DNA of 49,134 nucleotides from Phycisphaerae bacterium (lineage in GTDB: Bacteria; Planctomycetota; Phycisphaerae; SM23-33): contig JAGXKT010000018.1 in the NCBI GenBank assembly GCA_018335035.1, forward strand, positions 1-49,134, given 5' to 3'. The translations under genes were made by a program, and so were the position numbers. The notes beneath the pieces are model-generated. The model had not been told where the DNA came from, searched no databases, and worked only from the letters and a program-made list of their open reading frames with translations. Positions within the stretch are counted from its first letter, which is position 1; each line of letters opens with the position of its first letter. Positions 1 to 49,134 of the stretch are shown one piece after another.

Positions 1-1
1 G

Positions 2-913
2 GGAAGGAAGACGCTGCCCGCCCGCGCGCGGGCCGCGCGGCTCGCCGCACCGGCCGTGCTGATCGTCGGGCCGACCGCGGCGCAGCCCCAGCCGGCCGCC
101 GCGGCGTCGCCGCTGGCCGGGCAGACCGTGCTCGTGACGCGCCCACCGGCTCAGGCACAGGAACTCGTGGAGCGTTTCGCCGACGCGGGCGCCCGCGTGT
201 GTCTCGCCCCGGCGATCTCCATCGCCCCGCCGGCATCCTACGACGCGCTGGACGCCGCCGTGGCCGATCTGGGCGCGTTCGACTGGCTGGCGGCCACGTC
301 GGTCAACGGCGTCGCGGCGGTGTTCGCGCGGCTCGCCGCGACCGGTCGCGACGCGCGGGCGCTGGGCGGCGTCGCCGTCGCGGCGGTCGGACCCGCCACC
401 GCCGACGCGCTCGCCGAGCGCGGCATTCGCGCCGACCTCGTCGCCGAGCCGCACACCACGTCCGCCCTGGCCAAGGCGCTGGAACGGCAAGGTCTGACCG
501 GTCGCCGCGTTCTGCTGCCGCGGGCGGACATCGCCCCGCCGGAACTGGCCGACCGGCTCGCCGCCGCCGGCGCCGACGTTACGGAAGTCGCCGCCTACCG
601 CACGCTACGTGCGGCGGCGTTGCCGGACGACGCCGTCGTCGAACTGCGCGCCGGGCGAATCGACTGGATCACGGCCACCTCCGCCTCGTGCGCGACGAAC
701 CTGGCCGCGCTGGCGCGCGAGGCGGGCATCGATCTGACCGGCGTGAAGCTCGCCGCCATCGGTCCCGTCACGAACCGGGCGCTGCGCGCGGCCGGCCTGA
801 ACGCCGCCGTCGTCGCCGACCTGCACACGACCGACGGACTCGTCGGCGCGATGGTTCGCTTCAGCAACTGTCAGGGACCGAGCGACGCTCCTGCTCAAGC
901 AGGCGGCGCTTGA
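2..913 (+). CDS. hemD: Uroporphyrinogen-III synthase (HemD) domain, 3' part of a probable CobA-HemD fusion (5' truncated)
   Basis: The frame is open from base 2, so the gene starts outside the window. The first ~25 codons, ending in APAVLIVGP, resemble the extreme C-terminus of SUMT (CobA/CysG-type uroporphyrinogen-III C-methyltransferase). The rest is a HemD domain starting LAGQTVLVTRPPAQ, with the family's two Rossmann-like halves and the ATSVNGV and TATSAS segments. HemD closes hydroxymethylbilane to uroporphyrinogen III, and the methyltransferase part would then commit it to siroheme or cobalamin. A GTG at 56 could start a free-standing HemD, but the SUMT-like reading upstream and the lack of a Shine-Dalgarno there favour a fusion. 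The 3' end overlaps the convergent methyltransferase gene by 53 bp. Confidence 0.85.
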   Translation, partial: GRKTLPARARAARLAAPAVLIVGPTAAQPQPAAAASPLAGQTVLVTRPPAQAQELVERFADAGARVCLAPAISIAPPASYDALDAAVADLGAFDWLAATSVNGVAAVFARLAATGRDARALGGVAVAAVGPATADALAERGIRADLVAEPHTTSALAKALERQGLTGRRVLLPRADIAPPELADRLAAAGADVTEVAAYRTLRAAALPDDAVVELRAGRIDWITATSASCATNLAALAREAGIDLTGVKLAAIGPVTNRALRAAGLNAAVVADLHTTDGLVGAMVRFSNCQGPSDAPAQAGGA

Positions 914-1394
914 GTTGCTCGCCGCCGGCGGCGGAGAAGCCGCCGGGGCGTCCGTCGGCATACGTGACGCGATGGCACGGCACCAGAAGCGGCATGGGGT
1001 TCTTGCTCAGCGCGGTCGCCACCGCGCGGGCCGCGTCGGGCCGGCCGATCTGTCGCGCCAGGGCGGAGTAGCTGATCGTCGCGCCGTACGGCACGTCACG
1101 GCAGGCGCGGTAGACCGTGCCGAAGAAGCTCTCGGCCGCCGGTAGCGCGCAGGGGATGTCCGCGAAATCCGCCCGGTGGGCGTTGAAATACTCCCGGCTG
1201 CGGGCAATCAGCGGCTCGAAGGGCCCGCGGTTTTCCTCGGCCGGGCGATGCTCCCACGCCAGCAAGGCGGCGAGGTCGTCGCGGGTGTAGTGCGGCAGGA
1301 CGACGCGAACGATGCCCTCGTCGCCGGCGACGGCGCCCATCGGGCCCCAGGCGGTGGTCCAGACGGCGTAGTGACGCTGCGAAGCGTTGCCCAT
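861..1394 (-). CDS. ogt: Methylated-DNA--[protein]-cysteine S-methyltransferase
   Basis: This 177-residue protein removes alkyl groups from O6-alkylguanine (and O4-alkylthymine) by irreversible transfer to an active-site Cys. The signature PCHRV lies at residues 139-143 with acceptor Cys140, preceded by the DNA-binding helix region PYGATISYSALARQIG (102-117). An RNase-H-like N-terminal domain covers about residues 8-85. The ATG at 1394 (MGNASQRHY) was chosen because the 80 extra codons of the longer open frame have no homology-like character and normal Ogt proteins are about 160-180 residues. It is convergent with hemD and overlaps its end. Confidence 0.92.
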   Translation of the reverse strand: MGNASQRHYAVWTTAWGPMGAVAGDEGIVRVVLPHYTRDDLAALLAWEHRPAEENRGPFEPLIARSREYFNAHRADFADIPCALPAAESFFGTVYRACRDVPYGATISYSALARQIGRPDAARAVATALSKNPMPLLVPCHRVTYADGRPGGFSAAGGEQLKRRLLEQERRSVPDSC

Positions 1395-1548
1395 ACGAGC
1401 ATGGTACGTCGCGGCGGTCGGTGGCGGCAAGTGCCGCGGCGTCCGCGGGAGGCAATCTCGCCACTCGCGGACGACAAGACAGCGGACCGACACGGCCAGG
1501 ACCGCCGGGCCAGAGACGGGCATGCTGCCCGTGTCGCGACAGGCGTGC

Positions 1549-2343
1549 TCAGCGAGCGGCGGCCGTGCGGTGCATCTCAGCGTGGAAGGCGCTGACCTTG
1601 TCGCTGATGCATTGCAGGGCGCGGCGCCCGTCACGACTCTGTCCGAGCCCGAGGAACTGGAAGCCCAGGAGGCAGCCGTCCTCGGTCAGTTCGGCACGGC
1701 GGAATTGGGCGTCGGTGTGGACAACGTCTTCGCCGGCGCCGAAGACGACGTGCATGCCGACGACGTCGCCCGGATCGAGCATGTCGGCCAGTTCCGCATT
1801 GGCGTGGAGTTGCAGCCCCCCGGCGCTGAGGTTCGTGACGCTTCCGGACCAGACGGGCGTGCCCTCGGGCGCCCCGGACGGCTCGGCACCTCGGACCGGC
1901 TCGCGGGCACAGCCGCCCAGCCAGAACGAGCCGCGCACGATGCGTCCCGCCGGCACCTCGGCACGCTGGTACGCACGACGCTGGAGACGCTGCATCCGCA
2001 CCGGAAAGCACACGCTGAGAACCGGAACCCACGCGCCCGTGTCCAGCTTGAAGCGGTCCGGACCGGCGACCGCGACCGTGGTGAGGTACTTGTAGTGCTT
2101 GAGCTTGAAGCTCAGCCCCACCTTCTCGGCGGGCGTGAACTCGTGCGGACAGGCGTCCGAGCCGGCATCCGCCACCGGCCAGGACAGCAGCAATCGGTCG
2201 TCACGAACGGCAAGAACGCGACTGAACAGGTTCTCCCAGCGCTCGTCATAGCGAACGCTGACGGCAACGGGCACGCCTCGCTCAGCGGCCTCGGTGGCGG
2301 ATTGACGTATCGTACCGGCATCCAAGTCTTTAAGCATTGCCAT
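1549..2343 (-). CDS. PilZ-domain c-di-GMP receptor (YcgR-like two-domain protein)
   Basis: This is a 264-residue cytosolic protein with an N-terminal YcgR-like beta domain (about 22-110) and a C-terminal PilZ domain (about 118-250). The c-di-GMP signatures are visible: the arginine-rich switch QRRAYQR at 121-127 and NLSAGG at 171-176. In the family, c-di-GMP bridges these two motifs and changes domain packing to control motility, polysaccharide secretion or similar outputs. The gene lies 123 bp downstream of a GGDEF cyclase on the same strand, so the two probably form a local maker/reader pair. No flagellar or secretion gene is next to it, so the output is unknown. Confidence 0.85.
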   Translation of the reverse strand: MAMLKDLDAGTIRQSATEAAERGVPVAVSVRYDERWENLFSRVLAVRDDRLLLSWPVADAGSDACPHEFTPAEKVGLSFKLKHYKYLTTVAVAGPDRFKLDTGAWVPVLSVCFPVRMQRLQRRAYQRAEVPAGRIVRGSFWLGGCAREPVRGAEPSGAPEGTPVWSGSVTNLSAGGLQLHANAELADMLDPGDVVGMHVVFGAGEDVVHTDAQFRRAELTEDGCLLGFQFLGLGQSRDGRRALQCISDKVSAFHAEMHRTAAAR

Positions 2344-2466
2344 GATGTTCGGTTCCCGCGGCGTTGCCGCCCCATCGGCGCGGGCAACGCCTGTAGTGGC
2401 CCTCTCTGACTATCCTTTCGGCCGGGCAACGTCGGCACTTGACCAACGCGCAGGGCCCGGGCTGTC

Positions 2467-4068
2467 TCAGCAACTGATGCGAAGCCCCTGGTGGTAGCCC
2501 CGCGCGTTGAGCCGATCGGTATCGGCCGACGGGTCGAAGACCACGTAGCGGTTCTTGCCGCTCTCCTTGGCCCGGATCAGGGCCACGTCGGCCAGCAACA
2601 GCGCGTCCTCCAGCGCCGCAGCGTGGTGCGGACAACAGGCCACGCCGGCGCTGATCCGCAGGTGCTCCCACTGGGTGGCGTCGACGCGGACGTTCGTGTC
2701 CGCGGCGGTCCGGATGATCTTCTGGGCGACGCCTTCGGCCTTGGACGCGTCGCAGTCACGCAGCAGCACGACGAATTCATCGCCGCCGAGACGGGCAACC
2801 TCGTCCGTCACCCGCAGCGTCGACTGCAGCGCGTTGGCGAAGGCCATCAGGATGCGGTCGCCGGTCTCGTGTCCATGCTCGTCGTTGAAATGCTTGAAGC
2901 CGTCCACGTCCAGCATCACGACGGATGCGGCGTTGCCGCGCCGCTGCATCAGGGCGTTTTCCTTCTTGAGAATTTCCTCGAAGTGGCGGCGGTTGCACAC
3001 GCCGGTCAGAGGATCGGTCGTCGCCTGACGGCGGTTTTCGGTGACGAGACGCAGCGAGGACAGCGCCGTGCCGACCATCTGCCCGTAGATCGCCAGGACG
3101 TCGATTTCCTCGTCCTCGAACCGGCCGGCGTTTCGGTGCAGGTGCATCCAGCCCAGCATCTGGGTTCCGCCGGCCAGCGGAACACAGCAGTAGCCGCCGG
3201 TCTTCTGTTTCCACGCGCGATAGGGACAGGAAATCAGCGAGCCGGCGGCGTCGTTAACGCTGAAGACCTGCCCCGTCCGGCACGCGCGACAGCGTTGGGT
3301 GTCCTGGTGGATGCGGCAGATGTGTACGTCGTCGTGCAAGGACACAACGCGTCCGCCCTCCAGCACCAGCGGCGTATCGACGACGCCGTCCTTCTGGAGC
3401 AGGTTGATCACGAGCAGGTCCGGGGCGAAGGTGTCCAGCACGTACTGGGCCATGATGCGGACGACCTGCTGCTCGTCGATCTCGCCGGTGACGTCGTCGT
3501 TGAGCGCCACGGCACTGCGCACACGGCGAAGGCGATTGGCGACCTGACGCTTGAGGCGCGCCTCGTTCTTCTTGCGGCGACGGTTCGTCTCGCTGCACAT
3601 CACGGACAGAAAGCCGATCCGCTCGGCGGCGAGGCGCTTCTGGTAGACGCGCAGCGCCGTCTCCAGGTCGCCCCCGCGGTCCGCGTCGCCGGCGACCCAC
3701 GCCTCGCGCAGCACCTCCTGGCCCGCCTGCTCGATCGCCGCGAAGATCGACGCCACATACGTCGGCGCCACGTTGCGGCGCGCGCAGGCGTGCGCCAGGT
3801 GGCGCAGCCACGGCTGACGCAGATTCGGGTCCCACGGGCGCAGCGCCGCGTAAATCCACCGACGCATGCGCCGGTCCGAGGTGGTATGTCCCTGGCGCCC
3901 CAGAAGCGTCGCACCCCCGGCAAGCATGCTGATGCGGCTGAAGGCCCGGCTCAGCACGCGGCTCGACGCGCCAAGCAGCACGTCGCGAATCTCGTCGAGC
4001 AGCGCGATTTCCTCGCCGTCAAGGTGAAACAGCTTTGCCGCCTGAGACGGGGACAACTCAGTGTCCAT
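2467..4068 (-). CDS. Diguanylate cyclase with N-terminal helical (globin-sensor-like) and Cys-rich GAF domains
   Basis: This 533-residue soluble enzyme condenses two GTP into c-di-GMP. The C-terminal GGDEF domain (about 345-515) has an intact active site, LGGDEF, with GGDEF at 428-432. An RxxD product-inhibition site (RVTD, 419-422) sits exactly five residues upstream. Residues ~195-340 form a GAF-like domain with cysteines at 251, 260, 263, 281, 294 and 295. Residues ~10-125 are helical and loosely resemble the sensing domain of globin-coupled cyclases. The ATG at 4068 was preferred over one 26 codons upstream because an AAGGGA ribosome site precedes it. It is transcribed towards the PilZ gene. 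Confidence 0.87.
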   Translation of the reverse strand: MDTELSPSQAAKLFHLDGEEIALLDEIRDVLLGASSRVLSRAFSRISMLAGGATLLGRQGHTTSDRRMRRWIYAALRPWDPNLRQPWLRHLAHACARRNVAPTYVASIFAAIEQAGQEVLREAWVAGDADRGGDLETALRVYQKRLAAERIGFLSVMCSETNRRRKKNEARLKRQVANRLRRVRSAVALNDDVTGEIDEQQVVRIMAQYVLDTFAPDLLVINLLQKDGVVDTPLVLEGGRVVSLHDDVHICRIHQDTQRCRACRTGQVFSVNDAAGSLISCPYRAWKQKTGGYCCVPLAGGTQMLGWMHLHRNAGRFEDEEIDVLAIYGQMVGTALSSLRLVTENRRQATTDPLTGVCNRRHFEEILKKENALMQRRGNAASVVMLDVDGFKHFNDEHGHETGDRILMAFANALQSTLRVTDEVARLGGDEFVVLLRDCDASKAEGVAQKIIRTAADTNVRVDATQWEHLRISAGVACCPHHAAALEDALLLADVALIRAKESGKNRYVVFDPSADTDRLNARGYHQGLRISC

Positions 4069-4235
4069 GACAGTTCCCTTTTTCGCGAGCGCGGCGTTCA
4101 TTCTGACCATCGCGACGACGGGCGACACCGGAGGCACCCATGCCAACTGCGTAACAATGTAACGTTCTGAGGTACGGTATCGACCCGAAAGGAAGCCGGC
4201 TTAAGCAACGACGTGATTGCCCCGCCTGCTTTTTG

Positions 4236-5276
4236 TTACCCCTTGGTGAGACCCAGCTCGGCCTCCATCGTCTCGGCCTTGGGCAGCTTGGCGCCGCGCA
4301 CCGCCACGATCGCCCCGGGCAGCCCACAGACGATCGGCACCAGCCGCGCCAGCAACGCCATCGCAAACACCTCGCTGGCGCCGACAGCCGGTGCATTGAC
4401 GAAGAAGTGCACAAACGCCGCCTCCATCACGCCGACGCCTCCGGGCGTGATCGGCACCGAGCCGATGATGTAGATCAGCGGGATGTACAGCAGGTACTGG
4501 TACCACGGAATCGCCAGCCCCAGACTCGCCCCGCACATCGCGATGGCGCCCACGAAGAAGGCGTGCGCCCCGAACGTCATCAGCACGGCACGGAACAGCA
4601 CGCCGATCCGCTTGCGATACAGCACGGCCGCGTCGCCCGCACGGGCGATGTGATGGGCCATCGGCAGACGCCCGTAGAGCTTGTCCAGGTGCAACACGCG
4701 ACGAAAGCGCCGGCTCAGCAGAAACACGAGAATGAACACCACCGCAACGGCAACGACGGCTGCGACGATGACCGCGTCGCGAATGTCAGCAAAGGTCTCC
4801 AGCCCCGCCAGCAGCGCCACGGCGACCATCGACCCGGCCAGCAGCGCCAGCTCCGTCATGCCCATAACCCGGTCGACGAAGATGCTCAATAACACGGCCG
4901 CCGTCTTCGGCGTGTGCTTGGCGACGTAATACGCCTTGACGATGTCGCCGCCGATGACGCCTGGCGCGACCGCATTGAAGAACTGCCCCAGAAACGTCAG
5001 GCGGACCACCTCCCACAGGTGAATGCGAATCCGCTGGATGCGCAGCAGCATCCACCAGCGTGCGGCGATCACCAGCAGCGACGCGGTGAAGCCGACGGCA
5101 CCGAGAGCCAACACAAGCCAATTGATGTCCCCGGCGATGGTCAACAGCCCCGGGGCGGTCTTACCGTCGATCTCGTAATCGTGCAGATGCACCTTCGTCA
5201 CCAGCCAGGCCAGCAGCCCGGCCGCGATCAACAGCTTCACCGACAGGACCAGTCGTTTTCGGAGCTTGGATTCCAT
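4236..5276 (-). CDS. Flippase-like integral membrane protein (UPF0104 / lysylphosphatidylglycerol synthase TM region family)
   Basis: This 346-residue protein has about eight or nine hydrophobic segments and matches the MprF-flippase/AglD-like family. The conserved family segment FLGQFFNAVAPGVIGGDIVKAY (rough residues 94-115) is clear, as is the late IGSVPITPGGVGVMEAAF region. Related domains flip or transport lipid-linked substrates at the cytoplasmic membrane. The catalytic aminoacyl-lipid synthase domain of MprF is absent, so this is a stand-alone transporter-type protein of unknown substrate. Start ATG 5276 has AAGG about 7 nt upstream. It is divergent from tadA. Confidence 0.8.
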   Translation of the reverse strand: MESKLRKRLVLSVKLLIAAGLLAWLVTKVHLHDYEIDGKTAPGLLTIAGDINWLVLALGAVGFTASLLVIAARWWMLLRIQRIRIHLWEVVRLTFLGQFFNAVAPGVIGGDIVKAYYVAKHTPKTAAVLLSIFVDRVMGMTELALLAGSMVAVALLAGLETFADIRDAVIVAAVVAVAVVFILVFLLSRRFRRVLHLDKLYGRLPMAHHIARAGDAAVLYRKRIGVLFRAVLMTFGAHAFFVGAIAMCGASLGLAIPWYQYLLYIPLIYIIGSVPITPGGVGVMEAAFVHFFVNAPAVGASEVFAMALLARLVPIVCGLPGAIVAVRGAKLPKAETMEAELGLTKG

Positions 5277-5403
5277 GGAGGGCCTTCGGAAAGGGCGGCA
5301 TTATAGCGGCCGCCGCGCCTCGCGGAAACGCCCAACTGCGCCGCCGCGGCGACGGGCGGAACCGCCCTTGGCCCGGCGCGGGCTACACGCTATCCTCGCC
5401 GAC

Positions 5404-5883
5404 GTGGACAGGGCAACCGAGACGGATTACGACGCCTGGATGGGCGCGGCCATCGAACAGGCCCGGGAGGCGCAACGCGCCGGCGACGTGCCCGTCGGCG
5501 CGGTCGTCGTCCGCGAGGGGCGCATCCTCGCGGCGGCACACAACCGCCGGATCATCGACCGTGACCCGACGGCGCACGCAGAGATGCTGGCGATCCGCGC
5601 CGCGGCGGCGGCCCGCGGCGACTGGCGTCTGAGCGGCTGCACGCTGGTCGTGACGCTCGAGCCGTGCTGCATGTGCGCCGGCGCGGTCGTCCTGGCGCGC
5701 ATCGACCGCCTGGTCTACGGCGCGACCGATCCCAAGGCCGGTGCGGCCGGCACCCTCTACGACATCCCGACCGACGATCGGCTCAATCACCACGTAAAGG
5801 TCGTCTCCGGCGTCCGCGCGGCTGAGTGCGGCGACCTGCTGACGGCGTTCTTTCGCTCGCAGCGAGCCGCGGGAAAGAAATAG
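5404..5883 (+). CDS. tadA: tRNA-specific adenosine-34 deaminase
   Basis: TadA converts A34 of tRNA-Arg(ACG) to inosine. This 159-residue protein shows the zinc deaminase signature HAE at 58-60 (His58 ligand, Glu60 proton shuttle) and PCCMC at 87-91 (Cys88 and Cys91 ligands). The GTG at 5404 was chosen because it places YDAWMGAAIEQA at the usual distance from the terminus. The longer open frame (from 5266) adds low-complexity Arg/Pro residues and overlaps the divergent flippase start. The ATG at 5440 would cut the first helix. No good Shine-Dalgarno is visible, so the exact start is uncertain. Confidence 0.93.
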   Translation: MDRATETDYDAWMGAAIEQAREAQRAGDVPVGAVVVREGRILAAAHNRRIIDRDPTAHAEMLAIRAAAAARGDWRLSGCTLVVTLEPCCMCAGAVVLARIDRLVYGATDPKAGAAGTLYDIPTDDRLNHHVKVVSGVRAAECGDLLTAFFRSQRAAGKK

Positions 5884-5896
5884 AGGCCCTTTATGC

Positions 5897-5924
5897 TTGC
5901 CGCGCACTGGTAAGTCGCTAGCAT
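5897..5924 (+). promoter_or_regulatory. Possible sigma-70 promoter for the amidohydrolase gene
   Basis: TTGCCG (5897-5902) and TAGCAT (5919-5924) are separated by 16 bp in the 112-bp gap after tadA. The match is modest and was made by eye in GC-rich sequence, so it is only a candidate. Confidence 0.3.
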
Positions 5925-5995
5925 GAAACGCGCCGCCCCCGCTGCATGACCCGTATACCTGTAGTGAGAGCCCCATGCCGGAAGGTGCCACGCGC

Positions 5996-7285
5996 ATGCG
6001 CAATGACGAGCTGTTCGAGCAACTAAACCGTATCCCGATCATCGACGTTCACAGCCACCTCGCGTGCGGCCGGATGTCCGCCGAGTCGCTGGATGACGTG
6101 ATCTTTTACCACATGCTGCGCTACCCCCTGCGCAGTGCGGGGATGGCCCATGGCGACCTCTGGCCGGGCAAGGACGCCGATGGCCTGCCCCGTGAGGCGC
6201 TGGCGCAACACTGGTTCCGAATCGCCCAGACGGGCTTCGGGCGGATTCTCAGGACCATCCTCCGCGATCTGTACGACTTCGACGAACCGCTGACGCCACA
6301 ATCGCTACCGCGGCTGGAGCAGCGTTTCGAGGCGTGCGTCGCGCAAGACAACTGGCCGCAACAGGTGCTGGGCAAGGCCAACATCGTGCGCATTTGCTCC
6401 AGCGAACACGGGAAATCGCAGCGGACAGGACCGGCCAGCGACATCATGCGCTTCACTGTCGAGGCGATGCCCTCCAGCGGACAGCACGAGCACAAGGGCT
6501 GGCAGGGACGCATCCACGGGTTGGCGAACGATCTGGGCCACGAGGCAAAGACCGCCGCCGACGTGTTCGCGGCCGTCAAGGCCTACTACGACGCACACAC
6601 TTGGCCGGACCTGCCCGTCCTCGTGGCGTGGGTGTCCTCTCAGGCGGACTTCACGCCCACCGACGAGGCGACGCTGGACCGGCTCGTCGCCCGCGCCGGC
6701 GGCGGCGAGCCGCTGACCCTTGGTGAAACGCGCCTGCTGGAAGGCGTCTTTGTCCGCGCGATGTGCGAGGCGGTCCACGCGTACGTCGACATCTTCCAGA
6801 TCTGCTACGGCGTGCAGTTCCTCCACGACGGCGCGGCTCGGGCCATCCAGCGCGGGTCGGACACCTTCGCCCAGACGTTCGGGTATTTGCTGGGCGAGTA
6901 CCCGGACCTGCACTTCAACATGCTCAACGGTTACGAGCCCGACGAGCCGATCTGGTGCGGGCTCTGCCAGGGCTACAGCAACGTGTCTCTGACAAGCCAG
7001 TGGTGGACGATGTTCTACCCCACGCCGATGCACACGAGTTGGTCGCGCCGCCTGGACATGGTCCCGCTGAACCGCCTGTGCGGCTTCCTCAGCGACGGCT
7101 GGTCGATCGACTATGCCTACGGGCGGGCATGGATGACGCGGCGCGTGCTTGCGAACGTGCTGGCCGAACGGATCAACGGCGGGCTGATGACCGCCGACGA
7201 GGCAATCGACACGGCGCGGACGATCCTCTTCGAGACGCCGCGGGAGCTGTTCCTGCCGAACGACGAGATCGGCGAGGCGTCCTGA
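5996..7285 (+). CDS. Amidohydrolase-superfamily protein resembling uronate (glucuronate) isomerases
   Basis: This 429-residue protein starts with a metal-site motif IPIIDVHSHL (residues 13-22, His19 and His21), typical of amidohydrolase-fold enzymes. The overall length and the C-terminal segment about a 'Gly-Phe-Leu-Ser-Asp-Gly' turn before a helical end (LCGFLSDGWSIDYAYGRAW) resemble uronate isomerase-like proteins common in Planctomycetes. A role in sugar-acid catabolism is an inference and the substrate is unknown. Two starts are possible. ATG 5996 was preferred because GGAAGGT sits 9 nt upstream, while ATG 5975 has no clear site. It is convergent with queD. Confidence 0.7.
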   Translation: MRNDELFEQLNRIPIIDVHSHLACGRMSAESLDDVIFYHMLRYPLRSAGMAHGDLWPGKDADGLPREALAQHWFRIAQTGFGRILRTILRDLYDFDEPLTPQSLPRLEQRFEACVAQDNWPQQVLGKANIVRICSSEHGKSQRTGPASDIMRFTVEAMPSSGQHEHKGWQGRIHGLANDLGHEAKTAADVFAAVKAYYDAHTWPDLPVLVAWVSSQADFTPTDEATLDRLVARAGGGEPLTLGETRLLEGVFVRAMCEAVHAYVDIFQICYGVQFLHDGAARAIQRGSDTFAQTFGYLLGEYPDLHFNMLNGYEPDEPIWCGLCQGYSNVSLTSQWWTMFYPTPMHTSWSRRLDMVPLNRLCGFLSDGWSIDYAYGRAWMTRRVLANVLAERINGGLMTADEAIDTARTILFETPRELFLPNDEIGEAS

Positions 7286-7307
7286 GCCGCACGACAACGA
7301 GGCATCG

Positions 7308-7667
7308 CTAGGCGCCCCGGTAGACGCAACGACTCACGGTGGATTCCCAAACCGTCACGGCCGACAGCGGTAGTGTCGGCGCGATACGGTCCCAGATGTA
7401 CTTCGCCAGCATCTCCGTCGTCGGAGTCTCCAGACCCGGAACGTCGTTGAGCAGGGCGTGGTCCAGCGTGTCGATCACCGGCGCGACGGCGGCCGAGATC
7501 TGCGAGAAGTCCATCACCCAGCCGCGGTCGGCGTCCACCTCGCCTGCGACGTGGACATCCACGCGGTAGCTGTGTCCGTGCAACTGACGGCACTTGTGCC
7601 CCTGCGGCGCCGCTTGAAGGTGGTGGGCGGCCTCGAAGTGAAATGTTCGCACCAATTCAGCGTGCAT
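7308..7667 (-). CDS. queD: 6-carboxy-5,6,7,8-tetrahydropterin synthase
   Basis: QueD turns dihydroneopterin triphosphate into 6-carboxytetrahydropterin, the second step of queuosine/preQ1 synthesis. The 119-residue protein has the three zinc histidines (His15 in FEAAHH, and His30 and His32 in QLHGHSY), catalytic Cys26 (GHKC), His70 in TLDHALLN and Glu108 in VWEST. ATG 7667 is supported by GGAG 8 nt upstream. A GTG at 7679 is the alternative. It lies 42 bp downstream of queE on the same strand, so the two are probably co-transcribed. Confidence 0.93.
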   Translation of the reverse strand: MHAELVRTFHFEAAHHLQAAPQGHKCRQLHGHSYRVDVHVAGEVDADRGWVMDFSQISAAVAPVIDTLDHALLNDVPGLETPTTEMLAKYIWDRIAPTLPLSAVTVWESTVSRCVYRGA

Positions 7668-7709
7668 CGTCGTCTCCACGTGTTTACTGAGCCCGGGCGG
7701 TCGACCGGC

Positions 7710-8357
7710 TCAGATACCCTCGCTCCGTCCCGGCCAGAGAATCTTATGTACCTGGAGACCCAGGCGCACATCCAGGCGGTCGGCGAGAAGCCAGCCGGCC
7801 AATTCGGCCGGGTCCACCTCGCCGAACACCGGCGAGAACGTCACCGCCACGCGCTCGTTCAGCGCGTAGCGCCCCACCACGTCACAAGCATACGCGTAAT
7901 CCTCCCCGTCGGCGATGACGAACTTCACTTCGTCGTCGCGGCCGAGCGCCTCGAGGGCGTCCCGGCGCGTGGTGCCGGCCTGGCCGCTGGCGGGACATTT
8001 GACGTCGACGATCTTGATCACGCGCGCGTCGACGTCCGACAGGTCGCGTGAACCGTTCGTCTCCAGAAGTGTGCGGTACTCGGCGTCGCAGAGGCGCCGC
8101 AGCAGTTCCGGCGTCGCCTGCTGGACGAGCGGTTCGCCGCCGGTAACCAGCACGCGCCCGCAGCGCAGCGTGGCCACGCGGTCCATCAGGTCGTCGATCG
8201 TCACGTCCTGTCCGTCGCCCCGGGCGGCCGGCGTGTCGCACCAGCGGCAGCGCAGGTTACACCCAGCCAACCGCACGAAGGCGAAGCGCCACCCCGTCCA
8301 GGTCGTCTCCCCCTGGATGCTGCAGTAAATCTCATTGACCTTTATGCGCCGGCTCAC
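7710..8357 (-). CDS. queE: 7-carboxy-7-deazaguanine synthase (radical SAM)
   Basis: QueE contracts the pterin ring of 6-carboxytetrahydropterin to 7-carboxy-7-deazaguanine using SAM and a [4Fe-4S] cluster. In this 215-residue protein the cluster motif is canonical C-x3-C-x2-C: Cys33, Cys37 and Cys40 in GCNLRCRWCDT. The N-terminal VNEIYCSIQGET and the SAM-region TGGEPL are family hallmarks. The start is a GTG at 8357, the only one that includes the conserved N-terminus. It is the first gene of the queE-queD pair, which faces away from the glycosyltransferase at 8423. Confidence 0.94.
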   Translation of the reverse strand: MSRRIKVNEIYCSIQGETTWTGWRFAFVRLAGCNLRCRWCDTPAARGDGQDVTIDDLMDRVATLRCGRVLVTGGEPLVQQATPELLRRLCDAEYRTLLETNGSRDLSDVDARVIKIVDVKCPASGQAGTTRRDALEALGRDDEVKFVIADGEDYAYACDVVGRYALNERVAVTFSPVFGEVDPAELAGWLLADRLDVRLGLQVHKILWPGRSEGI

Positions 8358-8422
8358 GGAGCGTATTCTACCGCACAGGCGCCGGCGCGCGGAGCCCTTC
8401 CGCCGCCGGCGGCGGTGACGCC

Positions 8423-9751
8423 ATGAGACGACGCCCCGTCCTGACCATTGTGATTATGGCAGCGCTGGTGCGACTGGTGCTGCTGGCAACGGCGTGGCAC
8501 GCTCCGCAGCGCCTGTTGACGCCGGACTCCTACGAGTACGCCGCCCTGGCGCGGACACTGGGCGAAGACGGCGTCTTCGCCCGCGGGGAACGCCCGGAGA
8601 TCTTCCGCACGCCGGGCTATCCGCTGTTCCTGCTGATCGGGACGCTCTTCGGCAGCGCCGGCGTCGTAACGGTCGCGATCGTGCAAATTGTCGCTGACGT
8701 GGTGACAGTGTACCTGACGTACCTGCTGGCGCTGCTGGTCGCCGATCGCCGAGCAGCCCTGTGGGCGGCCGGCTGGCAGGCGGTCTGCGTCGTGGCGGTC
8801 GTCTCGTCGGTGCGGATTCTCTCCGACGCGCCGTACACATGCCTGCTGATGCTGGCGTTATGTCTGCTGGCGGTGCATCTCAAGACGGGGCGGTGGTGGT
8901 CGCTTCTGGCCGCAGCGGGCGTCATCGCTGCCGCGTGCTACGTTCGGCCGGTCGGGCTGGCAATGGCGGCGGTGATGGGTCTGTCGCTCCTGCCCCGGCC
9001 GAAGCGATGGCGGCGGCTGGCCGCCTTTGCCGGCGTCGTGGTCGTACTGCTGGCGCCGTGGGTGATCCGCAACCGCATCGTCGCCGACTACACGGGCTTT
9101 TCCACCTTCGCGACGGATTCGATGTACTACTTCGCCGTGCCCGCCCTGACAGCCGAGCGCAAGGGGACGGATGCCGCCGCCGAGCGCGCCTGGCAGCGGC
9201 GCCACGGCGCCAGCGCCGAGCGGAACGCGGGCCTGTCGCCCGGTCGGGCCGCCGCCTGGCGGGCGCGCCGGGCGCGGCAGGCGATCGCCGAGCATCCATG
9301 GGCGTACACGCGGCTGCACCTCCGCGGCTGTGCGGGCGTCTACCTGCCCGCCGCCCCATCGCTTCTGGAAATCGCCGGGCGTACGACGGGCCAACGGGGC
9401 ACACGAGCCGTGCTGCGGCGCGAAGGGCTTGCGGCGGCCGTGCGGCACTACTTCGGCGGCGACACCGTCGCGCTGCTCCTGGCAGCGCCGCTGGTGGCGC
9501 TTCTGGGGTTGAAATACGCGGCCGTGGCGATCGGTGCGGCGGGGCGCCTGTTCGCGCGGCCGACCGGGCGGGGACGGCTGCGCCTCCCGGCGGAGGCGTG
9601 GCTTCTGATCGGCGTGGTGCTCGTCGGCACGTTGCTTCCGGGCCCGTTCGGCCTGCCGCGGTATCGCGTGCCGCTGGGACCGATTCTGAGCATTGCGGCC
9701 GGCTGCGGCATCGCCGCCCTGACACGTCGCCTGCGCCGGCGGACCAACTAG
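8423..9751 (+). CDS. Polytopic membrane glycosyltransferase (GT39/ArnT-like family)
   Basis: The 442-residue protein has roughly ten hydrophobic segments. The extracytoplasmic loop after the first segment contains DSYEYAALAR (about 33-42), where the GT39/PMT/ArnT fold carries its acidic catalytic residue, and a PGYPLF segment follows. Such enzymes transfer a sugar from a polyprenyl-phosphate donor to lipid, glycan or protein on the outer face of the membrane. Donor and acceptor cannot be read from sequence. ATG 8423 has GGCGGTGA upstream. Its stop overlaps the convergent rnfD stop by 4 bp. Confidence 0.75.
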   Translation: MRRRPVLTIVIMAALVRLVLLATAWHAPQRLLTPDSYEYAALARTLGEDGVFARGERPEIFRTPGYPLFLLIGTLFGSAGVVTVAIVQIVADVVTVYLTYLLALLVADRRAALWAAGWQAVCVVAVVSSVRILSDAPYTCLLMLALCLLAVHLKTGRWWSLLAAAGVIAAACYVRPVGLAMAAVMGLSLLPRPKRWRRLAAFAGVVVVLLAPWVIRNRIVADYTGFSTFATDSMYYFAVPALTAERKGTDAAAERAWQRRHGASAERNAGLSPGRAAAWRARRARQAIAEHPWAYTRLHLRGCAGVYLPAAPSLLEIAGRTTGQRGTRAVLRREGLAAAVRHYFGGDTVALLLAAPLVALLGLKYAAVAIGAAGRLFARPTGRGRLRLPAEAWLLIGVVLVGTLLPGPFGLPRYRVPLGPILSIAAGCGIAALTRRLRRRTN

Positions 9752-11028
9752 CGCTTCGGTCGTCTCTCGCCAAACGGATGCACGAGCGAGCCCAACCACG
9801 CCAGGCGCCGCCTGCCCAGCACGCGGGGGCGCCACATCCGCTCGATCCACGGCGCGAACGTGTTCATCGCCAGCACGGCGGCGTAGGCGGGAATGGGCAC
9901 AGCGGTGACGTAGAGTTGAAGCCCCATCGCCAGCGCGCCGGCCGCGGCGCCGAAAATCACCTGTCCACCGACCGTCGCCGGACGGGACGACATCTCGGTA
10001 ATCAGGAACGTTGCGGCCAGGACCGTTGCGCCGCTAAGGAGCTGGTAGTTGACGTAGGTGAACCCGACGTCCAGCCCCTCGACCAACAGCGGAAACCAGA
10101 CGGTCTCGACGGTCTGGCTTGGACCGGCCAACTGCACCGGCGCCACGGCGGCGACACACCACGCCGACGCCAGGAACGCCACCGGCAACTGCCAGCGGAC
10201 GTAGTCGCGATACACGAGATAGCCGCCGGCGACCAGCAGCACGATGATGCACGTCTCGCCGATGCCGCCCGGACGCGTTCCGAAGACCAGGTCGCGCATG
10301 GGTGGCAGGCGGTCCGGCGACGGGGCATGCAGCGCCGCCGGGGCGGCGCCCGGCATCTCCAGGCGTGGCATGGCCAGACCGCTGTAAGCCGGCGGCGCGT
10401 CGGTCGGTCGGTTCGTCAGCTTCGCCAGCGCCCGCCGCGGATGCGGCAGACGAAAGGCATCGGCCCCTTCCGGGGCGGAGCGATCCTGCCAGCCCCGGTA
10501 GTCCATGGGCGTCCGGGCGTCGGTTACGTCGCCGACCAGCAGGCGGTTTTGCGCCAGAACCGGCCAGTCCCCCGGCGCCAGCAGTGCCGGGAACATCACC
10601 GCCACGGCGAACCGCCCCACCAGCGCCGGCTGCCAGAGAAAGTGCCCCACGCCGCCGAAGACGGCCTTGCCGATGATGACGGCGAACGCCGAGGCGATCA
10701 CGGCCACATACCACGGCGTAAACGCCGGCAGGGTCAGCGCCAGCAGGACACCGGTGAGGTAGGCGTGAGACCGTCCGCCCAGCGCCGGCGTGTGCGCGAC
10801 GCGATACGTGACGTGCTCGATGATCACGCAGGCCGCCACGCAGATGCACGCCACGACGGCCGCACGCCAGCCAAACAGCACGACCCCGGCCAGCAGCGGT
10901 GCGCAGGCGGCGCCCAACGTAACCAGAAACACCCGTCTGGCGCCTTCCGGCGCACGGAGAAACGGCGCCTCGAAGGCGGGAAGGCGGCGTGTGCGCATGA
11001 CGGTTGCGGCGGTAAGTTCATCAGCCAT
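9748..11028 (-). CDS. rnfD: RnfD-like membrane electron-transport subunit
   Basis: RnfD is an integral FMN-carrying subunit of the ion-pumping Rnf complex. This 426-residue protein aligns by eye with RsxD/RnfD along its length: KAVFGGVGHFLWQPALVGR (121-139), the loop with ARTPMD (171-176) that corresponds to SQATPLD of E. coli RsxD and keeps the FMN-bearing Thr (Thr173), LLSGATVLAATFLIT near the C-terminus, and the WRPRVLGRRR end. The TDPVT motif after the SGAT segment is altered to TEMSSRPAT. It overlaps rnfC by 8 bp, and a strong site (GGAGGG, 6 nt spacing) lies inside rnfC. Only rnfC and rnfD are present here; rnfA, B, E and G are not. Confidence 0.88.
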   Translation of the reverse strand: MADELTAATVMRTRRLPAFEAPFLRAPEGARRVFLVTLGAACAPLLAGVVLFGWRAAVVACICVAACVIIEHVTYRVAHTPALGGRSHAYLTGVLLALTLPAFTPWYVAVIASAFAVIIGKAVFGGVGHFLWQPALVGRFAVAVMFPALLAPGDWPVLAQNRLLVGDVTDARTPMDYRGWQDRSAPEGADAFRLPHPRRALAKLTNRPTDAPPAYSGLAMPRLEMPGAAPAALHAPSPDRLPPMRDLVFGTRPGGIGETCIIVLLVAGGYLVYRDYVRWQLPVAFLASAWCVAAVAPVQLAGPSQTVETVWFPLLVEGLDVGFTYVNYQLLSGATVLAATFLITEMSSRPATVGGQVIFGAAAGALAMGLQLYVTAVPIPAYAAVLAMNTFAPWIERMWRPRVLGRRRLAWLGSLVHPFGERRPKR

Positions 11029-12328
11029 CGGCGACCCTCCCCACGGCGCGGTTGAGTTGGTTCATACGCTGCGTCAGCGGCAGCCGCGCCGGACAGATAT
11101 ACGAGCAGACACCGCAGGCGATGCAGGCGCGAACGCCGAGCCGCGCGGCGCGGTCCACGTCCGCCAGCTCGAAGGCGTCGTTCAGCGCCGCGACGTTCAA
11201 CCGTGCCGGACAATGCGCCACACACCACCCGCAGCGAATGCACGGGCCCGGATGCGGCGGCGTCTCGACGGCCGGGGCCAACACGGCGTCGCTGGCCGGC
11301 GAGGTCACCGTCGCCTCGTCGCAGCGCAGCGCCGTCATCGCCCCGCCGTGAAGCACGGGCGGACCCGGCGCGCCAACCAGGTCGACGCATCCGACGCCGA
11401 ACGGCACGAAAAAATTCCCGACACGCGACGTCCGCTCGCCGGCGACGGTCACCACCCGCCCGGACGGACGGACCCCGCACGCGACCTGCGCGTACGTCGC
11501 GAAGCACGTCGCCGCGTCCACCACCGCTGCTCCGACGTCCGTCGGCGACCCGCCCGGCGGGGTCTCGCACCGCGTGAGAATCTTGACCAGCATCACGTCG
11601 GCGCCCGTGGGGTACTTGTGCTCCAGGGCGACCGGCTCGATGCCGAGTTCCCGCGCGGCGTCCTCGGCCGGGTGGTAATCGTCCGTGCGACGGCGGTCGG
11701 CGGCGAGATACACCGTTTCGGCGCCGATCGCCCGGCCCAGCAGCATCAACCCGCCGGCCACCTGCCGGCCTCGCGCGCGGAGCAGCGCGTGGTCGGCTGT
11801 CACGTAGGGCTCGTGCTCCATGACGTTGGCGATCAGAACGCGGCAGCCGGCGGCGCGGGCCCGCTCGATCCACCCGCTCAGCGGCTCGGCGCCGCGGCGG
11901 AAGGTCGTCAGAGCACCATCAGCGATCCGCTCGCGCACCTGCGCCGCCGCCAGCTCGCGCCACCCGGCGGTCGGCGGCTCGGCCGGCAACTCAGGCAGAT
12001 GCTCCAACTCCACCAGCTCGACGGCGTCGGAATGCGCCGGCCCGTAGCGCCCCGCCGTCGCGACGCGCGTCAGTCGCGAAACCGTCCCCGTCGCCGGAGC
12101 ATACACGTCCACGGCTGCGTCGTCCGACGCGGCACCCAGCCGCTGCCCCGCGACGACCCGTTGCCCGGCAGCGACCACCGGCTCGGCCGGCGGGCCCCCG
12201 CACGGCGCCAGCGGCACCCGTAGACGGGCCGGCACCGGCCCAGGACGCACGGGCGCATCCAGCGTAGCGTCCTTCAGATCCGGCAGATCAATCCCGCCGG
12301 TGAACGTTGCGTAGCGCCGAGCGAGCAT
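11021..12328 (-). CDS. rnfC: RnfC-like Fe-S subunit lacking the NADH/FMN glycine-rich loop
   Basis: This 435-residue protein has the RnfC architecture: N-terminal FTGGIDLP, a barrel-sandwich region (YAPATGTVSRL), the EPYVTADHALL segment (about 173-183), an SLBB-like region, and two C-terminal [4Fe-4S] motifs at Cys363/366/369/373 and Cys402/405/408/412. In RnfC of Rnf complexes the middle domain binds FMN and NADH through GLGGAGFPT. Here the aligned stretch (about 137-152) reads as unrelated sequence, and the following AECEPY is MEHEPY. NADH oxidation by this subunit is therefore doubtful. ATG 12328 fits the family N-terminus; another ATG lies nine codons upstream. Confidence 0.85.
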   Translation of the reverse strand: MLARRYATFTGGIDLPDLKDATLDAPVRPGPVPARLRVPLAPCGGPPAEPVVAAGQRVVAGQRLGAASDDAAVDVYAPATGTVSRLTRVATAGRYGPAHSDAVELVELEHLPELPAEPPTAGWRELAAAQVRERIADGALTTFRRGAEPLSGWIERARAAGCRVLIANVMEHEPYVTADHALLRARGRQVAGGLMLLGRAIGAETVYLAADRRRTDDYHPAEDAARELGIEPVALEHKYPTGADVMLVKILTRCETPPGGSPTDVGAAVVDAATCFATYAQVACGVRPSGRVVTVAGERTSRVGNFFVPFGVGCVDLVGAPGPPVLHGGAMTALRCDEATVTSPASDAVLAPAVETPPHPGPCIRCGWCVAHCPARLNVAALNDAFELADVDRAARLGVRACIACGVCSYICPARLPLTQRMNQLNRAVGRVADG

Positions 12329-12356
12329 GCGCGAATGGTACTCGAAGGGGCGCAAG

Positions 12357-12416
12357 AAAGTCGAATGACGAAATCAGAATGACAGACGCGATGACGAGGC
12401 CCGAATGCCGAAGCCC
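12357..12416. repeat. Dispersed intergenic repeat of the GAATGACGAAATC type
   Basis: The 244-bp gap between rnfC and the pyrophosphorylase gene contains a low-GC stretch with spaced words GTCGAATGACGAAATCAGAA, then GAATGACAGACG, GATGACGAGG and GAATGCCGAAG. This quasi-periodic GA-rich composition is unlike its surroundings and resembles short non-coding repeats found between genes in some Planctomycetes and related phyla. The rest of the gap holds only a candidate promoter. Confidence 0.5.
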
Positions 12417-12504
12417 CGGAACGCCGCCTCGCACCAGCCATGCCATGGGCGTGATGCGTCACTCGCACCCCGCCGGTCGTGATGGGGATCGCGTCGGTTT
12501 CCTG

Positions 12505-12533
12505 TTGCACCGGCGTGCCGCGGGGATTACGTT
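12505..12533 (+). promoter_or_regulatory. Possible promoter of the UAP1-type pyrophosphorylase gene
   Basis: TTGCAC (12505-12510) and TACGTT (12528-12533) are spaced by 17 bp, about 40 bp upstream of the ATG. The match was made by eye and the -10 is poor. Confidence 0.28.
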
Positions 12534-12572
12534 CACGCCCCGAACGCGCCTCAAGCGGGCAAGGATTGCATC

Positions 12573-14021
12573 ATGACCGAGCCAACCGATCTGCAACGTA
12601 CGCTTGCCGAACACGACCAGGAGCATCTGCTGCGATTCTACGAGACGCTGTCGCCCGAGCGGCGCAAGGCGCTGCTGGAGCAGTTGCGCGGCATCGATTT
12701 CGACGAGCTGGACACGCTGATCGAACAGTACGTTCGCCGGAAGCCGCACGTCGAGGTGCCGTCGGGCATTCGGCCGCCGGAGATGGTTCCGGCCCGCCCG
12801 AGCGACGAGCAAACGCAGGCGCTGCACGACGCCGCCCGCCGGCGCGGCGAGCAGCTCATCGCCGACGGCAAGGTCGCCGCGTTCGTCGTCGCCGGCGGAC
12901 AGGGAACCCGCCTGGGCTACGAGGGGCCCAAGGGCTGCCTGGAGGTCACGCCCGTCGCGCACAAGCCGCTGTTCCAGGTCTTCGCCGAGCAGATCCTCGC
13001 CGCACGCCGCCGATGGGACACGGCGATCCCGTGGTACGTGATGACCTCGCCGATTAACGATGTGCCCACACGGGCGTTTTTCCGCCAGCACAAGTACTTC
13101 GGCCTGCCGGCCGACGACGTGTTCTTCCTGGTCCAGGGCACCATGCCGGCGATCGGCTACGACGGCAAGCTGCTGCTGGCCGCCCCGGGACGCGTGGCGA
13201 TGAGCCCGGACGGGCACGGGGGGGCGCTGCCGGCACTGAGCGACAGCGGCGCGCTGGCGGACATGGCCGCCCGTGGCGTGGAGCAGATCAGCTACTTTCA
13301 GGTGGACAACCCCCTCTGCCGCGCGGTCGACCCGCTGTTCATCGGGCTGCATGCCGAGCGCGACGCAGAGATGAGCGCCAAGGCGCTGCCGAAGCGCGAC
13401 CCCATGGAGAAGCTCGGTAACTTCTGCGTGGTCGACGGGAAGGTGACGGTCATCGAGTACTGCGACCTGCCTGAGGACCTCGTCCGTCAGACAACCGACG
13501 ACGGGCACCTGCTGTTCAACGCCGGCAGCATCGCCATTCACATGCTGTCGCGCGCGTTCGTCGAGCGCCTCACCGCCGGCGGCGGCTGCGAGCTGCCCTG
13601 GCACCGGGCCGACAAGATAGTCACCCACGTGGACGCGGACGGGAACGCCGTCACGCCGGACGAGCCCAACGCCGTCAAACTCGAACGGTTCATCTTCGAC
13701 GCGCTGCCCCTGGCCGAGCGGACCGTGATCCTCGAAACCCTGCGGACCGAGGAGTTCAGCCCCGTCAAGAACGCCGAAGGGGCGGACAGCTTGAACACGG
13801 CACTGCACGACCAGGTCCGCCGCGCTGCCGAATGGCTTGAGGAGGCCGGCGTGACCGTTCCGCGGGATGCCGACGGCAAGGTCGCCGCGGCCATCGAGAT
13901 CTCCCCGCTGTTCGCCGACAGCGGCGAGCAACTCGCCGAGCAGGTGGACAAACACTTGACCATCGCCCCCGGCGACAAAGTGTACCTCGGCTCGCGCGGG
14001 CAGATCGGCGGCGAGAAGTAA
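12573..14021 (+). CDS. Eukaryote-type UDP-N-acetylglucosamine / UDP-sugar pyrophosphorylase (UDPGP family)
   Basis: The enzyme joins UTP with a sugar 1-phosphate to give a UDP-sugar. The 482-residue protein is of the UAP1/AGX type rather than GlmU. It has a helical N-terminus (1-95), the nucleotide motif VVAGGQGTRLGYEGPKG (105-121), a later SPDGHGG (about 210-216) that corresponds to the uridine/sugar-contacting NGNGG of eukaryotic UAP, and the DNPL strand. N-acetylglucosamine 1-phosphate is the likely substrate, but glucose or galactose 1-phosphate cannot be excluded. ATG 12573 has AAGGA 9 nt upstream. It is followed by a convergent HAD phosphatase. Confidence 0.85.
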   Translation: MTEPTDLQRTLAEHDQEHLLRFYETLSPERRKALLEQLRGIDFDELDTLIEQYVRRKPHVEVPSGIRPPEMVPARPSDEQTQALHDAARRRGEQLIADGKVAAFVVAGGQGTRLGYEGPKGCLEVTPVAHKPLFQVFAEQILAARRRWDTAIPWYVMTSPINDVPTRAFFRQHKYFGLPADDVFFLVQGTMPAIGYDGKLLLAAPGRVAMSPDGHGGALPALSDSGALADMAARGVEQISYFQVDNPLCRAVDPLFIGLHAERDAEMSAKALPKRDPMEKLGNFCVVDGKVTVIEYCDLPEDLVRQTTDDGHLLFNAGSIAIHMLSRAFVERLTAGGGCELPWHRADKIVTHVDADGNAVTPDEPNAVKLERFIFDALPLAERTVILETLRTEEFSPVKNAEGADSLNTALHDQVRRAAEWLEEAGVTVPRDADGKVAAAIEISPLFADSGEQLAEQVDKHLTIAPGDKVYLGSRGQIGGEK

Positions 14022-14025
14022 ACGC

Positions 14026-14038
14026 CCCGCAATGCGGG
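14026..14038. terminator. Small hairpin between convergent genes
   Basis: CCCGC, a three-base loop AAT, and GCGGG form a 5-bp stem in the 36-bp gap between two convergent genes. No U-tract follows, so intrinsic termination is doubtful. Confidence 0.22.
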
Positions 14039-14057
14039 TTCGTTCGCGCCGGGCGCG

Positions 14058-14723
14058 TCATGCCCGCGCGTCAATCAGCGCCGCCAGCCGTTGCGGCGTC
14101 AGTTCACGGAGCGAGTCGACCACGAGATCGGCCTGGGCAGCCAACACGCCCTCCTCGGCCGTGCCGGTAATCGCCACGGCCGCCATGTCCGCCCGGTGGG
14201 CAGCCGTCAATCCGTGAACGGCATCCTCCAGAACGACGCAGCGCCGCGGGGCGATGCCGAGCTTCTCGGCCGCAGCGCAGAACACGTCCGGATGCGGCTT
14301 GCCGCGCGTCACGTCGGCGCCGGTCACCGTCGCGGTGATGTTCTCGGCGTGCGGAAGCATCTCCAGGACGACCTGCACGTTCTCCGGCGGACCGGACGAG
14401 CCCACGGCCAGCGCGAATCCTTCCTCCGCGAGGGCGGCAACCAGTTCGCTCGCCCCGTCCATCTCGGGAAACTCGACGCGCAGGATGTCGCGATAGGCGG
14501 CTTCCTTGTCGGCATCGAAGGCGGGACGGTCGTTTTCCGGCACGCCCGACCCCCACAGGTGGTCGATGATGTCCCGGCTGGTCCGCCCGAACGTGGCGGC
14601 GAAGTCGTCCTCCGTCATGTCCAGCCCGCGGTCGCGGGCGGCGCGCTGCCAGCTCTCAAGGTGCGCCCGATAGCTGTCCACCAGCACTCCGTCCATGTCG
14701 AAAATCGCAGCGTAATCGCTCAT
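14058..14723 (-). CDS. HAD-superfamily hydrolase, beta-phosphoglucomutase-like subfamily
   Basis: This 221-residue soluble protein has HAD motif I FDMDGVLVDS (8-17, nucleophile Asp9, acid/base Asp11), motif II around AVGSSGP, motif III Lys in TRGKPHPDVF and motif IV VLEDAVHGL. The four-helix cap inserted after motif I (about 18-85) is that of beta-phosphoglucomutase and phosphoglycolate phosphatase-like enzymes, so a small sugar phosphate is the probable substrate. ATG 14723 has GAGGAG 5 nt upstream. An in-frame GTG just before it is less likely. Confidence 0.85.
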   Translation of the reverse strand: MSDYAAIFDMDGVLVDSYRAHLESWQRAARDRGLDMTEDDFAATFGRTSRDIIDHLWGSGVPENDRPAFDADKEAAYRDILRVEFPEMDGASELVAALAEEGFALAVGSSGPPENVQVVLEMLPHAENITATVTGADVTRGKPHPDVFCAAAEKLGIAPRRCVVLEDAVHGLTAAHRADMAAVAITGTAEEGVLAAQADLVVDSLRELTPQRLAALIDARA

Positions 14724-14871
14724 CACGGCTCCTCTCGCGGTCCGGTACCTTACCGGCCGGACCCGCCGACGACAAGCCGCAGCGGCGATGGCGCTTTACA
14801 TCCGCCCGCCGGGCGATATCCTGAGACCTTCGCGCTGATTCTGACAACCGCCGCAACACGGAGATGACCCC

Positions 14872-16173
14872 ATGGCCAGAACACGCTACGCCCACGTCGG
14901 GACGGGCATGCGAAGCAACATGTACCGGGGGGCGATGTCGGACAATCACAAGCATCACGCCGAACTGGTGGCGATCTGCGACAAGAACCCGGCACGGATG
15001 GAGCTGTACAACAAGCACCTCGCGGAGTCCGGCATGCCGACCGTGCCGACCTACGCGCCGGAGCAGTTCGAGCAGATGGTCGTCGAGACGCGGCCGGAAC
15101 GGGTGATCGTCACCTCCGGGCCCGACGCGACGCACTCGGAGTACATCTGCCGTGCCATGGAGGCCGGCTGCGACGTGATCACGGAAAAGCCCATGACCGT
15201 CGACGCGGGCAGTTGCCGGCGGATTCTGGAGACCCGCGCCCGGACCGGGCGGCAGGTCCAAGTGACGTTCAACTACCGCTACGCCCCGCCGCGCAGCCAG
15301 ATCAAAGAGATGATCCTCGACGGCGCCATCGGCGACATCCTCAGCGTGAACTTCACCTGGCTGCTGGACACGCGGCACGGGGCGGACTACTTCCGCCGCT
15401 GGCATCGCCGGCGCGAGAACTCCGGCTCGCTTCTGGTCCACAAGGCGACCCACCACTTCGACCTGGTCAACTGGTGGGTGGATGACTGGCCGGAAGAAGT
15501 CTTCTGTCACGGCTCGCTGAAGTACTACACGCCCGCCACGGCCGAGCGGCTGGGCCTGTCCGACCACGCCGATCGCTGCCTGGACTGTCCCGTCATGGAC
15601 CGCTGCCCCTTCGCTATGAATCTAGCCGAGAACGAATGGCTCAAGAAGATGTATCTGGACCCGGAGCCCCAGGACGGCTACCAGCGCGACAAGTGCGTCT
15701 TTGCCGACGAGATCGACATATGGGACACCATGTCCGTCACGGCGCGGTACCAGCGCGGGGCGCTGCTGACGTATCAGCTCCACGCCTACAGTCCGTGGGA
15801 GGGCTATCACGTCGCCTTCAACGGCACGCGCGGACGCATCGAGCACCACGCCTGCGAAAACACGTACATCAGCGGCGACGGAACCGTCCCCGGCGAACTG
15901 GAGAAGCATAACGTCTCGATCACCTACACGCCCGAGTTCGCCAAGCCGCAGAGCATCGAGCCGCGCACCGGCTCCGGCGGGCACGGCGGCGGCGACCCGC
16001 TCCTGCAGGCCGATATCTTCGACCCGGACGCGCCGAGCGATCGCCTCCGCCGCAAGGCCTTCCACACCGACGGTGCCTACTCGATCCTCGTCGGCGTGGC
16101 GGCCTACACGAGCATCGACACCGGTCAGCCGGTCACAATCGCCGACCTGCTCGGCGGCGCGCCGATCGAGTAG
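14872..16173 (+). CDS. Gfo/Idh/MocA-family NAD(P)-dependent oxidoreductase
   Basis: The 433-residue protein starts with a Rossmann segment (YAHVGTGMRSNMY, 6-18) and has the family catalytic EKPMTVD (105-111), followed by the alpha/beta substrate domain with HKATHHFDLVNWW (about 192-204). Members oxidise or reduce sugars, inositols and related polyols. This one belongs to the long type frequent in Planctomycetes, with a mid-protein Cys cluster DRCLDCPVMDRCPF (about 229-242), a possible metal site. GGAG precedes ATG 14872. The substrate is unknown; no transporter or hydrolase for a sugar is adjacent. Confidence 0.85.
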   Translation: MARTRYAHVGTGMRSNMYRGAMSDNHKHHAELVAICDKNPARMELYNKHLAESGMPTVPTYAPEQFEQMVVETRPERVIVTSGPDATHSEYICRAMEAGCDVITEKPMTVDAGSCRRILETRARTGRQVQVTFNYRYAPPRSQIKEMILDGAIGDILSVNFTWLLDTRHGADYFRRWHRRRENSGSLLVHKATHHFDLVNWWVDDWPEEVFCHGSLKYYTPATAERLGLSDHADRCLDCPVMDRCPFAMNLAENEWLKKMYLDPEPQDGYQRDKCVFADEIDIWDTMSVTARYQRGALLTYQLHAYSPWEGYHVAFNGTRGRIEHHACENTYISGDGTVPGELEKHNVSITYTPEFAKPQSIEPRTGSGGHGGGDPLLQADIFDPDAPSDRLRRKAFHTDGAYSILVGVAAYTSIDTGQPVTIADLLGGAPIE

Positions 16174-16264
16174 CGAACCGCCCCGCCGTGGCGGTGGACG
16201 CTGCCGCCGCCGGCCGGTACCATGACGCTCCGACGCCCGACTGCGGGCGAAGGACCAACGCGCG

Positions 16265-18289
16265 ATGAATATCTCCCTCAACTGGCTGACCGATCTGCTG
16301 GACCTGGGCCCTGTCGGTGGCGTGCCGCCGGCCGACCAACTGGGAGAATTCTTCACGCGCATCGGGCTCAACTGCGAAGGCATCACAAAAACGGACGCCG
16401 ACGTCGTGTTCGACCTGGAGGTCACTTCCAACCGTCCGGACCTGCTGGGGCATCTGGGCGTGGCGCGGGAGCTGGCGGCCGCGACGGGAGCGACGTTCAC
16501 GCCGGCGGCGATACCCGAGCTTCCGACGACCGGTCGCATTGAGGAGTTCACGCGCGTCGACGTCGAGTGCCCCAAGCTCTGCCCGCGGTACACGGCACGG
16601 GTCATCCGCGGCGTGACTGTCAAGCCCAGCCCGTCGTGGCTGGTGGAGCGTCTGGAAGCGGTCGGCTTGCGGAGCGTCAACAACGTCGTGGACGTAACGA
16701 ACTACGTGTTGATGGAGTACTCCCAGCCACTGCACAGCTTCGATTGCGACAAGCTCGCCGACGGGCGGATCGTCGTCCGCCGCGGGCGCGACGGCGAGAC
16801 GCTGACCAGCATTGACGAGACCGAGTGCCGCCTGACGGGCGACATGTGCATCATCGCCGACGCCGAGCGCCCCGTGGCGATCGCCGGCGTGATGGGCGGA
16901 CTGAGCACCGAGGTCACCGGCGAGACGACCAACGTACTCATCGAGTCGGCGCAGTTCGACCCGTTGACGACACGACGCACGTCGCGGGCGCTGGGAATTC
17001 TCTCCGAGAGCAACTACCGTTTCGAGCGCGGCGTGGACCCCGTCGCGGTGGAGACCGCGTCGCGACGGGCCTGCCAACTGATTCTCGACGTCGCCGGCGG
17101 GGACCTGGCCGGTGGGCTCTGCGACGTCTGGGCCGAACCATTCGCCGCCCCCGAGGTCATCCTGCGGCCGGCGCGATGCAGCGCCCTGCTGGGCCTGGAT
17201 GTGCCGGCCGAGCGGCAGGCAGAACTGCTGGGGCGGCTCGATCTGTCGCCCCGAAGCGACGACGGGCGAATCGTCTGCAGCATCCCGCCCCACCGCGCAG
17301 ACCTGCGGCGCGAGGCGGACCTGATCGAGGAGGTCGCCCGCCTCGTCGGCTACGATGACATCCCCGTCGCCTCCGGCGTCCGCCACGCGGTGCCCGCCGC
17401 CGGGCGCACGCAACACGTCCGCCGGATCGTCGCCCGCACCCTCGCGGCCGCAGGGTTCGACGAAGCCGTCACGTTCTCCTTCGTGGACGCGGACGAAGCC
17501 GTTCTGTTCGGTTTCGACGCCCACGTGCGCGTAGACCCGACCGTCCGCCGGACGAACAACGTGCTGCGCCCGACGCTGCTGCCAAGCTTGCTGTCTGCCT
17601 GCAAGACCAACCAGAACGCCGGCAACGAAGACCTGCGGCTCTACGAGCTGGCCGCGGTGTTCCCCCCGCATTCCGGTGGCTTGGACGAGGCGGGCCTGCC
17701 CGACGAGCGAACGGACGTGGCGCTGGTGACGACCGGTACGCTGCGCTCACTGCGCGGCGCGGTGGAGGTCCTGGTCGAAGCGGTGGCACCCTCGGCACGC
17801 CTCGAGGTACGCCCGACTGAGATCACGGGGCTCGCCGCCGGCGGCGAGGTGCTGCTGGACGGCGCGCCCGTGGGGATCATCGGACGGGCCTCGGGGGCGG
17901 TTCTGGACTACTACGGGCTGGTGCAGCCGGTGACGTGCGCGACCGTGGCGCTGGGGCCTTTGATGCGTGCGGCCGAACTCATCCGCACGTACCAGCCGCT
18001 GCCGAGCTACCCGGCCGTGGAGCGAGACCTGTCGCTCGTCGTGGACGAGTCGGTCACGTGGCAGGAGTTGTCGGCCGCGATCACGGCGGTCGAGCAGCCG
18101 CTGCGCGTGGGGTTGGACTACGTCACGGCGTATCGCGGCAAACCCATTGCGGCCGGGCGAAAGAGCGTCACGGTCCGATTGAGCTACCGCAGCGACGAAA
18201 GCACACTCCGCGGCGAGCAGGTGGACGAGCAGGTTGCCGCCGTCACCGACGCGCTGAGCAAGACGCTCTCGGCCGAATTGCGCGCCTGA
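16265..18289 (+). CDS. pheT: Phenylalanine--tRNA ligase beta subunit without the tRNA-binding (EMAP) insert
   Basis: PheT pairs with PheS to charge tRNA-Phe; the beta subunit holds editing (B3/B4) and tRNA anticodon-binding domains. Here residues 1-40 (MNISLNWLTDLL...RIGLNCEGI) pass directly to FDLEVTSNRPDLLGHLGVAREL, whereas E. coli-type PheT has about 110 residues of OB-fold tRNA_bind domain between them. The rest is complete: B3/B4 core, B5 (about 275-350), catalytic-like domain, and the C-terminal ferredoxin-fold anticodon-binding domain (LPSYPAVERDLSLVVDE). The length is 674 against about 790-800. GAAGGA precedes ATG 16265. pheS is not next to it. Confidence 0.95.
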   Translation: MNISLNWLTDLLDLGPVGGVPPADQLGEFFTRIGLNCEGITKTDADVVFDLEVTSNRPDLLGHLGVARELAAATGATFTPAAIPELPTTGRIEEFTRVDVECPKLCPRYTARVIRGVTVKPSPSWLVERLEAVGLRSVNNVVDVTNYVLMEYSQPLHSFDCDKLADGRIVVRRGRDGETLTSIDETECRLTGDMCIIADAERPVAIAGVMGGLSTEVTGETTNVLIESAQFDPLTTRRTSRALGILSESNYRFERGVDPVAVETASRRACQLILDVAGGDLAGGLCDVWAEPFAAPEVILRPARCSALLGLDVPAERQAELLGRLDLSPRSDDGRIVCSIPPHRADLRREADLIEEVARLVGYDDIPVASGVRHAVPAAGRTQHVRRIVARTLAAAGFDEAVTFSFVDADEAVLFGFDAHVRVDPTVRRTNNVLRPTLLPSLLSACKTNQNAGNEDLRLYELAAVFPPHSGGLDEAGLPDERTDVALVTTGTLRSLRGAVEVLVEAVAPSARLEVRPTEITGLAAGGEVLLDGAPVGIIGRASGAVLDYYGLVQPVTCATVALGPLMRAAELIRTYQPLPSYPAVERDLSLVVDESVTWQELSAAITAVEQPLRVGLDYVTAYRGKPIAAGRKSVTVRLSYRSDESTLRGEQVDEQVAAVTDALSKTLSAELRA

Positions 18290-18296
18290 CCGCAAC

Positions 18297-18317
18297 GCCG
18301 CTCAAGCTTGCGGCTTT
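18297..18317 (+). terminator. Possible terminator after pheT
   Basis: GCCGC (18297-18301) can pair with GCGGC (18310-18314), leaving an 8-nt loop, and is followed by TTT. The stem is short, and the T run coincides with the -35 of the promoter proposed for the next RNA gene. Confidence 0.27.
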
Positions 18318-18344
18318 GGCGTCCGATGAACTCTGTGGTACCAT
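18315..18344 (+). promoter_or_regulatory. Promoter of the 6S-like RNA (extended -10)
   Basis: TTTGGC (18315-18320) is followed after 18 bp by TACCAT (18339-18344), which is preceded by TGn (TG at 18336-18337), giving an extended -10. A start about 7-8 nt downstream, near 18352, would begin exactly at the 5' side of the folded RNA. Confidence 0.45.
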
Positions 18345-18351
18345 TCAGTGG

Positions 18352-18524
18352 CACCGAAAGCGCCTCTGCGGTGACCGACGGCGCCCCACGAAAAAAGAAC
18401 CGACACGCCTATTACCGGGAAGCGGATCGCGCCGGCCGAGGTCGGCGGGTATGCTGCCCACCTGAAACGTAATGGGTTCTTTCGCGGTGGAGCGCACCGG
18501 CACGGCGCGGAGGCCTTTCTTTTT
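18352..18524 (+). ncRNA. ssrS: Probable 6S RNA
   Basis: 6S RNA mimics an open promoter and sequesters sigma-70 RNA polymerase. No protein-like frame spans this stretch, but it folds as a long rod. GCCTC (18362-18366) pairs with GAGGC (18510-18514), and GCGGTG just inside faces CACCGGC. The apical arm contains GGTCGGCGGGTATGCTG, close in order and sequence to the GGTTGGTGAGCATGCTC arm of E. coli 6S. The 3' side has CCACC-U-GAAA pairing with UUUC-GC-GGUGG (18458-18490), matching the CACCUUGAACC hairpin position. GAACCGAC on the 5' side matches the GAGCCGAU of E. coli. It ends in CTTTCTTTTT. The comparison is from memory. Confidence 0.65.
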
Positions 18525-18779
18525 GCGCCGCCGCCCCTTCACAAACGGGCACGTCGGGAGGCGTTTCGGGCGGAGTCCTCAGTTTCTCGCGATCCGAACG
18601 CCATCTTAGCGCCGGCTTGACCGCCCGCCGCTAGTATGACGTGCGAACGGAGGATACCCGACGCACCCCGGCGGGCCCGCCGCGAGGGACGCCGGCCCGG
18701 CCGGGCCTGTTGCCCCGCCAGCCGCCACATGCGGACGAATAGATCGCACGGCATTGGAGCGACGGTCGTGAGAAGCGTA

Positions 18780-18890
18780 ATGACCAAGCTTAACCGCCTT
18801 TACGCCACCCTCGCCGACGTGCGGGAAATGGTGTTCTTCGCCGTCGCGGCGGTCGCCGTTCTGGCGATGGTCTGGCGCGGACTCCACTGA
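18780..18890 (+). CDS. Small single-span membrane protein, 36 residues
   Basis: ATG 18780 opens a 36-codon frame, MTKLNRLYATLADVREM followed by a hydrophobic stretch of about 16 residues (18-33) and a short RGLH tail. A GAGAAG purine stretch precedes the start. A charged amphipathic N-terminus and one membrane helix are all that can be seen. It lies 29 bp upstream of the next gene and may be co-transcribed with it. The 255 bp between the 6S RNA and this start contains GC-rich palindromes (about 18670-18710) but no gene that I can support. Confidence 0.45.
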   Translation: MTKLNRLYATLADVREMVFFAVAAVAVLAMVWRGLH

Positions 18891-18919
18891 AGAGGCGTCC
18901 ACGAAGGTCTACCGAACCG

Positions 18920-19270
18920 ATGGACCCCCCGCTGCGAGAAATCTGGAAGCTCCGGGCCGTCAAACCCTACGATCAGGCCCACACGCATCTGCTTGTCGGG
19001 CGCGTCCTGCAGCGCGATCCCATGGCCGTGAAATTGCTGTGCCGCTCGTTCCATTTCGGGCGCGTCGTCAGCGGCCCGCGCGACATCAACGTGGGGGAAA
19101 TCGCGACGCGTGTCATCCCGTGGACGCGAATTGAGATCATCAACGTGCTCCCGGAGAGCTTCGACTTCAAGGGCGCCCGCGTCACGCTCGACAAGCGGGG
19201 TCACGTGGTCTACTCCGACGGGCACGCCGCCTGCGTGCTGGTCACGATCGGACAGCACCAGGCGTTTTGA
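18920..19270 (+). CDS. Hypothetical protein, 116 residues
   Basis: I do not recognise this protein. It has no signal peptide or membrane segment. The sequence alternates short beta-like stretches (HLLVGRVLQ, RVVSGPRDINVGEI, RIEIINVLPESFDFKGARVTL, HVVYSDGHAACVLV), suggesting a small all-beta or alpha/beta fold. ATG 18920 is the first in-frame ATG after the previous gene, 29 bp downstream. Codon use is like its neighbours and it sits in a same-strand run with the photolyase, so it is probably real. Confidence 0.55.
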   Translation: MDPPLREIWKLRAVKPYDQAHTHLLVGRVLQRDPMAVKLLCRSFHFGRVVSGPRDINVGEIATRVIPWTRIEIINVLPESFDFKGARVTLDKRGHVVYSDGHAACVLVTIGQHQAF

Positions 19271-19357
19271 CGCCGTTCGACCGTTGCCACGCGCGGGCGC
19301 ATTTGGGCTACAATACGCACGCGTGGCCACCTCAGGCCGGAGGCGCGCGCCGCGCAA

Positions 19358-20719
19358 ATGCCCATGATCGAGCCGCAGCGCATCCAGGCCCTTAACGACG
19401 CGCCCGTCGCCCGAGACCGGCGCTGCGTTCTGTATTGGATGCAGGCCTCGCAGCGCGCCGGCAGCAATCACGCCCTGGAGCATGCCTGCCGCCAGGCCGA
19501 CGAGCTCAAGCTGCCCGTGGTCGTCTGCTTCGCCCTGACCGACGATTACCCCGATGCGAACGAGCGGCATTACGCCTTCATGCTCGAGGGGCTCACCGAG
19601 ACCGCCGCCCAACTGGAGCAGCGCGGCGTCCGGTTCGTGCTGCGTCGCGGCCGGCCGCCGGAGGTCGTCGCGGACCTGGCCGAGAAGGCGGCGCTGATCA
19701 TCTGCGACGCGGCGTATCTGCGGCATCAGCGTCAATGGCGGCGTCAGGTCGCCCGCACGGCTGATTGCCGCGTCGAGCGGGTCGAGGCCGACGTGGTCGT
19801 GCCCGTCGCCGTCGTCAGCGATAAGACCGAGTACGCCGCGCGGACCATTCGCCCGCGGCACCGGCGGCACTGGGAGCGGTTCCTGACGCCGCTGGAGCAG
19901 GCCGGTCCGCGGCGCGATTCGCTGGCGATGCGGCTGGACGGGTTGCCGCCCGACGACTCTGCCGCGCTGCTGGCGCGGCTGGACATCGACCGATCCGTGC
20001 AGCGGACGGACCACTACCACGGCGGCACGCGCCGCGCGCGACAGCGCCTGAAGGCGTTCGTGCGCGACGCGCTGGGGCGCTATGTCGACGAGCGATCCGA
20101 CCCGTCACTCGGCGTCGCCAGCCGACTCAGCGCCTACCTGCATTTCGGACAGATCGCGCCGGTCGAGATCGCCTGCGCCGTCCGCGACGCCGACGTGCCC
20201 GAGCCGGCAAAGGAGGCCTACCTCGAGGAGTTGCTCATCCGACGTGAGTTGGCCGTCAACTTCGCGTTCCATAATCCGCAGTATGACCGCTGGCGCGGGC
20301 TGCCGAGCTGGGCGCGGGCGACGCTCGAGGCCCACAAGTCCGACGCGCGTCCGGCCGTGTACACTTTCGCCCAGCTCGAGGCCGGCGACACGCACGACGC
20401 TTACTGGAACGCGGCGATGCGCGAGATGGTCGTCACCGGCGCGATGCACAACACCATGCGCATGTACTGGGGCAAGAAGATCATCGAGTGGACCCGCTCG
20501 CCGCGAACGGCGTTTCGCTGGATGCGCACGCTGAACAACCGGTACTTTCTCGATGGGCGCGACCCGTCCAGCTACGCGAACGTCGGCTGGTGCTTCGGCC
20601 TGCACGACCGCCCCTGGGCCGAGCGCGACGTGTTCGGCACGGTGCGCTATATGTCGGCCGGAGGGCTGGAACGAAAGTACGACATCGACAGCTACGTGCG
20701 GCAATGCGCCGCGCTGTGA
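19358..20719 (+). CDS. phr: Class II deoxyribodipyrimidine (CPD) photolyase
   Basis: This enzyme uses FADH- and blue light to split cyclobutane pyrimidine dimers. The 453-residue protein is of class II, the type found in animals, plants and some bacteria. Hallmarks are the N-terminal VLYWMQASQRAGSNHAL (about 29-45), LLIRRELAVNFAFHN (about 298-312), MRMYWGKKIIEWT (about 368-380), the FAD-region LNNRYFLDGRDPSSYANVGW and the late FGTVRYMSAGGLERKYD. The Rossmann-type antenna domain is residues 20-170. The next gene (an FAD-dependent oxidoreductase) starts 18 bp downstream. Confidence 0.93.
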   Translation: MPMIEPQRIQALNDAPVARDRRCVLYWMQASQRAGSNHALEHACRQADELKLPVVVCFALTDDYPDANERHYAFMLEGLTETAAQLEQRGVRFVLRRGRPPEVVADLAEKAALIICDAAYLRHQRQWRRQVARTADCRVERVEADVVVPVAVVSDKTEYAARTIRPRHRRHWERFLTPLEQAGPRRDSLAMRLDGLPPDDSAALLARLDIDRSVQRTDHYHGGTRRARQRLKAFVRDALGRYVDERSDPSLGVASRLSAYLHFGQIAPVEIACAVRDADVPEPAKEAYLEELLIRRELAVNFAFHNPQYDRWRGLPSWARATLEAHKSDARPAVYTFAQLEAGDTHDAYWNAAMREMVVTGAMHNTMRMYWGKKIIEWTRSPRTAFRWMRTLNNRYFLDGRDPSSYANVGWCFGLHDRPWAERDVFGTVRYMSAGGLERKYDIDSYVRQCAAL

Positions 20720-20737
20720 TACGAAAGCAACCACACC

Positions 20738-22003
20738 ATGCCAAACGAACCGTATGACGTCATCGTGGTCGGCGGCGGCACGGCCGGGGTCATCGCCGCC
20801 GTTCAGGCCGGGCGCGTCGGCGCCCGAACGCTGCTGATCGAGAAGAACGGCCTGCTGGGCGGGACCGTCACGGCCGCCGGCGTATCGTACCCGGGACGGT
20901 TTCACGGGCGCGGGCGGCAGGTCGTCGCGGGGATCGGTTGGGAGCTGGTGACGCGCTGTGTCGCCGAGGCGGGCGCGGCGCTGCCGGATTGCACCACGGA
21001 TACCGGCTCGATGGGCCCGCAAATCCGCATCAACGTGCCGCTGTACGCCGCCCTGTGCGACGAGATGTGCCTCGACGCCGGCGTGGCGCTGTGGCTGCAC
21101 ACCATGCCCGCCGCCGTCGGGCGGGCCGACGGGCTGTGGCGGCCGTCCGTGTGCACCAAGACCGGCCTGTGCGAGGTTCAGGGCAAAACGCTCATCGACT
21201 GCACCGGCGACGCGAATGTCGTGACGCTGGCGGGGTTTGAGGTCGTCCGCCCGGAGACGGTTCAGCCGGGCACGCTGAGTTGTCGGCTGTCGGGCTATGA
21301 TGCCAACGCGCTGGACTACGACGCGCTGGACGCGGCCTTTGCGGCTGAGGTCGCCGCCGGGCGGCTCGCCCACGGCGACGGCGGCTGGAACGCCGAGGCG
21401 CCGCAGGTGCGAAGGTTTCTGAGGACCCGCGGCGACAACGCCAACCACATCCTCGGCATTCGCGCCGAGGACTCGGCCGGACGGACCGCGATGGAACTGG
21501 CCGGGCGGCGGGCGCTGCTGCGCGTCTATCGCTGGCTGCGGACGCAGCCGGGGCTGGAGAACCTGCGGATCGACTGGGTCGCTCCGGAAGCCGGCGTGCG
21601 CGAGACCGTCGTCATCGCCGGCGAGACGACCATCACCGAGCGCGACTACATCGCCGGGCGCGTCTGGGACGACTCCCTGTGCTACGCCATGTACGGCATC
21701 GACATGCACACTGACGACGGCGCGGGCGTGCACGGCTGGCCCCCGGAAGAGGGCAAGGTGCCTACGGTGCCGCGTGGTGCGTTGCTCCCGGTCGGCAGCG
21801 AGAACCTCCTCGTCGCCGGTCGATGCGTCTCCAGCGACCGCGTGGCGAACTCCGCGCTGCGCGTCGAGGGCTCGTGCCTGGCGATGGGCCAGGCCGCCGG
21901 AGCCGTCGCGGCGCTGGCGGCGCGGAACGACATCGCAGTCGGAGCCGTCCCGATGGCTGACATCCGCGATCTGTTGACGGAGCACGGCGCCGTCGTGCCG
22001 TAA
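20738..22003 (+). CDS. FAD-dependent oxidoreductase (FAD_oxidored family)
   Basis: The 421-residue protein starts with a dinucleotide-binding motif YDVIVVGGGTAGVIAA (6-21), followed by the acidic end of the second strand (LLIEKN) and LLGGTVTAAGV. The C-terminal half has the second FAD contact LLVAGRCVSSDRVANSALRVEG (about 349-370), typical of the FAD_oxidored (PF12831-like) group, many of which are found in Planctomycetes and act on unknown organic substrates. No signal peptide is visible. It may be co-transcribed with the photolyase 18 bp upstream, but a functional link is not evident. Confidence 0.82.
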   Translation: MPNEPYDVIVVGGGTAGVIAAVQAGRVGARTLLIEKNGLLGGTVTAAGVSYPGRFHGRGRQVVAGIGWELVTRCVAEAGAALPDCTTDTGSMGPQIRINVPLYAALCDEMCLDAGVALWLHTMPAAVGRADGLWRPSVCTKTGLCEVQGKTLIDCTGDANVVTLAGFEVVRPETVQPGTLSCRLSGYDANALDYDALDAAFAAEVAAGRLAHGDGGWNAEAPQVRRFLRTRGDNANHILGIRAEDSAGRTAMELAGRRALLRVYRWLRTQPGLENLRIDWVAPEAGVRETVVIAGETTITERDYIAGRVWDDSLCYAMYGIDMHTDDGAGVHGWPPEEGKVPTVPRGALLPVGSENLLVAGRCVSSDRVANSALRVEGSCLAMGQAAGAVAALAARNDIAVGAVPMADIRDLLTEHGAVVP

Positions 22004-22010
22004 ACGCCGC

Positions 22011-22868
22011 CTACCGGCGCGACGGACGCAAGCGACGTATCAGGGTCGAACCGCCCAGCATGAGCAGGTACACCGCTCCGGCCAGGACGATGGTGGTCGC
22101 CCCGGGCGGCAGGTTCGGGCTATAGCTGATCGCCAGCCCGCCGAGCACGAGCACCACCGACAGGGCCGCCGCGGCCAGCATGAGCTGCCACAGGCGGCGG
22201 GTGAACACGGCCGCCGTTGCCACCGGCAGCGTCAGCAGGGCGATGACCAGCACGATGCCCACGACGCTGACGAGCGTCACGACGCTCAGGGCCGTCAGGA
22301 TCAACAGCAGCAGGTAGTACGCCTCGACCCGTAGGCCACGCGTGCGGGCGAACTCCTCGTCGAAGCAGATCGCCAGGAACTGCTTGTAGAAGGCGGTCGC
22401 CAGCAGGATGACCACGCCCGCCATTACCGCAGTCAACTTCAAGCTCTGCGGCGAGACCAGCGTGATGTTGCCGAACAGGTAGCTCATCAGGTCCTGGCGG
22501 TAGCCGGGCGTCGCCTGGATGAACAGCACGCCGACGGCCATGCCGAGCGCCCACAAGGCGCTGATGACTGTGTCCTCGCGCTGGCGGAAGCGCAGGGAGA
22601 CGATTCCGATAACAACTGCGGCGAGCACGGCCGCCAGGATCGCCCCGTGGAGCGGGTGGAGCCACGTCACGCCGCCGACGATGTGAGCATACCACGCGGC
22701 ACCCATGCCGCCGAGGACGCAATGGGCGATGCCCGCGCCGAGGTAGGTGATCCGCCGGACGACGACGAACGAGCCGACGACGCCGCAGGTGATGCCCGCC
22801 AGGGCGCCGGACGCGACCGCCCGTCGGAGGATGGGGGATTCGGTGAACGCGTGTAGAAACTCGATCAT
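22011..22868 (-). CDS. znuB: Metal (zinc/manganese) ABC transporter permease
   Basis: This 285-residue ABC-3 family permease has about eight membrane spans. Typical features are GALAGITCGVVGSFVVVRR near residues 21-39, the following LGAGIAHCVLGGMG, and the coupling segment FDEEFARTRGLRVE (about 168-181). It forms the membrane channel for the ATPase and lipoprotein encoded just upstream, overlapping the ATPase gene by 4 bp (ATGA). The His-rich binding protein suggests zinc, but manganese is possible. Confidence 0.9.
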   Translation of the reverse strand: MIEFLHAFTESPILRRAVASGALAGITCGVVGSFVVVRRITYLGAGIAHCVLGGMGAAWYAHIVGGVTWLHPLHGAILAAVLAAVVIGIVSLRFRQREDTVISALWALGMAVGVLFIQATPGYRQDLMSYLFGNITLVSPQSLKLTAVMAGVVILLATAFYKQFLAICFDEEFARTRGLRVEAYYLLLLILTALSVVTLVSVVGIVLVIALLTLPVATAAVFTRRLWQLMLAAAALSVVLVLGGLAISYSPNLPPGATTIVLAGAVYLLMLGGSTLIRRLRPSRR

Positions 22869-23605
22869 GCGTCCCTCCCGTCGCGGTCGTGGCGGACCAT
22901 GCGGACATCGGTGGCATAGAGATCGCGGAGCATCTCGCCGGTCAGTTCCTCGGTCGGATGGATCTCGGTCGTTCCCTTGACGCAGATCACCCGCCCGACC
23001 AACTGCGAAACGATGCCGATGTCGTGCGAGGTCATCACGATCGTCATCCGCTCGTTGAGCCGGCGGAGCAGGTCGTAGAGGCGCTGCTCGGCTGCAACGT
23101 CCAGACCCGCCGTCGGCTCGTCGAGCAACAGAAGCTCCGGCGACCCGACCAGAGCGCGGGCAATGATCGCCCGCTGCTGCTGCCCGCCGGACAGCGCCGC
23201 GAACGGTCGCCGGCGCAAATCCGCCAGGTCGACCTCCTCCAGCGCCTCCAGCGCCGCGGTGCGATCCATCCGCGTGAAAGGCCCGATCCGCCGCGTATGG
23301 CCCAGGCGACCCATGAGGACCACGTCGGTGACGCTGGCGGGGAACTGCGCATCGACGGCCGTGTGCTGCGGCGTGTAGCCGACGCGCCGACGCGCCTGTT
23401 CCGGTAGGGCACCCAGAACGCGCACCTGTCCGCGATCCGGATGCAGCAGCCCCAGGATGAGTTTCAGCAGCGTCGTCTTGCCGCCGCCGTTGGGGCCCAC
23501 GACGCTGATCATCTCACCGGGCGCGATTGTGAAGCGCGCCTCGCGCAGCACCGGTGCGGCGCCATAGCCGAACCACACGTCGGAGCATGCCACGGCCGGG
23601 GTCAC
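22865..23605 (-). CDS. znuC: Metal (zinc/manganese) ABC transporter ATP-binding protein
   Basis: The 246-residue ATPase has Walker A GPNGGGKTT (37-45), the Q-loop YTPQH, signature LSGGQQQR, Walker B LLLLDEPTAGLD and the switch His in MTSHD. The GTG at 23605 was chosen because it overlaps the znuA stop by 4 bp (GTGA), matching the coupling at its own 3' end. The longer frame upstream is out of register with znuA homology and Arg-rich. Confidence 0.9.
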   Translation of the reverse strand: MTPAVACSDVWFGYGAAPVLREARFTIAPGEMISVVGPNGGGKTTLLKLILGLLHPDRGQVRVLGALPEQARRRVGYTPQHTAVDAQFPASVTDVVLMGRLGHTRRIGPFTRMDRTAALEALEEVDLADLRRRPFAALSGGQQQRAIIARALVGSPELLLLDEPTAGLDVAAEQRLYDLLRRLNERMTIVMTSHDIGIVSQLVGRVICVKGTTEIHPTEELTGEMLRDLYATDVRMVRHDRDGRDA

Positions 23606-24552
23606 GGCGTCGGCGCTCCTTCGCCGCTCAGCTTCGCGCGGAGGGTGTTCGCCATCCGCCGCATATTGGCGACGTAGTCGCGCGCGAGCGGGTCCAGCGG
23701 CACCACTGCGATGGACACGTTGCGCCCCTGCCGCCGGCAGCGCTGCGCGATGGCGTCGGCCAGGGCGCGGGCGGCGCTGTCGGAGAATTGCGGCTGAACG
23801 AAAACCACGCGCACACCGTCCCGGCACGCCTGCTCGGCGAGGGCGACGATGCGCTTGTAGCTCGGCTCCTTGCCCTCAATTTCGACGGGGACCTGCTCGA
23901 GCCCGTAGTCAGCCGCCAGATAGCCGAAAGCGGGGTGGTAAACGTACATCTTCTCGCCGGCCAGGGGGGCGAGCGTCTCGGACAGCTCGTCGTCCAGGGC
24001 GTCCAGCTCCGCCCGGAAGCGCCGTAGATTGCTCCGGTAGGTCTCGGCATGCTCTTCGTCGACGGCGATCAGCGCCTCGGCTATGTTCGTCGCGATCCGC
24101 TTGACGCGGCGCGGCGAGAGCCAGACGTGCGGATCGGGCGCGCCGTGGTGGGCATGGTCGTGATCGTCACCGTGACCGCCGGCCGATCGCATCATGCGTT
24201 TCTCGATGCCGCGTGTGACGTCGACGACCCTCGGGCGACCGTCGGACGTGTCGATCCGACCCGCCAGGGCGTTCTCAAAGGGCACGCCGATGCGCAAGTA
24301 GAGCCGCGCGCCGTCCAGCGCGACCATCTGCTTCATGGGCGGGCTGTAGGTCGCCGGCGAATCGCCCGGTTCCAGCAGGCACCTGACGCGGACGCGCCCG
24401 CCGGCGATCGTCTCGACAAAGGTCGCCTGCGGGGGGATGCTCACGAAGACCTCACCGGCCGGCGGCGTCTGGTCCTTGCCTGCGTCCGAGCAGCCGCAGA
24501 CCACAACGACGCCGCCGCTGACCGCGAGTATGAGCCAGTGCACGAACCGCAT
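23602..24552 (-). CDS. znuA: Zinc-type ABC transporter substrate-binding lipoprotein
   Basis: This 316-residue protein has an N-terminal signal of 20 residues ending in VCG before lipid-modified Cys21. The ZnuA/TroA fold is seen in VSIPPQATFVETIAGGRV, the YSPPMKQM ligand region, DPHVWLSPRRV and YHPAFGYLAADYGLE. Between the first ligand domain and DPHVWLSP lies a His/Asp-rich loop, GGHGDDHDHAHHG (about 130-142), the charged flexible loop of zinc-specific members. It binds metal outside the membrane and delivers it to the permease. It is the first gene of the three; no Zur-box-like palindrome is evident upstream by eye. Confidence 0.92.
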   Translation of the reverse strand: MRFVHWLILAVSGGVVVVCGCSDAGKDQTPPAGEVFVSIPPQATFVETIAGGRVRVRCLLEPGDSPATYSPPMKQMVALDGARLYLRIGVPFENALAGRIDTSDGRPRVVDVTRGIEKRMMRSAGGHGDDHDHAHHGAPDPHVWLSPRRVKRIATNIAEALIAVDEEHAETYRSNLRRFRAELDALDDELSETLAPLAGEKMYVYHPAFGYLAADYGLEQVPVEIEGKEPSYKRIVALAEQACRDGVRVVFVQPQFSDSAARALADAIAQRCRRQGRNVSIAVVPLDPLARDYVANMRRMANTLRAKLSGEGAPTP

Positions 24553-24585
24553 GATCGGTGTCCTCCGAGGAACGGGGCTCGCGGG

Positions 24586-24969
24586 TTACGGCGACTCGGC
24601 GGCATCCGGCCGGGGGGGTATCACCACCACGTCGCCGACTTTTGGGGTGAAGCGCTGGTCGATGACGATGCCGCTGGCCCAACCCGGCGCCACGTCAAGG
24701 AGCTCCAGATTCGCCAGATGAAGCGCGCCGTGATAGATGGGCACCACCTGCCCCTTGTGCAGACCGTCAACACTCCCGCGGTTGACCGTCGCCAAGTCGT
24801 CTCGGAAGGCGACGAGGCGGCCCATCACGGCGACCGGTTGGTCGCTCTTCGGCGCTTCGGCGACCGGTTCGACGTCAGCGGTCGTTTCGTCCTGCGGCGT
24901 CCGTTGCGTCATCTGACAGCCGCTCATGGCGACCGCCAGCACCCATACGATGCTCTGTGCCGGTTTCAT
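24586..24969 (-). CDS. Small lipoprotein of unknown function
   Basis: The 127-residue protein has a short signal, MKPAQSIVWVLAVAMSG, and a lipobox Cys18. The mature part begins with an acidic Thr/Glu-rich linker (about 20-50), then a compact beta-rich domain: AVMGRLVAFRDDLATVNRGS, GLHKGQVVPIYHGALHLANLEL, GWASGIVIDQRFTPKVGDVVVIP. The last part resembles an SH3-like or FlgT-like outer surface domain, in which 'VNRGSVDGLHKGQVVPI' recalls proteins with repeated G-x-x-x-G-x-x-V turns. AAGGGAG lies upstream of ATG 24969. It is 33 bp upstream of znuA's start and could be transcribed through to it. Confidence 0.65.
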   Translation of the reverse strand: MKPAQSIVWVLAVAMSGCQMTQRTPQDETTADVEPVAEAPKSDQPVAVMGRLVAFRDDLATVNRGSVDGLHKGQVVPIYHGALHLANLELLDVAPGWASGIVIDQRFTPKVGDVVVIPPRPDAAESP

Positions 24970-25131
24970 TGGGGCTCCCTTCGTTCGAGGCCCGGGGCCG
25001 TTGCCGTTATGGTATGCGGGCGGCGGAGCCCGGCCAAGAGCGTTTTGCTCGGCGGCCCCGGCGATTAGAATTCCGGCGGACAGGCCGGGCAATAGCGGCA
25101 TGCCTCGGTCGTTAAGCGAAAGTGACCCACG

Positions 25132-25713
25132 ATGGAACCGCATGAGCGCCGCGAGGCGATCGCGGCGGCCAAAGCCGGGCGTGCCGATGGATACGAGGCG
25201 TTGCTCGCAGCGTACGGGCAGCGGATCTACGGATACTTCCTCCGCGCGACCGGCGACGTCCACGACGCCGAGGATCTGCTCAGCGAGTGGACGTTACGGC
25301 TGGTCCGAACGCTGGGCCGCTACGATGAACGCGGACGGCTGGAGCCGTGGCTGTTTCGCATCGCGGCGAACCTCGTGCGGGATCGCATCCGCAGGCGACG
25401 CGTCCGTCCGGGCGCGGTGAGTCTGACGGCCGCGGATGATGGCGACGGTGCGCCGGTCGACCGCCTGGCGGCGAACACGGCGCCCGTCGACGCCGACCTG
25501 GAGGCCGCCGAGGCCGGCGATGCCCTCCAGGCGGCGATGGAGACGCTGGACGCGACGACACGACAGATGATTCTGCTGCGACACTACGGGCAGATGAGCT
25601 TCCGGGAAATCGCGGAACTGTACGACTGCCCGTTGGGCACGGCATTGGCGCGGGTCCATCGGGGGCTTAAGGCCCTGCGGCGCGTCATGGACAAGCGTGA
25701 TGAACGCGGATGA
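25132..25713 (+). CDS. ECF-type RNA polymerase sigma factor
   Basis: This 193-residue protein has sigma-70 region 2 (about 20-85, with YGYFLRATGDVHDAEDLLSE and the -10-contacting WLFRIAANLVRDRIRRR) and region 4 (about 130-185, helix-turn-helix in MSFREIAELYDCPLGTALARVHRG). The linker between them is rich in Ala/Asp (about 95-125). The downstream overlapping gene encodes a one-span membrane protein, the usual place of an anti-sigma factor. The target genes are unknown. The 162-bp divergent region from 24970 to 25131 holds the promoters of this gene and the lipoprotein. Confidence 0.9.
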   Translation: MEPHERREAIAAAKAGRADGYEALLAAYGQRIYGYFLRATGDVHDAEDLLSEWTLRLVRTLGRYDERGRLEPWLFRIAANLVRDRIRRRRVRPGAVSLTAADDGDGAPVDRLAANTAPVDADLEAAEAGDALQAAMETLDATTRQMILLRHYGQMSFREIAELYDCPLGTALARVHRGLKALRRVMDKRDERG

Positions 25714-26266
25714 TCGATACGACGAGCGGGTGGCACGCCGGTTGGACGGCGAGCCGATCGCGCTGAGCGACGCCGAACGCGCCCTGGCCGATGCGCTGCG
25801 CCGCGACGAGGACCGGCTGGCGAAACACCTTCCGCCAGTACCGATGCCGGCCGAGGCGCGCGCCCGCGCGACCCGCCGCCTGCGCGCCGCCCTGGCCGCA
25901 CGACGCACGCGCCGGCGCTGGGCGGCGGCGACCGGCGCCATCGCGGCAGCCGCCGCCGTCGTCGTGATGACGGTGACCCTCTGGGCGCCGTCGCGCGAGC
26001 CGGCCCGCACGGACGTCGCCAAGCGGCACGGCGCGACACCGACACGGGCCAAGCCGTCCGCCCTGGCGACCGCGCGGCGTGACGCGGCCGCACTGGACGC
26101 GATTTTGGCCGAAGACGAGTTGTCGCTGGTCGCGCGGGAGATCGCATCCCTGGCCGGCGAGATGGCGCTGGACGCCACGCCGGACGCCATCGAGATGGAA
26201 ATCGACGCGATGGAAGATAGAATCGATGCCTTCGAAGCCGAGCCGCTGTGGCCGGACGAGGGCTGA
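25700..26266 (+). CDS. Single-span membrane protein, likely anti-sigma factor
   Basis: The 188-residue protein has a charged cytoplasmic part (1-73), one membrane helix (about 75-93, AAATGAIAAAAAVVVMTVTLW) and an extracytoplasmic, acidic helical C-terminus (about 115-188). It overlaps the sigma gene by 14 bp, indicating translational coupling. The topology and position fit an anti-sigma factor that binds the sigma factor in the cytoplasm, but there is no clear zinc anti-sigma HxxxCxxC motif. The function is therefore inferred from context. Confidence 0.6.
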   Translation: MNADDRYDERVARRLDGEPIALSDAERALADALRRDEDRLAKHLPPVPMPAEARARATRRLRAALAARRTRRRWAAATGAIAAAAAVVVMTVTLWAPSREPARTDVAKRHGATPTRAKPSALATARRDAAALDAILAEDELSLVAREIASLAGEMALDATPDAIEMEIDAMEDRIDAFEAEPLWPDEG

Positions 26267-26288
26267 AATACAACCCCGAGGTACCACC

Positions 26289-26957
26289 ATGTCCAAACAG
26301 ACGATCCTCGCGATGATTCTCGGCCCCGCCATCGGCGCGCTGGTCTGGGCGGCCGTCGCGGACGGGCCTGCCGCCGGCGCCGACGATGAGCCGCCACGCC
26401 GCCGCAACAGCGATGGTCGCAGCGGGCCGCCGCGACTGACCGACGAGCAGGAAGCCGAGTTGCTGGCGTTTCTCAAGCGTCACCGTCCGGACCGCCACGC
26501 CGCGCTGCTGACGCTGAAGGACGAGCATCCGCGGATGTACTATCGCTGGCTCCGCCGCATTCAGCGCCTCTACGAAGAAGTGCAGGATCGCCCCGAGGAC
26601 GTCCGCCAGGCCACGTTGCGCCTGTGGGACTACCGCGTGCAGATCGGCAAGCGCCTCCGCGACCTGCGCGACGCGGAGGGCGACCGCCGCAAGGAGCTGA
26701 CCGACGCCCTGCACGAGCTGGTCGCCGCCCGCTTTGACGACGAGCAGACCGTGAGGCGCTATCGCCTGGACAAGCTCGCCGACCATCTCGAGCGGCTGCG
26801 CGAGAAATGGCAGAACCGCCAGGAGCGGCGCGACGCCGTCATCGCCGAACGCGTCGAGGCACTGATCGAGCACGGGCCCGAGCCGCGCCGCCGGCCCGGC
26901 CCGCCGCACGGACATCGCCCGCCGCCGACGCGCCCCGCAACGCATCCGAGCCCGTAA
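26289..26957 (+). CDS. Exported, highly charged helical protein
   Basis: I do not recognise the family. The 222-residue protein has a likely signal peptide (MSKQTILAMILGPAIGALVWAA), then residues ~55-190 that are almost wholly charged amphipathic helices (LTDEQEAELLAFLKRHRPDR..., then RLRDLRDAEGDRRKEL). A Pro/Arg/His-rich tail follows (about 200-222). Helix-rich periplasmic proteins of this kind (Spy/CpxP-like) sense envelope stress and often sit with ECF sigma genes. That is an analogy, not a homology claim. GAGG precedes ATG 26289, and the gap to the anti-sigma-like gene is 22 bp. Confidence 0.6.
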   Translation: MSKQTILAMILGPAIGALVWAAVADGPAAGADDEPPRRRNSDGRSGPPRLTDEQEAELLAFLKRHRPDRHAALLTLKDEHPRMYYRWLRRIQRLYEEVQDRPEDVRQATLRLWDYRVQIGKRLRDLRDAEGDRRKELTDALHELVAARFDDEQTVRRYRLDKLADHLERLREKWQNRQERRDAVIAERVEALIEHGPEPRRRPGPPHGHRPPPTRPATHPSP

Positions 26958-26973
26958 GCGGCTCGAGGGCGGC

Positions 26974-28029
26974 TCACCGCCACGCCAGCGCGCCGGTCGG
27001 GCAGGCGTCGACGCACGCGTCGGTCGAGACGGTCAACGCCTCGGCCAGCGAGCGCCCCATCGCGGGGCGCACGCGCACGCCGAAGCCGCGCCCGACGAAG
27101 GCCATCCCCACCGGCTCCCCACGGGCGGCCGTGATCTGCACGCACAGCCCGCACGCGATGCACTTGCCCGGCTCGTGGATCACGGCCGGGTGCTCGGCAT
27201 CGATCTCCAGCCGGCGGCGTTCGCCGGCGCCGCGCGGGACCGTGGCCCCGACGGTTTCGGCCGCCTCGCGCAGCGCACACGTCGCGGCCGCGCGGCAGTC
27301 GCAATGCAGGCAGCGGGCCGCCTCGGCGCAGGCCTCGGCGTCCGTGTAGCCCTCCGCCCGCGACGCGACGACCCGCCCGGCCGGGTTGGCCTGAGCCAGC
27401 AGCACCGCCATCTCGTCGGCATCCAGCCGCCCCATGTGCACGCAGACGCTGCGCCGTCGCGGCGCCGGGCGCGGCGCCGGTGCGATGCCGCGCTGCTGCG
27501 CGGCACGGACGACGTAGTGCATCAGTTCCCCGATGGCGACCGGCGCGTCGTGGCGCCCGCGGCGGCAGGCCGTCTCCGGGCGGTCCGTGTCGACCTCATC
27601 CGGCGCCGGCAAGCCGCCGTCTGCTCCCGCCGCCAGCGTTGCCGCCGCGGCGGCGATGTCCCCGGCCGCAACGTGCCGGATCATACGCGGGATGTGCCGC
27701 CCGAGCGGGTCGGCCAGTTGGCACGGCGCGTCGCAGTCGCCGAGGTGATCGCCGAGCAGCAGCTCGACGGCCCGGCGGCGGGCGGCGCCGACCGCCTCGT
27801 CCGTTTCGCTGGCGATGACCATGCCCTCCGTGCAGGTTATGGCGCAGGCGGGCACCAGCCGGTCCCAGCCGGCGATGCGAACCACGCACGCCATGCAGGC
27901 GGTCTGCGGCTCCAGCCCGTCGCGATGGCACAGCGTGGGAATGGCGATGCCGAGCTGCCGAGCGGCCGTCAGAACCGTCGCGCCGTCCGGCACCGTCACC
28001 GGTCTGTCGTCCATCGTCACCGTCGTCAT
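26974..28029 (-). CDS. 2Fe-2S / NuoG-like and GltD-like iron-sulfur protein
   Basis: The 351-residue soluble protein combines three parts. Residues 1-75 are a [2Fe-2S] ferredoxin with C34-x10-C45-x2-C48-x13-C62. Residues ~90-190 resemble the Fe-S helical domain of GltD-type subunits (GDCDAPCQ, IPRMI, ACRRGRHDAPVAI), but several cluster cysteines of that domain are missing. Then come RCLHCDCR and a C-terminal CxxCxxCx42C motif (KCIACGLC, and Cys of TDAC), the pattern of the NuoG N4 cluster, ending CPTGAL. It would relay electrons beside the NuoEF fusion encoded upstream. The intervening GxxExxY cassette separates the two genes. Confidence 0.82.
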   Translation of the reverse strand: MTTVTMDDRPVTVPDGATVLTAARQLGIAIPTLCHRDGLEPQTACMACVVRIAGWDRLVPACAITCTEGMVIASETDEAVGAARRRAVELLLGDHLGDCDAPCQLADPLGRHIPRMIRHVAAGDIAAAAATLAAGADGGLPAPDEVDTDRPETACRRGRHDAPVAIGELMHYVVRAAQQRGIAPAPRPAPRRRSVCVHMGRLDADEMAVLLAQANPAGRVVASRAEGYTDAEACAEAARCLHCDCRAAATCALREAAETVGATVPRGAGERRRLEIDAEHPAVIHEPGKCIACGLCVQITAARGEPVGMAFVGRGFGVRVRPAMGRSLAEALTVSTDACVDACPTGALAWR

Positions 28030-28041
28030 AACGTGTCGTTT

Positions 28042-28070
28042 ACCACAGAGAACACTGAGAACACGGAGAA
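28042..28070 (+). repeat. Inverted repeat, left copy (ACCACAGAG type)
   Basis: The top strand reads ACCACAGAG AACACTGAG AACACGGAG in three nine-base steps. The reverse complement of a related word occurs at 28503-28534, so the two copies flank the GxxExxY gene in opposite orientation. A third relative lies at 48353-48385. Confidence 0.7.
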
Positions 28071-28073
28071 AAC

Positions 28074-28538
28074 CTACTCGTCGTAGCCGTTCATGACGCG
28101 CTGCACGCCCGACACGAGCCGAGGCACGTTAAAGTTGATCAGCAAACCAAGCCGCAACCCGGCGAGCTTCAGATACGTCAACAGTTGCGCGCGGTGGACG
28201 TCCGTAACCTGCTGGACGGATTTGAGCTCAACGATGACAACGTCCTCGACGAGCAGGTCCACCCGGTAGCCGCAGTCGATTTTCAAACCGCGGCAGGAAA
28301 CGGGCAACCCCTTCTTCCGTTCCACGCGGCGCCCGCAATCGGCGAGTTCATGCGCCAAGCACGCTTCATACGTCGACTCAAGCAGTCCCGGTTCCAGCGC
28401 TTTGTGGACCTCGATCGCCGCGCCGATGATCGCCTTACTGATCTTGTTAAGTTCATCTAACGCGACGGTTCGGCCACCTGCGCCGCGCCGCTCGATGCCG
28501 TTGTCTTCTTTGTGCACTCCGTGTCCTCTGTGGTTCAT
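28074..28538 (-). CDS. GxxExxY-family protein (PD-(D/E)XK nuclease-like fold)
   Basis: The 154-residue protein carries the name motif GLLESTYE (about 52-59) and, further on, a strand with DLLVEDVVIVELKSV (about 103-117), the D...ExK core of PD-(D/E)XK nuclease-like folds, then QLLTYLKLAGLRLGLLINF. The biological role of the family is not established. The first ~20 residues (NHRGHGVHKED) translate the flanking repeat, so the true start may be a GTG near ALDELNKIS. It lies inside a same-strand redox operon but has no obvious link to it. It is probably an inserted unit. Confidence 0.85.
   Translation of the reverse strand: MNHRGHGVHKEDNGIERRGAGGRTVALDELNKISKAIIGAAIEVHKALEPGLLESTYEACLAHELADCGRRVERKKGLPVSCRGLKIDCGYRVDLLVEDVVIVELKSVQQVTDVHRAQLLTYLKLAGLRLGLLINFNVPRLVSGVQRVMNGYDE
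28503..28534 (-). repeat. Inverted repeat, right copy (ACCACAGAG type)
   Basis: The bottom strand reads AACCACAGAG GACACGGAG TGCACAAAG AAG. It is the inverted partner of the copy at 28042-28070 and overlaps the annotated N-terminal codons of the GxxExxY gene. Confidence 0.7.
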
Positions 28539-28542
28539 GTCG

Positions 28543-30894
28543 TTACTCCACGCATACGGCATCGGCGGGGCAGACGGACCGGCACGTCCCGCAGCGGACG
28601 CATTTGTCCGTGTCGATCTCGTGTCGTTCGTGCGGGCGCGAGGCGATCGCGTCGGCCGGGCAGTGCTGAGCGCATCGCGTGCAGCCGATGCAGTCGTCGG
28701 TGATCGTGTAGGCGATCAGTGCCCGGCATCGCCCGGCCGGGCAGTGCCCGGCGAGGTGCGCCTCGTACTCGTCGCGGAAATGCGCCAACGTGGAGACGAC
28801 GGGATTCGGCGCGGTCCGGCCCAGCGCGCAGAGACTGCCGCGGCGGACGCCCTCGGCGAGTTGCTCAAGCCGGTCGAGGTCGCCGTCGCGCCCGTCGCCC
28901 TCGCAGAGGCGCGTGAGGATCTCCAACATCCGCCGCGTGCCGACCCGGCACGGCGTGCACCGCCCGCACGACTGGTCCTGTGTGAATTCCAGAAAGTACC
29001 GCGCGATCTCGACCATACAGTCGGTCTCGTCGAGCACGACAAGCCCGCCGGAGCCCATGATGCCGCCGACGGCTTGGAGGGCCTCGTAGTCCACGGGCGT
29101 CTCGGACAGCTCGGCCGGAACGCACCCGCCGGACGGCCCGCCGATCTGCACCGCCTTGAAGCGACGCCCGTCAGCGACACCGCCGCCGATATCCTCGACG
29201 ATCTCGCGCAGCGTGATGCCCATGGGCACCTCGATCAGCCCGCCGCGTGCGACCTTGCCGGCCAGGGCGAAGACCTTCGTGCCCTTGCTGGCCTCGCGCC
29301 CGATCGCGGCGAACGCGTTCGCCCCGTGGCGCAGAATCCACGGGACCAGGGCGTAGGTCTCGACGTTGTTGATCAGCGTCGGTCGGCCCCACAGCCCCTG
29401 CCGGGCCGGGTACGGCGGGCGCAGGCGCGGCATGCCCCGCCGGCCTTGGATCGAAGCCAACAGCGCCGTCTCCTCCCCGCAGACGAACGCCCCGGCACCC
29501 CGATGGACCGTCACCGTCAGCGATGCGTCCGAGCCGCAGATGCGCTCGCCCAGCAGCCCGCGCTGCCCGGCACGGGCGATCGCCTCGCCGAGGCGCGCCA
29601 CGGCCAGGGGATACTCGGCGCGCACGTAGAGATGTGCCTCGCACGCCCCGACGGCGTATGCGGCGATCGTCAACCCCTCCAGCACGCGATACGGGTAGGA
29701 CTCCAACAGCATACGGTCCATGAACGCGCCGGGGTCGCCCTCGTCGCCGTTGCAGACGACGTACTTGACCGCGCCCGGCGCGTCGTGAACGTGGCGCCAC
29801 TTGAGCCCCGTCGGATACCCCGCGCCGCCCCGGCCGCGCAAACCGCTGTCGTCAATCTCCTGAACCACGCGCCGCGGCGATAGCGCCTCGATGCAGCGAC
29901 GCAGTGCGACGTAGCCGTCCCGCGCCAGGTACTCGTCCAGGTCCAGCGGATCGAGAAAGCCGCAGTGCTCCGTTGCCAGGTGTTGTTGCTTGTCCAGGAA
30001 CGCCGCCACCGGCTCGTCGCGCACGTTCATCGTGTAGCGCGTCACGGGGCGCCAAGTCTCATCCGTCAGCAGGCGGTCCAGCGCGCGGGACACACGCCGC
30101 ACGACCCGGCGCGGCAGGTGCCGCGCGCGGAAATGCCGCTCGATGATGGCCTCGGCATCTTCCGGCTGCACGCGGGCGTAAAACGCCGTGTCGCGCCCGG
30201 GTTGGGCGATCTCGACCAGCGGCGTCTGGTGACACAACCCCACGCAGCCGACGCGCTTGACGCGTGCGGCCGCGCCCGTCGCACCCAGCGCGCGCTCGAA
30301 CGCCTCATAGACCTTGCCGCTTCCGCGAGCGACGCAGCACGAGCCCAGCCCGATGCGCACCTCGCCGGCCGAGCCGTCGCCGCCGCGCCGCGGCTTGCGC
30401 CGCCGCCCGCCCCGGCGCTCGTGCGTAAGGAAGTCGTGCAGCATCTGCGCGACGGCCTCGTCGTCGGCCGTCAGATGCCCGTAGGTGACCTCGCCGATCT
30501 GCACGGCCGGGGCGAGCGTGCAGCAACCCAGGCAGGCGACCTTCTGTACGGTGAACAGCCCGTCGGCGTCCGTGTCCTGCCCCTCGGCGAGGTGCAGGTG
30601 CTTGCAGAGCGTCTCGTGCACGGCCGCGGCGCCCTTGACGTGACAGGCCGTACCGTGACAGACGCGGATGATGTGCCGCCCCACCGGGCGATGGCGAAAT
30701 TGCGCGTAGAACGTCGACACGCCGGTCAGCTGCGCCGGCGGGATCTCCGTCCGGGCACAGACGCGCTCCAGCGCCTCGGCGGGCAGGTAACCGTAGTGCT
30801 CCTGCAACTGCTGGCAGATCGGTACGACGGCATCGGGCGCCCCGCCGGTCCGTTCGATCACCGCGTCCACAATGCTGACGTCGACGTCGCTCAT
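28543..30894 (-). CDS. NuoE-NuoF fusion: NADH-oxidising flavo-iron-sulfur subunit (HydC/HydB-like)
   Basis: This 783-residue fusion has four parts. The NuoE thioredoxin-like domain (1-160) has [2Fe-2S] ligands C79, C84, C121 and C125. A second thioredoxin-like [2Fe-2S] domain (178-255) has C186/C187, C217 and C221. The NuoF core (315-690) has an intact NADH/FMN loop GLRGRGGAGYPTG (351-363), DEGDPGAFMDR, an SLBB domain and the [4Fe-4S] motif CGRCTPC. Two C-terminal [4Fe-4S] motifs, CIGCTRCAQHCP and CVRCGTCRSVCP, complete it. The layout matches HydB of bifurcating hydrogenases with HydC fused in front. No hydrogenase active-site (H-cluster) gene is present. It overlaps the propeller gene by 4 bp (ATGA). 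Confidence 0.93.
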   Translation of the reverse strand: MSDVDVSIVDAVIERTGGAPDAVVPICQQLQEHYGYLPAEALERVCARTEIPPAQLTGVSTFYAQFRHRPVGRHIIRVCHGTACHVKGAAAVHETLCKHLHLAEGQDTDADGLFTVQKVACLGCCTLAPAVQIGEVTYGHLTADDEAVAQMLHDFLTHERRGGRRRKPRRGGDGSAGEVRIGLGSCCVARGSGKVYEAFERALGATGAAARVKRVGCVGLCHQTPLVEIAQPGRDTAFYARVQPEDAEAIIERHFRARHLPRRVVRRVSRALDRLLTDETWRPVTRYTMNVRDEPVAAFLDKQQHLATEHCGFLDPLDLDEYLARDGYVALRRCIEALSPRRVVQEIDDSGLRGRGGAGYPTGLKWRHVHDAPGAVKYVVCNGDEGDPGAFMDRMLLESYPYRVLEGLTIAAYAVGACEAHLYVRAEYPLAVARLGEAIARAGQRGLLGERICGSDASLTVTVHRGAGAFVCGEETALLASIQGRRGMPRLRPPYPARQGLWGRPTLINNVETYALVPWILRHGANAFAAIGREASKGTKVFALAGKVARGGLIEVPMGITLREIVEDIGGGVADGRRFKAVQIGGPSGGCVPAELSETPVDYEALQAVGGIMGSGGLVVLDETDCMVEIARYFLEFTQDQSCGRCTPCRVGTRRMLEILTRLCEGDGRDGDLDRLEQLAEGVRRGSLCALGRTAPNPVVSTLAHFRDEYEAHLAGHCPAGRCRALIAYTITDDCIGCTRCAQHCPADAIASRPHERHEIDTDKCVRCGTCRSVCPADAVCVE

Positions 30895-32768
30895 GGCGTC
30901 TCCTGCGTATGCTCTGCGTCCGCAATGCAGTACACGTGCGTCCGGCCACGGATGTAGATCCGCCCGTCCTGAAACGCCGGCGAGCCGTAGACCGCCTCGC
31001 CCAGCGGGCAGGTCCGCACCGGTGCGGCAATTCGCTTGCCTGTTGTCGGGTCCTGCACGATGCCGCCGACGACCGGCTCGCCGTCGTTCGCGTCCACAGC
31101 CGCAGTGTCGTCGAAGTCGAACGGGCCTGTCGAGACGACGTACGTCACGCCCTGGGTGTCGGTCAGGTGGAGCGTCTCGCCCACGAGCGACGGCGAAGCG
31201 TTGAACTGTTGCCCCCCGAAGTCGCGCAACCACTGCGCCTCGCCCGTGGCCGCGTCGTAGCACGCCAGCGTGCCCCAACTCGATAGTGCGAACACGCGCC
31301 GCCCGTCGCTGACGGGCGAACAGATCGTCGGCGTCACCTCGTTCGCCTGCCAGATGACGCGCTGCCGCCCGTCGGACAGCTCGACCGCGCCGCGCAGGGC
31401 GAAGACGTAGGCGTTCGGCACGGCCACGATCACCCGATCGCCGAGGACGACCGGCGACGGCGCCACGTCGGGACCGCCGGCGTCCGCCTGCCAGAGAATG
31501 CGCCCGTCGGCGGGGTCGTGCGCGATCACGAGCGGGTTGCCCACGGTGATGAGTTGCTCGCGTCCGGCCAGCTCAGCCACGACAGGCGTGGTCCAGGAAT
31601 CCGTCACCGGGCGCGGGACGGACGCCAGCGTCTCACCGGAGGCCGGGTCCAGCAGCAACAGTCGCGACCGCCACGTACCCGGCTTGTCGGCGTCGAAAGC
31701 ATCGTCGTACTGATCGTATTGGACGATCAACCGTCCGTCGTGCATGACCAGCGACGTGGCGAACCCGTAGGCACTGTCCGGCGTGCCGAGGTTGCGATGC
31801 CAGCGGCGCTGTCCGTCGAAGTCGAAGCACACCAGATCGCCCGTGGGGAAGATCGCGCAGACGTAGCGGCCGTCGGTGACGGGGGTGCTGGCGGCCCAGC
31901 CGGTCCCCATGGATTCATCGAACTCCGGGCTCCGCCCGCCGGCCGGGACGGTGCGCGTCCAGAGCCGCTGGCCCGTGTCGGCATCCAGGCAATACACCTC
32001 GCGTTGCTCGCTCGTGCCGCCGGTCAGAAAAACGCGTTTCGCCCAGACGATCGGCGAACTCTTGCCGGGCAGCGGGATCGCGTCGGAGCGCCAGAGGATG
32101 TTCTCGCCGGCCGGAGCGTTCCAGTCCGTCGGAACGTTTCGATGGACGACGACGCCGCGCCCGCCAGGCCCGCGGAATCGCGCCCAGGGCGTCTGCTCAA
32201 CGGTGGCGACCTCGACCGGCCGTACGGGCGGCCGTGAGGGGGGGCTCAGCGTCCGCGGAGCGGGGATCGCCGCAACGCCCGCGACGCCCACGGCAGCGAG
32301 CCCCACCCCGCACGCGGCGACGGCGAGCCGCCCGCGCCGCGCGGCGCGTTCGGCCCTCTCGCGGTTCGGGGCGGCGCCGGCGACGCGCGCCGGGCGACGC
32401 CGCAGCCGCAGTGCGATCGCCCCGGCCGCCAGCGCCGCGCCAGCCGCGGCACAGACCACGTACGCCCCGATCGCCAGACGCCGGCGTCGCGCGAAGTACG
32501 CCGTGCGCAACTCGGCGTCCAGCGTTCGCAGGCGCTTGACCAGCGCCGCGCGGGCGGCCGGGTCGTCCCGCGGCGTCCGGGCCAGCTCGGCCTTCAACGC
32601 CGCCCAGCGGGGCGAATCCAGCGGGTGATCGCCGTAGCCGCGCAGCACAAACAGCACCAGCAGCGCCGAAACCGCCAGCGCGACCGCCCCGGCCACGCCG
32701 GCCGTCGCCGCGACCGCCCGATACCAGCGCTCGCGGCGGTTCGTCGTGTTGTCCGACGTCTCCGTCAT
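30891..32768 (-). CDS. Membrane-anchored PQQ-like beta-propeller protein B
   Basis: The 625-residue protein begins with three hydrophobic segments (about 19-45, 101-123, 148-170) and ends in a large extracytoplasmic beta-propeller (about 195-620). The propeller is recognised by recurring blades such as VYCLDADTGQRLWTR, LLLLDPASGETLAS, DPADGRILWQ and ACYDAATGEAQW, whose tryptophans dock the blades. There is no visible PQQ-dehydrogenase active site, so it may be a scaffold rather than an enzyme. It lies between the polyferredoxin (17-bp gap) and NuoEF (4-bp overlap), so a structural role in the same complex is likely. Confidence 0.82.
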   Translation of the reverse strand: MTETSDNTTNRRERWYRAVAATAGVAGAVALAVSALLVLFVLRGYGDHPLDSPRWAALKAELARTPRDDPAARAALVKRLRTLDAELRTAYFARRRRLAIGAYVVCAAAGAALAAGAIALRLRRRPARVAGAAPNRERAERAARRGRLAVAACGVGLAAVGVAGVAAIPAPRTLSPPSRPPVRPVEVATVEQTPWARFRGPGGRGVVVHRNVPTDWNAPAGENILWRSDAIPLPGKSSPIVWAKRVFLTGGTSEQREVYCLDADTGQRLWTRTVPAGGRSPEFDESMGTGWAASTPVTDGRYVCAIFPTGDLVCFDFDGQRRWHRNLGTPDSAYGFATSLVMHDGRLIVQYDQYDDAFDADKPGTWRSRLLLLDPASGETLASVPRPVTDSWTTPVVAELAGREQLITVGNPLVIAHDPADGRILWQADAGGPDVAPSPVVLGDRVIVAVPNAYVFALRGAVELSDGRQRVIWQANEVTPTICSPVSDGRRVFALSSWGTLACYDAATGEAQWLRDFGGQQFNASPSLVGETLHLTDTQGVTYVVSTGPFDFDDTAAVDANDGEPVVGGIVQDPTTGKRIAAPVRTCPLGEAVYGSPAFQDGRIYIRGRTHVYCIADAEHTQETP

Positions 32769-32785
32769 CGCCTGGTGACTCGTCC

Positions 32786-34396
32786 TCAGTCTGTTGCGTG
32801 CAGTTCGGCCGGCGGGCGGGCGCCCTTACGTTCAAGCCGCCGCGCGTGGTCCACCGGGCAGCTCGCGTAGCATCGCCCGCACGACAGGCACAGCGCCCGG
32901 TCGGGCGCGTAGTCCTCGCGGCGGCGACGCACGGCCAGCGAGACGAGCTTGAGCGCCACGACCAGGGCAATGAAGCCCGACGCCACGGGCGTCGCCCAGG
33001 CGAAGCTGCGCCGCACCGCCCGCCCGTGAGCCAGCAGCATGTCCACCGGCACGTCGCTGCCGGCGAAGGCCTCCGTGACGTCGCTGTCGCCGCGGACGGC
33101 GCCGTGGGCGGCCAGCTCGCGGTGAACCGCCTCGGCGCGGGCGACGGTGGGGTGCATGCGGGCGACGCGCCCGGCCAGCCATGCGCCACCCCAGGCGCCG
33201 GCGGCGGTCAAAACCGGCACGACCAGCAGCAGCGCCGCCAGCGTCAGCTTGCCGCGGCGGCGCGGCGCGGGGCGCCCGCCGGTGTTCGGTGCGCGGATCG
33301 CGCCGTACGGGCAGGCGCTTTCGCACAGCCGGCAGCGGATACACGCATCCGGCGTGATCGTCGCGTGCCGCCACGAGAGGCGCGACAGCGGGCGAAGAAT
33401 GGCGCCGTACGGGCACAGGAAGCGGCAATACGGCCGGGCGAGGAACACGCCCAATACCAGAACCCCGGCGCCGATTAGCAGCATGATGACCGGCCCGCTG
33501 AGGCGGAAGATGCCCACGAACGGGTCCTGGCGGCAGATCAGGAACCCGCCGCCCGTCGTCGCCAGCAGCACGGCCGCGGCGAGATACACGTACGCGAAGA
33601 GCCCCAACCCGTGTCCCAGCCAGGCGGGCAATTGGACGGGCTTCAGCGCGACGGCCTCCTGGATCGCACCGAGCGGGCAAACGGCCGCGCAGAACGTCCG
33701 CCCGAACAGCAGCGTCGCAACCAGCGGCAGGGCGAAGAAGGCCACGATTACCCACGGCACACCGTGGGCAAACCGCAGCACGGGGCGCATCTCCGTGCGG
33801 ACAAGCTCGCCCAGTGGCACGGGCGGCGCGTCGCCGGGCGGGGCGATGCGCTCCCGTCCGATCCGCCCCAGCGTTCGCTTGCTGTCCGGGCCGACCCACA
33901 ACGATAGGACGAAGTCGCGCCCCCGCCCGCTCGTCTCGGCGGCGGCGAAATCGCCGGCACGGGCGCGCCATGCCTCGGCGATGCGCTCGGCGCTCAGGCC
34001 GTGCGCTTCGGCGGCCGCGGCGTCGGGCGTGACCAGCGCGCGGACGTCGAACACGGGGCAGACGCGCTGGATCGCGCCGATCGGGCAGACGCAACCCCGC
34101 CGGTAGAAGCCGAAGTACCCCAGCGCCAGCAGCGTCAGCACGACCAGCCCGCCGCGCGAGCGGAAGCGCAGCGCCGCGGCGCTCGCCACGACGAGAAACG
34201 CCGCCAGAACGGCCACGTCCACGTATTGCATCGTCCGCGACCGCGGCGCCGGGCTGGGCACGTCCGGCGGGACGTAGTCTTCGCTGAGTTCCGGCACGCT
34301 GAAACGCTGCTCGGCGACCAGATGCGTCGCCGCTGAAGCGATGACAACACCGGCAGCAACCGGCAGAACCAGCAGCATCCACCGGCGGCGTCTCAT
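32786..34396 (-). CDS. NapH/NosR-like membrane polyferredoxin
   Basis: The 536-residue integral membrane protein has about six spans. Cys motifs on cytoplasmic loops are CVCPIGAIQRVCP (102-113), FCAAVCPLGAIQE (236-247) and YCRFLCPYGAI (323-333). Two [4Fe-4S] ferredoxin motifs follow, CIRCRLCESACP (352-362) and, at the C-terminus, CLSCGRCYASCP (about 510). NapH and NosR types pass electrons between the quinol or cytoplasmic side and periplasmic proteins. The periplasmic-loop region 115-215 has no recognisable FMN domain. It overlaps the Tat ferredoxin gene by 4 bp (ATGA at 34393-34396). Confidence 0.88.
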   Translation of the reverse strand: MRRRRWMLLVLPVAAGVVIASAATHLVAEQRFSVPELSEDYVPPDVPSPAPRSRTMQYVDVAVLAAFLVVASAAALRFRSRGGLVVLTLLALGYFGFYRRGCVCPIGAIQRVCPVFDVRALVTPDAAAAEAHGLSAERIAEAWRARAGDFAAAETSGRGRDFVLSLWVGPDSKRTLGRIGRERIAPPGDAPPVPLGELVRTEMRPVLRFAHGVPWVIVAFFALPLVATLLFGRTFCAAVCPLGAIQEAVALKPVQLPAWLGHGLGLFAYVYLAAAVLLATTGGGFLICRQDPFVGIFRLSGPVIMLLIGAGVLVLGVFLARPYCRFLCPYGAILRPLSRLSWRHATITPDACIRCRLCESACPYGAIRAPNTGGRPAPRRRGKLTLAALLLVVPVLTAAGAWGGAWLAGRVARMHPTVARAEAVHRELAAHGAVRGDSDVTEAFAGSDVPVDMLLAHGRAVRRSFAWATPVASGFIALVVALKLVSLAVRRRREDYAPDRALCLSCGRCYASCPVDHARRLERKGARPPAELHATD

Positions 34397-35001
34397 GCGT
34401 CCGCCCCCTTCGGCAGATAGGGCGTCCCGGCCGGGACGAGCCGAAACGCCTGTGACGGGCAGGCCTTGGCGATGGCGCATTCGTTGCAGTTGAGGCAACG
34501 GTCGTGGCGAACCTGGAGATACAGCGAGCCGTTGCCGAACGTGTTGCAGCCCTCGACGCACCGCGCGCAGCCGATACAGGTCGCCTCGTCGATGAGGTAG
34601 TCGTAGTGCTGGCCCTCGATATGCCGCCGCTCGATCGCGCCCGTGGGACAAAGCTGGTACTCCGCACCGGCCCCGGCATGCGAGCCCGGGCGCGACTCGT
34701 AGTAGCCGAAGCAGAAATCACACCGCCCGCATAGCGCGTAGGCGTGAACGCACTTGACGGCCGAGGGCTCCAGAACGCATTCCGTCGCACACCGCCCGCA
34801 CTGCACACACGCCGACGGATCGATCTGCCAGACACGGCGCTCGCCGCCGGCGGCGCCGGCGCGCATCGCCGCCGGACCGCCCGTGGCGCTGTCGCGCGTC
34901 AACAGCCAGCCCGCCGCGGCGCCGAGCCCGGCAATGCACCCGCCGCGCAGCACGTCGCGCCGCGTCAGCCCGTTCGCGCTGTCGGCGTCATGCGGGCTCA
35001 C
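34393..35001 (-). CDS. Tat-exported polyferredoxin (NapG/NrfC-like)
   Basis: The 202-residue protein has a twin-arginine signal (LTRRDVLRGG, 12-21) and a mature part that is nearly all Fe-S motifs: C65/68/71/75, C84, C91/94/97, C118, C142/145/148/152 and C169/172/175/181. That is enough for up to four [4Fe-4S] clusters. The combination with a NapH-like protein is the NapGH pattern, in which a periplasmic ferredoxin receives or gives electrons at the membrane face. The start is a GTG at 35001 with AGGGAGAG upstream and a 4-bp overlap (GTGA) with the previous gene. Longer upstream readings would be Arg-rich and unlike the family. Confidence 0.88.
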   Translation of the reverse strand: MSPHDADSANGLTRRDVLRGGCIAGLGAAAGWLLTRDSATGGPAAMRAGAAGGERRVWQIDPSACVQCGRCATECVLEPSAVKCVHAYALCGRCDFCFGYYESRPGSHAGAGAEYQLCPTGAIERRHIEGQHYDYLIDEATCIGCARCVEGCNTFGNGSLYLQVRHDRCLNCNECAIAKACPSQAFRLVPAGTPYLPKGADA

Positions 35002-35261
35002 GTGGGCTCTCCCTTGTGACGTCGCGCGGCCGGCAGGGCGCAGTCGCTCAGGGCCCCGCAACTCGCGCAGCGCGAGGCGTTGATGCAGCGCGTCGGAGAA
35101 GGCGCCTCCCAGGGTCGAACCAGCGCCCAGGCGCCGGCCGCCACGGCCGCCAGAACGCCGCCGCGCGCGACGGTCCGCAACAGCTCGCGCCGCGACAGAT
35201 CGCTTCGCGAGGCCGCTGCATCGGCCGGCGACCGCTTCGTCGTTCGGGGCATGCGTGTCAT
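34998..35261 (-). CDS. Small Tat-exported protein with a C-x5-C-x2-C-x5-C motif
   Basis: The 87-residue protein has a twin-arginine signal (LSRRELLRTVARGG, 22-35, then a hydrophobic run) and a 30-residue mature tail holding C59, C65, C68 and C74 followed by ALPAARRHK. Four closely spaced cysteines after a Tat signal suggest a folded Fe-S or metal site, since Tat exports folded cofactor proteins. I recall a similar small protein beside NapGH-like genes in other phyla but cannot give a characterised member. It is coupled to both neighbours by 4-bp overlaps. Confidence 0.72.
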   Translation of the reverse strand: MTRMPRTTKRSPADAAASRSDLSRRELLRTVARGGVLAAVAAGAWALVRPWEAPSPTRCINASRCASCGALSDCALPAARRHKGEPT

Positions 35262-36328
35262 TGCGATGCTGTATCCGTCTTCCGCTCGTAGATGCGCAGC
35301 ACGCCGGTGGCGCGGTCGAGCACGTACACCCTGCCGGCGCCGGCGGCGACCTCCAGCCCGATCCGATCCGTCCGCCCCCGACGGGCGGCGTTGCGCTGCT
35401 CGACGAACGCATCCGGGCCGGCGATAACGCTTTCGACCGTGCCGCGCCGCTCGCCGGCGTCGGGTCCGACGTCCGCATAGTACACCTTCACCGTCGGCAG
35501 GCCCTTCTCGCTGGTGACGATGCCGAACGCGTCGCCGGGCATCCCCTCATGTAACACGGCGAGGTCCACCGGGTTGCAGCAGCCGCAGAAGTCGTCGACG
35601 CTGACGGAGCTTTCCCCCCAGGCGAAGCGCAGCCGGCGGGCATCGTCGTAGGCCTCCACCTGTCGCGTGCCGCAGTGGGCCACGCGCAGCCACGCCCCCT
35701 CGCTGCCGTCTGCCGGGGCCCAGGCGACGGTGAAGTACCCGCTCGGGACGGTGAACCCGCCTCGCCGGCCTTGCTCGCGGCCGGAGGCGTCGTACCAGAG
35801 GACCATCCCCTCGCGCGTCGCGGCGTTCCAGCCGGCGACGGCGACGGCGCCCGTCCGCGCATCCAGGTCCGTGATGACGACGCCCGCCGGCAGGGTTTCC
35901 CAGCGGTCTTGCAGCACCCCGTCGGGCAGGCGGCGGCGCTCGATGCGGCGCGCCAGCGCGACGTACAGGGCGTCTCCAGCGACGGCCAAGGCGACGGGCT
36001 CATCGCCGACGGCGATGTCGCGTCGCCGCGCGGCCGGACCGGTCATGTCCAGCGCACGAACGACTCCCTCCCCGGCGACGTAGGCGACGCCGTCTGCCAC
36101 GGCGAGGTCACCAGCCCGCGCCAAGCCGGTGTCGATCCGTCGGACCTCGCGCCACGCCAGCAGGTCGGCGGGGATGTCGCGCTGCGCCGGGCCCTCGGGC
36201 TCCGGGTCGGGCCCGCAGCCGGGCGCCACAGCCGCCAGCGCAATCATGCATCCTGCAAGCCACAGCGGCGCGTGCGGCCTGCACGTATCGAGGATTCGTC
36301 GTATTGTGTACATTTCGTAAACGGTCAC
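35258..36328 (-). CDS. Beta-propeller (NHL-like) lipoprotein with a CGCCNP motif
   Basis: The 356-residue protein has a signal ending in lipobox APGC (Cys38) and a propeller-like mature part of repeated strands (GDLAVADGVAYVAGEG, ALAVAGDALYVAL, GRVYVLDRATGVLRIYERK). A conserved-looking FCGCCNPVDLAVL (about 236-248) adds a possible metal or Fe-S ligand cluster on one blade. The GTG at 36328 was chosen over ATG 36313 because it makes a 4-bp overlap (GTGA) with the upstream gene, as at the neighbouring junctions. It is likely anchored to the outer face of the cytoplasmic membrane or in the periplasm. Confidence 0.75.
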   Translation of the reverse strand: MTVYEMYTIRRILDTCRPHAPLWLAGCMIALAAVAPGCGPDPEPEGPAQRDIPADLLAWREVRRIDTGLARAGDLAVADGVAYVAGEGVVRALDMTGPAARRRDIAVGDEPVALAVAGDALYVALARRIERRRLPDGVLQDRWETLPAGVVITDLDARTGAVAVAGWNAATREGMVLWYDASGREQGRRGGFTVPSGYFTVAWAPADGSEGAWLRVAHCGTRQVEAYDDARRLRFAWGESSVSVDDFCGCCNPVDLAVLHEGMPGDAFGIVTSEKGLPTVKVYYADVGPDAGERRGTVESVIAGPDAFVEQRNAARRGRTDRIGLEVAAGAGRVYVLDRATGVLRIYERKTDTASQ

Positions 36329-37806
36329 GGCTCGTCTTGCGGCGAGAGGTCTAGACATTTGAGTCGCGTGAAGTCCCGCAGCAGCAGCTTGTCGCCCGCC
36401 ACAGCCATCGGCGCCCAGGACTCCCTGCCCGCCTCGAAGACGCGCGCCTGCGCCAGCCGCCGGTAGCCGTCGGGCGAGGCCCGCGCCATGGTCAGCTCGC
36501 CGACGTTGTTCATCACGAGCAGCTTGCCGTCGGCAATCACGTACGGGCCCCAGGCGAAGCGGTCGGCCCGGCCGCTGGTCCAGAGGTGTTCGCCGCTGAG
36601 CGTGGCGCAGGCGAGCTGTCCACGGAGGGGCCCGCCCCCGGCCGGCAGGACGAGATACACTCGCCCGTCGTCAGCGCCGCCATGGAAGATCGGCGTCTGC
36701 TGATACGAGCCGAGCTGCCCGGGTTCGAAGCGTTGGATGCGCTCGGCCGTCAGGCCGCCACCGTTCTCACGGAGCTGCAGCAGCACCCCGCCGGCGCCGT
36801 ACCCGCCTGTCAGCAGGATGCGTCCGGCACCGCAGTCGACCGGCGAGGGGATGTTCGCCGGCGTGACCTCCCACGGCGCGTAAGTCCACAGCACGTGCCC
36901 GTCCTCGCGCGACACGCCGACGACGCCGCCGCTGGCCGGGTAGACGTACATCCGCCACGTCTTGTCCGCACCTCGGAACGTCACCGGCACAGGTGAAGCG
37001 TGCGTCATCTTCCAGCCGTGCGGGTTTTCGGCCGTCCATTTGAGCGCCGGGCGGCGGGTGCCGTCGTCGCGCGGCGTGCCAAACGCGCACCAGGCGGCGA
37101 TCATGAGCTTCTCGCCGGCCGGGGCGATCACCGCGTACTCGCGCCCGTCGGCGTCCCTGTCGATCAGCGGACATTGCCCGGCGTACCACTTGGGGACCGT
37201 GGCACCGTATTCCTTGACGAGGTCGATGCTCCAGAGGTAATCGCCGTCGGTGTCCGTACACAGGACGTGGCAGGCGGGCGAGAAGCTCACGACGTACTCG
37301 CGTGTCGCGGCCGGAACGGTCCGCGAGTAGCCGTGGTCTGACGGCAGCGTGAGGGGATAGCCGCGGCGCCAGACATCGTCGCCCGTCGCCAGCGACAGGC
37401 AGCGCAGCACGTCGGCCTCGGCGTCGGCGTCGTAGTCGAGGAGGTAGACGCGTCCGTCGACGACGGCCGGTCCGCCATAGCCGTCCCCGACGGAAACCTC
37501 CCAGACGACGGGCGGGCCGCCGGCGCCCCAGCGGTCGGCCAGCGGCGGTCCCGGCGGGCGGATGCCGTCGCGACCGGGCCCGCGAAAGCCACCCCAGTCG
37601 TCCGCGGCATCGCCGGGGGTACCGGGCCCGCGCTCGAGCGTGCCGGGCAGCCCGGCGGGGAAGTACATCGGCACCTCCGCCATGCCGCTGCGCAGGGCCA
37701 TCTGTGGCACGCCGCTCAGCCAAACGGCCAGAACGACCGCCGCCACCGCCACGACCACGATTGGTGCGATCAGTCTGCCAAACGCGGGGCTCATCGGCAT
37801 CATCAT
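36325..37806 (-). CDS. Membrane-anchored PQQ-like beta-propeller protein A
   Basis: This 493-residue protein is the first gene of the redox operon. One N-terminal membrane helix (about 9-29, GRLIAPIVVVAVAAVVLAVW) is followed by GGFRGPGRDG, an element often found at the beginning of Planctomycete PQQ-repeat proteins, and a beta-propeller (GDGYGGPAVVDGRVYLLDYD, CLSLATGDDVWRR, SREDGHVLWTYAP, CATLSGEHLWTSG). No heme or Fe-S motif is present. ATG 37806 is the first of a short run of ATGs (37806, 37803, 37800, 37794), so the exact start is uncertain. It is divergent from the plus-strand propeller gene, with an 81-bp shared promoter region. Confidence 0.8.
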   Translation of the reverse strand: MMMPMSPAFGRLIAPIVVVAVAAVVLAVWLSGVPQMALRSGMAEVPMYFPAGLPGTLERGPGTPGDAADDWGGFRGPGRDGIRPPGPPLADRWGAGGPPVVWEVSVGDGYGGPAVVDGRVYLLDYDADAEADVLRCLSLATGDDVWRRGYPLTLPSDHGYSRTVPAATREYVVSFSPACHVLCTDTDGDYLWSIDLVKEYGATVPKWYAGQCPLIDRDADGREYAVIAPAGEKLMIAAWCAFGTPRDDGTRRPALKWTAENPHGWKMTHASPVPVTFRGADKTWRMYVYPASGGVVGVSREDGHVLWTYAPWEVTPANIPSPVDCGAGRILLTGGYGAGGVLLQLRENGGGLTAERIQRFEPGQLGSYQQTPIFHGGADDGRVYLVLPAGGGPLRGQLACATLSGEHLWTSGRADRFAWGPYVIADGKLLVMNNVGELTMARASPDGYRRLAQARVFEAGRESWAPMAVAGDKLLLRDFTRLKCLDLSPQDEP

Positions 37807-37887
37807 ACACGCCCGACCGCCCGCGAACCGAACGAAACCATAGGCCCTCGACCGGCATCTGGCGTAGGATGGAAGGCGGTGGAACTT

Positions 37888-39123
37888 ATGCGACGCACAG
37901 CCGGACAGTTCCTGACGATCGCGGCCGTACTGGCCGGAGTCGGTGCCGGGTCCGCGGGCGAGCCGCCGAAACCCGACAGCCGCCTCGCCGCGCCGCCGGC
38001 CTGGCCGATCCATCGCGGCGACCGCGCCCTGACGGGCCGGGCGCGCGGCACGCTGCGGCTGCCGCTGCGGACGGTCTGGACGGCGAAGCTCGGCGCGGGG
38101 CTGCGGTCGTCGCCCGTCGTCGCCGGCGGACAGGTGCTGATCGGCTCGGCGCGCGGCATCGTTCGCGCGTTCGACGCCGACGACGGCACGGAGCGCTGGG
38201 CGCGCGACGTCGGCGAGCCGGTCGACGCCCCGCCGTGCGCCCACGCCGGACGCGTCTACGTCGGCGGCGCCGACGGCGGGCTGCACTGTCTCGATGCCGA
38301 CGACGGCACCGTGCACTGGACCTACCGCACGGGGGCCAAGATCGTCGGCTCGCCGAACTGGGCCTATGTGGTCGACAAGACCGAGACGCGTGCGCTGCGC
38401 ATCGTCGTCGGCAGCTACGACAACAAGCTGCACTGCGTCGACGCCGACGGGCATCGCGTCTGGACGTACGAGACGGAGAACTTCATTAACGGCACGCCCG
38501 CAATCGCGGCACGCCGGGTGCTGTTCGGCGGCTGCGACGCCAACGTGTATGCCGTCGCCCTGACCGATGGGGCGCGTCACGCGGCCGTCGATACCGGCTC
38601 GTACATCGCCGCCTCGCCCGCGGTCGACGGCGACGATGTCTACGTCGGACACTACGGCGGGCGGTTCGTCCGGGTGGACCTGGCGGCCGGGCGCGTCGCG
38701 TGGCGCTACGGTGCAGGCGAAGACCCGTTCTTCTCCTCGCCGGCGCTGGCGGACGACCGCGTCGTGGTCGGCGGGCGTGACGGCAAGGTTCATTGCATCG
38801 CTCGCGCCGACGGGACCAAACTCTGGACGTTCGCCACCGGCGGCATGGTCGACGCGGCGCCCGTGATCTGCGGCGACAATGTCGTCGTCGGCTCGGACGA
38901 CGCGACGCTCTATGTGCTGGACCTGTCCGACGGAACCAAGCTGTGGTCGCAGCGCCTCAGCGACCGGATCACCACGTCGCCGGCCGTCGCGGCGCCGCCC
39001 GCAGCGGCAAGCGGAACGAAGCCGCCCGCCTGCGTGTGGGTCGCCTGCGACGACGGCACGCTCCACGCACTGCAGCAGGCGCCGCCCCCGACGGACGAAC
39101 CGCATGAGGACACCGACCCGTGA
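37888..39123 (+). CDS. Periplasmic PQQ-like beta-propeller protein C (BamB-like)
   Basis: The 411-residue protein has a signal peptide (RRTAGQFLTIAAVLAGVGAG) and a clean seven- or eight-bladed propeller with repeated blade ends VRAFDADDGTERWARD, LHCLDADDGTVHWTY, LHCVDADGHRVWTY, VHCIARADGTKLWTF and LYVLDLSDGTKLWSQ. This repeat type occurs in BamB and quinoprotein-like binding proteins. ATG 37888 has a GGTGGA site 6 nt upstream; a GTG at 37879 is the alternative. It overlaps the glycosyltransferase gene by 4 bp, so it belongs to the GT-ABC operon rather than the redox operon. Confidence 0.82.
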   Translation: MRRTAGQFLTIAAVLAGVGAGSAGEPPKPDSRLAAPPAWPIHRGDRALTGRARGTLRLPLRTVWTAKLGAGLRSSPVVAGGQVLIGSARGIVRAFDADDGTERWARDVGEPVDAPPCAHAGRVYVGGADGGLHCLDADDGTVHWTYRTGAKIVGSPNWAYVVDKTETRALRIVVGSYDNKLHCVDADGHRVWTYETENFINGTPAIAARRVLFGGCDANVYAVALTDGARHAAVDTGSYIAASPAVDGDDVYVGHYGGRFVRVDLAAGRVAWRYGAGEDPFFSSPALADDRVVVGGRDGKVHCIARADGTKLWTFATGGMVDAAPVICGDNVVVGSDDATLYVLDLSDGTKLWSQRLSDRITTSPAVAAPPAAASGTKPPACVWVACDDGTLHALQQAPPPTDEPHEDTDP

Positions 39124-40445
39124 ATATCCTCCAACTCGTTCCCGGCTCGGGGGATACGTTCTACTGCGAGAACTGCCTGCGCGACAACGCGCTGACGGCC
39201 GCCCTGCGCCGCGCGGGGCACGCGGTCGACATCCTGCCGCTGTACCTGCCGCCGATCGACGAAGGGCTCGACCGCCCGATCGAGGCGCCGATCTTCTTCG
39301 GCGGCGTCAACGCCTACCTTCAGCAGGTCTCTGGGCTGTTCCGGCGGACGCCGCGTTGGCTCGACCGCCTGTTCGACGCGCGCTGGCTGCTCCGCTGGGC
39401 GGGGCGCCGCAGCGGCGCCACGCGCGCCGAGGCCCTCGGCGAGATGACGATCTCCATGCTTCGCGGCGCGCAGGGCCGGCAGGCCAAGGAACTCGACCGG
39501 CTCGTCGCGTTCCTGCGCGATCGCGAGCGGCCGGACGTCGCCGTACTGTCCAACGCCCTGCTGACCGGGCTGGCGCGGCGGCTGAGCCGCGAGCTGGGCA
39601 TTCCGGTCGTCTGCTGGTGCCACGATGAGGACGCCTTCCTCGACGCGCTGCCGGCGCCGCTGGACGCGCGAGCGTGGGAAACGCTCGCCGACCGCGCCGG
39701 CGACATCGCCGCCTTCGTCGCGCCCAGCCGCTACTACGCCGACGTGATGACCCGCCGGCTGAACCTGCCCGCCGAGCGGATGCACGTGCTGCCCGCCGGG
39801 TTGGACCCGGCCGGCTTCGCGCCCGCCGCGACGCCACCCGAGGCGCCGGCAATCGGCTTCCTCTCACACATCGCGCCGGGCAAGGGGCTGGAGACGCTGG
39901 GACAGGCGTACCTCGCGTTGCGCCGCGGGGGGCATCCGCGGCTGCAACTGCGGATCACGGGCGGCCAGACCGCCTGCGATGAGCCCTTCCACAAGCGGTT
40001 CGCTCGGAGCGTCGTTGCCGAAGCGGGTGACGCCGTGCGCTTCGAGCCCGCCTTTGACCGCGAGCACCGCGCCGAGTTCCTGCGGTCGCTGTCGGTACTG
40101 TCGGTGCCGACCCGTCGGCCGGAGGCGTTCGGCCTGTTCGTGCTGGAGGCGCTGGCCTGCGGTGTGCCGGTCGTGCTGCCGCGGCACGGGGCGTTTGTCG
40201 AGCTGGTCGGCGAGACCGGCGGCGGCGTTCTGTGCGAGCCCAACGACGCCGAGGCCCTCGCCGCGGGGCTGGACGAGCTGCTGAGCGACCCGTCGCGCGC
40301 CCGGGCGCTGGGCCGGACCGGGCAACAGGCCGTCCTCAAACGATACACTGCCGATAGCGTCGCGCCGCGCTTCGCCGAGATTTGCCGGGCGGCGTGCGGC
40401 AGCGCGTCGCCCGCCGCGGCGCGCGACGCCGGGAGCCCGTCATGA
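39120..40445 (+). CDS. Glycosyltransferase family 4-type (GT-B fold)
   Basis: The 441-residue cytosolic protein has an N-terminal domain opening with MNILQLVPGSGDTFYCENCLRDNAL, which includes a CENCLRDN motif, and a C-terminal GT-B donor domain with AIGFLSHIAPGKGLETL (about 243-259) and EAFGLFVLEALACGVPVV (about 337-354). The last contains the E-x7-E donor-binding motif of GT4. It transfers a sugar from a nucleotide-sugar donor to an unknown acceptor. The start is a GTG at 39120 overlapping the propeller gene stop (GTGA), and its own stop overlaps the ATPase start by 4 bp. Confidence 0.82.
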   Translation: MNILQLVPGSGDTFYCENCLRDNALTAALRRAGHAVDILPLYLPPIDEGLDRPIEAPIFFGGVNAYLQQVSGLFRRTPRWLDRLFDARWLLRWAGRRSGATRAEALGEMTISMLRGAQGRQAKELDRLVAFLRDRERPDVAVLSNALLTGLARRLSRELGIPVVCWCHDEDAFLDALPAPLDARAWETLADRAGDIAAFVAPSRYYADVMTRRLNLPAERMHVLPAGLDPAGFAPAATPPEAPAIGFLSHIAPGKGLETLGQAYLALRRGGHPRLQLRITGGQTACDEPFHKRFARSVVAEAGDAVRFEPAFDREHRAEFLRSLSVLSVPTRRPEAFGLFVLEALACGVPVVLPRHGAFVELVGETGGGVLCEPNDAEALAAGLDELLSDPSRARALGRTGQQAVLKRYTADSVAPRFAEICRAACGSASPAAARDAGSPS

Positions 40446-41191
40446 GCCGGACCGCCTCGCTGCTGGAACTGATCGACGTTCACAAGCGTTACACCGCCGA
40501 TGGCCCGGCGGTGCTCCGCGGCCTGTCGCTGCGCCTCGACGCGGGCGAGCGGCTGACCGTCACCGGGCCCAGCGGCTCGGGCAAGAGCACGCTGCTGAAC
40601 CTGATCGCCGCGCTGGATGCGCCCACGAGCGGCCGCGTGCGACTCGACGGGACCGACCTTGCCACCTGCAGCGAGACGCACCTGGCCACCCTGCGCAACA
40701 AGCGAATCGGGATGGTCTTTCAGCTCCATCACCTGCTGCCCCAGTGCACGGTCTGGGAGAACGTGCTGGTTCCCGCGCTCGCCGCGGGCGGGCCAAGCGC
40801 CGAAACCGAAGACCACGCCCGCCGCCTGCTGGACCGCGTGGGCCTCGGCGACCACGCCCCCGGCGGCAGCCGCGCAGGCGACCGCCCGGGACGTCTGTCC
40901 GGCGGGCAGCGCCAGCGCGTCGCCGTCGTCCGGGCGCTGGTCAACGCCCCGGCGCTGCTGCTGGCCGACGAGCCGACCGGCTCCCTCGACCGCCGCACGG
41001 CCGACGAGCTGGCCGGACTGCTGTGCGAGCTGAACGCCGAGCAGGGCGTGGCGTTGATCGTCGCGACGCACTCGCGGCGTCTGGCCGGGCAGATCGGCTC
41101 CGTCCGCCCGTTGCGTGAGGGCGCGCTGGGCGAGGGCGCGCCGCAGACCGACACGCCGCCAAAGGACGACCCGGACGAGCCGACCCCGTGA
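40442..41191 (+). CDS. LolD/MacB-type ABC transporter ATPase
   Basis: The 249-residue ATPase has Walker A GPSGSGKST (40-48), the Q-loop FQLHHLLPQ, signature LSGGQRQR, Walker B LLLADEPTGSLD and switch His in ATHSRRL. The QLHHLLP and EPTGSLD motifs place it with MacB/LolD/FtsE ATPases that drive mechanotransmission-type transporters. It is coupled by 4-bp overlaps to the GT upstream (ATGA) and the permease downstream (GTGA). Confidence 0.92.
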   Translation: MSRTASLLELIDVHKRYTADGPAVLRGLSLRLDAGERLTVTGPSGSGKSTLLNLIAALDAPTSGRVRLDGTDLATCSETHLATLRNKRIGMVFQLHHLLPQCTVWENVLVPALAAGGPSAETEDHARRLLDRVGLGDHAPGGSRAGDRPGRLSGGQRQRVAVVRALVNAPALLLADEPTGSLDRRTADELAGLLCELNAEQGVALIVATHSRRLAGQIGSVRPLREGALGEGAPQTDTPPKDDPDEPTP

Positions 41192-44100
41192 CCCGCCGCG
41201 CGTACATCCTGCGATCGCTGTGGTTCTACCGCCGCACGCACGTCGGCGTGGTGCTGACCGCCGCCGTCGCCACGGGCGTGCTTGTCGGGGCGCTGCTCGT
41301 GGGCGATTCCGTCCGCGGATCGCTTCGGGCCCTGGCGCGGGCGCGTCTGGGTGAGACGCGCCTGGCGCTGGAGACCAGCGGGCGGTTCGTGCGTCAGGAT
41401 CTCGCCGACGAGCTGGCCGCGGCGCTGGACGCGCCGGCCGCGCCGATTCTGGAGCTGTCCGCCGCGGCCACGGCCAGTGATCGCGCCGCCGGCGGCGTGC
41501 GCGTCCTCGGGGTCGACGCGCGCTTCTGGGGACTGGGTGAGGCGACCGACCCGTTCGACCGGCGCGAGGGCGTCGTCGTCAACCGGCGCCTGGCGCGTCG
41601 GCTCGATTTGGCGCCCGGCAATACGCTGTCGCTTCGTATCGCCAGGCCGCAGGCCCTGTCGCGCGACGTGCCGCTGGCCTCCGACCAGCGCGACCGCAAC
41701 CGCGACTTCGTCCGTCTCGATCTGCCCGTGCTGACCGTCGTCGGCGCCGAGCGTTTCGGCCGGTTCGATCTCCGCGCGAATCAGGCGGCGCCGCGGAACG
41801 CCTTCGTGCCGCTGGCGCGGCTACAGGAGGCCGTCGGTCTGGCGCCCGGCATCGGCCGCGACGAACCCCACCGCCGCGTCAACGGGCTGCTGCTCGGCGA
41901 CGGGCCCGGCATGCAAGCGGCGACCGCCGCGTTGCGGCAGCATTTCACGCTCGCCGACGCCGAGGCGGAACTGCGCCCGCTGCCCGCTGCCGACGACCCG
42001 CGCGTCGTGGAGCTGCGCTCGCGACGGGTGTTTCTGGCGCCGGCGCTGGTCGCCGCGGCCGGGCGAACCGAGGCGCCGGCGCTCGGCGTTTCGACGTACC
42101 TCGCCAACGCGATCCGACCGGCCGACGGCGACAGCGTTCGACCGATGCCGTACGCCATGATTTCGGCCGTGGGGGGCCTCGGCGAGACGCCCGCGCCGGA
42201 GGCGATGCCCGCCGACCCCGCATGGCGGATCGCCCGCGCGCTGACCGGCGACGACCGGGCGCGAATCAACGCGTATCTCGCCCGGCAGCTCGCCGGCGCG
42301 GACGGCGCACCGCCCGACGCACTGCGGGTTCGGTACTATCGCTACGGCAACGGCCGGCTTGCGGAGACAAGCGCCCGCGTGGCGATCGCCGGCGATCCGT
42401 TGGCGATGCCAACCCCGTCCGACGGCCCGGACGGTCTGCTGCTGCGGCGCCTGACGCCGTCGATCCCCGCCCTGCCCGACGACGCGACCTTCGCCGACCT
42501 CAAGGCGCTCGGCACGCGGATCGACCGGGACGTGATCGACCGCAACGCCGCCCGCCTGGACGCCTACTACGGCCGGTACCGCCTGACGCCGATGGCGTAT
42601 CTACCGCTGGACGTTGGGCGGCGCTGGTGGGGAATGCCGCAGGGCGACCTGACGGGCGTGCGTTTCGACGCCGACGCCGCGCCGGCGGTTCGCGCGGCCG
42701 TGCGGGAGCATCTCGACCCGTCCGCGCTGGGCGTGTTCTTCCGCCCGGTACGGCGCGAGGCGCTGCAGGCCGGGCGGCAGTCGATGGACTTCGGGCAGCT
42801 CTTTGCCGCCATGAGCATGTTTCTGGTTGTCGCGGCCGTGCTGCTACTGGGGCTGCTGTTCGTCTTCGGTATCCAGCAGCGCCGCGAGGAGATCGGCCTG
42901 CTGCGCGCCGTGGGGTTCTCGCCGCGGCAGGTGCGGCGGCTGTTGCTGGGCGAGGGGGCGGTTCTGGCGGCGGTCGGCGCGGCGATCGGCACGGCCGGCG
43001 GTGCGGGCTACGCCGCGGGCGTGCTGCGCGGGCTGGCGACCGTCTGGCGCGATGCCGTGCCTGAGGCCGCCATCGCCTTCCATGCCACGCCGGCAAGCGT
43101 CGTCGGCGGCGCCGCGGCCGGGCTGCTCGTCGCCGTCGGCGCGATGGCGCTGGCGTTGTGGCGCCAGGCGCGCCGCGCGCCGCACGCGCTGCTCAGAGGC
43201 CAGGACGAACCGCCCGGCGGCGCCGGCGGGCGTCGATGGAAGCTCGCTGCCGGCGGCACCGGCGTCTGCCTCCTCGCGGCCGCCGGTGTGCTGGCGGGCG
43301 TCGGCGCCGGCGCGGCGCCGTCGGCCGCGACGGGTTTCTTCATCGCCGGGGCGCTGCTTCTGGCGGCGCTGCTGAGCGGCGCGTACGCCGTTCTGGCGCG
43401 TCCGGGCGCGGCGCGCCGCCTGACGCTCGGGCGCCTCGCCCGGCGCAACGCCGCGCGCCGCCGCGGACGCAGCATCGCGACAATCGGCCTGCTGGCGTGC
43501 GGAAGCTTTCTGATCGTGGCCGTCTCGGCCCACCGCAGCGACCCGCTGGCCCGCGCCGACACACGCGACAGCGGCACCGGCGGGTTCGCCCTACAGGCGA
43601 CCACCGCCGTGGGGTTGCTCCACGCACCCGACACGCCGCAAGGCCGCCAAACGCTCGATCTCGGCGCCGCCGACCTGTCCGGCGCATCCTTCGTGCCGCT
43701 GCGCGTCCGCGACGGCGACGAGGCGAGCTGCCTGAACCTCAACCGTCCCCAGCGACCGCGACTGCTCGGCGTCGATCCGCGGACCCTGACACGCCGCGGG
43801 GCCTTCGCCTTCGCCGACACGTGGGACGGGTTGAGCGGGCCGCGGCGCGATTCGTGGGACGTGCTCAACGCCGAGTTGGACGACGGGGCCATACCGGCCG
43901 TGGCGGACCTGGAGGCCATCCGGTGGGTGCTCCACAAGGCGCTCGGCGATACGCTGACGTACCGTGACGCCAACGGGCGAGAATTCCGCGTGCGGCTGGT
44001 CGCCGGGCTGGCCAATTCGATCCTGCAGGGCAGCGTGGTCATCGCCGAGCGGCATTTCGTCGCCCGCTATCCGAACGTCGAGGGCTACCGGATGTTCCTG

Positions 44101-44610
44101 ATCGACGTCCCGCCCGGCGAGATGCCGCGCGTGCGCGACGCCCTTGCTGCGGCGCCCGACCTTCGGGCCGCCGGCATCGAGCTGACGCCGACGCGCGACC
44201 GCCTGGCGGCGCTGCTGGGCGTGGCGAATACCTACGTGGCGATCTTCCAGGCCCTCGGCGGTCTGGGGCTCGTGCTGGGGACCGTCGCGCTGGGGCTGGT
44301 CGTGGCGCGGAACGTCGCCGAGCGCCGCGGTGAGTTGGCGCTGCTGCGGGCCGTCGGCTTCACCCGCCGGCGCGTCGACCGCCTCCTGCTGGCCGAGCAC
44401 TGGCTGCTGCTGGGCGCGGGGCTCGTCGGCGGCGCCGTCGCCGGGCTCGTCGCCACGGCACCCAACATGCTGGCGTCAGGCGGCGGCGTGCCGTACGGCT
44501 TGCTGGCGGCCCTTCTGGCGGCCGTGGGACTCAGCGGCGCCGCCTCGACGTACCTGGCAACCCGCCTGGCGACCCGCGGACGCCTCCTGCCCGCCCTGCG
44601 CAACGAGTAG
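41188..44610 (+). CDS. Large FtsX-like (MacB/LolC-type) ABC permease
   Basis: The 1140-residue permease has an N-terminal membrane helix (HVGVVLTAAVATGVLVGALL), a large MacB-like extracytoplasmic domain (about 45-520), and two FtsX-like membrane blocks. The first is near 535-660 (FLVVAAVLLLGLLFVFGIQQRREEIGLLRAVGFS...), the second near 1020-1130 (LGTVALGLVVARNVAERRGELALLRAVGFTRRR...). They are separated by several additional spans and a second periplasmic domain (about 770-1010). The coupling helix motif E-x-G-LLRAVGF occurs in both. A double-length permease can act as a single-chain dimer with the adjacent ATPase. Lipoprotein or lipid-linked export is suggested, but the substrate is unknown. 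Confidence 0.85.
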   Translation: MTRRAYILRSLWFYRRTHVGVVLTAAVATGVLVGALLVGDSVRGSLRALARARLGETRLALETSGRFVRQDLADELAAALDAPAAPILELSAAATASDRAAGGVRVLGVDARFWGLGEATDPFDRREGVVVNRRLARRLDLAPGNTLSLRIARPQALSRDVPLASDQRDRNRDFVRLDLPVLTVVGAERFGRFDLRANQAAPRNAFVPLARLQEAVGLAPGIGRDEPHRRVNGLLLGDGPGMQAATAALRQHFTLADAEAELRPLPAADDPRVVELRSRRVFLAPALVAAAGRTEAPALGVSTYLANAIRPADGDSVRPMPYAMISAVGGLGETPAPEAMPADPAWRIARALTGDDRARINAYLARQLAGADGAPPDALRVRYYRYGNGRLAETSARVAIAGDPLAMPTPSDGPDGLLLRRLTPSIPALPDDATFADLKALGTRIDRDVIDRNAARLDAYYGRYRLTPMAYLPLDVGRRWWGMPQGDLTGVRFDADAAPAVRAAVREHLDPSALGVFFRPVRREALQAGRQSMDFGQLFAAMSMFLVVAAVLLLGLLFVFGIQQRREEIGLLRAVGFSPRQVRRLLLGEGAVLAAVGAAIGTAGGAGYAAGVLRGLATVWRDAVPEAAIAFHATPASVVGGAAAGLLVAVGAMALALWRQARRAPHALLRGQDEPPGGAGGRRWKLAAGGTGVCLLAAAGVLAGVGAGAAPSAATGFFIAGALLLAALLSGAYAVLARPGAARRLTLGRLARRNAARRRGRSIATIGLLACGSFLIVAVSAHRSDPLARADTRDSGTGGFALQATTAVGLLHAPDTPQGRQTLDLGAADLSGASFVPLRVRDGDEASCLNLNRPQRPRLLGVDPRTLTRRGAFAFADTWDGLSGPRRDSWDVLNAELDDGAIPAVADLEAIRWVLHKALGDTLTYRDANGREFRVRLVAGLANSILQGSVVIAERHFVARYPNVEGYRMFLIDVPPGEMPRVRDALAAAPDLRAAGIELTPTRDRLAALLGVANTYVAIFQALGGLGLVLGTVALGLVVARNVAERRGELALLRAVGFTRRRVDRLLLAEHWLLLGAGLVGGAVAGLVATAPNMLASGGGVPYGLLAALLAAVGLSGAASTYLATRLATRGRLLPALRNE

Positions 44611-44699
44611 CCGCGTTCGCCATCTCGTCAATTCGTCGGTTCATTGATTCGTCAGCCCGCAACGCACGCCTCGCATGCGACAACCAATTGACTGATGGA

Positions 44700-44908
44700 C
44701 CCGGCATGGTTGCTCGCTTCGCTCGCAAACCATGGCACCCTCGCAAACCATGGCACCGTCGCAGACCATGGCACCCCGCATGTCATGGTACCCCCCCAAA
44801 CCGCCGCGCTTCCGCCCGGCATGGTTGCTCGCTTCGCTCGCAAACCATGGCACCCTCGCAAACCATGGCACCCTCGCAAACCATGGCACCCTCGCAAACC
44901 ATGGCACC
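44700..44908. repeat. Tandem 18-bp repeats within a duplicated hairpin-containing unit
   Basis: The 344-bp gap between the permease and the helicase contains two copies of a unit that begins CCCGGCATGGTTGCTCGC (44700 and 44815). Each is followed by tandem CTCGCAAACCATGGCACC units: positions 44722, 44740 and a degenerate 44758 in the first block; four perfect copies at 44837, 44855, 44873 and 44891 in the second. CATGGTT...AACCATG can fold into a hairpin within each unit. The gap's first part (44611-44695) has loose repeats of the word ATTCGTC. No gene is supported here. Confidence 0.88.
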
Positions 44909-44954
44909 GTCGACTCAACGCCTCACCGAGATGGGGGGGCAATGGGCCCGGACC

Positions 44955-46973
44955 CTACGTGTACTCCCACAGGTCATCGGGCGGGGTGTCGCCGGCGTTT
45001 TGCCCGGCCGCATAGGCGTCGCGCACGACGGTCACGTCGGGCAGGGCCTCGAGGAATTGCGTGCCATAGGACCGCGTGGCGATGCGGGCGTCGAGCACGA
45101 CGACGATGCCGGTGTCTTCCGAGGAGCGAATCAGTCGTCCGAAGCCCTGCTTGAAACGGATGACGGCTTCGGGAAGCTGATACGTCCGGAAGGGGTTGCC
45201 TCCGGCGCGACGGATCTGCTCGATCCGCGCCTCGATGAGCGGATCGTCGGGCACGGAGAACGGCAACTTGGTGATGATCACGTTCGACAGCGCCGCCCCG
45301 GCCACGTCCACGCCCTGCCAGAAGCTCATCGTGCCCAGCAGAATGTGCCGCCCGTCGCCGACAAAGCGCTTGAGCATGGCGGTCCGTCCCAGCCGGCCGC
45401 CCTGGCGGAGCAGCTCGTAGCCGGCGACGTCGCAGAAGTCCTCCAGCGCGTCGGCGACCGCCTCCAGCAGCGCGTAGCTGGTAAACAGCACGAAGCACCG
45501 CCCTTGCGTCTGCTCGGCGTAGTGGGCGACGGCCCCGGCCGCGGCGGGCGCAAACGTCTCGACGCGGTTCGGGTCGCCCAGTTGCGTCTCGAGGTGCAGT
45601 GTCACCTGGCGGCGGAAGTCGAACGGGCTGTCCAGAAGCAGCTCGCGTCCTTCGTCCATGCCCAGCCGCCCGCGGATGTACTCGAAGCCGCGTGCCTCGC
45701 CGCGCGCCGTCGCCAGCGTGGCGCTGGTCAGCACGGCCGATCGCACGTCGTCGAACACGCGGGAGCGGACGATCGGCGCCACGTCGATCGGCGCCGAGGC
45801 CAGCGTCACCGCCGTCCGCCCGCGCGCCGGGCGCGTGGAGACCCAGTAGGCGTGGTCCTCGTCTTCCTGCGCGATCAGGTCGTTCAGCTCGCGCGCCAGC
45901 TCGCGGGCGCGGTTCTCGTAGGCCAGCAGCTCCCACGCCTGCGGGTCCTTCCGCCCGGCCGACCGCAGGTCCGCCAGCACCGAGGCGACCTCCCCCAGCG
46001 CCGGGCTCAGCGCGTTGTCCACCACGCCGCCGCGCGTGATGCGCCCGTTCTTGCGGACGTCGGGCGCCCCGCAGCTTCGCAGCGCGGCGAAGAACGCCTC
46101 GGCCGCGTGGGCGGCGCGGTTGACCGCGTCGATGCCCTTGCGCGCATTCATCAGCGCCAGCAGCCCGCGGTCGTTGCGGTCGTTGTACAGCTCGCGTAGC
46201 AGCGCCGCGACGTTGCCGCTCGAGACACTCCGGCCGAAGTGATCGCTCGCGACGTCCTCGACGGTGTGCGCCTCGTCGAGAATCACCAGGTCGTACTCGC
46301 CGAGCAGCTTGGCCTGAGGCGACGCCAACGCCAGATCGGCGAACAGCAGCGCGTGATTCGCCACGACGATATGCGCTTCCTGCACGCGCTGTCGCGCGGC
46401 GCGCAGGTGGCACCGCGCGTAGTGGTCGCAGTCGCGCCCGCGGCACAGCCCGGCCTCGCAGCGGACGCGATCCCAGACAACCGGGCTCAGATCGAAGTCG
46501 ATCTCCTGGAGCGAGCCGGTTTCCGTGTCCATCGCCCACGCGGCGAGGCGCTCGAGCTGGGCGAGGTGGCTCGGCGTGCTGAACAGCTTCTTGCGCCCGT
46601 GGACCGCCATCGCCAGACGCCGGAAGCAGACGTAGTTGGTCCGCCCCTTGGCCAGAACGGCCGAAAAGTCCTGCGGCAGCGCCGCGGCCAGGAGCGGCAG
46701 GTCCTTGCCGATCAACTGCTCCTGTAACGCGATGGTGTACGTGGAGACGACGACGCGGCGGTCGTGCTCGGCCGCCTGAAGCACGGCCGGGACGAGATAG
46801 GCAAAGCTCTTGCCGACGCCGGTGCCGGCCTCGACGATCAGGTGCTCGCCGTCGCCGAACGCTGCGGCGACGGCGTGGGCCATCTCGAGTTGCTCGTCGC
46901 GCTGTTCGTAGCCGTCGAGGTGCCGCGCGACGCGCCCGCCGGGCCCGAGGATCTCCTCGATCGCACCGCCCAT
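44955..46973 (-). CDS. dinG: DinG-type ATP-dependent DNA helicase (XPD-like, Fe-S)
   Basis: The 672-residue superfamily 2 helicase has Walker A EAGTGVGKS (about 48-56), DEAH in LVILDEAHTVED, and late motifs TKLPFSVPDDP and QGFGRLIRSSEDTGIVVVLD. Between motif I and DEAH the cysteines CEAGLC-x4-C-x5-C (about 174-189) match the four-Cys [4Fe-4S] pattern of XPD/DinG helicases. Members unwind DNA with 5'-3' polarity during repair or R-loop removal. It is 4 bp downstream of a membrane protein gene on the same strand. Confidence 0.9.
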   Translation of the reverse strand: MGGAIEEILGPGGRVARHLDGYEQRDEQLEMAHAVAAAFGDGEHLIVEAGTGVGKSFAYLVPAVLQAAEHDRRVVVSTYTIALQEQLIGKDLPLLAAALPQDFSAVLAKGRTNYVCFRRLAMAVHGRKKLFSTPSHLAQLERLAAWAMDTETGSLQEIDFDLSPVVWDRVRCEAGLCRGRDCDHYARCHLRAARQRVQEAHIVVANHALLFADLALASPQAKLLGEYDLVILDEAHTVEDVASDHFGRSVSSGNVAALLRELYNDRNDRGLLALMNARKGIDAVNRAAHAAEAFFAALRSCGAPDVRKNGRITRGGVVDNALSPALGEVASVLADLRSAGRKDPQAWELLAYENRARELARELNDLIAQEDEDHAYWVSTRPARGRTAVTLASAPIDVAPIVRSRVFDDVRSAVLTSATLATARGEARGFEYIRGRLGMDEGRELLLDSPFDFRRQVTLHLETQLGDPNRVETFAPAAAGAVAHYAEQTQGRCFVLFTSYALLEAVADALEDFCDVAGYELLRQGGRLGRTAMLKRFVGDGRHILLGTMSFWQGVDVAGAALSNVIITKLPFSVPDDPLIEARIEQIRRAGGNPFRTYQLPEAVIRFKQGFGRLIRSSEDTGIVVVLDARIATRSYGTQFLEALPDVTVVRDAYAAGQNAGDTPPDDLWEYT

Positions 46974-46977
46974 GCGG

Positions 46978-47427
46978 TCAGGTCCCCTGCCTGTCGACGT
47001 CGGTCTTCTGTGTCGCCTGCGGCGGAGCGGAGACCTCGAACTGGTGAACGAACCGCTGCGTGAACCGCCACGTCAACAGTCCCGTGCCCAGCGCGACGAC
47101 GACGGCCAGGACCGTGATCAACGCCCGCCCGCGCACGACCGCGCGGCGCATCGAGCTGCTGATGCGCTCCTTGGCCAGCGTGAGCATCGCCAGCATGATC
47201 GCCGCCACGGTCGGCCAGATGCTGATCGAGTGGATGCCGCTGGCGATGAACACCTCGCGCGAGACGGTCCGGCCGGACTGAAGATGATAGATCCGCTGCC
47301 CGTCGACCACCTCCGTCCAGCCGTGGATCGCCTCCCCGTAGAACCACGCGTAGCTGATGCCGTACAGCAGGAAGTTGACCAGCCCGACGGCGATGATCCA
47401 GATGCAGATTCTCGTGCGGCGGTCCAT
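46978..47427 (-). CDS. Small membrane protein with about three spans
   Basis: I do not recognise the family. The 149-residue protein has hydrophobic segments near residues 7-30 (CIWIIAVGLVNFLLYGIS), 65-85 (ISIWPTVAAIMLAMLTL) and 102-120 (ALITVLAVVVALGTGLL). A short extracytoplasmic loop with EVVDGQRIYHLQSGRTVSREVF lies between the first two. A polar C-terminal tail (FEVSAPPQATQKTDVDRQ) follows. It precedes dinG by only 4 bp, so they are likely co-transcribed, although no shared role is apparent. The 91 bp between it and queC's stop contains no supported feature. Confidence 0.6.
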   Translation of the reverse strand: MDRRTRICIWIIAVGLVNFLLYGISYAWFYGEAIHGWTEVVDGQRIYHLQSGRTVSREVFIASGIHSISIWPTVAAIMLAMLTLAKERISSSMRRAVVRGRALITVLAVVVALGTGLLTWRFTQRFVHQFEVSAPPQATQKTDVDRQGT

Positions 47428-47518
47428 GGACGCATCCCAAGCGCTGCAGGCACGGGCGACCCGGCGACCGGCGCGGCCCGGCGACTGTCAGGCGATTATA
47501 GAACGCCCGCCCAACCGG

Positions 47519-48274
47519 TCAAGGCGATCGGCCCTCGCGCGGACGATACGGCGCCGGGTCGGGCGCGCCGGCGTCGGCGAAGCCCGCCAGGCGCAGGCGG
47601 CAGGCGTCGCACCGGCCGCAGGCGGCGCCGTCGGGCGCCGGGTCGTAGCAACTGTGCGTCAACCCGTAGTCCACGCCGAGCGCCAACCCGCGGCGGATGA
47701 TATCGCTTTTGCCCAGGTCCATCAGCGGCGCGTGGATGCGAAACCGCCCGCGGCCCTCGGCGCCGGCGGCCGTGGCGCAATTCGCCAGTCGCTCGAACGC
47801 CTCGACGAACGCCGGTCGGCAGTCCGGATAGCCGGAGTAGTCCACCGCGTTGACGCCGATGAAGATGTCGAACGCGCCGAGCACCTCCGCGTAGCCCAGC
47901 GCGACCGACAGGAAGATCGTGTTGCGGGCCGGAACGTACGTTGACGGAATCGGCGTATCGCGGCGGTTTCGGATCTCGGGTTGCGAATATCGGATTTCCT
48001 GCCCGTCCTTGGGCACCGGCAGATCGTCGGTCAGGGCGCTGCGCCCGAAGCCGCCGCGGGCGGACAGATCCAGCGTTACGACGCGATGGTCCGCCGCGGC
48101 CAGCGCCCCGGCCACACGCCGAGCGGCGTCCAGCTCGAAGCGATGCCGCTGGCCGTAGTCGAATGACAGCGCGTGGCAGGCGAACCCCTCATCCCGCGCG
48201 ATCGCCAGCACCGTCGCCGAGTCCAGCCCGCCGGACAGCAACACCACGCACGGCTTGTCGCCTTGGTCAGCCAT
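47519..48274 (-). CDS. queC: 7-cyano-7-deazaguanine (preQ0) synthase
   Basis: QueC converts 7-carboxy-7-deazaguanine to preQ0 using ATP and ammonia. The 251-residue protein has the ATP-pyrophosphatase SGGLDS (14-19), FDYGQRH (38-44), [13 protein letters not shown] (111-123) and zinc ligands C209, C219, C222 and C225. Between VPKDG (87-91) and [12 protein letters not shown] is an extra stretch [15 protein letters not shown] (92-106) not expected at this loop; its codons read like an inserted short repeat (bases about 47960-48000). The frame is kept. ATG 48274 matches the family N-terminus. Expression may be affected by the hairpins just upstream. Confidence 0.92.
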
Positions 48275-48293
48275 CGACCTGACCGTACAATCG

Positions 48294-48309
48294 CAGCTCG
48301 AGAGCTGCA
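48294..48309. promoter_or_regulatory. Perfect inverted repeat upstream of queC
   Basis: GCAGCTC-GA-GAGCTGC is a perfect 7-bp inverted repeat 20-35 bp upstream of the queC start. It may be an operator, an RNA hairpin in the leader, or part of a repeat. No preQ1 riboswitch-like sequence is evident beside it. Confidence 0.35.
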
Positions 48310-48325
48310 AGGGCAGCCCATTCCG

Positions 48326-48346
48326 CTGGCAGCGAAGCTACCAGCC
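48326..48346. repeat. Hairpin-forming repeat in the queC leader region
   Basis: GCTGGCAGC and GCTACCAGC pair over 9 bp (one G-U) around a GAA/TTC loop. The style is similar to the hairpin repeats at 44.7 kb, suggesting a dispersed palindromic element rather than a specific regulator. Confidence 0.4.
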
Positions 48347-48352
48347 CTACTT

Positions 48353-48385
48353 GGCTCTGTCATCTCCGCGTCCTCTGTGGTGAAA
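48353..48385 (-). repeat. Third copy of the ACCACAGAGGACACGGAG-type repeat
   Basis: The bottom strand reads TTTCACCACAGAGGACG followed by CGGAGATGACAGAGCC, close to the inverted copies around the GxxExxY gene at 28 kb. It lies in the 159-bp gap between queC and the two-gene module. Confidence 0.6.
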
Positions 48386-48433
48386 TGGACAGCCGGATCG
48401 CTCCACGGATTGCGGCGGAGTACGTATGTACGC

Positions 48434-48679
48434 ATGAAGCCGACACGGTCCTTTGAGCACATGCGTCGGCGCCCTGATCGCGCTGCGATCAAGGATGAAT
48501 GGGTCGCACGTGCCGTGAACAGCCCGATTTCCGAGCAGGTGCAGACGGACGGGCGAATACGCCGGTGGGCTAAGATTCCTGAAGCCGGTGAACGCTACCT
48601 GCGTGTTATCCTGTTGGAAGACGGCGAGACGGGCCACAATGCCTTCTTCGACCGTTCCTTCCGGGAGAAACCGTCATGA
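48434..48679 (+). CDS. Small protein of a DUF2283-linked two-gene module (toxin-like candidate)
   Basis: The 81-residue protein reads MKPTRSFEHMRRRPDRAAIKDEWVARAV, then RIRRWAKIPEAGERYLRVILLEDGETGHNAFFDRSF. The pattern of an N-terminal helix pair followed by a strand-rich R-RW...RYLRVILLEDG...HNAFFDR core recalls small BrnT/DUF4258-like proteins often paired with DUF2283 genes. The module type is known mainly as a predicted toxin-antitoxin-like pair, so activity is unproven. Its stop overlaps the next start by 4 bp (ATGA). Longer upstream frames run through the repeat and are not convincing. Confidence 0.65.
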   Translation: MKPTRSFEHMRRRPDRAAIKDEWVARAVNSPISEQVQTDGRIRRWAKIPEAGERYLRVILLEDGETGHNAFFDRSFREKPS

Positions 48680-48882
48680 AAGTTCGCTACTTCCCAGAGA
48701 CGGACACGGCCCGCATCGCGCTAAGCGACCGAGCGGTCGCCGAGACGCGCGAGATGAGCGAGGACGTCCTGGCGGACCTGAACGCCGATGGCGCGCTGGT
48801 GGCACTGACCATCGAGCATGCCTCGAACAAGACGGACGTCAATGAGTTCTCGTTTCAGCAGGTTGCCAAACAGCCGGCATGA
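48676..48882 (+). CDS. DUF2283 family small protein (antitoxin-like candidate)
   Basis: The 68-residue protein [19 protein letters not shown]...[30 protein letters not shown] has the DUF2283 layout: a short beta hairpin with acidic E-T-D, the RE(M/V)S-x-D segment and a terminal strand ending IEHAS. It is translationally coupled to the preceding small gene by a 4-bp overlap, the usual arrangement of two-gene toxin-antitoxin-like modules. queF begins 8 bp downstream. Confidence 0.8.
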
Positions 48883-48889
48883 CGCCGCC

Positions 48890-49134
48890 ATGGCCGCACT
48901 CGAGACCTTCGACAACCCGCATCCGCGGCGCGATTACGTGATTCGTCACGTGGCGCCGGAGTTCACCAGCGTCTGCCCGAAGACCGGCCAGCCGGACTTC
49001 GCCACGATCGAGATCGAGTACGTCGCCGACGCGCTGTGCGTGGAGCTCAAGTCGCTCAAGCTCTACCTGCAGGGCTACCGCAACGAGGGCGTGTACTACG
49101 AGGACGTGGTCAACCGCATCCTGGACGATCTTGT
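48890..49134 (+). CDS. queF: NADPH-dependent 7-cyano-7-deazaguanine reductase (preQ1 synthase), 3' truncated
   Basis: QueF reduces the nitrile of preQ0 to preQ1. The first 81 codons are present and the frame runs off the window. The catalytic Cys29 lies in [13 protein letters not shown], with Asp36 as the proton donor. The QueF signature ELKSLKLY (about 52-59) and [16 protein letters not shown] follow. The short N-terminus is the unimodular type. It lies 8 bp after the DUF2283 gene, and about 620 bp from queC, which faces the other way. Confidence 0.93.

Follow-up and report, generated by a model that had tools for sequence, protein, structure and literature searches.

Two adjacent genes, rnfC* and rnfD*, lie in a 49,134-nucleotide stretch of DNA (the window) from a member of the Phycisphaerae, a planctomycete class with few cultured members. 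The proteins they encode have lost the NADH and covalent-flavin sites of Rnf, have kept the Fe-S clusters, and often occur in genomes from which Rnf is absent; they therefore probably represent a so far uncharacterised kind of membrane electron-relay module. An 'electron-relay module' is what the original prediction proposed, and it is still the best reading. That the pair forms a self-sufficient, two-subunit membrane electron-transfer module derived from RnfC and RnfD is a proposal we favor tentatively. That it stands for an undescribed class of two-subunit redox complex—one that relies on Fe-S clusters and lacks an NADH site, a covalent flavin, and the Rnf core—we put forward with a little more reserve. 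We know of no earlier description of RnfC*/RnfD*, and 'rnfCD' occurs in none of the papers searched.

The names RnfC* and RnfD* were coined in this analysis for the orthologous pair of the window and its relatives; 'RnfC2' was avoided because it already names a MetVF subunit. The two open reading frames have the coordinates and lengths first assigned to them, and the two genes share 8 nt where rnfC ends and rnfD begins (Table 1). As also predicted, rnfA, rnfB, rnfE and rnfG are absent from the locus, where only C and D are found. The neighbors encode a PpiC-type isomerase, an aminotransferase, QueE/QueD and ScpB, none of which has an obvious role as a redox partner.

Table 1. Positions in the window of the rnfC*/rnfD* genes and of the motifs discussed in the text
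Feature	Position	Strand	Description
rnfC* / RnfC*	11021..12328	-	435 aa, ATG at 12328; RnfC-like Fe-S subunit without NADH/FMN loop
Replaced FMN/NADH loop	11870..11914	-	RnfC* residues 139-153, ALTTFRRGAEPLSGW; aligns with GxGGAxFPTxVK
Altered AECEPY segment	11789..11830	-	RnfC* residues 167-180, ANVMEHEPYVTADH
[4Fe-4S] motif 1	11207..11242	-	CIRCGWCVAHCP; cysteines kept across all RnfC*
[4Fe-4S] motif 2	11090..11125	-	CIACGVCSYICP; cysteines kept across all RnfC*
rnfD* / RnfD*	9748..11028	-	426 aa, ATG at 11028; RnfD-like membrane subunit
N-terminal arm APFLRAPE	10945..10968	-	RnfD*; P22, A26, P27, E28 invariant in A1
RnfD* signature FGGVGHFLWQPALVGR	10612..10659	-	Gln133 in place of riboflavin-contacting Asn
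Lost FMN-attachment site LPHPRRALAKLT	10414..10449	-	RnfD* His196 before anchor Pro197
FLITEMSSRP	9979..10008	-	RnfD* Glu345 in place of second riboflavin-contacting residue, Asp

Both proteins are recognizably of Rnf descent. RnfC* matches the Pfam families RnfC_N (59 bits), Complex1_51K (66.6 bits) and Fer4, and the RnfC chain of PDB entry 7zc6 (7zc6_C, E 8.5e-46); against TIGR01945 it scores 212.6 bits, under that model's cut-off of 245.95. The sole domain found in RnfD* is PF03116 (NQR2_RnfD_RnfE), at 208 bits. Judging from AF2 models (pLDDT 81 for RnfC*, 78.5 for RnfD*), for which Foldseek returned the corresponding chains of 8ahx, 9eri and 7zc6 (C for RnfC*, D for RnfD*), the Rnf fold is kept by both. 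In 7zc6 the N-terminal arm of RnfD is buried in RnfC (PMC9588780), and by analogy the arm of RnfD*, which is conserved, is expected to sit in RnfC*.

What RnfC* has lost is the site for FMN and NADH. The loop GxGGAxFPTxVK, present in all 21 canonical RnfC proteins with which it was aligned, reads TTFRRGAEPLSGW in the window, and AECEPY has become MEHEPY, both as first noted. By alignment the loop is gone from every RnfC* compared—27 of 27 from the order and 20 of 20 from the class—and with it the FMN/NAD site characteristic of Rnf (GxGGAxFPT, AECEPY). The two [4Fe-4S] motifs of RnfC are there, as predicted: two intact CxxCxxCxxxCP sequences with all eight cysteines. That these cysteines are conserved while the loop is lost throughout RnfC* supports a role as a relay.

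In RnfD*, the FMN-attachment threonine and both riboflavin contacts have changed. Canonical RnfD carries its FMN on a threonine (Thr153/156; PMC9588780/PMC11889175) that precedes a conserved proline in 19 of 19 sequences compared (ATP[LM]; 'SQATPL' in E. coli). This threonine was at first thought to survive in the window, which has His196-Pro197 at that point; the alignment finds it missing from at least 28 of 30 orthologs in the order and from 19 of 20 in the class. In Acetobacterium woodii RnfD, N123 contacts riboflavin (PMC11889175); the residue at this hydrogen-bonding position is Gln133 in RnfD*, a change common to all 30 order sequences, and none of the 20 class orthologs has Asn. The second contact, Asp (A. 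woodii D249), has become Glu345 in 29 of 29 order sequences and is retained in most other families. The window RnfD* thus has neither the covalent-FMN Thr nor the Asn and Asp riboflavin contacts of Rnf. Around the FMN ring, the RnfD* proteins of the order keep the Glu of the GIGET region and, except in one genus, an Arg, and a non-covalent flavin is accordingly possible. Since both riboflavin contacts are changed, RnfD* may, from its sequence, carry no flavin at all. Two substitutes were considered and rejected: Thr205 as an alternative FMN threonine (Thr/Ser in only 24 of 30, and without ApbE context), and His88 and His129, invariant in the order, as heme ligands (some families lack His88).

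If the pair is a relay, it might work as follows. RnfC*, binding neither FMN nor NAD(H), would take up or give off single electrons through its two [4Fe-4S] clusters, which we suppose to be filled, its donor being a protein of the cytosol (ferredoxin, flavodoxin or a dehydrogenase, for example). The electrons would then pass to the cytoplasm-facing pocket of RnfD* with its changed riboflavin contacts, and on from RnfD*, whose periplasmic FMN would no longer be covalently attached, to some acceptor located in the membrane or the envelope. That this might be quinone is no more than a guess, because the quinone helices of NqrB are not recognizable in RnfD*. The direction of flow, the partners at either end, the ligand of the pocket and any movement of ions are things we infer. 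There is a published precedent (PMC10979944) for an RnfD-like subunit that, by prediction, works with no flavin threonine.

The same losses can be read another way: RnfD* could be a channel or transporter, and RnfC* an Fe-S redox sensor that gates it, or simply a structural partner, with no electron-transfer chain at all. Urea and ammonium transporters have a fold related to that of RnfD/NqrB (PMC12174285), the RnfD* model has a weak Foldseek match to a urea transporter (E 0.057), RnfD* has lost its covalent FMN site and had both riboflavin contacts altered, and NqrA is a precedent for an RnfC homolog that loses its cofactors. We nevertheless consider this unlikely. Strict retention of both cluster motifs suggests electron transfer, and the Arg and Glu near the FMN ring are mostly retained.

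Does the pair, then, act on a canonical Rnf core? A search of the remaining genome, called for at the outset, turned up a complete canonical rnfCDGEAB operon that had been missed before (contig C73, 4581-10967). With homologous subunits so available, RnfC* and RnfD* might replace RnfC and RnfD on the RnfABGE core and divert ferredoxin electrons from NAD+. This is largely refuted, and very improbable, by what is found in other genomes, where presence and absence were judged from protein-family searches. RnfA/E (PF02508) were not found in any of 16 sampled pair-bearing genomes of one family (f104), three of which are single contigs, nor in the pair-bearing genomes G001 and G007, in which RnfG-type FMN_bind proteins and the flavin transferase ApbE were not found either. 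Moreover, the FMN of RnfD that accepts electrons from RnfG could not be attached in RnfD*.

A partnership with the NuoEF/NapH locus of the window (27-39 kb), of which the pair would be the membrane part, was suggested originally and has not stood up; we regard it as highly doubtful. The two share a contig and a strand, 19 kb apart, and a NuoEF ortholog lies 12-15 kb from the pair in two genomes from a single further genus, but only in these and the window are they within 12-19 kb. They are not adjacent, the NuoEF/NapH locus has Fer4 membrane proteins of its own, and NuoEF orthologs are missing from 13 of 30 pair-bearing genomes, eight of them at least 90% complete (Fisher p = 1.0 for co-occurrence). 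The genes queE/queD are near the pair at 11 loci in the order, usually behind a glycosyltransferase gene on the opposite strand, and we take this to be synteny only; radical-SAM QueE was set aside as an electron client for that reason.

Of 38 genomes of the order, 30 carry the orthologous pair, and it is also present in other families of Phycisphaerae; its genes are adjacent and on the same strand at every locus where both are visible. It is under purifying selection, with dN/dS values of 0.15-0.27. Among plasmid records searched, only distant RnfD-type matches (<34% identity) were found, and the viral contigs searched held no relative. A complete Rnf elsewhere in the genome had been named as a sign that the pair, with its lost motifs, might be a decayed duplicate of that operon; the operon is there, but decay is refuted by this distribution and selection, by invariant cysteines, by replacements that are shared and site losses fixed throughout the lineage, and by an RnfD tree in which RnfD* forms its own clade (support 0.93), apart from the canonical RnfD of the same order.

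The pair amounts to the Rnf pump dissected by nature: the RnfC-RnfD half kept, the NADH site and FMN attachment stripped away, and the Fe-S clusters retained, all of this in many genomes where nothing else of the Rnf core was detected. If it is indeed a stand-alone redox complex, that half would be shown to function on its own, and to do so as a core activity of the Phycisphaerae. Because RnfD* could be studied without RnfABGE, the pair also bears on whether RnfD/NqrB itself moves ions. And annotation pipelines that take rnfC plus rnfD as a sign of an Rnf complex will go wrong in these bacteria.

Compared with Rnf (RnfABCDGE/Rsx), RnfC*D* shares the fold, the C-D gene order, the two [4Fe-4S] motifs of RnfC, the RnfD arm and the GIGET region. 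It differs in lacking the FMN/NAD loop and the FMN threonine, in having Gln or His for the riboflavin Asn, and in needing no RnfABGE, complete RnfABCDGE being neither present at the locus nor required in the genome. In Na+-NQR, NqrA too has lost the FMN/NAD function of RnfC, and NqrB is homologous to RnfD; but NqrA has lost the Fe-S clusters that RnfC* keeps, NqrB keeps riboflavin and the FMN threonine that RnfD* has lost and has quinone-site helices not recognized in RnfD*, and several pair-bearing genomes have no NqrDE (PF02508). RnfC-like proteins outside Rnf are also known in RnfC2 of the acetogen MetVF-type methylene-THF reductase and in PrdC; unlike RnfC*, these are not known to have an RnfD-like membrane partner, and RnfC* has neither a metVF neighbor nor the NAD site of RnfC2. 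Also related are the Nqr/Rnf-like flavinylation systems (Meheust 2021, PMC8238504; PMC10979944), in which an RnfD-like membrane subunit without the flavinylation threonine likewise works outside a full complex. Theirs is fused to an NqrF-type NAD domain (PF00175) and partnered by an FMN-bearing NqrC/RnfG protein, whereas RnfD* consists of PF03116 only, occurs in some genomes without FMN_bind or ApbE, and has for its partner an RnfC without an NAD site, instead.

The genome to which the window belongs (an assembly of 2.74 Mb in 82 contigs, 97% complete) has a complete canonical rnfCDGEAB operon on another contig, C73 (4581-10967), and the RnfC encoded there carries the motifs GLGGAAFP and CECEPY. 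The rnfC and rnfD genes of the window, which overlap by 8 nt, are therefore a second, divergent pair; we call their products RnfC* and RnfD*. Both proteins belong to their families by Pfam and NCBIfam, with scores under the curated NCBIfam Rnf cut-offs, and the best structural matches of their AlphaFold models (pLDDT 81 for RnfC*, 78 for RnfD*) are solved RnfC and RnfD chains. As originally noted, no rnfA, B, E or G is present at the locus. Of the refuting case named beforehand, a complete rnf operon elsewhere with the pair as its decayed copy, the operon proved real but the decay did not: RnfD* has orthologues in 30 of the 38 genomes of the same taxonomic order (hereafter 'the order'), and dN/dS is 0.15-0.27 (pairwise, six close pairs), which rules decay out. 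The canonical rnfC on C73 contains a tandem repeat of two copies, in frame (TGGCGAGCG[AG]AG[TC]CGAGCC; locus L003, 5291-5333), with no further occurrence in the window genome.

The RnfC*/RnfD* pair and queuosine genes in the window
Feature	Position	Strand	Length	Remark
rnfC (RnfC*)	11021-12328	minus	435 aa	
rnfD (RnfD*)	9748-11028	minus	426 aa	
queD + queE	7308-8357			queuosine genes, beside the pair
queC	47519-48310			queuosine gene, by sequence
queF, start only	48818 on (region to 49132)			queuosine gene, by sequence

In the Rnf complexes of C. tetanomorphum and A. woodii, RnfC binds FMN and NADH, and its two clusters form the bridge to the RnfD riboflavin (PMC9588780, PMC11889175, PMC12174285). 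The GxGGAxFPTxVK residues are invariant or nearly so in 21 canonical RnfC proteins; the motif is kept in none of the 27 RnfC* from the order, nor in any of 20 from the class, which bears out the claim of an RnfC without its NADH/FMN loop. We equate the lost segment with that loop because RnfC is related to NuoF/Nqo1 as a family. RnfC* mostly has Gln for canonical Glu162 and Arg/Arg for Asn202/Lys203. The eight cysteines of the clusters are conserved throughout.

RnfD* had been thought to retain the Thr to which FMN is attached, and this proved incorrect. In canonical RnfD this Thr, which is T153 in C. tetanomorphum and T156 in A. woodii (PMC9588780, PMC11889175), precedes a conserved Pro. The window protein has His196-Pro197 instead, and Thr is absent before that Pro in at least 28/30 RnfD* of the order and 19/20 of the class. 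The sole other candidate FMN site, Thr/Ser at position 205, occurs in only 24/30 and is not invariant. Riboflavin is contacted in A. woodii RnfD by N123 and D249 (PMC11889175); in RnfD*, Gln replaces the Asn in 30/30 order proteins, and none of the class set has Asn there, and Glu replaces the Asp in 29/29 order proteins, with Asp still present in most other families. The order retains the Arg (one genus excepted) and the Glu that lie near the FMN ring, which makes a non-covalent flavin in RnfD* possible.

RnfD* forms a single clade in the RnfD tree (support 0.93). Named members are MAGs from Phycisphaerae and other Planctomycetota. Within the order, 29 of the 30 orthologues are ~50-64% identical, the last (in G029) being a fragment at a contig end; canonical RnfD proteins from the same genomes reach ~35-40%. 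RnfC* adjoins RnfD*, on the same strand, in every locus where both genes are visible. A wider search, into other families of the class, found RnfD* in 60/397 genomes at E <= 1e-70, and all 20 class loci examined also carry an RnfC* with a replaced loop. In a phylum sample only 3/392 genomes matched—the window included—and the other two matches retain canonical motifs. G016, a genome of the order without the normal pair, has a very divergent RnfC/RnfD pair (L128, 5741-8364) on a long branch, with cluster motifs and no NADH loop.

The pair also occurs where PF02508, the RnfA/E family, was not found: in five pair-bearing genomes of the order and in 16/16 pair-bearing genomes sampled from family f104; the f104 genomes include three assembled as a single contig (G430, G454, G646) and one in four contigs (G507). 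The pair can thus do without the Rnf core. Two of the five, G001 and G007, from different families and each ~90% complete, also yielded no FMN_bind (RnfG-type) or ApbE (flavin transferase).

Across genera the same gene order recurs: PpiC-type isomerase, class I/II aminotransferase, RnfC*, RnfD*. In the order, PpiC is close to the pair at 17 loci and QueE/QueD are downstream at 11; PpiC is near the pair in families f4 and f109 as well, and in f4, f106 and f109 the gene directly downstream is ScpB (QueD, QueE and ScpB were identified by their sequences only). The arrangement has the look of housekeeping synteny that is old and vertically inherited, and it points to no redox partner. The proposed partnership with the NuoEF/NapH locus finds no echo in co-occurrence: the window NuoEF has orthologues in 17/30 pair-bearing versus 5/8 pair-lacking order genomes (p = 1.0). 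It lies 19 kb from the pair in the window, and 12-15 kb away in two genomes of a second genus, with other genes between. We do not endorse the link. That locus (26974-39105) encodes a fused NuoE-NuoF-ferredoxin protein, with orthologues common in the order, together with HoxU-like, Fer4 membrane and PQQ-propeller proteins; L095 and L096 hold a very similar set. In G021 the gene for a different NADH dehydrogenase of the NuoF type, with a ferredoxin domain (L105, 5343-7157), shares the strand of RnfD* and lies 1.6 kb downstream of it, the only case of its kind seen near the pair.

What the pair does we can say only tentatively. The likeliest reading is that it would relay electrons one at a time between a protein in the cytosol and an acceptor at RnfD*, by way of two predicted [4Fe-4S] clusters. 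The main rival, a putative channel or transporter gated by the Fe-S subunit, strikes us as rather unlikely. No published description of the pair was found in the literature searched, most subscription papers being outside its reach. Set against the Rnf complex, Na+-NQR and the published Nqr/Rnf-like flavinylation system, the pair departs from each in at least one of the defining features tested, and it is none of these; its closest match is RnfC-RnfD taken out of Rnf.
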